Origin: Hydractinia symbiolongicarpus
Taxonomy: Eukaryota; Cnidaria; Hydrozoa; Anthoathecata; Hydractiniidae
Reading direction: 5' to 3'
Assembly: GCF_029227915.1 (NCBI RefSeq)
Contig: NC_079882.1
Span: forward strand, 26,727,001-26,791,000
Length of the DNA: 64,000 bases
Under the pieces are notes generated by a model. The model had not been told where the DNA came from. It saw only the letters and a program-made list of their open reading frames with translations, and did not search any database. This document shows positions 1-64,000 of this stretch, one piece after another (position 1 is the first letter of the stretch; each line of letters begins with the position of its first letter). Both the position numbers and the translations under genes were made by a program.

Positions 1-373
1 TTATTGAACACCTTTTTCGGGTTGTTGGTTCTCGAGGCTAAAAGGTAAGCTTTTAATTTTGTCGCATACATATCACACAATATTCATATCTACTCCACTT
101 GAGTAGTCTCGGTTTTGCTTTTTAAGGTATACTTCTGAATTAATGTCACAAATTTTTTTTTGTGCTTCTCTGTTGCACTTATTTACCTTAACACTGTAAC
201 AATATCTGCTGAACAATTATTTTTAAGAAAAAAAAAATAACACCGTTGGAGTGCCCAGCTTTGCTACCTTAGTTTTATCTTGATATTCTTGTAAACAAAT
301 CCTTGCACCCAAACCTATGTGTTGACAAATGAAATGAGGATATTTGAGCAACTGACGCCAACAACTCACTTAC

Positions 374-3300
374 CCATTCGTCTTCATCGACACCTTCAAA
401 GTTATCTTGTTCCAATTTATCATCGACATCCAACTTTCCCATCATGGCGTTTATTAACTGTCAGAAGAATATAATACAATATGCAATTCTTAATGGCGAG
501 AATGCGAAAAAGGCGCTGTAAAATTATTCACACCTGATCTTAATTTTAGCACCAAAAGTTGCTTAGCAGTTGCTCATGACAAGATTTTTTTTTGTCGAAT
601 CTGAAAGTTCATAGTTAAGTAACTTTTATTTAAAATTTTTTTGTAAAACGCCCATCATGGAAAATATGCCACCCAGCATTTTCCGTCTTTCTTTCTACCA
701 AAAAACACATAATTTTCTACCAAAAAACACATAATAAAACAAGTCCTTCTTGCACACAAAGCCCAATATTAGCACATAGCACATAGTGGCCCACGTTATT
801 TTATATATAGACTAACAAAAAATGATCTATCAAGTTTTAAAATATGTTACTTCGGATTTTTTTTCTTCGTCAGTCTTTTCTGACAAAATATCTTGACTGC
901 AATACTTCGATGCTTTGGGAGCTTCCTTCGGTGCTTCACTTACTGCAACAAAATAAAATAAAAAATAAAAAATAAAATCAGGAATATGTATGTGTGAAAA
1001 ATAAATAAGATGTACTGACATTTCTTCATATTTGTTGGTTGCAGAGAAATCCACTCTTGTGCTCGATCACAACCATCCAACCACTCTTCGCCAGACATAG
1101 TTGCTTTCCACGACACTCGTACGTCAGAATACAAATCGTCCTGGAAATATTCCATCTACACAAGAAAACAGTAAAAACTTGTTTCATCTTATCTTATAAT
1201 ACAAATAAAATCATCCACACCTCCAAATTTACATACCTTGACCCTTGGAACAGTTAAGGAAATCAATTCAATATGCGATTTAGTTAAACGAGCAGCTCTG
1301 GCAAATTCAATTTTTCGAACATCGACGATGTCTTTTCGCAGAAACGACACAGCCTGAACAAGAATAAAATAAAAATTGCAGCAAAGAAAAAAACAGACGT
1401 TTAAAGAATAAATATAGGAAGTACTCGTTACTTGATGTTGTTTGCCCATGTAAACATGCGACAAAGGGTGAAAATAGGGCTCCTTCTCGTGCACTTCAAA
1501 AGCGTATATAACACTATCACCCTAAAAATAATTTCAGCATTATTTAAAGATGGAACCAGCTTTGTGTTATCTTTAATGCCACGTGATAGAACATACCTTC
1601 CCAGTTGCAAATAAAGTACAACTAGCTTCATCGTAATGGAGACTAAGTACTGATGGAGAAGTATCTAAATTGTCAGTGTTAGTAAGTAACTTCAAATCTT
1701 CGTTATATACAAACAGACTTCGGCCAGATCTATGAAATAAAAATAATTTTATCAAGATCTTGTAACGTCTATTTTACAATGCTACTGAGAGTCAAGCAAA
1801 CAAATTCAAGTTACAATTTTTACACAACGCGTTTTTTTAAAGTTGAAGAATCGTTACCCAGAAACTGTTGACACAACAAGCCAATTATTTTTGGGTCCAC
1901 ACCATGTCACTCTAGCACCGCGCGTGACAACAGGACCAGTTCCTTCCTAATAAAAAAAAAATTACAAATATACACTTAAACAACGAATCAACTAAACAAT
2001 TGGTTGAATAAACAACCAATTAAACAAACAAAAAATTAGAAACAATTAGAAACAACGAATCAACAAACTGAAAGACATACAGACACACAAAACAGTTTAA
2101 ACAACAAGAATTTAACCACACCTTTATCGGTTCCACGTCATTTACAGGATCATAAATTCGAATCTGTTTATCTCTACAATAAGTAGCTAAATATTTTCCA
2201 TCAGGATGCCACGATAGACATAAAATCTAGAAATAAAACGATGGTATTGGCATGTTGTTACGGTGTACACATGTACACGAAAATAAGACATTTTTTAAAA
2301 GAGTACCTGATCATTATGTCCCTCCAGTGCACCAATCTCTGAAAAATCACTTAAATCCCACACCCTCACTGTAAAATCTAAAGCTGCAGACACAAGGATT
2401 TCGCTTGCAGTAGGATGATACTTCACAATTGTCACTCTTTGCTGATGTCCTGGAATTATACGAAAAAAACATCAAATATCTCCGAGTTATAATTACTTCT
2501 GTATTTATTTGATAAGGTGAAATGTCTCACCTTTTAAAATCGCCTTAGGCGTAGTGAGAATCTCAGTTAAACCATTTTCTGGTATTTCCCACAATCGAAT
2601 ATGATAATCTTCACAGCCTTAACAAAAATAATACAACTTTAAAAACGCATTTTTAAATGTAAGCCTTTTTTTCTAGTGAGTAAAAACTACAAAAAAGTCT
2701 TTACCGACAGCAATATTTCGGTTATTAAATGGATCCATGGCAACATCTAAAACTCCACAGCTGTTTTGTAACACTGGTAAATCACACTCAGGAAGTCTTC
2801 CAGGTTTTGTCAACTACATAAAAAATGAGGGTTTGAGCATTAATGCAAGAACAACCGATTACCCTGGGCTGTAACGCAAAATGTCTCTTTTGTTTAGTGT
2901 TTTTATTGTAATAATATAATTCACTGTTTTTGTTAATACACGAGGTAAAAATTCGAAACAATCTTGTTTAAAAACGGAAACATTCTATGTAGATTCGAAA
3001 ATCTCTATAGACTAAAGCCTTCTTAACAAAACATTGCGATGTTCAACACTTACGTACTTTTGATAATACTGGTTATATCATCATCGTTTTTTATAGACAA
3101 TGTAGCTAAATAGTTAACTAGCTTTGTTGAAGAAGCTTCTTGACAGAATAATGACACTATTTCTCGGTACTTTGACACAAAAACTTTACATTGTTGCACA
3201 AAATCTTTTTTTTGGCAATGTATTGTAGGAATTAGACATGTGCTTCTTGAAATTTGTTTTATTGTGCTTGTTTACATTTTAAGCTACCATTTTTTTTGAC

Positions 3301-6300
3301 AATGGACAATACCGCTACATATCAGCCTGTTTTCAAGAGCGCTAAGCCAATCAGAATGCCTAAAAACCTGTATTGCCCACTTGCAAACTCCAGACGATTA
3401 GCAATCTACAATACTAAAGATAAAGTGCATCCTATAGTAGCACAAAACGTTCTTACCTGGCACACAGCAATCTGTCCACCTGCACCAGACAAAGGTAACA
3501 ACACAAAATCCTCATACACTTGAAAGCCATCACTTTCTGAAGGTAGAGATTCTGATAAATTTTTAATGTTTTCAATGTTTTTAGATTTGTGTAAAACATC
3601 ACATTTTAAATGTTTAAATTTTGATTGATGAACACCCTGGAAGATTGCACTTTTCTTTAGTCCACCACCTTTAACAATAGGCTTCTTTTTTGCAACTGTA
3701 GATGGTTCATGTTGTGTTAGAGATTCTAAAAACAATGAACATTTAACCAAGTAGCATGTCAATCATGCAATGAATTATTTTTCGGTGTCAACACAAAATA
3801 GAGATCATCTCCGATCAGATTTTAATAATTCCCACCTTTTTTAGATTCCTTTTCAATAACGTTTTCTTTTTTTTCCTCCTCTTTATTTTCAGTAATATTT
3901 GTTTCGGATGTAGTTGATTGATGGACAGCTTCTGTGGTAACATCAAGTGACGATTTTTTGCCTGTCACTTTTAAACCACGAACAATTGGTTTTAAGCTGC
4001 CAATTTTTGGATCAAGGCTCAATTTAATAACCTATTGAAAACATAATTTTTATACAACACACATTTAAAACTGTAAACTTTAAAGCATTTGTAATTGTCA
4101 TTACAATACCTCCTTGTTTTCACCAGAAAACCATACAGCAGAATCCATTGATGCTTGGCCAGAATACACAGTATCCGGGAAAAGGTCAGCATGAAATTCC
4201 CGATAAGACTAAACGAGATGACAACTGTTAACTATAACTGATTAAATATTTTTTGGAAGTAAAGAAAAAAATTTCTAACATTTTAGTCAACTTACCTTTC
4301 TTGGTATGATGTAAGGTAGAGGTGTAATAGCATTCTTGGATAACTGAAAGAAGCGCTCCACTTCTCCCTCCATCACATTTAAAATTCTTTTTGGAGCCCT
4401 ACCCATTCCAAATGTTTGTTGACCTAAGGAGTGTGTTGATGCTGAAAAGACAAGGAAAGAAATAGAAATTACACTAGCGATATAGCAATGTACATAAGTT
4501 GGACACAGAAAATATTCTGTAAAAAACAAGGAGAATTTGTATGTTAACCCTTTATCAATACACATAGAAAACCAAAAACAATATTTTTTTTAATATATAA
4601 AACTTTAGTTATAAAAAAATCACAAAGGGACAATTTGGTGAATGTAAAATAAAAATTAAAAATTATTTTTCTCTAAGGCGTTTAGTTTCAAAGTTTTATC
4701 TAGTATGAAATACTTTTGTCGACAAATGTAATAAATGGTTGATGTATCCTTAACATCCATTAAAACTTATAATTAAATAGTGAACGAATTTAATGTTCAT
4801 TAAGTATTAATATGCAGAAGTAACATAAACAGGTACGTCTGCATAAACAGGTACTTCTGTTCTCACTGACAGGGTTCTCACTGCTTCTGTTCACACCATG
4901 AAATCATTTTAGAAGTTCTTTCTTGCACACAACTAAACGTATCATTTAGTTGAGGTTGCAGTTGTCATTCCACCATATTCTGAATACTACACACGTATAA
5001 CGCTTATGCTTCCAGAGCAAGACAAATAATTACTTCAGGAAATTTTGCCTCAAATATAACGAGTATGTTATTATGATAATACATATATAACAAACTCACA
5101 CAATGTCATATTTTTATTGGATTCGTTAAATTCAAACAATGAAGCATATCCATCACCCTAAAACAAAACAAAAATTATTATAAACAAACAATATCATGTT
5201 TTATAGAAGCAATACTTTACACGGTCAATCACCTTTCCAGCCATGATAATCATATTTGTGTCAACGTCATGGAAGGGCATTAAAGTTCTAAATAATGGAC
5301 AAAAATATACATGTAAAGCGTTCATGAACTTTAAATAAACAATATTAAGTCTGCATACCCAGATCCTGAACCTTCTTCTTCTTCAAATATTAATGAACCG
5401 GTGTTTCGTACATCCCATAAGCCAAATGTTTTTTTATGTTTCTGAATTTAAAAAAAACATTTTGAATAAAACGAGTAAAAAAAAACACATAAAAATGTGA
5501 CATGTGGCTTACAAAATATTATGCAGCCTAGTATTGACTTACTTTGTTAAATCCAGTTCCTAAAATAAAATCAGTGTCTCCCAACCATACCACACGTGAA
5601 TCTTTATTTCCAGGAAAGCCATCAAATGTCTAATCAACAAACAGAGGTTTAAAAGATAACATATTTACTAAAATAAGCACCATTGCTAGAAAGAAAAAAG
5701 AGCACCTTTCTCAAATTAGGGCTTCCTTTATTTAAAATATTTATTGAGTGCCTGTCTTGAAAAAGCACCTAATCTGCCAAATTGTGTGCTAATTTAATAA
5801 ATGTGGAAACTAAAATTATATCAACAAAACCACAAATATAATGCACTCACAGACACTATTTCCGCAGCTCTTGGGTCAATAATTCTGTTTTTGGTGTCCT
5901 AAAAATAAATATATTATGTATGAGCTTTAAAGCCCTTGTTAAACAGATTTATTTATGACGACAAAAAACAATGTAACAGTAAAGGCAATAAAACATTCTT
6001 CAATCTTCTTACTTTGCAACTTGTTGCCATAACTTTACCATTCAATCGCCAAGACATACTCTGAAAATTGGACTCGCTTCCGTTTTCAACACCTTAAGAT
6101 GATGTAACAATGAGAAGAATGTCAATATAAAACAAAGTCACTATGGTATTTATAAATTATATGAAAGTACAGGAGATAAAAAAAAATTACTTTATGATTT
6201 TAACTTAGCACAAACTACAAATAAGAAACTTCTGGCAAAAATCAGATTATTGTCATTTTAAATTTAATTTTGTGCTAAAAATGTCAGGAGGCGCACCTAA

Positions 6301-7675
6301 GTGACCCTCCTAATCATCAGAATTAAACAAAATCAAATTAAATACAAGCCACTTTGACTCTAATAAATATGTTACATTTACATTTTACACAGTGATATCC
6401 TTTAGATACAAACTTTTGTTGTAAGAGGAGTGGCATGAACCTTAATGTTATTGTATGTACACAATGTGCTAGCTTGGCACAAATTTAGTTTTCAATTGTC
6501 TTGCAACCATTAAAGGGAACCTGATTATATTATAAAGCTAAAAAGTTGGTGAACAAGTCTTTTTAAATTTTTTAAAAAGCTCTTTTTGTTCTCAAGATAT
6601 TCACATTTAAAGAATTTTAGATTTAATTATGTTGCAAAAAATATGATGTCAGTCATCAGTAATTTTAAACCTGTTCAGGGATGTGCATTTAAATTTTATC
6701 AATCTATAGATATTATAAATGTGAATTGATTAACATAATTTTTTTTGCCAAAATGACACTTATTTTCTCGTCCCAGTCCTCTTAATGTTTTTCCAATGAC
6801 CCAATAACTTAGGATCTGCAACTTAGTTTGCAGTAAAATTTTCTGTGAAAGCTTGTATAGGCCTATGTGTTTACTAACAAAATTTGATTGCAAACCAACA
6901 TGAGATTCCAAGTTATGGGGTCGGCTGCAAAAAAATAGCCTCGGACGAGCAAACGAGTGTCATTTTGGCAAAAAAATTTATGTTAATCAATTCACCTGTG
7001 TAATATCTATGCATTAATAAAGTTTGAATGTAGATAATCACCGTTATCAAAAAAAAAATACATGAAAATTTCATGATCTAAAAGTTACTAGAATTAGAAA
7101 TAATGGTACTTTAGTTTTTTGAATTACTTGGGTTTTTTTTCAGTCACCATATTTAATGAATTTCTTGATCACTCATTCCCGGCCGAGAAAAGGACTGTCG
7201 CAAATTAATCGTTGTTGGTCGTAGGTGAACAGACAGCCTCGTCTTATATGAGCATGGAGGCGGAGTTTGCTAAATTCCTTTTAGAAAACATTAAATTAGG
7301 GTCAAAACAAATCAACAAAAAAGAATCATAGTTATATTTCTTTGCCTTATGGCCACTACTTATGATAATTAATGTTTATCATGCGGTCTACCATTTTTTA
7401 AAATGTATACCCAGGGTTATTGCATAATTCTTTTCAATTCTTTAAACGAGTGAAGTGCCCAAAAATAGTTACAGAACTAAGTATCAATATTTTAAAGCGT
7501 AAATAGGGAAATTCCAAAAAGAAAATGTACACACAATACTTTCTCCATAAAAAAGCGACTAACTGTATGAACAAAGACCACCATAAAAAGGTAAGGTAAA
7601 AGCAAGGAAGCAACAGCCATGGCCCCTTCCTGATATTTGTGAGGCTATCCATGCAAAATATGCACATCTATCTAT

Positions 7676-7706
<31 letters not shown>

Positions 7707-10700
7707 ACATCAAGAGGTAGTTGGGTGTTGCAAAGAAACCTGATTTAAGAAAGTTTTAACATAGTCAGAAGTTTGTTGATATATTTATGAAAAGCATTAC
7801 GAGGAAAATACAGCTAAACATGTTTGATATTGCTTTAATATGACATCATAATTAAGCAACATAATTAAATCTGAAATTCTTTTAATGTGAACATCTTGAG
7901 AACAAAATCATCATCATTCTTGGCTTAACGTCCGTTTTCCATGCTAGCATGGGTTGGATGGGGTATATTAATGACCCTCTTCCAATCTGATCTAGACTGT
8001 GTTAGATCTAAACTTAACTTCCTCTGTATCAAGTCTGTCCTTATAACCTCCTGCCAAGTCTTTCTCGGTCTGCCTCTGGGCTTTGCTCAGGAACTATCAA
8101 GTCTCTACACTTTCTTACCCAATTATCCTCCTCCATTCTTTCCAAGTGCCCCAGCCAATTCAATCTTCTTATCTGGATAACATCTTTAATTCTACGGATA
8201 CTTAGCCTGCTTCTTAGCTCATCTGAACTCTTTCTGTCTCTCAAACTGGCGTTACACATCCAACCAACCATTCTCATATCATTTCTTTCTAAACGGTCAA
8301 GATCTTCCTGCTTTACTGCCCATGTCTCACTACCGTACAACATAACACTTTTTACACAGGCCTCATACAACCTACCTTTTACCTCAATTGACAAGACTCT
8401 GCTAGTCAACAAAAGAAGTAACTCTCTGAACTTTTTCCAAGCAGAACCTATCCTGCAATTAACACTTTTTCCAGCACCCCCTTCAATGCCCAACATATCA
8501 TTTAAGTAACAGAAGTTCTTAACTATCTCTAACGAGCCACTGTTGTACTTCATTAAGGCTGAAATACTTCATTCTCTATAATCTCACCTTTGCAGCACTT
8601 GCATACAAACTGGATGTCAGCTCTTAATCTTCCACCAATACTACTGCACTTCTTATGTACCCAATGCTTGCAAGTCTGACAAAAAATTAAGTTACTACCA
8701 ACCCCTTCCTGCAAACTCCACAAGGCCACTTTTCAACTACAAGGTCACACTTGGCTGCAATGCTACTAATCATGACTTTAGACTTTGCTGTGTTCACCCT
8801 TAGCCCTTTCTCTTCTAGTCCTTTCTTCCACTTCTCAAACTTTTCAATTAATTCTTCCACCAAATCATCTGCATACAATAACTCCCATGGACATGGAAAG
8901 GAGCTTTTTAAAAAATTTAAAAACATTTGTTAACCAACTTTTTAGGCTCTATACTATAAGTCCAACATCATTTTATACCTCGTATTTACTTTAAGCAAAA
9001 AACTTTTAACGCAATTTTTACTTACAATAAGCCACAGTACCATTGTTTAAGTCAATAATACTAACAGCATCAAATGCAGCACATGCTAAGACCTAAATCA
9101 AATCAAATTTTTTATTTCCAGAATCTTCAATGGCCCTGTCAGATTAGTAAATATTTATATATATATAGTAAATATATCTTTTTATTAACATCTATCGTTA
9201 AAAAATCTTAGAATAACCATAATTCTTAACAAAAATTAAAATTTACTATGTATTTCTTTTCTGCAAAACAAGGGATGGCTTTTGTGTGCAATACTACTAT
9301 GTGCAGGCAGCATTTATAAAAAATGAAAAAAAAGAAAGAAGATGAGAATTATAGCTGTAAACAGCACAATCACTTGTATCTGACCCATTTACCGTATCTA
9401 ATTACTACAAGTAACCTTTAATATCTACTTTTTAAAGCTGTTCTCTCATAGGTGTTTTTTAAAATAATGCAATGTTCAGGCTATTAATCTAGCCATCACA
9501 TTTAACTATCCACAATCTATTCGCTAGAAAGTAGTTAGTACAAAAAATATGGCTTCCCCAAGGTGTCTGGCCTAAGGATTTTTAAAGTCATGTGCCACAT
9601 AGTTAACCTGTAAGATCCTTGATTTTCTAATATTTCTATCATCAACTAACATTCATTCTGCATTGTTGGCCTCTGCTTCAGCTTAAGCAGGGTTGTCATT
9701 CAGATTATCATTCAGATTATGGGCAGTCGAATTACTGTGATATATAAGCACTATTTTTGTCTTAAAATCTATGGACCACTTGGTCACATGCTCATAGATG
9801 GAACTAATAGAGGCAGTACACATCTTTATTATCTTTATATTTCAATAATTTAGTAGTTTTGGGGGAATTTGACGGTGTGCCTTTTTTCATACTTGTGTTG
9901 TTAAAAAATATATTTTGCTGTTCATATCAAGTCTTCAGCAGTTAATGTTAATGCCGGTGACAACTAATTTTAGTAGCTAGACTGTCACTTTTGAATTTAT
10001 ACATCTTTTATGTTGTCTCAAACGTTTCTTGATTACATATACATCATATATTTAGAGGCACGTAAATTCTCAAGACTAAACATGTCTCTTCTATTAAGGT
10101 AGGCTCAACAATCATATATTTTAGATTTCCAGAATGATGCTTAAATAATAATTTAACTAGTTATTTAAACCCAGGGAATAATCCACTTAATTTATTTTAT
10201 TTGCTTGTTTTAAACGAAATCCCGTGGAGATATTCACTCAAAAACATTTAAAATTTATTCTATGTTTCTCATCGCAAAATCATTTGTTGTCAGTTTCATT
10301 TTAAAGACGCAAACAATGAAAACTTTTGATCGAAATTGACAACTATAATAACAACATTAATTGCATGTGACTTTACTCGTATAACAATTTATAACAAAGC
10401 TCCCATCACGGTAAATATAAATTCGCATGCAATAAAATTTCTAACAAATGAAATCACTTTATTTTATCACATGATTTGTTTTAGCCAAACAGCAAAATTC
10501 ACTGTTCTTTTCGTCAGAACGTTTTGTTGTTAATTCCATTCAAGCAAGAATAAATAAAACCAATATGTTTTTCATATAACAGTAGACAAAAGACACTTGC
10601 TTAAGTGAATAATAAAAATTAGTTACCCGTGACTTTTGTGTAATGAAGTTTACATCATCACACAAAGGTTTTTATGAGAACAATAAAATTAATTAACCGT

Positions 10701-11997
10701 GACTTTTTAAAAACAAAAATTTTAATTCAATTTGAAAAAGCACACAAAAGACAGAATAAAAATAAAAGTTTAGCAAAAAAACACATCCACTTTGCCTGTT
10801 ACAGACACACGGAACTGGCGTATTATTATATAGACTAGAGGATAATAATTTTAAAGTAATTACCTCATCAGCCAGTGGATGAAAATTGACAATCTCTACT
10901 CGCTTCTAAAAATATATTTTAACCATACATAATGAGTTAAATACCTCTTGAATTGAAAAAATGTATAATTAGAAATTGAATTTCTCATAAAAAGAAGGTC
11001 AAGATAAATCACTTGAATAAACCTCTGTGACAATGAAGAATTCATTAAACCTTACAGTAGTTTCATCTGGTGTTATTTTTAATAATGGCGCATCATGAGT
11101 ATCTTCAAAATTCTCTGGAATATCCCAAAGTTTGATCTACAAAACAACAAAAACAACAACAACAACAAAAGGAAGTAAAAAATGTCAAGTAAAAAATGAG
11201 TTAAAATTAAATAACAAGCACATAAGTTAATTACCGTTCCATCATGAGAACAGGTAGCAAGTAGATCATCATCAAAAGGACTGAATGCCATGTCAGTAAG
11301 GAACTCTGTAACGTAACACTATAATAATATTTCTGTATCACAATTAAAATTTAAGTAAAATAATCTTTTTGTTTACCCGAATGAGCATATATGGTGGGTA
11401 CTTTATGATTTCTTCTTCCGACAGTATTAATTGGTAAAATACCAGCACAGCCACCAACTAAGAACGAAAATATGAATTTATTATACACACTACATACATT
11501 GTTATAATTTTACTTCACACACCTAAGTGAATTTTACATCAGTTTGTTCAGTGTGTATATTACCAGTGACTGTGACAAAACAACAACTACAACAATGATT
11601 AGAAGGTTATAAAATCACTTTATATCAATCAAAATCAAATCAATTTTATTGTCTTTGTAAAAAGGAAACAGAAAAAAATAACCTAATATGAATTTTTTAA
11701 AAATTAAGGAAATAGGAAAATGAATAGACTGAAAGCTCCAGGCTTAATGTTTTTCACATACCTCCTGATTCGACATTGAAGGCTATGTGTTTTGCGCTTA
11801 CAGTCACAAAATTACCACATGAATTCATAATTCGCCCCAATGGTATCTCTGTTATGGTTTGCTATAAATAAATTGTTGTGCTATAAATAGAGTTTTTTAT
11901 TAACTAAAATTAGACCTATATAAAATCACATGTGCACCTCCTTTTTAGGCATCTTTGGTGCAACATTCTTGTATTTTGATACTTTAAACCGATACAT
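374..11997 (-). CDS. CORO7: Coronin-7 / POD-1 (tandem WD40 actin regulator), multi-exon
   Basis: Coronin-7 proteins carry two coronin-type beta-propellers in one chain and act at the Golgi/trans-Golgi network and on F-actin. About 28 coding exons can be read on the minus strand with GT/AG junctions. Exon 1 (11997-11938) starts MYRFKVSKYKNVAP, the basic coronin signature. Exon 2 (11861-11762) and exon 3 (about 11460-11378) lead into the first propeller (SPFDDDLLATCSHDGT, IKLWDIPENF, VEIVNFHPLADE). Exons at about 6091, 5899, 5630, 5444, 5287, 5158, 4441 and 4209 complete it. Exons at 4033-3459 hold a charged linker, and those at 2815-1600 the second propeller (KPGRLPE, YHIRLWEIPENG, VRVWDLSDF, LSWHPDGKYLAT). 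The last clear exon ends GVDEDEW at 374, the acidic-Trp tail typical of the family. About 937 codons, against 925 in human. A downstream exon may begin at 37 (AG acceptor) and run off the window. The 3' end is therefore uncertain; the family assignment is secure. Confidence 0.93.
6719..6995. repeat. Foldback element, about 95-bp arms
   Basis: The left arm (6719-6818) begins GTGAATTGATTAACATAA and the right arm (6900-6995) ends TTATGTTAATCAATTCAC. The arms match, with substitutions, through TTTTGGCA, the GGACGAG-type block and the AAGTTATKGGGTC block. An 80-bp spacer separates them. It lies inside the larger inverted-repeat element, so it is a third level of nesting in this intron. No coding potential. 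Confidence 0.65.
7668..7706. repeat. (CTAT)n microsatellite
   Basis: About nine near-perfect CTAT tetranucleotides with one TTAT interruption. It lies inside the inverted-repeat element of the CORO7 intron. Confidence 0.95.
7906..8896 (-). mobile_element. 5'-truncated non-LTR retrotransposon, RT C-terminal end
   Basis: Minus-strand coding remnants show a reverse transcriptase catalytic box LYADDL (about 8880), a KFEKWKKGLEEKGLRVN block, and a Cys-rich segment at about 8720-8590 (WPCGVCRKG followed by further Cys pairs). The C-terminal domain at 8553-8041 includes GSETWAVKQEDLDRLER and LNWLGHLERM, hallmarks of RTE/L1-like LINE C-termini. Frames are broken between the two pieces. The 3' end has a perfect 14-bp palindrome CCATGCTAGCATGG (about 7940-7953) and ends in a short GAT-repeat tail (about 7906-7919). 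Upstream ORF sequence (endonuclease, RT N-terminus) is missing. Decayed, in an intron of CORO7. Confidence 0.8.
9093..10862. other. CORO7 intron without recognisable genes
   Basis: This 1.8-kb AT-rich stretch lies between two coronin exons (VEIVNFHPLADE upstream in the gene, VLACAAFDAVSIID downstream). No convincing ORF, RNA gene or structured repeat was seen. Only short chance ORFs are present. Confidence 0.6.
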
Positions 11998-12079
11998 TCT
12001 TTAAATTTCTAGGTTTGCCAGTGGTAAAATTTAGTTTGATTCTAAATAATAAGAATATGTCATGAATATACAATTCAAC

Positions 12080-12360
12080 AAACTTTGAGAGCAACAGGCC
12101 ATGGCTTAGATGGAGAGTCCAAGAGTATTTAATGCTCATTTTAAGCTACGCAGACCCAATTAGGGTCAGCGTTCTACTAGACAACTCCCGGCAACATCCA
12201 ACGGCCCACACATGGAGCCATCTCCCCAATTTCCCTCACATGACTTAGGTTAACCCGGGCTATGGTAACATTCACTCGCCCATGTTGAATTGCTGTTAAG
12301 AGGAATCGAACCATGGTCTCCCGCACACGAGAGCTATAACCACTAATCTACGGCGCCACA
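12080..12360 (-). mobile_element. tRNA-derived SINE upstream of CORO7
   Basis: Read on the minus strand from about 12360, the sequence starts GTGGCGCCGTAGATTAGTGG and looks like a tRNA 5' half. The A box is at about 12350-12340 (TAGATTAGTGG). A canonical pol III B box GGTTCGATTCC follows at about 12312-12302. A 200-bp non-tRNA body with GGGAAATTGGGGAGATGGC and TGTCTAGTAGAACGCTGACC continues to about 12080. The spacing of the boxes and the body fit a SINE rather than a functional tRNA, whose 3' acceptor half is lacking. It sits within 100-360 bp of the coronin start codon and points toward it. Confidence 0.72.
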
Positions 12361-12880
12361 AAGAACGTATATTTAAATAGACACTCAAAAAAATAATGGA
12401 AAAAGAAAAATTACATGGCCTGTGGATAAATTACGGAGTACCTATCCTGGAATAATACCAACACTGTTAGTTGGCTTTTACTCGATAATGGCAGCAACTG
12501 TTATTGTAATTATCGATTTTAAAGAACAAAATTTGGACACAAAAAAATGAAAATTTTTAAATCTTTTTATGCCACATTGTTTTCATGATATGTGAGAATG
12601 TTTTAATTATAAAAAAACATATAAGCACGATTTTTCGTTAGTCTCCTCCTAAACCAATTAATTTCACTTTCTTCAAAGTTTGCAAATTATTGGCTGTCAA
12701 TTTTTTCAGATTTTTTTCACGCATGTGTGAGAATCCGCTCAAAATGTAGCTAAACATTGAAACTTGTCTATGCTAAAGTTTAGTTACCCCATACCCCAAG
12801 ATAATTTTATTAATCAAAAATAGCTGTACAGTTCAAATAATTAAATAAATTTTAATATGAAGAGAAAAAACAAACAAACT
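12361..12880. other. Non-coding stretch between SINE and LINE
   Basis: AT-rich sequence with no ORF of note and no repeat recognised. It separates the SINE from the 3' end of the LINE. Confidence 0.5.
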
Positions 12881-13041
12881 ATTTTTGAAGGGAGACCTTA
12901 CCTAATAGCAGAAGCTAAGACGAGGATAAGGCCACCCTTGGACGAGTACAATAGACGGCACAGGACACACAAGACGGCACGAACATATATAATCACCAGA
13001 TAAATGAACTGTGTGAGAACAAAGGGAAAATTTGTTACAAA

Positions 13042-14211
13042 TTAATAAGAGGCAATAAAATACTTCTTTAGATCACTTTTCAGACCAAAGTAATCTATGG
13101 AAACAAATTTTTTAGTCATTGATGTCTGTATCTTATTCCAGGATTTAATGGTGTTAAATCTAATAGAATTTTTACCAAAACAAACGGTATTGACAGTAGG
13201 AAGATTGATCAAGCCAGCCTTTTCTGCACGAGTGCTCTGGGCATGGTTGAAGTCAACCGCAAAAGTATTCTGGATAGTAGCAGGCATTTTATCATGAAAG
13301 AGCTTATGCAAAAACAGAATGTTCTGACACTGGACAATATCATTGAATTTGAGGATTTCCAGGTTGCCATAGATGATACTAGATGATGCTCTTCGAGATT
13401 CAAAAGTCATTAGTCTGATAACAAAATTTTGTAAAACAGCAATACGATTAACATCAAGACTATTTGGTTGACCCCAAATATGACTACAATATTGCAGGTG
13501 GGAATGAAAAATGGCATAGTAGACTAGGATAAGGACATTTTGAGGCACAAAATGACGAAGTTTAGCTAAAGCTCCATTAGCCCTCTTGAGCTTGGCAACA
13601 GTATTATTGATCTGAGTCTTCCAGCTTAAATCAGAATCTAATAGAACACCAAGATATTTAATAGAATCACTAGGCATAAGCCTTTTACCATTGATGAGAA
13701 GCCTAAAATCATAATTAAGAGGTTTATGTGCATGTTTAAATATAATGTATTCTGTCTTGCTAGCATTAAGAGAAATCTTATTAGCATTCAGCCAATGGCA
13801 GAGAAGCTTGAGGTCTAAATTCATTTGTTTGGCCAGTTGTTTCAATGAGTCACTGAAATGCAGGAGGTTTGTATCATCAGCAAAGTGGTGTACCATAGAA
13901 TTGTTAATTGCACAATTCAAGTCGTTTATATAAATTAAAAATAAAAGTGGTCCTAAAACAGAGCCTTGAGGGACACCATGTCTGGTAAGATTATTTGCTG
14001 ATCTAGCTCCATTTAAAGACACAAATTGTTGACGACCTATTAAGTAGGACCTAAATAAAGAGAGAGCATTACCTCGAATTCCATAATGATGAAGCTTTGT
14101 AAGCAGAATTTCATGATCAACAGTATCAAAAGCCTTCTGGAGATCAATAAACACTCCACATGCATAATTTCCTTTATCAAGAGCATCCATAATTTTTTGA
14201 GAGATATTCAT
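13042..14211 (-). pseudogene. LINE reverse transcriptase core and thumb/C-terminus
   Basis: The RT palm carries VFIDLQKAFDTVDHEILL (first catalytic Asp), GVPQGSVLGPLLFLIYINDL and the catalytic box HHFADDTNLLHF, followed by KISLNASKTEYIIFK and LGVLLDSDLSW. A C-terminal helical region ends near 13042 with LKSDLKKYF. This is the CR1/Jockey-type arrangement. The segment is itself open for 389 codons but is separated from the upstream RT piece by a frameshift at 14211, so the copy cannot make an intact protein as read. Confidence 0.85.
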
Positions 14212-15140
14212 TAGTGACAGGTTGAGTAATTTTTTCTGAAACCAAATTGTTGCTTATACAGGACATTGTTAGCTTCAAGAAACCCATACACCCGTTTATA
14301 TATAAGTTTTTCAAATATCTTATCAATGTTTGAAAGTAAGGATATAGGTCGATAATTTGTAAGTTCCAATTTGGATCCTTTTTTATGAATAGGGATAACC
14401 CTGGCAGTTTTTAAATTAGAAGGAAAAATGCCTGAAGTAAAAGACAAATTTATAAGTTTAGAGAGTGGAACGGATAATTCAGTTTTAACAGTAGAAAAAA
14501 TTTGGGCAGGAATGCTAAATGGCCCAGAAGATTTACCAAGGTCCAAGGAAGAAATACAATGGAGAACTTCAATATCATCAGTTGGTGAAAGAAACATTGA
14601 ATTAGGAACAGAATCTTTTAAGAAGGAAGAGAAATGTTTTGATGTGAATGGGATGCCCATTCTTACATTGTCAGCAATTGATGAAAAATAATTATTAAAA
14701 GAGCTAGCAATTGTCACTGGATCAGTGACAAGTAAGTTATCAATGTTCATACAGGTTGGAGAAGCAGAAGCAGAAGAACGAACAGAAATTATATTTTTAA
14801 CACCTTTCCAAATGTTGCCAATATTTTTTTGGTTATCACTAAAATATTTATTGAAAAAATTACTCTTGCTCAATCTACACAGAGTTACAATTTTATTGCG
14901 GTACTTTTTGAAACGCTCTAACAAGAGAGACTTAAAATATGGATCTTTTTCTCTTAAAAAACGTTTATGAAGAAGGTCTCTTTTAGTAATAGAGGTAAGG
15001 ATACCATTAGTAATCCAAGGATTGGATTTTTTTCTACTTTTTTTATTACAAGTCGTTTTTAATGGAGCGTATTTATCCAAAAGACTGTTGAAACTGTTGT
15101 AAAAATTATCAAACGATACATTGGGATCATCTGTACTTGG
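14211..15140 (-). pseudogene. LINE linker and RT N-terminal segment
   Basis: The open frame continues after the nonsense codon at 15141 and encodes the region linking endonuclease to RT. It includes FGKSSGPFSI-type RT motif 1 (visible as LGKSSGPFSIPAQIF), ARVIPIHKKGSK and NYRPISLLSNIDKIFEKLI, and ends at FGFRKNYSTCH. Just after this His the frame is lost: two bases appear to be missing relative to the next block, creating TAA. Together with the following segment it would form the reverse transcriptase. Confidence 0.8.
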
Positions 15141-16241
15141 TTAAAGTATAGCATCCCAGTCCGTATATTGTAGTTCAGTGCGAAAGGCATCATGACTGAA
15201 TTTTTTCCAGTTACGAGCATAAATATCATTAGATACATGAGCCGGATTGACAGCAGACAAATCTCTTAACACTAAGAACTGGGGGAAATGATCAGATATT
15301 GAATTAATAATATTACCAGACAAAGTATCCCACTTGGCAGAGTTAAAATAAATATTATCTATAATTGTGCTGGTAGATTTAGTGACTCTTGTGGGCAAAA
15401 TTATATGAGGCATTAAATTAAACTGGGAGGTAATATTAATATAATCAGAAACTTCTTTAACCGATTCGGACATTAGAAGGTCAATATTAAAATCACCAAG
15501 GAGAAAGATTGGCTTATTTTCAGAAGACGCCTTCTCAAGAAGGGGCATTAAAAATTGGTTGTTAAACTCATCAACAGACATTGAGGGGTGTCTATAAATG
15601 CATCCTACAATCATGTTTTTATCTTTATCCTGTATAATTTCAATGAATTTAGATTCAAGTTCACTGCTTTTGAATGCGAGTGTATCAAGATCAAAACGTT
15701 CAATAAATTGCAAGTGATTAGAAACATACAACAGAGCACCACCTTTTTCACCTTCAGTAGGCGTGTGTGTGAAGGAGTAACCAGGTAGATCACAATTAAT
15801 AGGAGGGACATTAATCTGGAATTTAGTTTCAGTGATACCAATAATACTGAAGTCATGCCCAAGTTGTTGTAATAGAACCTTCAATTCATCAAGATGTTTT
15901 GACAGAGATGCAATATTCATATGGAAAAGGGAGAATTTATGAGAAGTAACTTGAAGGTCAGTGAATTCATTTGGATCATAATATTTGCAGTTGACACCAC
16001 CCATGATTTCAGGGATGTGATTGATTTTAAGAGTATTAAGCTTTGTAAGAAATGTTTTGATTTCAAGGGAAGAAAGTGACTTGTCGTAGACTAGAGGGGA
16101 AGCTTTTATGCCAAAGGGGAGAATTTCATTATTACATTTACAGCAAAACCATTTCTGGGTAGAATTTTGAAGAGATTCATAATCCTTGACGTTGAGACCA
16201 TTAGCTACATTTAATATGAATCCAGAAATCACAAATATCAC
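15141..16241 (-). pseudogene. LINE endonuclease segment (PHD end + APE domain)
   Basis: The APE-type endonuclease would nick target DNA for target-primed reverse transcription. Recognisable blocks in order: HMNIASLSKHLDEL, IIGITETKFQ, KGGALLYVSN, IVGCIYRHPS, LLGDFNIDLL, IIDNIYFNS and ISDHFPQFL, including the catalytic ETK, GDFN and SDH motifs. The first residues of the open frame are out of phase with the zinc finger just upstream, where WFCCKC is in frame but the preceding CDICDFWIH is not. The segment ends at an in-frame stop (about 15141). The frame continues unchanged after it into the next segment, so this is a point nonsense mutation, not a natural terminus. Confidence 0.82.
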
Positions 16242-16300
16242 ACTGAATTGCCTTTTGATTACAGTTTACAGACTCCCACATATTCCACATGGATAATTTA

Positions 16301-16787
16301 TCATAAATATAGAGAGAAAACAAAAATGACATAAAACAAAAAACTATAGTATATACAAAAGTTTATTTAACAGACTCTATAGGCTTTCCCCTTCCCTAAA
16401 CAACAAACGAGAGGAGGAAAGGCAGAGTCAGTAAAACTCAAAAACACTAAAAGCAGAACTAGCCAGTTGCTAAAATAAATAAATAAAACAACAGTTTAAA
16501 AGTTTATAACAGGAAATGATGTTGGGATGTATAATACCCAACAGGGAGGCGAGAGAACCCGCCCCCTCTTGGGAATTCAGTTCAATCGATACATACACCA
16601 CATGAGACAGTAACAATGTGCAATAAATATCAAAATTATCTATCGGATGAAACAAATGTTAGGCTATAAGAAACAAACCAAATTAGATTGGAAAATATAT
16701 ATGCTGGAACGTCCGATAAAAGACACCCATGTTTAGGATTCATAATAACAACTAAATTTACGGTACACCGATCATAAGATAAAGTAT
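16301..16787. other. Non-coding stretch, possible LINE 5' leader
   Basis: No protein signal was seen beyond the zinc finger of the LINE. The sequence may be its 5' untranslated leader, but no boundary or target duplication could be identified. Confidence 0.35.
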
Positions 16788-17466
16788 TGTTCTGCCCGGA
16801 TAATGAACATTGGCCTGATTAAGTACGGCAGCTTGCCCCGGTTAAGAACAGGGCAGAAAATACATAATCAGGGCAACATAATCGGGACAGGCCGGCTTAT
16901 TACTCAAAAAATATTATTTGGCACTTATAAAAGGAACATAATCAGGGCAGTTTATATACGACAGTGTAATATTATTTCTCACTTATTATAGAACGAACAT
17001 AATCGGGGCAGGCCTATAGGACTTAAATAAAACAAATATAATTGGGGCTGACTGCTTTTATATCATTCGTGGCAAATACTAAATTTTGGGATTCGCAAGT
17101 TTAATAACTTTTCACCAAAATTAATTCCCGCAAAAAGAATAATTTAGGTTCCGTGAAATTTAGTTGCTTCAAAGTATATTATGTTGAAATGTATTTACTA
17201 CAAGGGTAGTTTATACTAAGAATTACGTCGACACTTTTTTGTTTCGCCATGTCTAGTTTTTAGGGGTGTTCTATCTTCCAGAGAATGTTTAATTTACAAA
17301 AGCTTGAAGAAAATGCCAATCACAGCCTGTCTCCCAGCTATTTATATCAGCGTTCATAATCCGGTCACCACGACATAACAGTGCAAAAAAAACAGAATCG
17401 GACCGTGCGTACATAATCCGGCTGTCCCGGTTGTAAACAGGTCGTTTTCGCAATCTGGGCAGAACA
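16788..17466. mobile_element. Small non-autonomous DNA transposon, left copy
   Basis: It starts TGTTCTGCCC and ends GGGCAGAACA, a 10-bp terminal inverted repeat. It is flanked on both sides by GTAT (16784-16787 and 17467-17470), a candidate 4-bp target duplication. It contains many variants of a CATAATCSGGGCAG-like motif in both orientations. It has no coding capacity. An inverted second copy lies 167 bp downstream. Confidence 0.65.
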
Positions 17467-17632
17467 GTATGATCTAGCTAGCAAAAAAATTACTGCTGTT
17501 AGCTAGAAGAAGCAGCTAAAGGATTGCGCTAAAAGTAAGGAGTAAAAAACAATGTCAACATAACAAACGATTGTCCTTCAGTTCATAGTTTTCGGCATTG
17601 AGCTCTTTCGGCTCTGGTGTAAATGTAAATGT

Positions 17633-18773
17633 AAATGCCCAGATTGCGAAAACGGCCTGTTTACAACCGGGACAGCCGGATTATGCACGCATGGTCCGAT
17701 TATGTTTTTTTGCACTGGTTATGTCGTGGTGACCGGATTATGAACGCAAATATAATGGCTGGCAACGCAAGCTGTGATTGGCATTTTCTTCGAACTTTTG
17801 TGAATTAAACATTCTCTGGAAGATAGAACACCCCTAAAAACTAGACATAGCGAAAGAAATAAGCCTCGACGTAATTCTAAGTATAAAGTACTCTTGTAGA
17901 GTAAATACATTTCAACATAATATACTTTGAAGCAACTAAATTTCACGAAACCTAAATTATTCTTTTTGCGGGAATTAAGTTTGGGTGAAAAGTTACTAAA
18001 CTTGCGAATCCCAAAATTTAGTATTTGCCACAAAATTTTGTTTCTTTTAAGAACAACAACAACTTTAGCCTAGTTAACTAAGCTTTCTTCTTCGAGTTGA
18101 TAAAATGAGTTTCTCTCAAACTAAAGCTTAGACGCGAACAAATGACTCAGCGGAAACCCCGAGTTTAAATTGGACAATGTGACTAATCGCTTCGGAGGCC
18201 ATTTTAATTTATCTGTGAGTTATTTACCAAGCTTGGTCACATCTTACTGTGATAAAAACCTTATAGTTTACTAATGTTTGTTAGGGCGGGTGAAACCACT
18301 CGCTGGAATATTCGGATGAAAAGGGCTTTCCCGGACATGGACCACGTGACCAAAGAGCAATAGAATTAGCCAATCAAAAAGCGCGGTCAGATTGTGGCCG
18401 CAGAAAAATCGTTTGAGACACCCAGCATAATTTTCCCACCTTAACTACCCGGTGGTAAAAAAAATTACGCTGGGTCTCCTGGCTACAACAACTTTGCCAC
18501 CAGGGCTATTTGCTTGTCAGAAGTGATGATGAATGATATAAAAGCGGTCGGCCCAGATTATATTTGTTCTATAAGTCTCGAATAACATTTGACTGTCATA
18601 CATAAGCGGCCCCGATTATGTCCGTTCTATAATAAGTGAAAAATAATATTAGACTGTCGTATACAAACTGCCTGTCCTGATTATGTTGCCCTGATTATGT
18701 ATTTCCTGCCCTGTTCTTAACCGGGGCAGGCTGCCGTACTTAATCAAGGCAGCGTTTATTATCCGGGCAGAAC
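17633..18773. mobile_element. Small DNA transposon, right (inverted) copy with about 490-bp extra segment
   Basis: The sequence from 17637 (GCCCAGATTGCGAAAACGGC) to 18773 (ATCCGGGCAGAAC) is the reverse complement of the left copy. Examples are ACATAATCCGGCTGTCCCGG versus its complement near 17670, and GCTGCCGTACTTAATCAAGG near 18730. About 490 bp (about 18040-18530) have no counterpart in the left arm, so they are either an insertion here or a deletion there. With the left copy this forms a roughly 2-kb imperfect palindrome. Confidence 0.65.
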
Positions 18774-19053
18774 ATAAACGGCGTTGCCCGTGCAGGAATA
18801 GAGCTATAGCTAAAAAAAGCATTATGCATGTCAGACATTTTATAATATCTACTATGACTAAAACCACATGGAAGACATATGTTCAGCGTACGATGGTTTC
18901 TAAAAAGTTTGGAATGAAGGGCGAATGCGATTGCTGCAGTGCGGGTAGCTACAGTGCTCTTTTCCTTTTATTTTTTAAATTAATTGTTTTTCGATGAAGC
19001 AATGGTGGTCAAGTGACCCATCAGCTGGTGACTATCAACCGCAATGCATGAGG
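18774..19053. other. Non-coding spacer before the HECT/integrase transposon
   Basis: No coding or repeat signal was recognised here. Confidence 0.5.
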
Positions 19054-19061
19054 AATCGTCT

Positions 19062-19330
19062 ATGGAGTCATGTACTGGACAAAAGTCACGCTATAGAGTG
19101 TCGTGTTGCGTAGTAGAGTGTCGAGGTGCAATATAGATCCCAAGGTCGCGAGGCGTAGTATAGGTGGACGCGAGGCGAAATAGAGAGTCGCGAGGCGTAA
19201 TAGTGAGACGCGTATGTAATAATAGAGAGATGCGAGGCGTAATAGAAGGACGCGATGCGTAACAGAAGGACGCGTTGCGTGATGGAAAGACGCGCAAACA
19301 AGGGCGACGCGGCGTGTAGGAAGAGGGGAC
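19062..19330. repeat. Left inverted arm with 20-bp CpG-rich subrepeats
   Basis: The outer about 110 bp match the right arm. They are followed by degenerate copies of CGCGAGGCGTAATAGARRGA. Repeated, regularly spaced CGCGAGGCG boxes at a transposon end look like transposase-binding sites (inference). Chance ORFs on the minus strand here translate only the repeat. Confidence 0.88.
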
Positions 19331-20249
19331 GCGTACTTTCGCGCCATTTGCCTTGGTTACCCGTGAATAAATTTCGAATTTTTTCAATTGACTGGCAAAT
19401 TAATCAAGACAAAACACGAAAGAAAAAGTAAGTTTTTGTAGCAGCTGGGCTGACCGTTCTCTCTGATTTTTTCTCTCCTGTTTTTTTAATTTCTGCTGTA
19501 TTATAGTTATATTCTGATAAATTGTGAGAAGTTGCTAATTCATAAGTATGTGTAGTAGTGAAGGGAAGCAATGTAGGGCAACGACGACATTTGTCAACAC
19601 AGGTATAGCTGGCACCCCCCCCCCCCTCCTCATATATATTTTCTCATTAAAATTTGTAATGGGCTAGCTATACTATTGCTATAAATAATGGATTATATTA
19701 TTTGCCCTAGCAACTTTTACTTCCTTTTTTCCTTCCCTTGTATACACCACCAATCAACCCCCCTCCCCCTGCAACGAGGAGGGTGCCGATAAGCCGAAAA
19801 ATGTTATTACACTGCTTGCATGCTATTCTGTTATAAGCAATGTGCTGTTTTTGTATTAATATTGTGTTTTGTATCACCATGTGATTACAATGTTTTGATA
19901 GGTAAACAGGGCAGCTTATAAAACAGAACGTAGGACTACGACTGGTAGTTAAATGGAACTGTGCGGTGCATATGCATGTGTACAACAACACTGTCAACAG
20001 GTGTATTGTAATGATGGCAAATTTCTCAAGTTTTGGTTTTCTTCAAGTGACACTGCACCCATTTTCAAGAATTTTAAATAATGCAGCAAATATGTACAAT
20101 GTTCTTATTCGATTTTCCTTTAAGGATATTCTTAAGACATTTTTAAATTTTTGTCTTACTATCGTGAATATTTATCGGCATGGTTGTAATTTTCAAAACT
20201 TTCAAGCTAAATTGTATGTGATGTTTTAGGAATTAAAAATTGATTCAGC

Positions 20250-22393
20250 ATGCAGAAAGTGAAAGACGCTATAGACAGACTGAATAATGCATTGGATGGT
20301 CTGTCATCATCAACAACAAGTACTCAAAATAATCCAAATCAGAACATCTTCCAGAGTCCAAACTCACATCCAAGTCCAAACTTACATCCAAGTCCACAAC
20401 ATCAGAGAATTCTACAAGATTTCAAGTAGGTTGATATTTTTAAGAGTTGTGAATTTCTGCTCCCAGCATGATCATTGCCTCCTTTGTATCTTTTCGATAA
20501 GTTTCAATAATCATCTCTCCAGGAGTACTGCTCACAGGCATTATGCTGATTGTGACTATTGAATTTTTTCGTGCCTTTGTACCTTTTTATAACATTTTTC
20601 ATTTTTTTGATTTTGTTCAACTTTAATTTTTTTCTGTATACACTGAGTAGAAAGATTATTATGTTTGAGACAGATTTTTATTTTAATTCTTGTTCTGTTT
20701 CAGTAAGCAATTTCCAGCGTTGAATGCTGGTGGTAGCCGATATCGCCCACAAGCAAAGAAACCACGTCTCTCTAATAACTTCATTAAGGACACATGGACC
20801 CATAAATTCTGTGCACTGAGCTACAAAGATACATCAGTTTCACCTAATACACGTGAATTAATGGAGCTAAACCAAGTTGGTCTCGGAATTGAAAAAGTTG
20901 TTTTTCCTTCCAAAACTGGAACACATGCTATGCTTCTGGAAGAGTTAACAAAAGCTTATCCAAAATTATCATCACAGAGTGGTGGCATTGAACTTCTGAG
21001 GGCTGAGAGTGGTGGAATAAACCGACCATTGGTGTTGATACCACCAAGAAAAGATGGTTATTCTATCAGCTATTTAAAAAATTTAGTACCCGGTCACGCT
21101 GTAATATACATCAGACCAGTGCAGAGCGACTTACCAATGGAGGAACCAACTATGGATTCAGGTATTGAAGTTAACTGTGTACGATGTAATCAGAAATATC
21201 CGTTAAATGATTTAAGATTCCATCAAGCTTATTGTCAACTTGATGATGACATTTTTCCAGAGATGATAGACGATGAAGCTGGGCCATCGAATGAAAAAGA
21301 AGTAGGAAGTACTTCTCCCCATATCGATACTTTGTCGGCAATGTTTCCTCGAATCTCTAAAGCCACAATTCAGGACATTTTACGGAATACCAAATCTATC
21401 GATGTGGCAGCCAATATTTTGAGTGAGAAAAGTGCAAGTGAAAATATGTCTGACATGCTGCAAATTAAATGTGTAGATAAGGACATGTCTTTAAAAGAAA
21501 TTCTCAATCAAATTACATCTCTTGCTTCAGAAAATGATACAATCACTTTGGAAATTGAACGTGACAATCTTTGGATGGAATCCTTGAGATTTTACAAAAG
21601 GAACCTTGTGAATTCTCAAGTTATGACCAAAAAATTGATCATTGAGTTTAAAGGAGAGGACGGCCTTGATGGTGGGGCAATGAAAACCGAATATTTCAAC
21701 CTTTTGTTAGAAGAAGTTAAAAATCGTCTATTTGAAGGTGAAAATAACAGTTTGTTGCCTGTGAAAGACATCACAAAAGCTGTGCTTTTCAAAGTTGCTG
21801 GTATGATTATCGTACATTCATTGATTGCTGGTGTTGACACCGGCTTCCCAGTATTAGCAAAACCATACTTTTTACACATGTGTGGTAGAGATACCGACAG
21901 TTTGATTGAAAGTTTGAATAAAAGCCACATACCAGCAAATGCAACAACTGAAAATTTGATTGAATTGATTGAATCACTTGATCAATGTAAAACAAAGGAC
22001 GATATAGACAAACTGCTTTACAAGGACAATCAGAAGCAAGATGTGTTTTGGTCACTTATTAATTCTGCGCATTGGCCTGCCGACAAGAATATTAACAAAG
22101 AAAATGTCCCATTACTGGTTCAACAACTCATTTTGAATGATGTGATATTGTCACGCCGAAACTCTTCAGACATGTTATTCGAAGGTTTGAGCTCGTGCAA
22201 TTTCTTGAATACGATTCGGTGTCATTGGAAAGTTATGGATCAAATATTTTGTGCTGGTTATCGCATGATTGAGAGTAAAGAATTTATCAAATGTTTTAGT
22301 TTTGACGAACCAACTTCCTTCGTGGAGACACAGGCAAAGAAATTTTTTCTGTCGTTTATTGAAAAAAGTGACATTCACGTCTGGCATTTTTAG
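20250..22393 (+). CDS. Transposon-borne UBZ/CUE/HECT-like protein
   Basis: Two coding exons join in frame. Exon 1 (20250-20425) starts MQKVKDAIDRLNNAL and is rich in Ser/Pro/Gln; exon 2 (20704-22393) follows a TTTCTGTTTCAG-like acceptor. The product is about 621 aa. Seen in order: a C2HC finger CVRCNQKYP..H..YC (about residues 217-236, UBZ-like); a CUE-like motif with DTLSAMFPRISKATIQDIL (about 265-300); then a HECT N-lobe from about 345 with LIIEFKGEDGLDGGAMKTEYF. HECT ligases pass ubiquitin through a Cys in the C-lobe. Here the chain ends FFLSFIEKSDIHVWHF, before the C-lobe, and no catalytic-Cys motif is visible, so ligase activity is doubtful. An acceptor just upstream (about 20230) and a donor near 19429 suggest a 5' non-coding exon in the left arm. 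Similar to metazoan G2E3-like HECT families. Confidence 0.82.
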
Positions 22394-22476
22394 GATTTAT
22401 TGTATGATTAAACAAACAAGTGGTTTTGTTGACATTTCGTGTACTTATGCAGTACTTTTATTTTTCAGAATATAAC

Positions 22477-23919
22477 ATGAATATACAACAATTGAGTCCA
22501 GTTGATTTTATTAAGAATTCTGTTGTTGATACATTGAAACTAATCCAGTCGTTATTGTCATCCTTTGTTGACGCGAATACAGCAGATTTGGATTATCCTG
22601 TCTATAGACTTGATGAACTTTACAGCTTCTGCTCTAGAGCAGCTTTAGAGTATCCAGATGTTATAACCGAAAATGTACTGAGTAGTATTCATCAAGCATC
22701 AGTGATAATTCAATCAGTGAACAAAACTAGTAACGCGGAAACTGTACGGCACAAGATAGGCAGGCCTTCTTTCGATATACCTGAGGAAACTCTAAAAACT
22801 TTAGTGAGGTTGAATTTTTCGCAGACGGCAATAGCTGAAATGTTCGGAGTAAGTGCAAAAACTATTCAAAGAAGATTTAAAGAGTTTGATATTGAACCTA
22901 AATCGCACACTATGATTGGTGACGAGGAACTTGATGAACATGTCAAAAAAATTATTTCAGATTTTCCTAACTGTGGCATACGTAGAATGAAAGGTTTTTT
23001 ACTGTCTCATGGTTATCACATTCCTTGGAAAGTTGTTCGTGATAGTATGTGGCGGGTTGATCCATCAGGGCTATTGATGCGCTCGTTGCAACGTAATGTA
23101 GTTCGAAGAAGAAAATATAGTGTTGCAGCGCCAAGGTCATTGTGGCATATAGACGGCAATCACAAATTGATAAGATGGTCGATAGTCATTCATGGCGGCA
23201 TAGATGGGTATTCTAGGCGTCTAATGTTTCTGTCGTGCGGATCAAGTAACAAGGCTACTGTAGTACTCGATTTATTTCTGACCGCAGTACAAAATTTTGG
23301 CTTGCCGTCGCGTGTAAGAGGAGATCATGGGGTGGAAAATGTAGACGTTGCTTGGTTTATGATATCAAGACGAGGAAGTAATCGTGGTAGCTTTATCGCT
23401 GGGAAAAGTTGCCATAACCAAAGGATAGAGAGGTTCTGGAGAGATCTATTCCACGGCTGCACATACATATACCACAACATATTCACTTACTTGGAAGAGA
23501 TAGGAGCCTTGGATATATCGAATGAGTTGCATTTGTTTTGCCTTCATTATGTTTTTATTCCAAGAATAAATGCACATTTTCAAAGATTTATCCTGGGCTA
23601 TGATCACCATCCTATCCGAACAGAGAGAAACCTTTCTCCTCTTCAATTATGGGAAAGAGGTTTGTTGTTGCAAAGGAGACCGTCAGAAGATGATATTGTC
23701 GATGACTGCGATTCATATGGTATAGATTGGAGTGTACCGAGTCATTATATCGAAACCCGTGACGATGCTATTGTGGTTCCCGAGATAAATCATCCATTTC
23801 AAAGTAATGACTTATACCTGGAATTTTGTAGATCTAACGATCCAATGGCAAATTGCGATAACTTCGGTATCGAAGTGTTTCTTCGAACTGTTCAGGTCGT
23901 AGAAAGTACATTGTTATGA
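22477..23919 (+). CDS. rve-type DDE integrase/transposase
   Basis: Single open frame of about 480 aa starting [11 protein letters not shown]. An upstream in-frame extension to 22420 exists, but the TTTTATTTTTCAG acceptor ending near 22468 argues for a spliced 5' leader and this start. Residues about 100-150 form a helix-turn-helix typical of transposases ([31 protein letters not shown]). The catalytic core has D226 ([13 protein letters not shown]), D283 (RGDHGVENV) and E318 ([11 protein letters not shown]), with 34 residues between the second Asp and Glu. A conserved C-terminal stretch follows ([15 protein letters not shown]). It would bind the inverted arms, excise and insert the element. 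It lies 83 bp downstream of the HECT-like gene on the same strand. No frame lesions were seen, so the copy may be recently active. The family is the eukaryotic retrovirus-integrase-like group; the exact subfamily was not assigned. Confidence 0.88.
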
Positions 23920-24045
23920 ACACCACTATTAGTTCACTCACAGAACTTTTGATTGAATTGCTTAACTTGACATTAGTTACATTAGATACATTACAAAGAA
24001 GAAATTCAAACATTTTGTTCACTATATACGTACTAGATATTATGC

Positions 24046-24252
24046 TTAGGTAAAATAAAGCTCCTTCAGTTCTTCTAACCACGCGAAAAAATAGCCACAG
24101 CAGTAGTCATTTAATAAGTTCTTCCCGTGCCTAATTATAGAGCGCGCTCTTTTTTGTTTCCCCGTCCCAACGTCGAAAAGTTGTATTATGCCCTGATCGA
24201 GGTTGTTATTCTGCTTATCATAACTCCCCTCTAATAGGCATATAATATACAC
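24046..24252 (-). CDS. Small hypothetical ORF inside the transposon 3' region
   Basis: A 68-codon minus-strand frame (begins MYIICLLEGSYDKQ, includes DVGTGKQKRARSIIRHGKNLL) lies between the integrase and the right arm. Composition is protein-like, but no family is recognised, and it could be chance or a remnant exon. Confidence 0.2.
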   Translation of the reverse strand: MYIICLLEGSYDKQNNNLDQGIIQLFDVGTGKQKRARSIIRHGKNLLNDYCCGYFFAWLEELKELYFT

Positions 24253-24424
24253 GAGAGGTTATGATGAACTAGTAGCCCTTGTACACCAAGTATGGAATCT
24301 TTTTTTTTCATTTTTTCCTTTTAAAGTATTCATGACAAGAAAAAAGTGAAGATGTATGTAAGCGTAGTTCTTTCTCTGACACGGATCCTCCCATCACACA
24401 TCTTATTACGCTCCGACTTTACAC

Positions 24425-24734
24425 GTATTTCTATTACGCCTCGCGTCCTTCTATTACGCCTCGCGTCTCTCTATTACGCCTCGCGTCTCTCTATTACGCC
24501 TCGCGTCCTTCTATTACGCCTCGCGTCTCTCTATTACGCCTTGCGTCTCTCTATTACGCCTCGCGTCCTTCTATTACGCCTCGCGTCTCTCTATTATTAC
24601 ATACGCGTCTCACTATTACGCCTCGCGTCCACCTATACTACGCCTCGCGACCTTGGGATCTATATTGAACCTCGACACTCTACTACGCAACACGACACTC
24701 TATAGCGTGACTTTTGTCCAGTACATGACTCCAT
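24425..24734. repeat. Right inverted arm with 20-bp CpG-rich subrepeats
   Basis: About nine near-perfect units of CTATTACGCCTCGCGTCYYT (20 bp) occupy 24430-24590. They are followed by the unique tip sequence that mirrors the left end and finishes GTCCAGTACATGACTCCAT at 24734. More units are intact here than in the left arm, so the arms have diverged in repeat number. Confidence 0.9.
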
Positions 24735-25418
24735 AATCGTCTATCATTACTGTCACGGCTGTCCTCGATTCGATTGCCCAAAATTGAGATGCGGTTCCGA
24801 GTGCGGAAAAAATGGAAATGGCTGAATAATCGAGACAGCGTTGCTATAAACGCACGCTTTTAATATAATTCTTTTTGAAAGGGACGGCCAGATCAAAACC
24901 ACCTGAGTGGTACTTCTTTTTGGGGGGGAATATCCCTGTTTAATTCCTCGAACTTTAAATGTGCCTGTCTTTTTTAAATTTTTGTAAATATTTAGTTACG
25001 TGTTATTCTCGTTGTTTATATTGTTTTGTTGTGTGTCTTTTTTTTGTGTGTGAAGTTTGTATTTTTTTCCCTTCAAAGTAGTCTAGTAAACTAAACTCAT
25101 TATTTTTCCCTTTTTGATATTTTTGATAGGGAAGAGAAAAAAGAGAGTTTACAATAACCTACCGACAGTTAACATTTAAACTGACAACTGATCTAAAATA
25201 TTAGCCACTTAAATTTCACAGTATGGCGTGGTGGATTAAAACAAAGATTAATTAGCCTATAAAGTAGCTAATCTACATAAGGGAGACTTAAAAGACCAAA
25301 AATTCTAGCTTCCTCTTTAACGTTTAAAAAGAGCAATACAGTTACCGCATAATATTTTTTTATAAGTTTAAACATTTAAAAATATCCCACCAAACTCATA
25401 TTTGTTGAAAAACATCAG

Positions 25419-25775
25419 TCAACGCACATGCTGCTGCCAGCTCGATCCATCGTCATTTAAAACACCTTTTAACCAATGACATTCATATGGAACGTTGTTT
25501 ACAATTGCCTGGTTGTAATTTCTGAACAGGAAAGAATGGTATCTTATTTGTGTTGAGCATGGAAAAAGCATCCAGGCCTCGAAATCTTGATAGATTATTT
25601 CCGCCCAGCACTCTCCTTCTGTTATAAAATCATTTAAAATAGTATACAACTGTATACTGTAACATGGTTTTAAGCACCTCGAGTGAATTTCAAGAAACAC
25701 ATGAAGCAGACATGTACACTTCAAACACACACTGGGTAGAAGTTGGTAGATTAAACTTTTACCGTAAGAATACAC
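25419..25775 (-). pseudogene. Possible RecQ-like helicase remnant
   Basis: A 118-codon minus-strand frame begins with YGKSLIYQLLPSV, the Walker A region seen in RecQ-type DNA helicases (usual context PTGxGKSLIYQLLP). The residues that normally precede GKS are altered, and the sequence after the motif does not follow the helicase pattern. Best read as a decayed fragment, possibly from a mobile element. The motif may also be coincidental. Confidence 0.25.
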
Positions 25776-26381
25776 AAGGTATCAACTACATTTTAATTTT
25801 TTTAACTACAACTTTTAATTGTTTAGGTTTAATCGAAAAATAAAGTTGAACTACAATGTTCAAGATGACTTTCGAAATCGAAATAGTGAATGAAGTAAAT
25901 TAAATCCATAATTTTATTCATCAGCCTCACTATAATATAATTAAAAGGGTGTAGCTTCCTTATTAGTTTAGTTGATACAGCCACGGATCAACAAAATTGT
26001 TGTGCAGCTGCCCTGCAAAAATTAGCCATTCAGAAAGTAACAGTTGCATTCCTACAGTAGTTAATTCCTGCCCCTCTTTTCAGCGATAGCGCACTAAAAA
26101 AGCAGGGTTAAGAAAGCAGGACAGATATCAAAGCGTATAGGTATCCTGTCTACCTTCAAAGTTGTTTTTAGTTATAACAACTAGGTTATAACAACTAAAA
26201 TTTTTTCAACTACATTTTACTTTTGAGAGAAAGACTCAGTCTTTTTCGGGAGAGGCATGCGATCGCATGCGCACACCTTGGCACACGCCTAAATCGTTTC
26301 AAGCATGTGATTAATTGCACGCCTGAAAAATAAATATTGAGTTTTCAAAATCAACCTTTAAAATCCATTTTGTAGCGTGCG

Positions 26382-26579
26382 ATGGCAGACCTCAAAAGAA
26401 TTTTTGGAGACTCGTCAGACAAAACGTCCGATAGATTTCCGTCATGGTCGGACACTTTTAGATCTCAGAAATTATTGAATAGTCCTGTTCCTTTTAATCC
26501 ACGAACAAGCCTATTCATAGCCAACCTGACCATCCTAGCTAATTCACCGACTCCTGACTTAGTTAAAAGAACTACGTAG
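26382..26579 (+). CDS. Small hypothetical ORF
   Basis: 65 codons starting MADLKRIFGDSSDKTSDRF, hydrophilic at the N-terminus, ending VKRTT. No family is recognised and no splice partner was identified. It may be a short exon of an unannotated gene or chance. Confidence 0.2.
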   Translation: MADLKRIFGDSSDKTSDRFPSWSDTFRSQKLLNSPVPFNPRTSLFIANLTILANSPTPDLVKRTT

Positions 26580-27204
26580 ACATAAATCTCTTTTGCCTGG
26601 CCCCTTCGTCGTTGGTAACCAGGTCTTACACAAGAAATCCAGCCATGCGGTTCTTAACTAATGCAGAGGTGAACGCAGACGGAGCACGGATGAAGCAAGT
26701 CTGCAAAACTGCACTTACAGGCGGAATAGACATTTTATCATGGATTTAATTGTAGATAATTTCTTCAGGTCCAAATTTGATATTTTTTCTTTATGCATGT
26801 AAAAACGAAACCCACGTGCGGTGTAAATTTTTTTGAAGTTTTAAGCCACATTGATAAAGATTTTTTTTAACTTGAAAAGAATGCATATTTTTGCCTATTT
26901 GCTTGTGATGACCTGAAAAGTCAACAATAAATATAAAAATGACAGTATAGTCATGCATACTATTTCGGACATGTAGAAAAGGAAGCTAAAATTGAGAGAG
27001 TCGCTATACCAGTAGACGCTTGATCATCGTGTTTGGGGTTCACGATTAACAAAGGCCCCCACTTTTCTACCGCAAAATAAATGCGCAACAAAAAATAACC
27101 TCGGAGCCCGTGTTGTATGCGTTACTTGATTTGCAAATCATCCCACACCTACTCAAATATTCCTGAAAAACAATTTTTTATGTGCTTTAGAGTATAAATA
27201 AAGT

Positions 27205-30004
27205 ATGGAGCCACCTGCAAAGAAACCATTACTGTCCAAAGATGATGTATCTAATAAATTAGAGGGTTTTAATGTCATCAAAGTTTTGTTAAATGATGTA
27301 AAGTCAAAAAGAGTTCATGTCCATGGTAGGTATATTTGAAATCTATTTATATGATTAATAAAGCTTACCTCACTTAATAAAAAAGTATCTAAATCAGCTC
27401 AAATTATTGTGCAAATTAAGAAAACATTTTTTTTAACTAAAATTTACAACTTTATAACACTTTTGGAAGCTAGAGGGTCTTTATCTATCTTTTTTATCAA
27501 AGTTAAGACGCCAGTGTCAGGCCTAGGGGAGAGCAATAGCTCTTGCTCTTGCAAAGACTTGCCCAATTTTTATAAATGAGAAAGTAGCTAAGCCATTAAT
27601 TGCTCCCCCAATTTTGTCTGGCAGAGTAATATTAATTCACCTCACATGGAATCAATATTATCTTTCTTTTTATTTTCAGTAAAGAATAACCAAAATATAT
27701 AAAAAAGACATGATAAAACAGATTTTATGATAAAATATGTGTTTATAAACTTATTCTATTTATTCAGATTGCTCTCCCAGTCTAAATTATTGTAACCTTG
27801 TTTGAGCCATTTATTGCTAAGGTGTTATTTTTCTTATTGATAGGCTTGTATTGTCTAGCATTTACGGGAATATGCAATTTCCACTGTTCTGTGATTAACC
27901 GCTTTTCCAACTGCATCTCGTCAAGTATGGTGATGTTTTTTAAATAGACTATAAATAGTTAAATTCGTGCTGCATAACATAACTAACACTGTGTAGGACT
28001 GCTTTTGAAAACTGGAGGGGAATAATAAGAGTTTCATGCCAAGTGACATTAAGATGTTATAACCTGTCACTAAAATGGACCCACATTTATTTCTTAAGAC
28101 ATGATTTCATAATTCTATATAACAGTCAAGCTTGCTACAATGACCATGTGTAAAAGATGGCCTGCTTTAGACATTTTGGTCCCGCCAATGTGTTTTTTAG
28201 TCATTTGATACTCTATAAGACTACCAATTGTCTAACACAACCATTAACTGTTTCCTTCCATACGTTAAGTTAGCTTGATTATACGTGCTGAGGGAGAAAA
28301 AAATTAAGAAACCTGCTAGTAGTAGTAGTAGTAGGGAAAACTATAGAGACAACTAAAATCAGTCTAAAAACAGATATACTTATATCAAAAGTATAAATGC
28401 GAATTATACAAAAGGAAAGTTATACTGTTAAATATAAACATACTAGTCAGTATCCCGTGGATAAATCCATGGATTCCCCGTCCTTTGTTTATTGCATCCC
28501 ATGTGTCTTGCTACTACGGTTACCATTTTGCATGACAGACAGACATATACGGGTACTATAATATAGATATTGAGTCGATTTAGATAAACTTTTTGTGTCA
28601 GGGATAGGTGCGCTTAAAACCCTAATTGAAATTAAATGCAAATTTGACTCCTTAAGGCAAAAGATACATTTTTATTTTATGGCTTTTATTTAGGTAAATT
28701 TGAAGATTCTGAAGATGATGTTATTATAACGTTGGTGAAAACTCCATTTTCTGCAGAATCTGTTGAATGTGTTTTGTCAGAAGATACCACATTGAAGGAA
28801 GAATTCAATAATGATATTTATAGTCAACATTCCGCATTAACAAAACCAGAAAATAATGTTATTACAGCTCAAATTATCAGACCTGCAACTGAAAAGCACT
28901 TAATGAAATATTTAGACCAAAAACTTTATTTATTAAATGAGACTGCAGAAGATTATAAAACAAAAACCCTACCTTATCTGGAGACGCAAAAATTTAGTTT
29001 AAATGTAAGTGTGTTTTTGGAAGATTCTGCTGGTTAAAAATTGTGTCCTTTGTTTTTTTTATTTCTTTTAATTTTAGTGGGTTTATAATATTCTTGATCA
29101 TAAAACAGAAACTGATCGAATTGTTTGTGAAGACCCAGACAAAAAGACTGGTTTTATTCTTTTGCCAGATTTGAAATGGGATGGTAAACAAACTGAAGAC
29201 CTTTACCTTGTAGCCATTTGCCATGCTGTGGATATTAAATCAATCAGAGACCTTAATAGGTCACATCTACCATTGTTAAAAAATTTATTAAATAAATGCT
29301 TAGTAAGTACCTTGTTTTAATGTTCAATAAAAAATATGTTTCACTTGCAAATGTGACTTTTCAATTAAAATAACGGGGTAAATACTTAGAATAGTTAGGA
29401 TAATGAGGATAGTAATGAACTTTGAAAGTTATTTAATACCGAGAAAAGTCTCTACAGTTGTAATAAGGGCGTTAGTTTCCTGAATAATGTATCAATTAAT
29501 GCCGACTTGGTTTTCTTTTATCGATATTTTTCCAATGGTTGAGCTTTTCATGCCTTTTTCTACCCGATTTTGTTTCTAACTGCGACATTAAAGTAACCTA
29601 ATTTAAAATTTGTGATGGTGTTGTCTCTATTTCACTGGTGACTTCAATGTCTTAAATATTAGTGGTAGTGGTGACGGTGGTGACGTTGGCCTTCAAACTT
29701 GTTTATTTCATGGTAAATATTACTTTGTTTACAGGAAACCATAAAGGATAAATATGCAGTTGCGAGCGACCAGATACGTGCTTATTTTCATTACTACCCT
29801 TCGTACTACCATCTTCATGTACATTTTAATCATATCCACCACGACGTAGGAGGGACGTCTATTGGAAAGGCACACCTGCTGAGTGATGTCATCGATAACA
29901 TTGAAAACATTGATGGTGAATATTATGCGAAAAAAACTTTGCCTGTGACTTTGAGAGAACGTGATCCTTTGTTACCTATACTCACAGAGAAGTTATCGTG
30001 CTAA
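27205..30004 (+). CDS. DCPS: m7GpppX diphosphatase (scavenger decapping enzyme DcpS)
   Basis: DcpS is a HIT-family pyrophosphatase that hydrolyses the m7GpppN cap left after 3'-to-5' mRNA decay. Four exons join in frame: 27205-27325, 28694-29004, 29078-29302 and 29735-30004, giving 308 aa (human 337). The N-terminus [11 protein letters not shown] resembles the nuclear-localising start of the family, and [21 protein letters not shown] follows. The HIT signature lies in exon 4: [19 protein letters not shown], with the His triad HLHVHF that includes the nucleophilic His. The C-terminus ([23 protein letters not shown]) matches the family end. Junctions are GT-AG (CATG|GTAGGT, AAAT|GTAAGT, TTA|GTAAGT). 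The large first intron (1.37 kb) holds only AT-rich non-coding sequence. Confidence 0.95.
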
Positions 30005-30619
30005 AAAACATGTTTTGCCTGTAAAAAGGAAAGGAGCAAAGAAGTCTAGTTTAGTTACGAATAAACAAACAGGACTGAGTAAAAAAAACTACCCTCTGGA
30101 GGAGCACAATTACGGATAATTTGTATTTTGAAGAAATGCTGTTAAAAAAAATAACGGCGAAAATTTACAAAATTTTTAATCATAATAACTTCTACTTTTA
30201 ATCAGTGGAAATAAAATTGGAAAAAAACTGTTTGAAACTTTCTAACATTTTATGAAATATAATAATAATCTGTTTATGCTTAGTTCGCTTCTTTTCTACC
30301 GTCTGTCATGCGATCTTTTTTTTACTTTTGACTAATTTGTCTGTTGTTTTGATTAGTAGATATAACAGCATTTGATCATAATCACAAGAAACGAACTTAA
30401 CCGTGATCATAGGACCATACAAAAAGAGAACTTTTTGTATATGTGACATCGAGTGCAGTGCTAATGAGAGGTAAAAAAGCCCTGGGGACGAGATTGGTAG
30501 TGTCTCTGTTTTGATAATAAACCTTTTTAGCATGAATTTTAATTAAGGCTCGTATAGTACAGATTGATGATAGTAACGCGGTAAACTTGGTCCCCAGGCC
30601 AGTTCCGTTCTCGAACATT

Positions 30620-30777
30620 TGATGTTTTGTAATCACTCTCCAGCATCGTTTCACAACTTATCAGTACTTGGAGAAGAGTCTAATGATTTTAAACTTACTC
30701 TGATGGAAAGTTTATTAATTGAGCGTGGACATCCCATTTTAAATAACACGGTAAAATCTGTGCCTTTAAAATCATTA
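30620..30777 (+). mobile_element. Penelope-like element fragment (GIY-YIG C-terminal end)
   Basis: A short plus-strand frame reads FHNLSVLGEESNDFKLTLM, then ESLLIERGHPILNN, and stops after VPLKSL. The E-S-L-x-I and P-x-L-N spacing and the terminal hydrophobic PL are those of GIY-YIG endonuclease C-termini in Penelope-like retroelements. Nothing upstream is in frame, so only the 3' end of an element survives. Confidence 0.5.
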
Positions 30778-30957
30778 TAATAGTTCTATTTTCTTCCTAT
30801 TATATCCTATTATATTTAGTATTTTTTCTCTAACATGTAAAAAATTAAAATCAGCGTGAAGATGCCAACCTGGGCGTTGGCGAAAGCTTGCTGAAAGATA
30901 TATTTTGAATATGTCGTAGATTTTGTGGTTCTTATTTTTTTAATATCTTACAACCTC

Positions 30958-31042
30958 GATCCCAGGGCCTGTAGCGTTTTTTGATATGAGGATGAAACGC
31001 GTTTTCATCCTCATATCAAAAAACGCTGCAGGCCCTGGGATC
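30958..31042. repeat. 85-bp near-perfect foldback element
   Basis: Two 40-bp arms beginning GATCCCAGGGCCTG are inverted copies with one mismatch around a 4-6 base loop (centre CGCG near 31000). The terminal CCCAGGG resembles the other short foldback elements of this window. Confidence 0.92.
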
Positions 31043-31321
31043 TACTTTGTAATGGCCGAAATTGTCGCTAGCCAAACAGAATTTTCGATAAGTTTGCTAA
31101 GCGCGAATCGTCTTTGCATCGTTTACTAAATGTGTGCAACCTCGTGCCCGAACCTCTAGTAATGCAATACGGCCGTATTATATCATACCGCTCAGAATCC
31201 TTCGTATTCGTTACCTAACGAATGCGAAGGAGCAGCCTTGCACAGAATTCAGCGAAGCTTCAGCAGAGTTTTTGCCAGGCTTTTCTACATAGTAAGGTTG
31301 TGTAAAGATCTTCGTGGAGTT

Positions 31322-31627
31322 ACGTACTAAGTAGTGCGGGTTTTGTACTAAGTAGTGCAGGTTTTGTAGTAAGTAGTGCGAGTTTCGTACAAAGTAGTGC
31401 GGGTTTCGTACTAAGTAGTGCGGGTTTCGTACTAAGTAGTCCGGGTTTTGTACTAAGTAGTGCGAGTTTCGTACAAAGTAGTGCGTTTTTTGTACTAAGT
31501 AGTGCGGGTTTTGTACTAAGTAGTGCGGGTTTTGTACTAAGTAGTGCGGGTTTTGTACTAAGTAGTGCGGGTTTTGTACTAAGTAGTGCGGGTTTTGTAC
31601 TAAGTAGTGCGAGTTTCGTACTAAGTC
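31322..31627. repeat. Tandem array, 21-bp unit, about 14 copies
   Basis: The unit contains AAGTAGTGCGGGTTTTGTAC with one extra leading T. Variants are GCGAGTTTCG, GTCCGGG and CAAAGTAG. The period of 21 is a multiple of 3, but the frames contain stops (TAAGTAG), so it is non-coding. Confidence 0.95.
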
Positions 31628-31884
31628 TTCATATTTATTTCACTGGATAAGCTCGACCTGAAAAGAAATTTGGAAATTTTATTAATGCGTACGATACGCC
31701 TTACCTGTGAACTAACAACCGTTTAACTTTGCTTCGTGGTCTAACGGTGAAATAATTTTGAAAATTGGGTGGGTTAATTAAATTTAAGTGCAAATGTAGA
31801 CCAAGGTTTTCAACTGAAATATTTTATTTTTCTCTAAATATTTGTAGATTTTTTAATTTACATATACAATTAAACATTTACACA

Positions 31885-33066
31885 TTAAGACACGAATGGA
31901 ACATTTTCATTAGATTCAACATCGAGAACTTCTTTCTGTAACTCAATATTTGTTTCTTCAATTTCTTCTTCTTCTTCAGTTTCATCTTCTGCTTCACTTT
32001 CAATATGACTTCTCTCGCTTGCAGATGTATTTTCCGTATCCTCCCCATCAGAATCGGGAATATAATCCGGGTCACATTCTTCCGAATAATTTTTTATGCA
32101 AACAAGATACTCTGGCAGACTTTGTTCTCCAGCTGTGAGGTCATCATGCTTGCGCTTTCTGCTTGGAGATCGATTTTTGTTTTTTCGCAAACTTTTGCGA
32201 AGGGCGGCAACTGGTGGAGTAAAAAATGTACATCTAAATAACTTGTAATCTTCTGATGTCTCCTCTAGTAAAATATTATAAAAAGAAACAAACATTTTCC
32301 AATAAATTCGAGGAAAAAAGAACGCAATGCGAAATGATAACCAAATACACAAGCCACAACGATTTAACATTCCACCAGTGCGGTATAAAGCGCTGGTGTC
32401 AGCCTAAAAAAATGAAAACATAAAGTCAACAAAATGTCTATTACCTGTACGACTACCAATTGTCAAACGTTAAGGAGTGATCACGAAACGTTATACCGAA
32501 GAATTTCACCAAAAAAAAGCGGAGGGTTTACAAGAGCTTGCCGCATCATGGTTTGAAAAACAGGGTTATTTGTGAAGGTTTTTCTTGGAAATATTGCTCC
32601 ATAGTATTTTCTTTAAACGTACCTTTTTTAACTGAATTTCCAGGAAGTCGAGTTGATGACACACGAAATCATTCAATATTTTACCTAATGAAAAAAGTAA
32701 GCATAATTATTTAGTACAACTTTCACAGTGTCAGAAGCGACTGGTACTTACCCTTGTTTAACAACATGAAAGTGTAATCCGAAAATGTTTCCGAGAACAG
32801 AATCAGCATCAAATACGACCATACTGTGCCAATTAGAAATTCGGAAATGTTGATGATTTTTCCAAGATACAACCAATGTGACTTCAACTTTCTGTACTGC
32901 TTTAGAATTCTTAAACGTTCTTCATTTACACGAGGCAAAGTTTGTATTTTGTAATACCACTGAAACTGTGATTCCTCAGACATGTTTCTGTAAATATTTT
33001 GGCTTTTCGGTGGTTCTCTCATTTCACGAACGTCCGTTAATACTTCAATGGTCTTTTCCGGAGACG
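31885..33066 (-). CDS. Unrecognised multi-exon gene with acidic C-terminal tail
   Basis: Three exons join in frame on the minus strand: 33066-32752 (SPEKTIEVLTDVREMREPP, then SEESQFQWYYKIQTLPRVN and an FLIGTVWSYLMLILF helix), 32684-32623 (GKILNDFVCHQLDFLEIQLK) and 32403-31885. The last contains ADTSALYRTGGML, FFTPPVAALRKSLRK and a basic patch SPSRKRKHDD that could be nuclear-localising. It ends in a long Glu/Asp-rich tail (DPDYIPDSDGEDTENTS) and VPFVS. The splice phases agree (1, 0). A further upstream exon at about 33212-33163 (TKVTINSGEIDIEAM) would also splice in phase, but its donor is weak. The true start is unknown. I do not recognise the family. The helical body plus basic and acidic tail suggest a nuclear protein (inference). 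Confidence 0.55.
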
Positions 33067-33219
33067 CTAAGAATGGAAAAATTGTTTAAAGTTTCTATTT
33101 CTATCAATATTTTTAACAAAATTATATAACAAAAAACAAAAAAATATGTAGTTACAGCCACCCATTGCTTCGATGTCGATTTCTCCACTGTTAATTGTCA
33201 CTTTTGTGGCTTAAATACA

Positions 33220-35756
33220 AATGACTAGAAACACTGCTTTATGGGAAATCAAAAGACAATGCAAATTAATACCCATGTGTAAAATAAAAAATAAAATTCC
33301 TATATGGGGTGCCAATATAGCAAAAAGATTTAATGGCGGGATTATTTGCGTAATGGAAATTTTAAAACTTGCTTTATCCAAAAATATATTTCAACAAAAT
33401 TGCTATAAACCTCTAATTTCTGCGATTACTAATTTTTTTAGGTATTCGCGATATGAAGTACGTGCGAAGATAGGTTAAAAATAAAGAAGCATAAAACAAT
33501 AGGTATTTCTACTGTTTTTAAATTTAAATTAACAACGGGATTTTTCTTTTCTCTTTTATCAAATGCATATTTAACCCTTTAACCCCTTTTTACCCTTTTA
33601 ACGACATTAATAATTGGCCTCTGAATGGCAATATGTTTCAAACTAACTTACCTACTTGGGGTTCGCCTTATTTCTTCTAATGAACGCCCTGTGCTCGTTA
33701 GATGTCTAGAATTTGAGATATGGCGCGAGTCTTGTCAGAATGACACAGGATATACTTTTTAATTGGTGGAATTATCTTGAAAGCCATAGTGGTTAACAGT
33801 TAGTCACCACACAACCAAAACTCGGCCTGTTTATCTCAATTGATACTAGTCATAAAACGCGTCATCAGATAATATTTTCGTGAATGAGTGCCACGTGCGT
33901 TAAAAATAAGTACAAATGTTAATGAGGATTGTAGACAAACGCTAGGATGGAATGGGATAAAAATATGGATGTGATCTTATAGCTAAAAGTTGGCAAAAAA
34001 CGATGATTTTGGTTTGCTAGCTAACATTTTGTATCGACCCAAACTCGTCACTCAGCGAGAATTTTCGAGATTGTCGGAAAAAAAGCCTGAGGACGAAGTT
34101 GATATCGACCAAAACCTTAATTTTTAACTAACTAATTCTTTGTTGATTTTTGAATTGAATTTAAACGTTGAATTTTTTATTCTAATATTTTTTAGTTGAA
34201 TTTAATTTATTAAAGAAGATTTTGAAATAATTTCTTTGGTATACACTTTATGTTAAACTCAACCAGTATTTCCGAAATATAGTTGGAAAAAGATGACTCA
34301 ATTTATGTGAATAAATTACGTATTATCATTTTTCATGAAAACATATTAAAAGCAACGACAAATCGCGAAAGTAGCGAAAACAATTAATTTTGTAAAAATA
34401 CTATTAAAAGAAAGTGTCATGCTAGTATACAGTGCTCTACCGGTTCGGGAAATGAAAATGCGTAAAGCTAAATCTTCAATTACAGAATGAAAGAATATGT
34501 AAAAAATATAAAAGTTAAAATTAGGAATGATTTTATTTCTCATGGTTTAGCTGATTAATGTTCCGGAAGTTCATAAATGTATGACAACTGTGGAAAACCA
34601 AACAAGAAAATAACGAAGCGGTGCAAAGCATCGCACAGAAGATATCTGTCAAATAACTTGCACGTTTTCCTAACACATAAGTTTCCAATTAAATGCCTTT
34701 TTTCACCCTTATCCTTAAGATTTCTATCATATTAAAAAGACAATAATCCCTTGGGGCGAGGGTGACCTTTTAATGCGATATGACTCGACGTACGCGACAG
34801 TAAGTGCTTTTAATAATAAATCACGAAATACGCGAGACTTTCTGACTGAATTTTCTCAACCTTTCTGTTTTCTCTTTTTGTCTACCCGTTATTTTAAACG
34901 CAGCACCATTGAACTGAAAAGCTCTGTGAAGGAGGTTGCTAGATTTTTTAAAAGGGTAAAATAACCATTCGCTATGAAGGTATTGAGAGAGAAATAATAT
35001 GTGTGTGTAGAATACCTTAAAATAAAACAATATACTTTTGGTACTATATTATAAAAGTTTTAAATCATCTTCGCCATCTGTAATAACATCAATGATGCCT
35101 ATGTACCAAAAGTATTTTGATTAATTTTAAACAAATTTGTTACTTTTTACTTTTTGCACATCCCAACCTCGTCCCCAGGGTCTTATGGCCCCTGAGCCGT
35201 TATTACGGAGTGGAACAAGGCAAATTGCCCTGGGAACGAGGTTGTGCATATCCAACAACTCTATCGATGGGTATAAATAAAAGCAGATTTTAAGTACAAG
35301 TTAAGCTCTTTTTAATATACCAAAAAAAAACGAATTACATTGTGAGCTGGTAAAGCAACACAAGTCTTTCTACGCGATTAATTGTTAATTTATGACGAGA
35401 AATATACCGTGAAGCAGGACGGGAGATATATCCAATACAGGAACGGGAAAAATAATAATGGTAATGAGTGAGATAAACAGGGAAGTAAAAGTTGAGTCGA
35501 CACTTTAAAAGGTGAAAATATGAATGTGGGAAGTTACAATTTGTTTGAAAGTCACCTTGTCAATGATAAAACTGATTAATTACATTACAATAAACGTCTT
35601 CGGAAACGTTAATTGCTGACGATACTTTATATCCTTTAAAACGACCTTATTAAATATTAATTCTCAAATTGGAGCTTATCGTTCTAAGCGAAAGTTGCAC
35701 TATATCAAGTTTACCTTTCAGTAACCGATATATCGAAGCGTCTAATTTACTAGATC
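33220..35756. other. Intergenic region upstream of first 7TM gene
   Basis: AT-rich. Short ORFs here look like chance. It contains one short foldback element (35164-35244) and no RNA gene. Confidence 0.55.
35164..35244. repeat. 81-bp foldback element, CAACCTCGTCCCCAGGG termini
   Basis: The left end CAACCTCGTCCCCAGGG (35164-35180) is mirrored by CCCTGGGAACGAGGTTG (35228-35244) with one difference. The interior is unrelated. Confidence 0.88.
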
Positions 35757-37763
35757 ATGATTGAAGCACGACAGATTATGACCGCATTCGTTATTACTTT
35801 GGCTGGCCTTGCCACGATGCATGCTAACGTCACATCCCCACCTTTCCCATGGCAAAAGTTCTTCTATTTTCCAGATTATGTTAAAAATAGTGAATATTTC
35901 GACATATCGAGGTATTTATGCGAGAAGCCTAGTTTGTATCGATCGTGTTCTTGCGAGGAGTCGTGTATGTTGAACACGAATTGTTGTATTGACAAATTTT
36001 GGAGAGATGTACAACCAATGAGCTTAGATGAATATGTGACCCACTTTCTTACCATACATAGACCGATAATTGCGAAAAGGGAGAGATTAAAATGTTCTAC
36101 CATTGTTGATACTGAACTTCTTAAAAATGAAGATTCTCATTATAAATCAAGGGACGTACTTATGATTACCTCATGTCAGGGCAATGCATCCGCGGAGGAG
36201 ATATCAGGGTGTCGTAATGATAAGCTTAAAACATCTCTTGATTATCTGATGCCTGTTGTTGGATCTGATGGGCTAAATTATAAAAATTCATACTGCGCTA
36301 AATGTAATTCCATCGAAATATACACATGCTTTGACATACAGTTAACTTGCGAATGGATGTCAGATATAAAATCTATGCGAAACAAAACAGATTGTTTTGT
36401 TGAGAAACTTTCACAAGATTGCTCCAGCCCATGTGTGGAAATAAGTCCTTATTGTACGGACAGGAACAACGAAAATTACGAGTTATGCCAAGCATATGAA
36501 GGCAAAATAGAAGGTTACAAGAACTCCCACTGTTATATATGTAACAACAAGTCTCCTTTGCTATCCAATCTTCCGTTAATAGCTACGTCAACGCTACTAA
36601 GTCTAACCACCAACAAGAGAGGTTTAGTGAAGAAAGATGTTGCAATATCGTACAATGAGTATCATAGTTACAACATGTCCATACTGCAATGCACCGAACG
36701 CAAAACGTTGGATATTACAAAGAAAGAATGTGTAGATTTCATTTGTGCAGAAGGCTTTGTCAAAAAAGAAAAATTATGTGTTAGAAACAAAGTCAAGATG
36801 TTTGAAAACAAAGAAGACGCGATTATGCAATTTAAACTTGTTGAGACCGTTGAAGGATATATCGCGTTGATTGGTACGAGTATAAGTGTGCTTTGTTACT
36901 TGTGGTTGTTAACCAAGTTTCTTACAAAGGGAATTAGAAAGGCGAAAGTACCCAAACAATTAATGGTAGCGTTGTGCATATCATTATTCATATCTGACAG
37001 CATTTTCTTACTCTCGAATATAGCAAGAAGTTATAAAAATGCTTGTACTTGTGTTGCAATTCTTCTACACTTCTTTCTTCTCACATCACACGTTCTAACC
37101 GCCGCGACCGCGTTTGAATTCGCTTCAACGTTCCGATCAAGACCAGTAGCAAGGCCGTCAAAATCTTTGAAACGATTTGTTTTATACTGCGCAGTGGCTG
37201 TTGTTTGCTCAATAATAGTTGTTTTAATAACATTCATACTAAACGAAATTGATGCAAGTTACATTCAATATGGCGGAAAAGCTGCATGTTGGATAGGAAA
37301 TCTTTACGGACGAGTGTTTTCCTATATCGCACCAGTGGTTTTTGTTTACATATTTTCTGCTGTTGCACTGACATATGCTATACGTAACATCCACGAAGTA
37401 AACAAGTTAAATCATAGCGCGATGCCAAAACAGGATAAAAACAGATATAGTTCAGGGAGAATTGCTTTCAAGTTGATTGTATATCTTGGCATAATCGAAA
37501 TATTCGGAATAATTCAAATCAGTAAAGACAACTTATCGAACAACGAATTAATATTCAACTCTGTGTTTCAGATGTTATTTACGATAATTCGAAGTTTCAG
37601 AGGAGTGTTTATTTTGATGTTGATATTATCAGCTAAAAAATCAAGCTGGTTAAAATCGTTAAGTACAAAACGAATCAGGATAACATTGAACAGAAACAAG
37701 CCAAACTTAGATACAAGTAAATGTACAGTTGAAAGTAATCAAAGCGTGACAACGAAACTATAA
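35757..37763 (+). CDS. Intronless 7TM receptor with SMB-like Cys-rich ectodomain
   Basis: 668 aa from the first ATG, which precedes a signal peptide (IMTAFVITLAGLATMHA, about residues 7-24). A somatomedin-B-like Cys cluster follows at about 55-80 (CSCEESCMLNTNCCIDKFW), then further paired cysteines through about 340 (ISPYCTDRNNENYELC, CVDFICAEGFVKKEKLC). Seven hydrophobic helices run from about 366 to 625: YIALIGTSISVLCYLWLL, LMVALCISLFISDSIFLL, ACTCVAILLHFFLL, FVLYCAVAVVCSIIVVLI, YIAPVVFVYIFSAVALTY, FKLIVYLGIIEIFGI and MLFTIIRSFRGVFILML. The layout is that of family B/Methuselah-like receptors. No GPS autoproteolysis motif is visible before TM1. Single exon with a short basic tail. The ligand is unknown. 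A paralogue lies 2.8 kb away on the opposite strand. Confidence 0.85.
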   Translation: MIEARQIMTAFVITLAGLATMHANVTSPPFPWQKFFYFPDYVKNSEYFDISRYLCEKPSLYRSCSCEESCMLNTNCCIDKFWRDVQPMSLDEYVTHFLTIHRPIIAKRERLKCSTIVDTELLKNEDSHYKSRDVLMITSCQGNASAEEISGCRNDKLKTSLDYLMPVVGSDGLNYKNSYCAKCNSIEIYTCFDIQLTCEWMSDIKSMRNKTDCFVEKLSQDCSSPCVEISPYCTDRNNENYELCQAYEGKIEGYKNSHCYICNNKSPLLSNLPLIATSTLLSLTTNKRGLVKKDVAISYNEYHSYNMSILQCTERKTLDITKKECVDFICAEGFVKKEKLCVRNKVKMFENKEDAIMQFKLVETVEGYIALIGTSISVLCYLWLLTKFLTKGIRKAKVPKQLMVALCISLFISDSIFLLSNIARSYKNACTCVAILLHFFLLTSHVLTAATAFEFASTFRSRPVARPSKSLKRFVLYCAVAVVCSIIVVLITFILNEIDASYIQYGGKAACWIGNLYGRVFSYIAPVVFVYIFSAVALTYAIRNIHEVNKLNHSAMPKQDKNRYSSGRIAFKLIVYLGIIEIFGIIQISKDNLSNNELIFNSVFQMLFTIIRSFRGVFILMLILSAKKSSWLKSLSTKRIRITLNRNKPNLDTSKCTVESNQSVTTKL

Positions 37764-40528
37764 AACGCGTTGAGTTACGATTAGAAAATACAGTGCGCCC
37801 CTCTCTCATACAACATCATGTAAAGAACAATATTTTTTCTACATTGTTATCTCCAAGTTTTTTTAATTTGATTTTTAATACTTACTTTTTTGTTGTTATA
37901 TTTTTAAAACACATAAAATAAGAAAAATGTCGAGAATCTATAAAAATATTCAGAAAAAAAAATAGTGTTCGCAAAATTTAAAAATGTGTTTATGTGATGT
38001 CATCACGCCATTTTTGACATGTCAATATGTCAAAATATCAATGATGTAAATGAGGCTGTTATCGTTTTATGTGGTTAATGAAAAGGAAATTGTGCGCAGG
38101 CGCAGCAATTATAAGAAATTTAACAATTGGCACGCATTATATTTGTCATCATGATATATGTTATCTGATAGCATTTTCACCATGGAAACACAAAGCAAAA
38201 AATAAGGACATACTTTAATACAGTTGAAATTAATGAGACTGTAGCAAATTGTCAATCGGATCGGATTGACTAGAATCAAATGTGAATGAGAACAGCATTG
38301 GTAAAGTGTGCTTTTAGTGAAAAATATGTTAAAAAAAGTTTAAAGTTGGTCACTTTGATGTTCATTATTTGCTAATAAAAGTTGAGCAATGTAATCGTCA
38401 CTTGAAGAGAGTTTATCAACCTGTAACATTTTCTACTGTACTACTTCTAGTAGTACTCTTAGTAAAATAATTGTAAGAGGTAGAAGGAGGGGGTGGTCAA
38501 GGGGTTTGTTAAGTAGGGATGGTTAATCAATTTCTTTAAATTAGCTAGTAGCTAGGGAGGGAGTTAATAAATTGAAGTGGGTGAATTTTCATTCACAGGC
38601 TTGTAATACAGGGTTCATTAATAGCTGGTGGGATTAGATTTTTCTTCTTTGAAAACAATACCTTTGATTTATTTTGATTTTTAGAAAAGATGTATTACTT
38701 CATGTTACATGGTACAGTTGTATTCCCTATATTTTTACTATAATATGAACATTTTTTATTCTTTCCTTTCACAATTATAGCAACAACTTTTCTCAATCTG
38801 GATAATTAGAAGAAGGGAGAGGGGGAGAGATAGGTTACCGACCTTTTTTCAGCCGAATTTTTTTACAGATAAAGTAAATCATTCGATACTAAGCGCCTAC
38901 ACAAAAATGGGTTTACTCAAAAAACAATTTTTTCTGGTAAGGTGAGCCCTAGATGTCAATAGGGTAAATATTATAAAAATACTCAACTATCCATTATTTG
39001 TAGGCAGGAGGATAGAAAGTTGCAGTAATTAGGAAAAAACCTGAAATGGTAAAATTTCAGTCAGTAATAAAGAAAATCGGTGAAGAAAAATCTGCTTTTA
39101 TGCTTCAATAAGCTAGAATTTAATCACCTTTTATCAACATTTCTCAGATGAGGTGAGCACCAATTGTTGATTTCTGTTGGTTCCTAGGTTGATTCTTGGA
39201 GGTTAATTACGCTGATTTCTTTTAGCAGCCATCAAAAAATTAACCAGGGCATTTTGCCTTTTTGATGAATTTAATAGCAGTAAAATAACAACTCAGGGGG
39301 CACAATACCTTGGGTACGAGGGTGAGAAAAAGTGACTCCATGTAAAAAATGTATAAAGAGTTGTTTTTCTGTACACAAGGCACTTACTGGAAAGATTATT
39401 GTAGACGACAAGGCTAGGTAGATATACAAAGTATGGGGTTGCTTGTATGAGAAATAAGAGTAAAGTTTCATTTTTCGAATCCTACCACAAAAAACAACAG
39501 CCTGTGTCTACCTCATTCACCCAGCCGCACCTTTAACTGCTACATTGTTACTATTTGTATTTTTATATTATTTGTTTTTCCCAGTTTCGAGCATATTTTG
39601 CACTCATTAAATTTTGCACTCATTAAACCGGTGGAGTATCGAAAAAACAGGAACTCAACAAGAAAGTAGAGACGTTTTCCTATTAAAATACAGAGTGTAA
39701 ACACAAACTTTTGTTACGTGTCTTTTGTAAAAGGACCAAAGAAAACAGCTGGATTTAAAACGGAGATGTTTACAGCTTAGATTTTTACGCTGATATGTAA
39801 AATGTCTAACAGGGATAGCTAAATCGTTTATTAACGTTTGATAACGACGGGAGGTGAATAAATGTAAATTTTTTGTTGCAGCATAATGTTATTTTACGGA
39901 TTCCCATAAAGTAATAAGGTCATTAAGCTACCGGCTATCGACACAAAAGAAGTTGCATTTAGAGCTGTAGTTGTGCAAAGTTTTATTGACCTCCACATTG
40001 AACTGTTTTTTCTGGTAAAAATTCATAACAATGTCACGTGATCAATTTCTTACTGGGTTGTAACCAAAATAAAATCACTCTGTATAAACAAGCAAATATT
40101 TTGTCATGGCAATTACGCCAGTCCGGGAAACCGGACAAAAAACGGACGGGAGGTCTTTGCATGAAATAATGTTATCTGCGTATTTTAATTTATATTTTAC
40201 CGTCTTATAAAATTTATTAAATAACGTCCTTTGTTTTCATTTGACAACCACTGCCTGAAAGTTCGAAAAGTCAATAAACGCCGGGGATGGGAGGGTGGGG
40301 GGGGTGCGGGGGGGGGGGGCGGTGTGCGTCAATTAAAATTTTTTCGCAATTTTAGGTAATCAATTGGGAAAAATTATATCGTGTTATTTTTTCAACAACA
40401 TTAAAAATTTTCAAGAATTAAATTTTTAAAAGTGATATATTTATATGAAACAAAACTAAAAAACCTATCAGCTATACGAAAGAATGAGAAATTGTAAAAA
40501 GTTTGGGCAGCATATTCTTCAACTTTTA
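37764..40528. other. Intergenic region between convergent 7TM genes
   Basis: About 2.8 kb with no convincing ORF or RNA gene. The only structured piece is the G-rich run near 40,280-40,322, listed separately. Confidence 0.6.
40281..40322 (+). repeat. G-run with quadruplex potential
   Basis: Six or more runs of three to thirteen G (GGGATGGGAGGGTGGG and longer) lie within about 42 bases, in otherwise AT-rich DNA. They sit about 200 bp past the stop of the minus-strand receptor gene. Confidence 0.85.
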
Positions 40529-43051
40529 TCATGTACATTGTCGCTTAAACCAACTCTTTCGGGACACCAAAGTGCATATAAATACTCCTCTGAAACTTCG
40601 AATTATCGTAAATAACATCTGAAACACAGAGTTGAATATTAATTCGTTGTTCGATAAGTTGTGTTTACTGATTTGAATTAGTCCAAATATTTCGATTATT
40701 CCAAGATATACAACTAACTTGAAAGCAATTCTTCCCGACCTGTGTTTTTCTGTTTCAACTTTGTTCAAGGCAATGTTACTTAGCTTAGTGACAACGTGTA
40801 TATTGTGCAGAGCGTAAAGCAAAGCGACTATGGAAAACAAATAGACACATATAGCAGGTACAATATATGCAAACACCCTTCCATACAAGCTAGCTATCCA
40901 ACATTCCCCGTTCACTCCATATTTCACATCAACAACATGAAATTCATTTAAAACATTCGTTGTTGCTACAATTAACACAGACATACTGACAGAGAAAATG
41001 ATATAGTTTATGAATCGCTTGAAACTGACTATGGGTTTGTTCACCATTTTTATCTTAAATGTTGATGAAAATTCGTAAGCTATGGTAGCTGCAATGAAAT
41101 GTGATAATAACAAAAATGTATGTAGAGCTATTGCTACACCTTTACAAGCGATTTTATTATTTGAAACAACATTTGAAAGTAAAAATACGCTGTCAGATAT
41201 CAGTAACGTACAGCAGAGCGTCGTTATCAGCTGCTTTGGAACGTTCATGGATCGTCTGATAAATAATTTTATGACAAAAATATATGAAAGTAAGCTAAGT
41301 ATTGTTCCACAGAGAGTGGTATATGCTTCCGTTGCATTAACTTTTCGAAGCCAACTGGGTTTGGTGTAAAACCTTTTAAACAAATTGATCCCTGTTTCAA
41401 TACATACTGCTACGCCATCTTCAAACGGAACGTACTGGTTGACCGATAAGATGCGCGAGGAGTTGACGACGGTCAGTTTCTTGTCGGCACCCGAGATGAC
41501 GTAATTGGTCAATTTTTTCAACGGACAATTAGAGCTAAGGTAATAGTGACGGCAAATTTTTACCAGTCTTGCAATTTTGCCTTCTGCAATCGTGATTAAT
41601 GGTTTTATATCTTTGTATTCAATGGTTTTGTTTTGCAGTATAATATCCAATTTTCTGGTAAAGTTAACGTCAGTGACTTCAACCTGCTCGGAAATCGCAC
41701 AGCGTTTTCCGCTTGGAAAAACATCAAACATGTTCCTCCCAAATCCATTTGTAGTACTCACAAAAATGTTTTGAATGCTGTTCTGTGTTGAATTAAGTTT
41801 TAACAAGCTATTGATGGTTTCCTCAAGATGTTTCACATTTCTAACTGTAAAAGTGGTTGTATCTTCCATACCGTCTCGGCTTACATTGGTAAATGTTGGC
41901 ATCATCAGTTCTAATGAAACATTTCGTGTAGTTTTTATACATACAAGCAAAGAAGAGTTTAATAATGTGTGCGTCAACAAGGAGAAATTTCCAACCGATA
42001 TATTGATCTCCCTTTTGACGCAGCGCCCTTTTGTTTTGGTGTAGCCATATGCACATAAATAGTCGACACATTTATCTTGTGCAATGTCAAGAACTTGTCC
42101 CCTCTTACAGTACGATATTTCAAACCGTTGTTTTGTGATTTGGGTGGACAGACCGGAAGACTTTCTCACAGTTTTCTCTACATAGTCTCTCATGAAAGAT
42201 GGCCGCAACGATATGATTTTTGACCATTTAGTTGAAACGGTTACAGGGAATGAAATTGGAACGGTAATTATATTGGATTCATCATAACCATTACACAGAG
42301 CACAATGATAATTGTAGAAACTTCCTATTACACCCTTGTAAATTGAGCAGAACGAGTTGTACCGAGAACGCCCACATCTCCGTACATGTGGAAACTGGCG
42401 TATTATAAATGAATCATGTTTGCTACGAGAAAACCAACAATTTGTCTTGTTGGTAATCAATGTAAAGTTATCGAGACTTCTTGTCGCGCAATGTATTTGA
42501 ACATGCACATTATGATAGGATTGGACCTGGTTACATTCAGCACAAAATTTGTTTCGGTAATAAAAACTTTCACCGTCTTCTACAGGGAGAATGCTATCAA
42601 CAATCGCAGCGTCTGTACTTTCGCATAACCTTTTTGCTTCACGTGTTGCTGTGTCAGGGCACGATGTAATTGCGTTAATATACTCTGATCCCACAAGGTA
42701 GCTTTTCTTTAACGTTCTTGTAGTGATCAAAGGAACCTGTTTCAATTTCATTCTTTTCTCAGCAGCTGTAGTCATTTTATCGACAAAAAAATCTATGTAT
42801 GTAGACAAATTCATCGGTTGGACTTGCGACCAAAATTTATCGATACAGCAATCGTTACGTCGAGTACACGCGTTCTCGCACGAACAGCCAGATGGATACG
42901 AATTATATCGACACAGGATGTCAGAGAATTTAAAGTCTGATATATGCTGCTTTGTAAAATTAAAGAACTCTTTAAATGGAAATAAAAGTTCACATGAAAT
43001 AAAATGTACAGATAAAATAACACAAAAAACTTTTAATAATATTATTCTCAT
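40529..43051 (-). CDS. Intronless 7TM receptor, paralogue with longer ectodomain
   Basis: 840 aa on the minus strand. Signal peptide at the start (LLKVFCVILSVHFISC). The same SMB-like cluster as its neighbour (GCSCENACTRRNDCCIDKFW, about residues 53-75) is followed by VQPMNL. The shared Cys-rich region contains CAECNQVQSYHNVHVQIHC and CVDYLCAYGYTKTKGRC. About 170 extra residues rich in Thr/Ser/Asn (possible N-glycosylation) lie before TM1 and are absent from the other paralogue. TM helices run from about 575 to 830 (TTLCGTILSLLSYIFVI, ITTLCCTLLISDSVFLLSN, FKLVVYLGIIEIFGLIQIS, LFTIIRSFRGVFI). No GPS motif was seen. The near-identical TM6-TM7 block supports recent duplication. One exon; convergent with 35757-37763. 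Confidence 0.85.
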   Translation of the reverse strand: MRIILLKVFCVILSVHFISCELLFPFKEFFNFTKQHISDFKFSDILCRYNSYPSGCSCENACTRRNDCCIDKFWSQVQPMNLSTYIDFFVDKMTTAAEKRMKLKQVPLITTRTLKKSYLVGSEYINAITSCPDTATREAKRLCESTDAAIVDSILPVEDGESFYYRNKFCAECNQVQSYHNVHVQIHCATRSLDNFTLITNKTNCWFSRSKHDSFIIRQFPHVRRCGRSRYNSFCSIYKGVIGSFYNYHCALCNGYDESNIITVPISFPVTVSTKWSKIISLRPSFMRDYVEKTVRKSSGLSTQITKQRFEISYCKRGQVLDIAQDKCVDYLCAYGYTKTKGRCVKREINISVGNFSLLTHTLLNSSLLVCIKTTRNVSLELMMPTFTNVSRDGMEDTTTFTVRNVKHLEETINSLLKLNSTQNSIQNIFVSTTNGFGRNMFDVFPSGKRCAISEQVEVTDVNFTRKLDIILQNKTIEYKDIKPLITIAEGKIARLVKICRHYYLSSNCPLKKLTNYVISGADKKLTVVNSSRILSVNQYVPFEDGVAVCIETGINLFKRFYTKPSWLRKVNATEAYTTLCGTILSLLSYIFVIKLFIRRSMNVPKQLITTLCCTLLISDSVFLLSNVVSNNKIACKGVAIALHTFLLLSHFIAATIAYEFSSTFKIKMVNKPIVSFKRFINYIIFSVSMSVLIVATTNVLNEFHVVDVKYGVNGECWIASLYGRVFAYIVPAICVYLFSIVALLYALHNIHVVTKLSNIALNKVETEKHRSGRIAFKLVVYLGIIEIFGLIQISKHNLSNNELIFNSVFQMLFTIIRSFRGVFICTLVSRKSWFKRQCT

Positions 43052-43059
43052 TTTTTCTC

Positions 43060-43687
43060 TTTGTTTAATTTGTTGAGCTTGAAGTATTTATGTAATGCTT
43101 TTCAACTTACTGTATCACTTTTCAATCCATTACACAATTTTTAATTATAAATAATGCGAACGAGGTTATTAAACTAATTGAGAGGTCAACATTATGTTCG
43201 ACATATCGGTTTGTTCTTGTCACGAAACATACTTTGTTATCATTAAAAAGTTGGGAATATTTAAGCAAAAAATAAGCAGGTTTTCGGGACTCATAATTTT
43301 GAAATAAAAAACACACAATGTATAAGCATATAAAAGAACTAAAAATAACGAAAAGGGTAACTTAACGCACGCAGTATAAAGTATATTTCAATTACCTTAA
43401 GAAAGAAATTTTCGCGACAATTAATTTAAAGGTGAAAACTTTCGCGAGTAGAAAAATGGCAAAATTAAGGGAAATAAGTTTAACAAATAGCCAATTTTAA
43501 AATTTCTCGTTCATTGATTTTTCGAGAGAATCAACTTTCGCGATAGACATAGGTGGTAATTGTTTCTTTAAGGTGGTTTCGAAGAAGAGTATACAGATAC
43601 CATAAAATGTCAGCAAAAAAAACCCATATCATTTTAAATCGATTTAAAGAGTTCGTTAATAATTGTTACACGAAACATTAAACAATA
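43060..43687. other. Non-coding flank with scattered TTTCGCGA motifs
   Basis: No gene is present. Several TTCGCGA/TCGCGAG words occur at 43,400-43,550, and similar words appear on the far side of the next transposon (46,740-46,900). Confidence 0.45.
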
Positions 43688-44046
43688 GACCTTTTCATAA
43701 ATGATTGCGTAACTTTGCTTCGTTGCACGGAAACGAGGCAAGCGGTGCTTAAAATTCTTTACTAATTGCTTCCAATATGATTCTTTGTTTACGCTAACAA
43801 CAGATTCAAAATGCTGCGGAGATACATTATTATGAGGGCGATATTTACATAAAAACGAGTTAACTCCTTAATAAAAGGCTTTATCTCTATAAAGTTACGC
43901 ATCTTTTGACATTAATAAGCGCTGGCATTCTGAGTTTGAAGACAAGATCTGTGGAAGTGTTGGTTTTGTGACAAGCTTTATTTCAGAAATATTATATCTA
44001 AAATTTGTAAAAAACAGTTATTTTAATAGCTAAATCTCAGCTCAAT

Positions 44047-44961
44047 ATGGATTTTAAAAAACACGAGTTGGAGATACCAGATTTTAAAGTTTACTGTAAC
44101 ATTAAGGAGGGTGGAAACAAGGGCGACCGGGTTTTGTTTTCAGATTTTACTGACCACTTTTTTAAACAAAATGACAATGTTATCGATAATTATGCCAATG
44201 AAATTCATTTAGTTGAGCAAAAAAAGCTAATGTTACTACAAAATTTAAAAGAGCAGGCAGCTGATGCAATCAGCATCGAAAAAAATACACGAGACCAAGC
44301 TAACAATCCAAATTGGTTCAAGTATAGAGAAAACAGATTTACTGCCTCACTGTGCAACAAACTTGGAAACAGTGGACCCAAAACAGAAAGAGGCTTAAAA
44401 ACTTTAGCACGAAATATAGTGCATGGTTGTGTACCACAACAGTTTTTAAAAGTTAAATTTGAGTATGGACGATATCATGAACCCATAGCCATTGCACATT
44501 ATGAAAGATACATGAAGATTGCAGGTTTCCAAGTTGTTGTGGAAAATAATGGTTTAACAATAGATCAAAATAATTATGTGCTTGGAGCTACACCAGATGG
44601 AAGAGTTAACTGCAATGGCTTTTATGGCATCCTTGAGGTAAAATGCAGTCACTTGTACAGAGACATAGATCCAAAGTTAGTGTGTTCTGTGGCGAAAAAC
44701 CCTTGCATTCTCTATGACAGCAATACAGAAAATATCAAAATAAATAAAGATCACACATATTACAATCAGATACAAATGCAATTGGCTATCACATGTCAAA
44801 CATGGTGTGATTTTATTTTTTATACCTCAAAAGGTCTTGTAATCGACAGAGTGCCATTTGACATGAAATACTGGCAAGAACTACAAAAAAACATTTTACG
44901 GTTTTACTTTACATATATGCTACCACAAATCATAGAGAAAGATCAGGACAAATTGATGTAA
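44047..44961 (+). CDS. YqaJ-like PD-(D/E)XK nuclease of the transposon
   Basis: 304 aa, first ATG 86 bp after GCTTTATTTCAG-like sequence. The YqaJ exonuclease fold is indicated by WFKYRENRFTASL near residue 95, FEYGRYHEPIAIAHYE (about 138-153), GATPDGRVNC (about 179-188) and the GILEVKCSHLY box (about 193-203), where E and K of the E-x-K pair are catalytic. YIYTQMQLA-type helix residues follow (visible as HTYYNQIQMQLAITC), then CDFIFYTSKGLVIDRV. Length and motif order fit YqaJ domains found in eukaryotic transposons, where such a nuclease may process excision or repair ends (role inferred). It converges on the transposase gene. No lesions seen. Confidence 0.85.
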   Translation: MDFKKHELEIPDFKVYCNIKEGGNKGDRVLFSDFTDHFFKQNDNVIDNYANEIHLVEQKKLMLLQNLKEQAADAISIEKNTRDQANNPNWFKYRENRFTASLCNKLGNSGPKTERGLKTLARNIVHGCVPQQFLKVKFEYGRYHEPIAIAHYERYMKIAGFQVVVENNGLTIDQNNYVLGATPDGRVNCNGFYGILEVKCSHLYRDIDPKLVCSVAKNPCILYDSNTENIKINKDHTYYNQIQMQLAITCQTWCDFIFYTSKGLVIDRVPFDMKYWQELQKNILRFYFTYMLPQIIEKDQDKLM

Positions 44962-45053
44962 AATAAGACCTGTATATATTTGTAATGTATATATATCACT
45001 CTTTTTGTAAATATTTTTGATTTAAAACATTGCTTCAGTCTAAAGTTGTTTGT

Positions 45054-46577
45054 TTACTTTAAAATAGGGTCTTGAAAATTTGTGAGAATACCACATACCG
45101 AAATAATTTGATTCAGGGAGTTCAACATGTTTACTGGAATAACTCGATCGAATATTCGAAAACATTTGAGTCGTTGAATCATTCTTTCCACATGAATTCT
45201 TTCTGATGCTATTTGTTGACTTTTGACTACTTCAGACTCTGAAAATTGCTCGCGTCCTTTCAAAAATGATGGCATAATTAATTCCACACCAAGAGGTTTT
45301 ACATAGTCCTCTATCAAAAAACCTCGATCAGCCATAATAGCATCTCCTGCCTGCCAAAGTTCTGGAAATAATAAACCACTTTTGACAACAATATCTTTAT
45401 CTGAGATGCTACCGGGGTAGGCACTCGATATAAATGTGAAACCTCCACCAGGAGCAATGCCAACAAGTACTTTAACGGTGGTGTGACTTTTGTATTCTGA
45501 GTACATCATTTTGTGTAAATATAAAGATGAAGGCACTGCAATTTTAAACTCTACACAATCTATAATGCATCGTACGTTTGCAAATCTTTCTTTCATACTA
45601 GCTGGCATATTTTCTTGAACTTGACTGCGGGAAGGCCAAATGCATATTGTTCCGAGCTTAACATACATATAATTTACCCACGTTTGAAAAGTATTTGTTA
45701 CAGTACCTTCAGACACTTCAAACAAATATGATAAATGGCAAACATCAAAGTTTCTTCGCATTCTAACAAGGGTCAATAAAAAACTTTCAAGAGGGGACAG
45801 CGTACGTGGTCTACCTCTATCACTAAAACCTTTGACATCTTGATTATTGTAAAGAATAACATTTTCTCCATTTTGTCCTGGGTTTAAAAAAATTAATAAT
45901 TCTTTAAACACTTCGATGTTTGGTATGCCAGTGTAATGTTTACATGATGCATCAGATGACAAAACATTTTCGACAAATTTTATTTTAACTGTAGAAATTT
46001 TTTCCATGAGTTTGTGTTTCAACATTTCTATCTCTTTACACAAACTCTTTTTTTCTTCTGTAAGCTTTTCAACTTCTTTTGACAAAAAAATTGCGTCTGG
46101 TTCCTCCCTCATAATAAAGTCTGGCTCAGCTACAAATTCAGTGGAATCATCCCCTATATCAGTCTCATCAGGAATTAGAGTGGATGTTTCTCTAAATTTT
46201 TTTCGAGGAGATGGTCTGTTAACAGGAGCTTTTCTTTTGCTAAAATCCTCCACATTTTCAAATAGTGTAGGTTTGGCTCCATCTCTCAATCTGCGGCGTG
46301 TCCCTCCAGGGGCTTTTATTATATCACTTTTTGCAAAGTGTTTTTCGCACAGCACAGTATGGCTGGTTACTCTAAAGTTGTCTTGTCCATCAATACGTTT
46401 AATTCGGCTGCACCACACTTTCCTTGTTCCTGAATCTTTCGGAAATTTAAAAAAACTTATGGTTGAAGATATTAATTCATTTTCAAATTCAACCAGGCTA
46501 CGATTATTGCATCCCCAGGCAGCACATTGCTTTCCTTGAGATCTTTTATGTTTTTTCTTCGTATTCCCCTCCGACAT
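45054..46577 (-). CDS. THAP-domain DDE transposase (DDE_Tnp_4 / Harbinger-like)
   Basis: About 507 aa from the ATG at 46577 (MSEGNTKKKHKRSQGKQCAA). The open frame extends to 46667, but that would start beyond the inverted repeat tip. An N-terminal THAP zinc finger binds DNA: C-x4-C at CAAWGC, a SFFKFPKD strand, a Trp in KVWCSRI, and C-x2-H in LCEKHF. A coiled-coil-like stretch (EVEKLTEEKKSLCKEIEMLK) follows, then a helix-turn-helix (LSYLFEVSEGTVTNTF). The DDE core has IDCVEFKI (first Asp), GSISDKDIV with ADRGF (second region), and IHVERMIQRLK (Glu). It would bind the repeats and catalyse transposition. It is convergent with the YqaJ nuclease. The frame is intact. Confidence 0.9.
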   Translation of the reverse strand: MSEGNTKKKHKRSQGKQCAAWGCNNRSLVEFENELISSTISFFKFPKDSGTRKVWCSRIKRIDGQDNFRVTSHTVLCEKHFAKSDIIKAPGGTRRRLRDGAKPTLFENVEDFSKRKAPVNRPSPRKKFRETSTLIPDETDIGDDSTEFVAEPDFIMREEPDAIFLSKEVEKLTEEKKSLCKEIEMLKHKLMEKISTVKIKFVENVLSSDASCKHYTGIPNIEVFKELLIFLNPGQNGENVILYNNQDVKGFSDRGRPRTLSPLESFLLTLVRMRRNFDVCHLSYLFEVSEGTVTNTFQTWVNYMYVKLGTICIWPSRSQVQENMPASMKERFANVRCIIDCVEFKIAVPSSLYLHKMMYSEYKSHTTVKVLVGIAPGGGFTFISSAYPGSISDKDIVVKSGLLFPELWQAGDAIMADRGFLIEDYVKPLGVELIMPSFLKGREQFSESEVVKSQQIASERIHVERMIQRLKCFRIFDRVIPVNMLNSLNQIISVCGILTNFQDPILK

Positions 46578-46660
46578 TTTGTTTACAAAAAAGTTTAGCA
46601 CCGCTTGTCTCGTTTTCAATACGAGGCATACTATTGCGCAATAATTTATGAAAAGGTCTA

Positions 46661-47295
46661 TTAGCATGAAAGTGAGGTATGAAGATAACTCAGCAAAGAA
46701 ATTACAGAATTAATAAAAATTCGATTTGGGTCAAAAATGGCGAAATCAAGAAAGTTTCCATCGCAAATGCTTTTATCTTTAAAGTAATTTATGCGAGAAT
46801 TAATGTTCGCGATTTTTTTTTAAAAAAAAGAAGGTATGAATTTTGCGCGAATAAAATTCCGCGAAAATAAATAGCAAGAAATTTCGCGAGAATTTTAGAA
46901 TGCAGTATAGGACTTGTACTATACTCATTAAATAAGTTGCTTAGAAAGTTTTTGAAGAGCTTAAAAAGAAGTTTTTTTGTTTTTATGGACCCAACCCACG
47001 TAAAGATCGTGGTAAAAATGACTGCAAAGTTCCATTTAATTCTCGCGAAAATTTATTCCCTTCGAGTAATAGCTAATAGAATAAGTATATAATAAAAAAT
47101 AATCTCCGTACTCCTGTCACTCGCCTGACGTCATAAATAAAAATTTAAATATAAAAATTTTGTATATAAAAAAGTAAAGATGTTTATATTTGATATGTAT
47201 ATATATACTTGTAAATTTAAAAAGGTATAACTGGAAGTTATTTTCATTCGGCTTCCATTCTTAACATTGTCAACTTCAGTCCACCTTTCGAGGTT
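46661..47295. other. Non-coding stretch after the transposon
   Basis: No gene is seen. There are repeated TTCGCGAAAAT-like words at 46,740-46,900 and again at about 47,040, similar to those left of the transposon and near 63,290-63,400. They may come from a dispersed repeat family. Confidence 0.45.
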
Positions 47296-50200
47296 TTAAA
47301 CAGCTACAGCATCATGCATCAATGGCTCAGTTTCAACGTTACTACTTGGTGCGAGCGAAAGTGGAGAATTCTCGTCAGTAGACATACTATAATTATATAT
47401 AAAGGGGATGATATAACTTAATGCGTATTTCCACGGTAAGGAAGAATCGTTAAGAACTAGGTATTCATGAGGAAAAAGATACACAAACATTTTTCAAAAA
47501 TAAAGTAAAAGTTTATACTCATTAATATGTCCAGTAGCTTCTAAGTACTCGTTTGAGCGTGCTTTGTCTTCCGGCATCAAGTAATCATTCTCTTTTGAAT
47601 CAGTAAAATCTAAATAATCGCTGCCCTAAAAGAAAAACCAAGAATTCCAATGAACTGTTTCTTTCTATATTTCTACACCAATGATTATAGTAGTAACCCC
47701 CGTGCAAGTAATTTTATTACTTCACATTAACAGGTGAACGAAGGTGCACAGAATATGCGGGAAATATGTACGACGGGTTTGTTACTGCAGAATCTTTCAC
47801 GGGCTAACAACTAGTTATATAGAACTTTCCTCTAAATACACCTTGAGTTTGTAACTTGTAATGCTTCAGTCTGTGAAGATTTTTGTTTGTTTTTTTTCCT
47901 ATTTTTACTCGTGGATGCTAATTTCACACGTTCGCCAAAAAAACTGTAAAATCACGCGATAAGCCAAGTGCGAAATATTGTCTTCCAAAATAACATTCTC
48001 TACTTGTTTGATATAAAATATTTTATGCAATATGGCCTTTAAATTTAATATGAGAGAAATGTCAAATTTTTAAAATTTAAAAATTAACACGCAAGAAATT
48101 TCATTTAAAATTAGTACGAAAAGGCATTGTTGGTCATTTTTAAATGGAATTCCAAAACAGACGGAAAAAATGTTAAAAAATATCAAAAAGAAACACCGAA
48201 TTATTTATAGGTAAATCTATCACTTTACCTGGTCCAAAAACAATAGAGTATACCTGATACAAAACAACGGTTTTGGGTAAATAGAACGAACGAATATGTT
48301 AATCGTCAGCGCGCAATGGTCGTGCTTACTCTGTCTATACACTACGATAAAACAATTTCATTAACAAAACTCACTAAAGGTATGTTGTTTTTCAATACTG
48401 CTTCAAGTCGATGGCAGATTTGTAAAAACATTGGCCGCTCATACGGGCTTCTGGTCCAACATTCCATCATAATTTCATAAACTCCTTTTGGACACATCTC
48501 AGGAGGGTCCATTCTTTTTCCTTTCTCTAAAAAGCTGAACAAATCTTCCGTGGGTAATCCAGGATAGGGTGAACCGCCTAATGCAAATACTTCCCACAAA
48601 AGAATGCCATAGGACCATCTATAATGCAATAAATATGTATATCAAACGAAAGAAATCTGTTTAAACACAAAATCAAAACTGATGTAGAATACGCTACTTA
48701 CACATCGCTCATTGCAGTGTAAACTTTGTCAAATAGCGATTCAGGAGCCATCCATTTGACAGGCAACAAACCAGTTGTTTCTTTCAGATAAAACTCATTC
48801 TTGTAAATGTCACGAGCAAGACCAAAATCTGCTATTTTCATGATGTAATCGTCTCCTACTAATATATTGCGAGCTGCCAGATCTCGATGTACACACTAGA
48901 ATAATATAAATGTTTTAATAATAAATAAAGATTAAAAAGAAGCATGGAAAAAGATTATGTGTGTAGGGGTTTCAAACCTTTTGCGACTGTAGAAAGTCCA
49001 TTCCCTTTGCGACTTGCATCACAATCATGACCAAGTCAATATATGTAAATTCGTCTTTCATATCAGTTTCATGTTTTGCCCACACTGGTTGAAACGTTTC
49101 ACGCTTACCACGCAAAAAGTTTAATAAATTGCCATGAGGACAATATTCCAGAATTACATACAGCTTTCCGTTCGTGGTGCAAGCACCCAGTATGTTAACA
49201 ATATTTTTGTGTTCTCCTAGGTGAATTAAAATCTTTAACTCTGATGCCAGATCTTTGTATTCTCCTTCTGCTGCATCATCTATGATGGAAAACGAAAAAC
49301 AAACAGAATTAAAAAGAAGGACAAATAGCATGCATGTTTAAAATAAATTCTTTTACTTTCCTCAAAGTTTAATTCATTTTTCAGTCCAAACTAACCTTTT
49401 AATGTCTTTACTGCAACTACTGTTTTTTCCAATACAGACACTTCTTCAGCTTGTTTTTTGTATCTGATCGATAAAGAATGATATTTTCTACGCGTTCTAG
49501 CGAGGGATCTCCTTCGTTTAACAGCTGCAGAAGTTTTATCCCGTGGATTAAATCCTAAACACGTCAATATAATGCTTAACACTTACGAAAAGATGCGAGT
49601 TAAAACATTTCGTAGACACCTTGTTTTGGAGTCATTAAAACCAACTTAATCATCATTTACAATCACATCAAATTTTAAAAATGATTTCCACAATTTTAAC
49701 AACAATGTAGAAGAGGCTACAATTTAGTGAAGAAAAATATTACATAAAGTGAATAAAATCCATACCACGAACGCAGACTAAGTCGAGTTTCGGGGTATAA
49801 TATAGGCCAGAATAAATACATACATACAAAAACTGTTACCGTGAATTCCTTCCGCTTCTGCCAACCACACTTGTCCAAATGCGCCTGAACCAAGCGTTTT
49901 CACTAACAATACATTTTCCCTTGGAAATTCCCAAGCCAAATCGTATGGTAGCTCGCTAGATTGCTCAAACAATGATCTATCAGGATCCATCTAACAAAAA
50001 ATAGACGCTAGTCATTTATCTATGTATATTACAAAAAAGGTGAAAATTTCAAAAAACCTAAAAAATTAAACCTGCCAATCTTCGTTTGGTTCCAAATAAA
50101 GTGCATATTGTTGTTTTAAATGTCTTCTATACCACAATATTAAAATCAATGCAACGAGTATGATAATAGCAGCTATTACTATCACAACGATGATGGTATT

Positions 50201-53200
50201 CTTTGTAATGTCGCCTTTTATTGCACGTGTACCACCACCTACGTTAAAAGCAGCAAAGTATATATTAAATGCCTTAATATTGACAAGGTGATAAGACTGG
50301 TAATTATATCGACATAATTGGTAACAAAGTTTTGCGTAGGGGGGTCAGATTTAAATCAAAAGTTTCAACATTATAATAAGAAAAAGAAAAGTTTTACTTT
50401 ATTTTAACAAAGGAATATTATACATCAAACAAGTAACACTTCTTACCTGCGAGTATTTGCACGTACTCTGTTGCATTTCCGAGTTTACTTGAAGCTGTGC
50501 ACATATACATATCACTTCCATCTTCCACATCATTTCCAAGATATAGTATATCAACCTTTTTACGTGAAGATATAAAAGTGGATGTATTTGTATGTTTATC
50601 AAATCGAAACCAAGATACCATGGCAGGAGGATTTGCTCGAGATATGCAATTAACCTCAGTACCAGCAATGAGAGTCTTTTTCCAGTTAACAATTTGTGGC
50701 TTAGCTGAAATAAAATCAGAAACTTGATTCTCACATCAAGTGAAGTCAAAAACTTGATTCTCACATCCAGTGAAATACACTTCAATATTATAATAATTTG
50801 ATCTTAGAAAAAAACTAGAAATTACATCGAACTCCAAATAAATGCCATTGGCAAGGCATGTCCTTTCTAAGCAATAAAAAGGGGGAGCATATTTTAAAAG
50901 ATTCTTTCACTTTCGTTTTAAAGAATATGAAATTGCTTATACTGTATTCTTCCATAGAGAAAAAGTTTTTGTTGTTAGAATAAAATATGCTGAAACAAAG
51001 ACTTTACACAAAAGTAAAAATATGCAAGCAAAGCAAACCTGAAGGGTTCAAATTAAATTTAAGCACCTAATATGGTTAAGTTCATTCTCTTCATTGCACT
51101 GCCAGCTCTATTAGATGCAATACATTCAAAGTTTCCCTCGTGTTCTGTGAAATTGATTTTACAGATGTACAATACATTGTTGATCTTTCTCGATTTGTAT
51201 ATCCCACTGATAGCTGAATCGCATCGACCAATGTCATCAATATCTTTGGTAATCTCTTCACCATTAAATTTTATTGTAACAGCTGGAGGAGGATGTCCTG
51301 TAACCATGCAGGTGATATTCATATTACTGATATTGTCCTGTGACACAACCATATCCGCAAATCCATCAATTTTCGGTTTCATCAATTCTTTAAAAAATTA
51401 TGTTTACATACCATTACCATGATACAAGGAACACATACAAGAAATGCAAACCAAAGAAAAAAAATAGAAACCTACTTTGCACAAAAATATTGTTCTGCAA
51501 TGTTCGACTTCCGCCTCTTTTTAGTATGGCTTCGCACCGATAAATTCCAGAACTTGTCATTTCAACAGATTCAATTGTAAATGTTGTATATCTGATGTTG
51601 TCCACTATACTTTCACTTGATGGCAGATCAACTCCGTTTTTTGTCAATTTAACAGTTTCAAAAATATAAGCATCAGAAGAACATTGGATTTCTAATTTGT
51701 CTTCTTCTGTAACAGTGTAATTACCTGCAGGTGAAATTCTGAATTGTGATCGCGCTTCTTCTGAAAACACAAAAATAAATTAACTAATAAACGAACGAAC
51801 AAACAAACAAACAAACAAACAAACAAACAAACAAACAAACAAACAAACAAACAAACAAACAAACAAACAAACAAACAAACAAACAAACAAACAAACAAAC
51901 AAACAAACAAATAAACAAACAAACGCTCCAAGAAAGAAACAAACAAATAAACAAACTGAACTTTGCAATTAACACACCCTTTCTTATTAATGCAATAGTA
52001 TATGTGTCATTTCCTTGCTGGTTTGTTGCTATGCACCGATAAAAGTAATTCGACTTTGTTTTTGTAGCAATAATGTAGCTAAATTTTGTAGGTGTTTTTA
52101 CATCTGGTGATTGCTGCAAAAGAAAATACAAAAAAGCAATATTCGCTTTGGATCTTTTTTTCTAGGTTATATCAAATAATGTTTAATTCATTCTAAATAA
52201 ACCTTACTTTAGGAAATGTTTTCCAATCTGATTCTCGTGGATTGCATGGTTTAGTGGATTGGGGGTGACAAGTTTCAGGTTGAAATTCCCATTTCATAAA
52301 CGGCATAGGATTTCCGGATTTTACAGTGCAAGATAATTCAAAATCTTCTTCATAACTAGCAACTTTTGTAAGAGTTAGTTTGTTCAATATGGGTGGATCT
52401 AATTTCATGTAAAAAAAATATAACAAAATATATATACACATCCACACAATATATTTGTCTACAACTCGCAATTACCAATAAAGACAATTTGTTAAGTCAC
52501 AACAATACATACCTAGAACTTGAATGCTTATTGATCTAGAAACTGTTTTCAAAATGTTCTCTGCAACACACTCGTATACACCACTATGTGTTTCATGAGA
52601 AGTAACAACCAAAGAATAGATACAATCCGGATTATAGATATTCGGACAGGTGTGTACTGTTTTATTATTTTTACGCCAAGACTTATTTGGCCTTGGAGAA
52701 CCACCAGTTGAACAGCGAAGGGAAAAAATACGAATTCCAGGCTTTATATATATTGGATTAGATAAATTAAACGGGATATCAGGAAATGTTATACTTGGTT
52801 CAACATCAGCTAAAAAGTGAAGAAAAAAACATGTTTCACTATACTTTTCTGTGTCGATTGCTACTGTATCCACATACTTTGCATGTATACACTTACGTTG
52901 TAACTCAATTTTAATAGACTTGTAAGTTGGATCAGCAGTTCCAAGTTTTCGCTGACAGACATATGTGCCAACATCGCTTATTCCAAAATTTTTGAACAAT
53001 AATATTTCAATATCTATATGGTCACCATTATCCAACAATCCTTCACGAATTACTTTCGATTTATCAATTTTTGTAAGGACACCACTATTATTGCGAAACC
53101 AAGTCAAGATTGACTCTTCTGTTGTGGGAAGTCCTTTTGTTTTACATGTAACATTCTCATTACCACCAGTTTCAATATTAAAAACATCCAAAAAGGGTAT

Positions 53201-54672
53201 TATCACAGGAATAGTTACAGGAGATACTATAATAAAATTTTAAAATAATCATCAGTCTAAGCCTTACAAGGATTATTTATAGATACAGCCTAAAGAAAAC
53301 TGTTCTTCTCATCATTCTTTCTTTACATTTGTTAAAATAAATGTAAATAATCAGACTAAAATGATACCATAGAAGCTTATACCATTTTACAATGTAAAGA
53401 AACAATTATGTTCTCGTATTTACACAACAACTATGTCAATATGTCGAAATATTTGAAACAAAGTTTTAGTTAAAACTACCTTTAATAAACTAACTAAATA
53501 GGGCAAACAATTTTAATAAATAAGCGTAGTTACTTTAAATAGTGGAAATTATTTTGGTGATTTTGTGCAATTTATGGTAAAAGCATATCAAATAAAACCT
53601 TTAAGCAACCCTTCTAAAAATAGCCCCTGCTGCCATAGAAACAGAATAAAAAATAATAATAAAATTATTTGCGGCTAAACTAATGTGATTTTCTATATTA
53701 TTTAAATATAGCTATTTTATGTCATTGGAAAGACAGTTAGAAATGTCAAATAATGTTTAATCAAGAACTAATGGCTAAAATTAAATTAAAAATCAGTTAA
53801 AAGCATTGTTGTAAACAATAGACCTATTGTTTCTAACCTGAAATCCCAGCCTAAGGTCTGTGGAAAAATCCACTTAGGCAAAAAAGAAATACTAAAAATC
53901 TGTCATTTTTTATTTTCATTTAACAAATATAAAAAAACCCAGATATTTTGTGATATAGCGTTCAGTCAAGAGTGATATACTTCTAAGTAGCAGAACACAG
54001 TTGAAATCGCCATTTTGTATATTTGATTCCTGCGAAGCTATTCTTTAAGCAGAGTATAAGGTTGTTTTTTTAGTATTTTTTTTAGTATTTTAGTATTTTT
54101 TAGTACAGAAATAAAACATACAACCTTGGTCTTAGAAATACGCAATTTTTAGACAACAAAAAACACTAAAATGGATTTAAAGAATTTATCAACATAGAGT
54201 TGCTGATGTGATAAAACATTGCAAAGCAAACGAAGTAAAGTCAGTTAAAACAAAGATTTATTTTATAGGCATCATCTTTTGGCTACATAATCAAATATCT
54301 CAAGAAGACGTTGTCTCTGTCAAAAAAATATAGTAGAGGCATGGTTTAATAAAAATATAAGAGTTTCGATCCGAACAACAAAATGTCTGTTGCATTTATT
54401 TCAACTTCCATCCCTGCTAAGATGTCTGATTGAATAGAATTTTCAGGTAATTTCAACTGTGTATGTTGTATGCAATTTAGGCTGTTTCATCAAATTTAAA
54501 TCCTAAATCTAATTTTTTTTTCGGCTCACATAATCTTCTGAGCAAAAAATTTAATTAAATGTTAAGTTAATTTTTTCCATAACATAAAGCAATGAATGAA
54601 CATCCCCTCTTATGACACTTTTATGGGAAAAAATATGTGCATGTGATTAGCTTAAGCAGCTACAGTTAAAAA

Positions 54673-54703
<31 letters not shown>

Positions 54704-57700
54704 CTTACTTTCACTAACTCTAAGCCTTCCTAATTCAAGTTCTATTTCTGAATCTTTTTCAGTCCTAGCAGTGCATTGGTAATAGCCATTATGTTGTGAT
54801 GCAGTTACTTCAATGACAAAGGTTTGTCCTACCTTAATAATACTATTTTTATATTTTTCCATAACGTTTTTATATGGATCTGATGTGGCATCTCTTTGTG
54901 ATAATGTTACAGTAGCAGTGGTATCATTCGTGTCACAGGAAATTGTAACTGATGAACCAAGATTAACTAATTTAAAATTGAACACAAAATTAGGATTTCC
55001 TGCTACAGCCGTTTCCCATTTCTTCGTGGTAAATACCAATTCTAAAAAAAATAATCAAAAAAAAGATTATTACACAAAAGTTTTATAAGCTCTTGTAATT
55101 ATTAAACACAATGGTTTTATAGTGTAATGCTAAGTATTTTTTATGCTCAGATAAGGGATTTTTTAAGCACATGCCACTTATATTGCTCAGCCTTGTAAAT
55201 CCTTCTGATACATGTTATGGGTATTTTTATTGGGCAGTCTTTTAAGGTTTAATTATTACCACTAAAATGGCTAAACTTAGCCTTGTGTAATTATACAATG
55301 TGAGTGCTATTCATGTGATTGTAGTTCAATATTTTTTCCCTATTTATACGTGACTATCACAAACAACAAATATTTTTTTCCATTTACACGTGAGCATTTG
55401 TAATAATGTGAAAAGAGGCGTTACTCTATTCTGTATCAACAAGCCTTTAGTTTGAATTTGGAAAGGAAATAAGTTTACTTTCACCGGGTTGTTTTAGTAA
55501 ATCTTGAGGCCGGTAGTGAAAAAAATATGAAAAAAAAGAAGTCGTACCATAGCTATCGAATATATGGCAGAGATGTTGTGCAAGAAATGTCCAACAAAAA
55601 AGGCAAAATGCCCTGGGAACAAGGTTGTTATAAAGGGAATTAAAAAAAAATCACTTTATAATATAATATTTGAGGAACTTTTGAACTTGTTGCATAAGTC
55701 ATAGCTCAGAAAATGTAAGCACAAATGAACACAATCGATATTTGCTCTCAATTTTAAATTTTACAAAAACTTAACGCATATGTTATATCCGACATGCTTC
55801 GGCCTGTTCGGCATAATATCCACCGCTCTGGTTCAGGCTTCATCTTAAAACATAAACATAACATGGCGCTGCGAACAGGATCTACGAAAAGAAAACAAAA
55901 GTGAAACAAGAAGAAATATCCGTTTAAATCTACAACATTATTGACTTCAATTGTTCAGATAAGTAATATTTATCACCATTTGTATCTAATTTCTGTGGTC
56001 TCTCCTACAACCCTCGATTTGACTTTTGAATGTTATGCAGCCTGGAAAGCGTGGAGGGCGCGCTAGGAAGACTACGCAGTTGTAACACAATTAAACACCA
56101 AGGATGCAACGTATCAATGCTTGATGCTGCGATATGCATTCTCAGAGGAGACAATGAAAATCTATGAATCCCTGTGTCTGTCAGAAGATGATCGCAAGGA
56201 CATCACAAAAATGATGGAGCAATGGAAACATTTGCAAAGGGATAGTCATTGAAACCCTTGAACGTCATAACCTTAGTAAGAGACATCAACAAGAAGGAGA
56301 ACGATTCAATGACTTTCTCACAGACCTAAAAACACTAAGCAAGAATTGTAATTTCTGCGATACTAACTCTCATGATAATCAAATTCGTGACAAAATAGTA
56401 GGTGGACCAACAAGCCATAAACTTCAAAAAGGTACTGGCAGACCCAAAATTAACATTGAAAAAAGCAGAGGACATCTGCAGAGCATTTGAAAAGGCTAAT
56501 GAAGGAGCCGCCAAAATGCAAAATCAACGTGACGAAAGGGAAACAATGGAACCGATTTATTAACAACAACCACCTTAGTCGTGGAAAAATCAACAACAAC
56601 AACAACAACATTCATCGACCCAAGCTAGAGCAGAACCCTGTAAGTTTTGTACTAGGAGTCACCAAAGGGGAAGGTCCTTCTGCCCAGCGTGGGGCAGAAA
56701 ATGCCTATTTCATGTGGACTTAAAAGTTTTAAAAATAGACCTGTATGTAAACAAAAGCAACATAAGGATATCAAGAATACCAGATCAGTAGAAGAAGATC
56801 TTGGTGCCTTATATCTTGGCTCTGTCAATGTATATACCTGCGAAGAATGGTAAAATTTATTTCAAGATTGACACAGGTGCTGATGTCAGACATTTGACCC
56901 ACACACAAAAAATTGCGTGGACCCTCGAACCAGGCCCTACATTGCATCGGGTCATTAAATTTCGATGGGGTGAAAACATTTCAAAGCAAATTGTATACAT
57001 CTGCAAAGGACTGACCAGAGCACTACTAGGAAAGCCAGCGATTAACAGCCTGAAAATCATTACATTTTCCAATCCAGGTACCTATTTTTGCAGCGAAATC
57101 ACCAGCGAACCATCAAAAGACATCTCAAAGGAAACCCAGGAAACTATATCAAGATTTCCAGAGGTTTTCCAAGGACTTGGAAAGGTAAAAGGGAACCCAA
57201 TTCACATAAAAATGAAAGACGATGTCACTCCATACCGTCTGACCGCACCTAGACGCATACCAATACCAATGCTGAAAGCAGTAGAGGCAGAAATCGTCAG
57301 GATGGAAGAATTGGGTGTCATAAGAAAAGTTTGACCACCCGACAGACTGGTGCCATACAATGGTAGTGGTGCCAAAACCATCAAGAGCCATATGTATATG
57401 CATCGATTTTGACAAAACTCAAACAGGGCATAGAAAGGGAGCTTTACCAATTGGAGTCAGTCAAAGAAACCATCACAAAATTAGGAGACAAATTCGTAAT
57501 AATGAGCAAACTTGACGCAAACTCCGGGTACTGGCAAATTCCATTGGACGAAGAGAGCCAGCTACTGACAACATTTATTACGCCAGTGGGACGGTACTGT
57601 ACTACGTGAGGCCCCTTCGGAATTAATTCAATGCAAGAAATCTTCAATAAAAAAATGGAAACGGTGATAGAGGGCTTGCAAGGAGTAGTAAAAAGCACTG

Positions 57701-60642
57701 ACGACTTCTTGATTTTTGCCAGAAATACGGAATCGCACAATGAAAGATTAACCTCACTCCTTGAATGATTTAAACAACACGGTGTAATACTAAATGCGAC
57801 CAAATGCGAATTTCACAAAACGCCGATTGAGTTTCTTGGGTACCATTTGTCAAAAGATGGTGTGACACACACAACCACAAAAACTGAAGCCATCACAAAC
57901 TTCAAACAGCCAGAATCTATAACTGAACTATGATGGTTTATGGGCATGGCCCAACAAGTTGGAAAAATCTCACCCGATCTAGCTAAAGCAAGTACCCCAT
58001 TACGTGATTTATTGTCAACCAAAAATGAATGGGTCTGGAACCATATGGACGCGTTAAACCAAGTGAAAACAATGCTATCTTCACTGGCAACATTGCAGCT
58101 ATATGACATTAAGAAGCCTACGAAAAACCAAGTAGACGCTAGTAAACTTAATAGACTTAGCGTCATTCTTTATCAACAACACAAAGATAAGTACATGCCT
58201 GTCACCTGTGCCTCTAGATACCTAACAGAAGCCGAGAAGAACTACTACCCTATTGAACTTGAGATGCAAGCCATCACCTGGGGATGCAAGAAGATAAATA
58301 TGCATCTACAAGGCCAACCTCACTTTTTGGTACAGACTGACTATAAACCCCTAATACCAATAGTAAACTCTAAACAGCTAATGGACATGTCCCCACACAT
58401 ACAAGCCATGCAGATGAAACACCTGAGGTACAATTTCACAGCCGAACATGTGAAAGGTGAAGACATGTTGGATGCAGATGCTTTCTCAAGAGCATCAACA
58501 CAAGAACCACAACCAGTGGATGAAGATGGGAACATAGAAATCACCACACACCTACATTCCATAAATGCCTGTCTCCAACCAAGAGATCAGAGAAATACAA
58601 CTAGCAACAGCCAAAGATGGAGTACTACAACAACTCATAAATCAAATGAGGTCAAGATGGCCTAACACAAGGTCAATGTACAAATCTTCTGGGACAGCCG
58701 CACCGACCAGAAATCCAGGGTTTAATACTGAAAGGACAATGCAAAGTTATACCTTCGATCATGCAAAGAGACATGCTGCAAAGGATTCATGCCGAACACT
58801 TGGTAATGGAACGTTCCAAAAGTCGAGCAAGACAAACATGTTTTTGGCTGAAAATGAACGAGCAGAACGAAACCTCTTAAGACAGTGTCCAACTTGTGAA
58901 AAACACAGAAGTTCTAATTCATCATGCCCACTCAAGCCACCACCTCTATCAACCAGACCGTGGAAAAAAAAAATAGGAACTGACTTATTTCAAGTCAACG
59001 GCAAAACATACATCGTTATCACTGATTACTGCTCCTTATTCTCAGAAGTTTACCTGTTATCGAAACCAACCTCCGAACAGATAATAGAGGCTGTGAAGGA
59101 CACATTTTCAAGACATGGAATCCACACAGAGCTTGTCTCGGACAATGGATCTCAATACACAATCTTATACAATTAAAGTAGCAAAAGGAAAAGTAACATG
59201 TCGAAATGTTAAGGACATTAGAAAAGTTCATACACTGACGCTGGAGGAATCAAAACCAGTGGTAACGATCAGTACATTACGTACACAGAGTTCAAACGCT
59301 CTACCAACTCGACACGAAGCCGATGGAGAAAGCGACTCAGATGAAACCATCCCATATGTTGATAGTGATTCCGAGGACGAACAGGCAGAAGAAAGAACGC
59401 CTGATGAGACACAAACAGAAGATTCCGAGAAAACATATGTTACAACTTCAGGCAGACAAGTGAAGAGGAAGACACCTGTAGACTACAAGGACTTATAAGC
59501 GAGAGACAAAAGTGTGCACAGGAGACATTTTATATATATTCACACTTTATGTTACTATTTTGTTATTTACAGTCTTTGTCATGTAGTATATAGTATGCTG
59601 GAAGCAAAGGGGGAGATGTTATATCCGACATGCTTCGGCCTGTTTGGCATAATATCCACCGCTCTGGTTCAGGCTTCATCTTAAAACGTAAACATAACAG
59701 CATATCACTTGAAATATGTATCTACTCCTCAGTAAAGAAAAAATGTTTGCCAATACAGGATCATATTGAAAACTTAATAAAAATGTAAAAACTTTGGTTC
59801 TAAGAAAAACAAAAGATTTTACATATGAATAAAAGAAAATATTTTTGTTATTTGAGTCAGGTACAAATAGAAAAAAAAATATCTAAGTACGGTGTGCAGT
59901 GGCTATAATAGCCACTTCAGTAATTATACCAGTTGTTTTGTTGTTTATTTGAAAACAAAAAATAGCACCATTTCATGTTTAAGTTTATATTTTGTCCCTC
60001 CAATACGCATAATGTAAGCCCTGAACGTGATTTTCACATAAGCAGCCCTGTGAATCCAAAGTACTAAAAGTCAACACATTGGCAGCAACAGCAGCAAAAT
60101 TTTGCAGACCTACAACGAAAATAAGGTCAGCAAAACCAATTTAAAGGCATATCATAGATCAACACGTTATATCCTCCTTTTCTCTAGGGATTTAAATGAC
60201 AAATTTTTTCAGGGTCTGAATAACTTTAAATACAGATTCATATGTAAGATTGAAATGGAGTAAGGTATTTTTTCTTTGTCTGCAACAAAAGATGTATTAA
60301 AACTAATGTTAATATTTTTCTTATTTTTTTGTCTACATCCTTATATAAATGCTATTACAAAATTTTCTTGGCATGCCCACCATGGCACACATATAGAGCA
60401 GCAAAGGCTGTCCTTGAATCAATGTAGCTTGGCTTTCAGATCGACAATGCTGAATGCTAATGTGAATTCACAGGACTGCATAAGCATATCCCAGCCAGAT
60501 CTTGAAATTTTACTTCCTTATAAAAGAAAAAACTTTAAAAACGGAAATTGACGTAAAAATACAAACCTCCTGCGATGCCCTCACACATGAGGAAGAAACA
60601 TACTAAAATGACAAGCCATTTGGTTTTAAAAACCCTATTCAT
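47296..60642 (-). CDS. VEGF receptor-like tyrosine kinase, 7 Ig domains, 17 exons
   Basis: Seventeen minus-strand exons join in frame to 1213 aa: 60642-60567 (signal peptide [20 protein letters not shown]), 55041-54709, 53226-52897, 52809-52513, 52398-52208, 52113-51978, 51760-51476, 51387-51067, 50704-50447, 50238-50072, 49990-49840, 49554-49396, 49279-48978, 48895-48702, 48618-48375, 47625-47519 and 47386-47296. Seven Ig-like domains precede a transmembrane helix ([20 protein letters not shown]) in exon 10. The kinase has [33 protein letters not shown] and DFGLARDIY-type motifs, plus [22 protein letters not shown] before the P-loop is VEGFR-like. The tail has several Tyr sites (SDYLDF, DYLMPE, NEYLEA). 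It would bind a VEGF/PDGF-type ligand and signal by autophosphorylation. Oddities: a 36-residue basic insert in the N-lobe, a short kinase insert, and a retrotransposon in intron 1. FGFR is an alternative relative. Confidence 0.92.
51788..51947. repeat. (CAAA)n microsatellite in RTK intron
   Basis: About 35 CAAA/AAAC tetranucleotides with slight interruptions at the ends. Long VCLF-type frames predicted here are translations of the repeat only. Confidence 0.97.
54676..54703. repeat. (AT)n microsatellite at RTK intron start
   Basis: About 13 AT dinucleotides directly downstream of the splice donor of the first Ig exon. Confidence 0.93.
55781..55863 (+). repeat. 5' LTR
   Basis: 83 bp, TG...CA ends, nearly identical to the 3' copy. 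Unusually short for an LTR. Confidence 0.92.
55935..56740 (+). pseudogene. gag remnant of the gypsy element
   Basis: Frame-broken plus-strand blocks resemble gag capsid ([20 protein letters not shown]-type helices at about 56165-56230). A Cys/His-rich nucleocapsid segment lies at about 56637-56715 (CKFCTRSH.. followed by CPAWGRKC). Several frames are needed to read it. It would package element RNA but is not intact. Confidence 0.65.
56801..59176 (+). pseudogene. pol remnant: protease, RT, RNase H, truncated integrase
   Basis: Visible blocks: aspartic protease [12 protein letters not shown] (about 56860); RT with [19 protein letters not shown] (about 57508) and a TDDFLIFA catalytic box (about 57700); RNase H with [12 protein letters not shown] (about 58330); integrase zinc-finger-like CPTCEKH (about 58890) and core start [18 protein letters not shown], with a second SDNGSQY block at about 59140. 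The frame then stops and the third catalytic residue region is absent. Internal stops at 57607, 57766 and 57931 are all TGA; at least one indel lies near 57333-57410. A following frame to 59498 (acidic, [11 protein letters not shown] end) may be the displaced pol C-terminus. Not functional as read. Confidence 0.82.
59617..59699 (+). repeat. 3' LTR
   Basis: 83 bp, same ends as the 5' LTR. It is preceded by the polypurine tract at about 59605-59615. Confidence 0.92.
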
Positions 60643-60711
60643 ATCTTCAGCAGAATGTGACAGTCATGTAGCTATATTAAATTAAATATATATAATCTGA
60701 AATATAGAAAT

Positions 60712-60737
60712 GTAGCTAGCTAGCTAGCTAGCTAGCT
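60712..60737. repeat. (TAGC)n microsatellite
   Basis: Six tandem TAGC units, self-complementary when offset (AGCTAGCT). It lies just upstream of the first RTK exon. Confidence 0.9.
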
Positions 60738-61481
60738 TTACATGCACAATGAACAGGTCATGCTGGAAGAATTTCACTTAATAGTAAACCATGCTGAACA
60801 CAAGGGAAAAATGCAACACTGTAATGACATTTTGTCAAAACCATTCGTATAGCTACTACCCACTTTTAATTCAAAAATCTGAACATTTTTTTGTGTCGAT
60901 AAATCAAAGAAAGGGTAAGAGCAATTTTGTGGTTTGCGATTGCTAGTTTTCTTTTTTATTTAAGCCATATTTCAAGATTTTCTGTATTTCTTCGTAACAC
61001 TATTGTAACTTCGATTTTAAACCTGTAGCTAAAAGTCAAAGAAGGTGGGTGGGGTGTTTTGTAAACATAGAAAAACGAAAGCGAGAAAATGAAAAAGAAA
61101 AGTTAAAATTGACCGTCGTCTGCTTGAGACTGCTGATTCAGCAAAACTCCATCGTTGGTCTTCGTATCAATTTCTTCAACACGCTGGGGTTTCTTGACCG
61201 ATTTTTTGAAAAGAAAATTTATAGTTTCTACCGATCATATTAGCACATCAGCATTTGATATTTCGGCTTTCTGTCTTTTTTTCTCGCCATTATTACTCTC
61301 AATGTCCAGTCGGAAGTTTATTCAGTCTTCAGGACACGGACTTTGTTTTTTTCTATATAACCTTCTTTATTTGTATTTTATCTAAGAAACTCTAATGAGT
61401 ATGTTAATGACTATTTCTGAAAAAACGTTATAGTTATAAATTCCCCAGATTTGAACAAAATCCGCCAATACTGAGAATAGG

Positions 61482-61571
61482 CAATCTCGTCCCCGGGCTT
61501 TTTTTCGCTTTTAGGCGAACGCGCTAGCCACATTTTGAGAAAGCGAAAAAAAAACCCTGGGGACGAGATTG
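61482..61571. repeat. 90-bp foldback element, CAATCTCGTCCCC termini
   Basis: The left end CAATCTCGTCCCCGGGC and right end CCTGGGGACGAGATTG are inverted. The inner GCGAAAAAAA tracts also pair. Related to the elements at 35164-35244 and to the isolated half-site at 30479-30497. Confidence 0.9.
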
Positions 61572-63761
61572 GCCAGTAACTATTCTAGCTACTGACGTTC
61601 AGCCATCGTCCAGGAAATGTCGAACTTAAACTGTTAACGCGTATTAGAAAGAAGTTTTGGTCCATTTTGTTACAAATATAATAGTGAAAAATGTGTCTAT
61701 ACGTATGTTTATTTAATTTTAGGGTTTTAGGGTAGATCAACACCGCTAGAGAAAGCCAAGTCAGGGTTAAGCCCAGGGCTTGTGGAAGAATACGGCAAGG
61801 TACAATTTATTAAGCCCTCTTTTAATAAGTGCCAAACCTTAAAATCATTCCTGCTGACAGAATTAAGCATTGATTGCGTCAATGAAGTTCTAACTTTAGC
61901 CGTTTTTCGTTTGACAAACCCTTGTCTTCCGAAATACCTTAATCATGAAATTTTCGCACTTGATAATCCGTGTTTTACTGGCGTAAATAAATCTAAGATG
62001 GATGAAGCTTTTGAGTCGCCAATCAAACATACAAATCGACCCCTTTATATAAAATAAAAGTTAAGATTTTACAAGATTTTAATTTTAAAAGTAATCGCGT
62101 AGCTTCTTTATACATATTACTCGTACCAAGTGCGCGAAAATTAAATGTGTGCTTAACCAAACCTCGTTCCTAGGGTATTTGCGAAAAAGATTAAAAATTC
62201 AATTTAAAGTATTCAAGCATCCAATATGGGTGATGGTTGTGAGTGAAAGTGTTTTTTCATTTCCGTAAGAACTTTTTTTGCATTTTTAGTTAGGTTTTCT
62301 TCATTTATAAAACTTTTTGACATTCTTTTTAACAAAAAACGATAAAGTAAATAAATTCTGTAAGAGTTAAAAATTTGCAAAAAGACATTTGATGTTAGGA
62401 TAACCGTCCCTTTACTTAAAATAGATAGACAACTGAAGAACTAGAAGCTAACAATAAACACATTTCTTTCTTATGTGTATAACTAGTTTGTTATACTAAA
62501 ATTATTTTCGATAGCTTCAAAACATGGTCCAAGAATTGGTTATAGTAGTTGGTTATAAACGTCTACTGCTGATCATCGCATATGCTGTGTTGTTATAACG
62601 ATTATACTTTTTTACACGCCAGCATTCATTTGCCGATGTGATTGAAACGTTCACAAACACGCTTTGGCGCTGCTGCATACCCACAAGACTTTAAGAAACT
62701 GTTCATACTATGAAACAGCTCGGTTTATTTAATTATCATTTCCATAGAATAACAACTTTAGTATTTGCCACACTGTTCTTATTAGGATTTCTATTTCTTG
62801 ATGGTTAGATATACATCACCATTATCTTACCACCGGTTAACTGGGGTACCCACACTTACCGTTTATTCCCATGTTGTGGAATAAACAATCGACCTTGTGA
62901 TTTCAAAGCGAAGTTCTAACTATTAACCACAGAAGTACATTTCATTAAAAAAATCATTTCCTCGAAAAATCATTGGTTAGAAAGACGACGCTGTACATAA
63001 TCTTCTACATTACTTTATATAAAATTATATAGTCATTACAAACTTAGAAGCATAATTAAATATACACGGTATTAATATTTTCAAATTTGAAAATTTACCA
63101 CTCATTAATTTTTAATTTCGATTCCACTGTTCAAAAGAAATTAGCCACACTTGAGAAAGTATCGGTGCAAATGATGTGACTTCTTTTCAAAAAAAGGGCT
63201 GTGCTTATTATATGTTGTTCTTCACCTTACAAATTCATACATATGAATACAAAACAAAATGCTTGAACTTACTGTATTGAGATTTATTTTCGCGTACATA
63301 ATAAGTTTACGCCAACCTCAAGGATTTTATGATTCGCAAAAATAAATCCACATCAACGCTCACAAAATTGGGCTCGCAAAAATAAATTCACGCAAAAAAA
63401 AACCAATAAGGTACTCGCTAAAATCTCAATTTGTGAATATATATAAATAAACGTGCGTACTTACATAAAAAGTGTATTAGCAAAATTAAATATACAGTAT
63501 GCAAAAACAATACGAATAATATCAAAAATAAAGACATATATAATACAAATATATATATATATATTTAAAAAATTTATTTTCTACCAGGTGTGGGTATGTA
63601 ATGAAGTTCGTCTTTACATTTGTCAATCTTATTGCTGTAGTCGCACTGTCGCAACTTACTTTATCTACGTCATATAAAGAGTTGAAAGGCTTATGTGAAA
63701 TGGAAGTCTTTCGTTGTAGCAACAACAGTAAGAGCAGACTAGCTCTTCGCATTCCTTTTTA

Positions 63762-64000
63762 TTAGACGATAACATCCGATCCGTCGTACCGAAAAGATGA
63801 AGGAGTTTGGTAGTGATCAGCAGGAGTCATGGGCACATAACCCTCAGTTGGTGCTGGGGGAAGGACAGATTTGTCGTTGTCATAGAATCTGAAATTACAT
63901 GAATTTTGCAATTATTGTAAAGAACTTTAATAGAGGCTGATAACACGGGATGTGATTTATGCAAATATGCTACCTACCCATTACTAGGTGGAGGAACGTA
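63762..64000 (-). CDS. C-terminal exons of a further gene (partial), YVPM-tailed
   Basis: The last exon 63888-63762 and the end of the exon before it (64000-63978) join in phase (AATGG|GTAGGT donor; TTTCAG acceptor). They read YVPPPSNGFYDNDK, then APTEGYVPMTPADHYQT, and end SDVIV before TAA. The stop overlaps an AATAAA polyadenylation signal. Tyr-rich tails with a Y-x-x-M motif recruit PI3-kinase p85 SH2 domains (family knowledge), and the hydrophobic VIV end resembles a PDZ ligand. It could be the tail of another receptor or an adaptor. The rest of the gene lies outside the window, so identity is open. Confidence 0.6.

Follow-up and report, generated by a model that had tools for sequence, protein, structure and literature searches.

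The locus studied here raises the question of what a gene of the ubiquitin system does inside a cut-and-paste transposon and whether its pairing with a transposase is genuine. The window—the whole stretch of DNA analysed, 64,000 nucleotides of contig NC_079882.1 of the hydrozoan Hydractinia symbiolongicarpus—contains an element that a first-pass annotation had described as an intact transposon encoding both a DDE integrase and a UBZ/CUE/HECT-like protein. The idea that ubiquitin might be connected with transposition goes back to the discovery of OTU/Ulp1 proteases, which remove such marks, in Ginger1 elements (PMC2836005). A transposon with its own putative ubiquitin-adding enzyme beside diverged transposases, in which the catalytic Cys has been kept, makes this question directly testable, and intact near-identical copies occur together with natural deletion mutants in one genome of Hydractinia, a laboratory animal. 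We consider it probable (about 0.8) that this is a real cut-and-paste transposon, recently active and of the IS3EU/GingerRoot kind, with a genuine DDE and HECT pairing, a figure that applies to the identity of the element and to the pairing and is separate from what the ligase might target.

Boundaries of the element and its superfamily

Comparison with sister copies places the transposon at 19061..24735 on the + strand (5675 bp), with tips TATGGAGTC..GACTCCATA that begin and end as TATGG..CCATA. It is flanked by a 6-bp target-site duplication (TSD), ATCGTC, at 19055..19060 on the left and 24736..24741 on the right, the boundary being set by 16 other two-ended copies. A perfect 8-bp duplication had been reported around the interval 19062..24734, and the 8-mer AATCGTCT is indeed present on both sides of it, but in sister copies the true ends lie one base further out on each side, with a T at the start and an A at the finish. 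Since these ends fix the limits at 19061-24735, the duplication in the window is 6 bp and not 8; in the 8-bp repeat it is lengthened, on each outer side, by a base that matches by chance. Copies of the family were located by their tip sequence, which is found in 17 of 18 (L014 is without a right end), and flanking duplications confirm them: all 17 two-ended copies, the window copy included, have perfect duplications, of 6 bp in 14 and of 7 bp in three (L013, L017 and L020). Because L021 and L022 have flanks in common, this corresponds to 16 separate insertions, 13 with 6 bp and three with 7 bp.

The matching ends announced by the first-pass annotation, and two open frames on the + strand, were found. 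The left terminal inverted arm (19062..19294, + strand, ~233 bp) is 86% identical to the right arm (24522..24734, - strand), element positions 1-233 pairing with 5461-5673. Repeats of ~20 bp lie inside the left arm at 19142-19294, and the right side contains a subterminal array (24430..24649) in which the 20-bp unit TCTATTACGCCTCGCGTCTC is repeated 10.8 times. KDZ/Zisupton elements, which had been named as possible relatives together with IS3EU and Ginger, make 8-bp TSDs, and so do Merlin elements according to the available text of PMC10045372. Membership in any of these 8-bp groups was rejected because 17/17 two-ended copies have duplications of 6-7 bp. Ginger1 was likewise rejected, there being neither an HHCC motif nor an OTU/Ulp1 C-terminal domain. 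IS3EU, which that same text describes as marked by TA..TA termini and usually 6-bp TSDs (PMC10045372), is the superfamily that fits, on the strength of TA..TA termini, mostly 6-bp duplications and a transposase of the rve-type DDE kind that has no HHCC. The superfamily is a known one, here with an accessory gene that is new to it within the reach of our checks.

The two genes and the deleted state of the window copy

The transposase gene (22447..23919, + strand) specifies 490 aa, with the start codon uncertain between 22447 and 22477, and combines a weak HTH with an rva_4/rve DDE core (Pfam rva_4, 3e-78, 262.5 bits). Its catalytic codons at 23152 (D), 23323 (D) and 23428 (E), within 23152..23430 on the + strand, are spaced by 56 and 34 residues (D-56-D-34-E). 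No HHCC or CxxC is present upstream of the first D in the window transposase, and Pfam scans of the window and L010 proteins gave no OTU/Ulp1 match. An NCBI protein (P0010) is the same as the window transposase at 489/490 residues. With this frame, the window copy retains the capacity to specify a complete transposase.

The accessory gene lies upstream of it on the same strand and probably starts with a further exon (20250..20425, + strand, beginning MQKVKDAIDRLNN), placed from the sequence only by a splice-site trial in which, among the donor/acceptor pairs tried, a single one kept the frame open to the end. The corresponding GT..AG intron would span 20426-20703 (+ strand). Exon 2 (20704..22393, + strand) is cut off short of the HECT domain's end, and the spliced product in the window copy has 621 aa. 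From its N terminus, exon 2 encodes a predicted ubiquitin-like β-grasp domain (20786..21136, + strand), a C2HC zinc finger of the form CxxC..HxxxC (21176..21235, + strand), a CUE domain (21314..21427, + strand; PF02845, 8.7e-6, 25.7 bits against a cut-off of 21.1) and a remnant of the HECT domain (21539..22373, + strand). The finger, whose four ligands are invariant in 9/9 alignment rows, is possibly UBZ-like, with zf_C2HC_14 and zf_UBZ scores that stay under the Pfam cut-offs in relatives. The accessory frame of the window (568 aa) has no Pfam HECT match up to an E value of 1 and is without the catalytic Cys, while that of the full-length sister copy L010 (641 aa) matches HECT at 5.6e-14. A structure model of the full-length HECT protein has a pTM of 0.50. 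The Pfam scan gave no SAM match in the window family.

What separates the two copies is a deletion, so that the window copy is internally deleted and the description of it as intact does not hold. Alignment to full-length copies shows that 854 bp (element positions 3314-4167 of L010) have been replaced by a 4-bp filler, TTCA, at 22374..22377. The lost segment covers the end of the HECT domain (the C-lobe) with the catalytic Cys of the sister copies, which in the motif KSSACLKIIYLP aligns with the Cys of the SMURF2 HECT domain. Lacking it, the ligase of the window copy should be inactive.

Searching the genome with the whole element gave at least 145 matches, long near-identical copies among them. 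Short elements that have nothing but arm sequence in common with it are also found among these matches. The 18 copies considered throughout are the window copy and L009-L025, that is, the long matches of this search rather than every piece of the family. The full-length element is ~6.5 kb (6525 bp in L010), and six more full-length copies (L009, L011, L012, L013, L015 and L016) match L010 at 99.6 to >99.9%. A 641-aa HECT frame with the catalytic Cys is present in 9/18 copies (L009-L016 and L020); L017 has kept the Cys in a HECT frame shortened to 538 aa. In 12/18 the transposase frame is 503 aa long and has D, D and E; L015 has one of 496 aa with an altered start. Both full frames occur together in seven of the 18 copies (L009-L013, L016 and L020), among them L020, in which 616 bp are missing upstream of the genes, and this upholds the proposal of one mobile unit carrying a DDE integrase and a ubiquitin-system gene. 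Among these 18 copies, a form of the element consistently devoid of the HECT gene was not found, the two-ended copies without most of HECT being internal deletions of the same element.

The nine deleted copies compared with L010—a set from which the twin L022 of L021 and the cut-off L014 were set aside—each have one main internal deletion, of 305 to 3524 bp, L021 having extra repeat units as well. The junctions show 1-4 bp of overlap in six copies and 4-15 bp of filler in three. In P and Ac/Ds elements, such scars are left by interrupted gap repair after excision. These nine copies look like products of failed gap repair, and their scars support, without proving, cut-and-paste movement.

Recurrence of the gene pair in divergent families

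In addition to the window family, a genome search with the intact HECT protein turned up at least 25 places with a divergent HECT-like sequence; outside the eight loci treated below, some that have long open frames probably belong to host HECT genes. In seven of the eight divergent loci examined (L051/L059, L052, L054, L055, L056, L057 and L060), at 27-31% aa identity to the window-family HECT, an IS3EU integrase adjoins HECT. The eighth, L058, has a HECT-like stretch with no integrase within ~1.5 kb, and its HECT pieces are >4 kb apart. We judged five of the seven positive loci to be one family (B), which makes three families, B, C and D. These findings also suggest that some of the predicted HECT genes of cnidarian genomes are transposon genes.

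In two of these diverged families, TA..TA ends flanked by 6-bp duplications enclose both genes, a second line of evidence for a single mobile unit. The ends of family B, defined from one copy, lie at 2207-7976 in L059, with 50-bp arms at 98%, TATGG..CCATA tips and the TSD GATAAA. Those of family D lie at 624-6703 in L060, with long arms, the same TATGG..CCATA tips and the TSD GTAGAC. Three of five further D copies are two-ended in the stretches fetched (TSDs TCAACG, CTGAGA and CAACAG), so that D is defined by four copies with both ends, all with a 6-bp TSD; in the other two the right end falls outside the stretch fetched. Gene order, which was expected to be one and the same, differs between families: HECT precedes the transposase on one strand in the window family, the two genes face each other in L051, L052, L054, L055, L056 and L057, and the transposase precedes HECT on one strand in L060. 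The catalytic Cys of HECT is kept in B (TMSCFNILYLP) and in D (TSNTCINQLQLP). The second catalytic Asp of the transposase is kept in the B relatives L052, L054, L055 and L056, and in L057 and L060; in L059 it is replaced by Asn, and this copy should therefore be dead.

The N-terminal region and the finger of the accessory protein are common to divergent families. In family D, a SAM-like stretch opens both proteins, at 22.5 and 18.0 bits, under the Pfam cut-off of 23. The two stretches resemble each other, SAM matches being confined to this one family, and they are our only hint, at the level of sequence similarity, that ligase and transposase may make contact. A maximum-likelihood tree of 30 transposases, built with database relatives and without Repbase IS3EU entries, places the window family, P0012 and family B in one group that has cnidarian relatives among others (support 97/95), and separates C and D from the remaining 28 (94/88, not starred), a position of which we are unsure because C is partial and D is long-branched. 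The HECT-bearing families thus do not look like one tight group, so that the pairing is either old or arose more than once; that the accessory protein has its N-terminal region and its finger in common between families favours a single origin of the accessory gene. Outside Hydractinia, related transposases occur in other cnidarians, fishes, sponges and acorn worms. A HECT protein (P0002, 42%) and a transposase (P0012, 51%) are each recorded on an ENA contig of 10,225 bases; this equal length, which is all that links them, suggests that the two are on one contig and that the pair exists outside Hydractinia.

Possible roles of the ligase and known systems

Our best reading is of an IS3EU lineage that has long had an accessory E3 ligase, which would be active and act with its transposase. 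The full-length element (~6.5 kb) encodes an rve-type DDE transposase with an HTH-like N terminus and, as its second product, a putative HECT-type E3 ubiquitin ligase in which a ubiquitin-like β-grasp domain is combined with a C2HC finger and with CUE. As the termini, duplications and DDE core suggest, the transposase would bind the long arms with their 20-bp repeats, excise the element and insert it with a 6-bp stagger. Donor gaps would be repaired from a sister copy, and the deletion scars point to aborted repair as the likely source of internally deleted copies such as that of the window. The ligase may then work with the transposase, either in the transposition complex or where excision leaves a break—a step to which we give somewhat less than even odds—and put ubiquitin onto the transposase, chromatin or repair factors; its finger and CUE would keep it bound where ubiquitin is attached. 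In its fullest form, which we put forward tentatively and which may well be wrong, the proposal is that animal IS3EU elements have long had, and have repeatedly kept, a HECT E3 ligase as their second component. It would contact the transposase through matching N-terminal domains, and transposition, or the repair that follows excision, would depend on it; gene order would have been freely reshuffled while the partnership lasted. Counting against the best reading are the differences in gene order between families, L058, the Asn in L059 (a position where its B relatives have Asp), the SAM scores, which are sub-threshold and confined to family D, and the pTM of 0.50 of the full-length HECT model.

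Transposons capture genes, and the HECT gene might be a captured host gene travelling as a passenger with no role in transposition. In favour of this, the window copy has lost its catalytic end and several others have lost more, which means that selection does not maintain the gene in individual copies. We nevertheless regard this as improbable, because IS3EU integrases are accompanied by a similar N-terminal region, finger and HECT in families whose proteins are no more than 27-31% alike, because the Cys is kept in B and D and the gene orders differ, when a passenger should decay between families, and because both frames are open in 7/18 copies. Another alternative, that the two genes are neighbours by chance or that the element is to be classed with the superfamilies making 8-bp duplications (KDZ/Zisupton or Merlin), draws on the 8-bp match that the window copy alone shows; it is very improbable and, as far as the tests go, refuted, since 17 two-ended copies fix the boundary and the 6-7 bp duplication, the transposase is of the rva_4/rve type and other families, too, have the pair enclosed by matching ends.

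Two further explanations accept a working ligase and differ in its target. It could be aimed at the host, ubiquitylating and removing silencing factors such as piRNA or chromatin proteins. The precedent is the TET/JBP gene of fungal IS3EU elements, which the available text of PMC12730594 reads as an aid to silencing escape and which is thought to lift methylation silencing. A separately encoded ligase could also act in trans, but the SAM-like N termini seen in family D suggest a contact with the transposase instead, and a host substrate is putative; we see this role as possible though rather unlikely. The suggestion in the first-pass annotation that the element manipulates host protein turnover, repair or silencing is likewise conjectural. 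Less likely again is a ligase that limits its own transposase, as a form of copy-number control in which truncated copies such as that of the window would be dominant-negative. The window copy is without the Cys but does retain its N-terminal domain, the finger, CUE and most of the N-lobe of HECT, and similar SAM-like stretches occur on both family D proteins; against this, the truncation resembles an ordinary abortive-repair scar rather than a selected form and is that of one copy in 18.

The best reading, a long-standing ligase acting with an IS3EU transposase, invites comparison with known systems. Host HECT E3 ligases such as SMURF2, NEDD4 and HUWE1 share the HECT fold and active-site Cys with the intact copies, whereas the transposon-encoded protein has an N-terminal β-grasp domain, C2HC finger and CUE, and in the window copy is without the end of the C-lobe. 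Among the literature matches listed, which do not extend to Repbase, none names a HECT gene in an IS3EU-type element. The IS3EU/GingerRoot elements of PMC10045372 resemble the window family in their TA..TA termini, 6-bp TSDs and rve-type DDE without HHCC, and the available text of that paper mentions no ubiquitin-system gene. Fungal IS3EU families, as described in the portion of PMC12730594 at hand, carry TET/JBP and alpha-kinase genes between ends of the form TAYGG..CCRTA; they are like the window family in superfamily, in these tips (here TATGG..CCATA), in their 6-bp TSDs and in having accessory genes in variable orientation (PMC12730594). That portion makes no mention of HECT or ubiquitin, and the fungal accessories are a DNA demethylation enzyme and a kinase, unlike the E3 ligase found here in an animal (PMC12730594). 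Ginger1 offers a parallel in chemistry: according to the available text, it contains OTU or Ulp1 domains, and its authors proposed a role of the ubiquitin pathway in transposition; like the window family, Ginger1 elements are of the integrase-type cut-and-paste kind and tied to ubiquitin/SUMO chemistry, and many come from the hydrozoan Hydra (PMC2836005). It differs in that its enzymes are proteases removing ubiquitin or SUMO that form part of the transposase itself, and in its HHCC motif and 4-bp TSDs (PMC2836005), in contrast to the window family, which has a separate gene for a putative ubiquitin-adding ligase.

Probable derivatives and possible short relatives of the window family

Four pieces of the window family (L044 to L047) lie close together on contig C10 of the Hydractinia genome (G000:C10:7.939-7.954 Mb), the first three spaced at about 3.7 kb and the fourth lying in the opposite orientation. 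In L044, L045 and L047, the pieces examined, the transposase follows closely 3' of the N-terminal part of the HECT gene; the cluster is thus probably made up of locally arrayed copies of a deletion derivative of the family. Searching the genome with the element also revealed short stretches that share its arm sequence (e.g., G000:C3:16337698-16338555), which may perhaps be non-autonomous relatives mobilised by the window-family transposase.

Other genes and putative mobile elements in the window

A second two-gene DNA transposon is possibly present at 44011-46709, where two frames face each other: a YqaJ exonuclease on the + strand (PF09588, 1.1e-10 in Pfam) and a THAP/DDE_Tnp_4 transposase on the - strand (PF13359, 2.4e-42). 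Outside this pair, a 12-bp inverted repeat occurs at 43406 and 47054, and no matching duplication was found in its flanks. Two receptor-like genes that resemble each other lie on opposite strands, at 35754-37763 (+) and 40529-43087 (-); one has a 7tm_2 match in Pfam (9.4e-15), and the other, without a Pfam match, was judged similar by eye.

At 13042-16265 (-), three successive frames interrupted by stops look like LINE-type retrotransposon sequence coding for an endonuclease and a reverse transcriptase; the middle frame, the only one scanned, scores slightly under the Pfam cut-off for RVT_1. Frames at 56792-59176 (+) resemble pieces of a Gypsy-type retroelement, as judged by eye only, and the single piece scanned gave no Pfam match.

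Related transposons in and outside Hydractinia

In L060, a copy of the diverged family D from the same genome, each of the transposon's two proteins, the transposase (1056-2579) and the HECT-side protein (3102-4421), carries an N-terminal SAM-like stretch scoring below the Pfam cut-off. Outside Hydractinia, IS3EU-type transposases were found at three loci (L026 to L028) on contigs recorded as belonging to a bacterial symbiont of a sponge, contigs that are probably sponge DNA within the symbiont bin.
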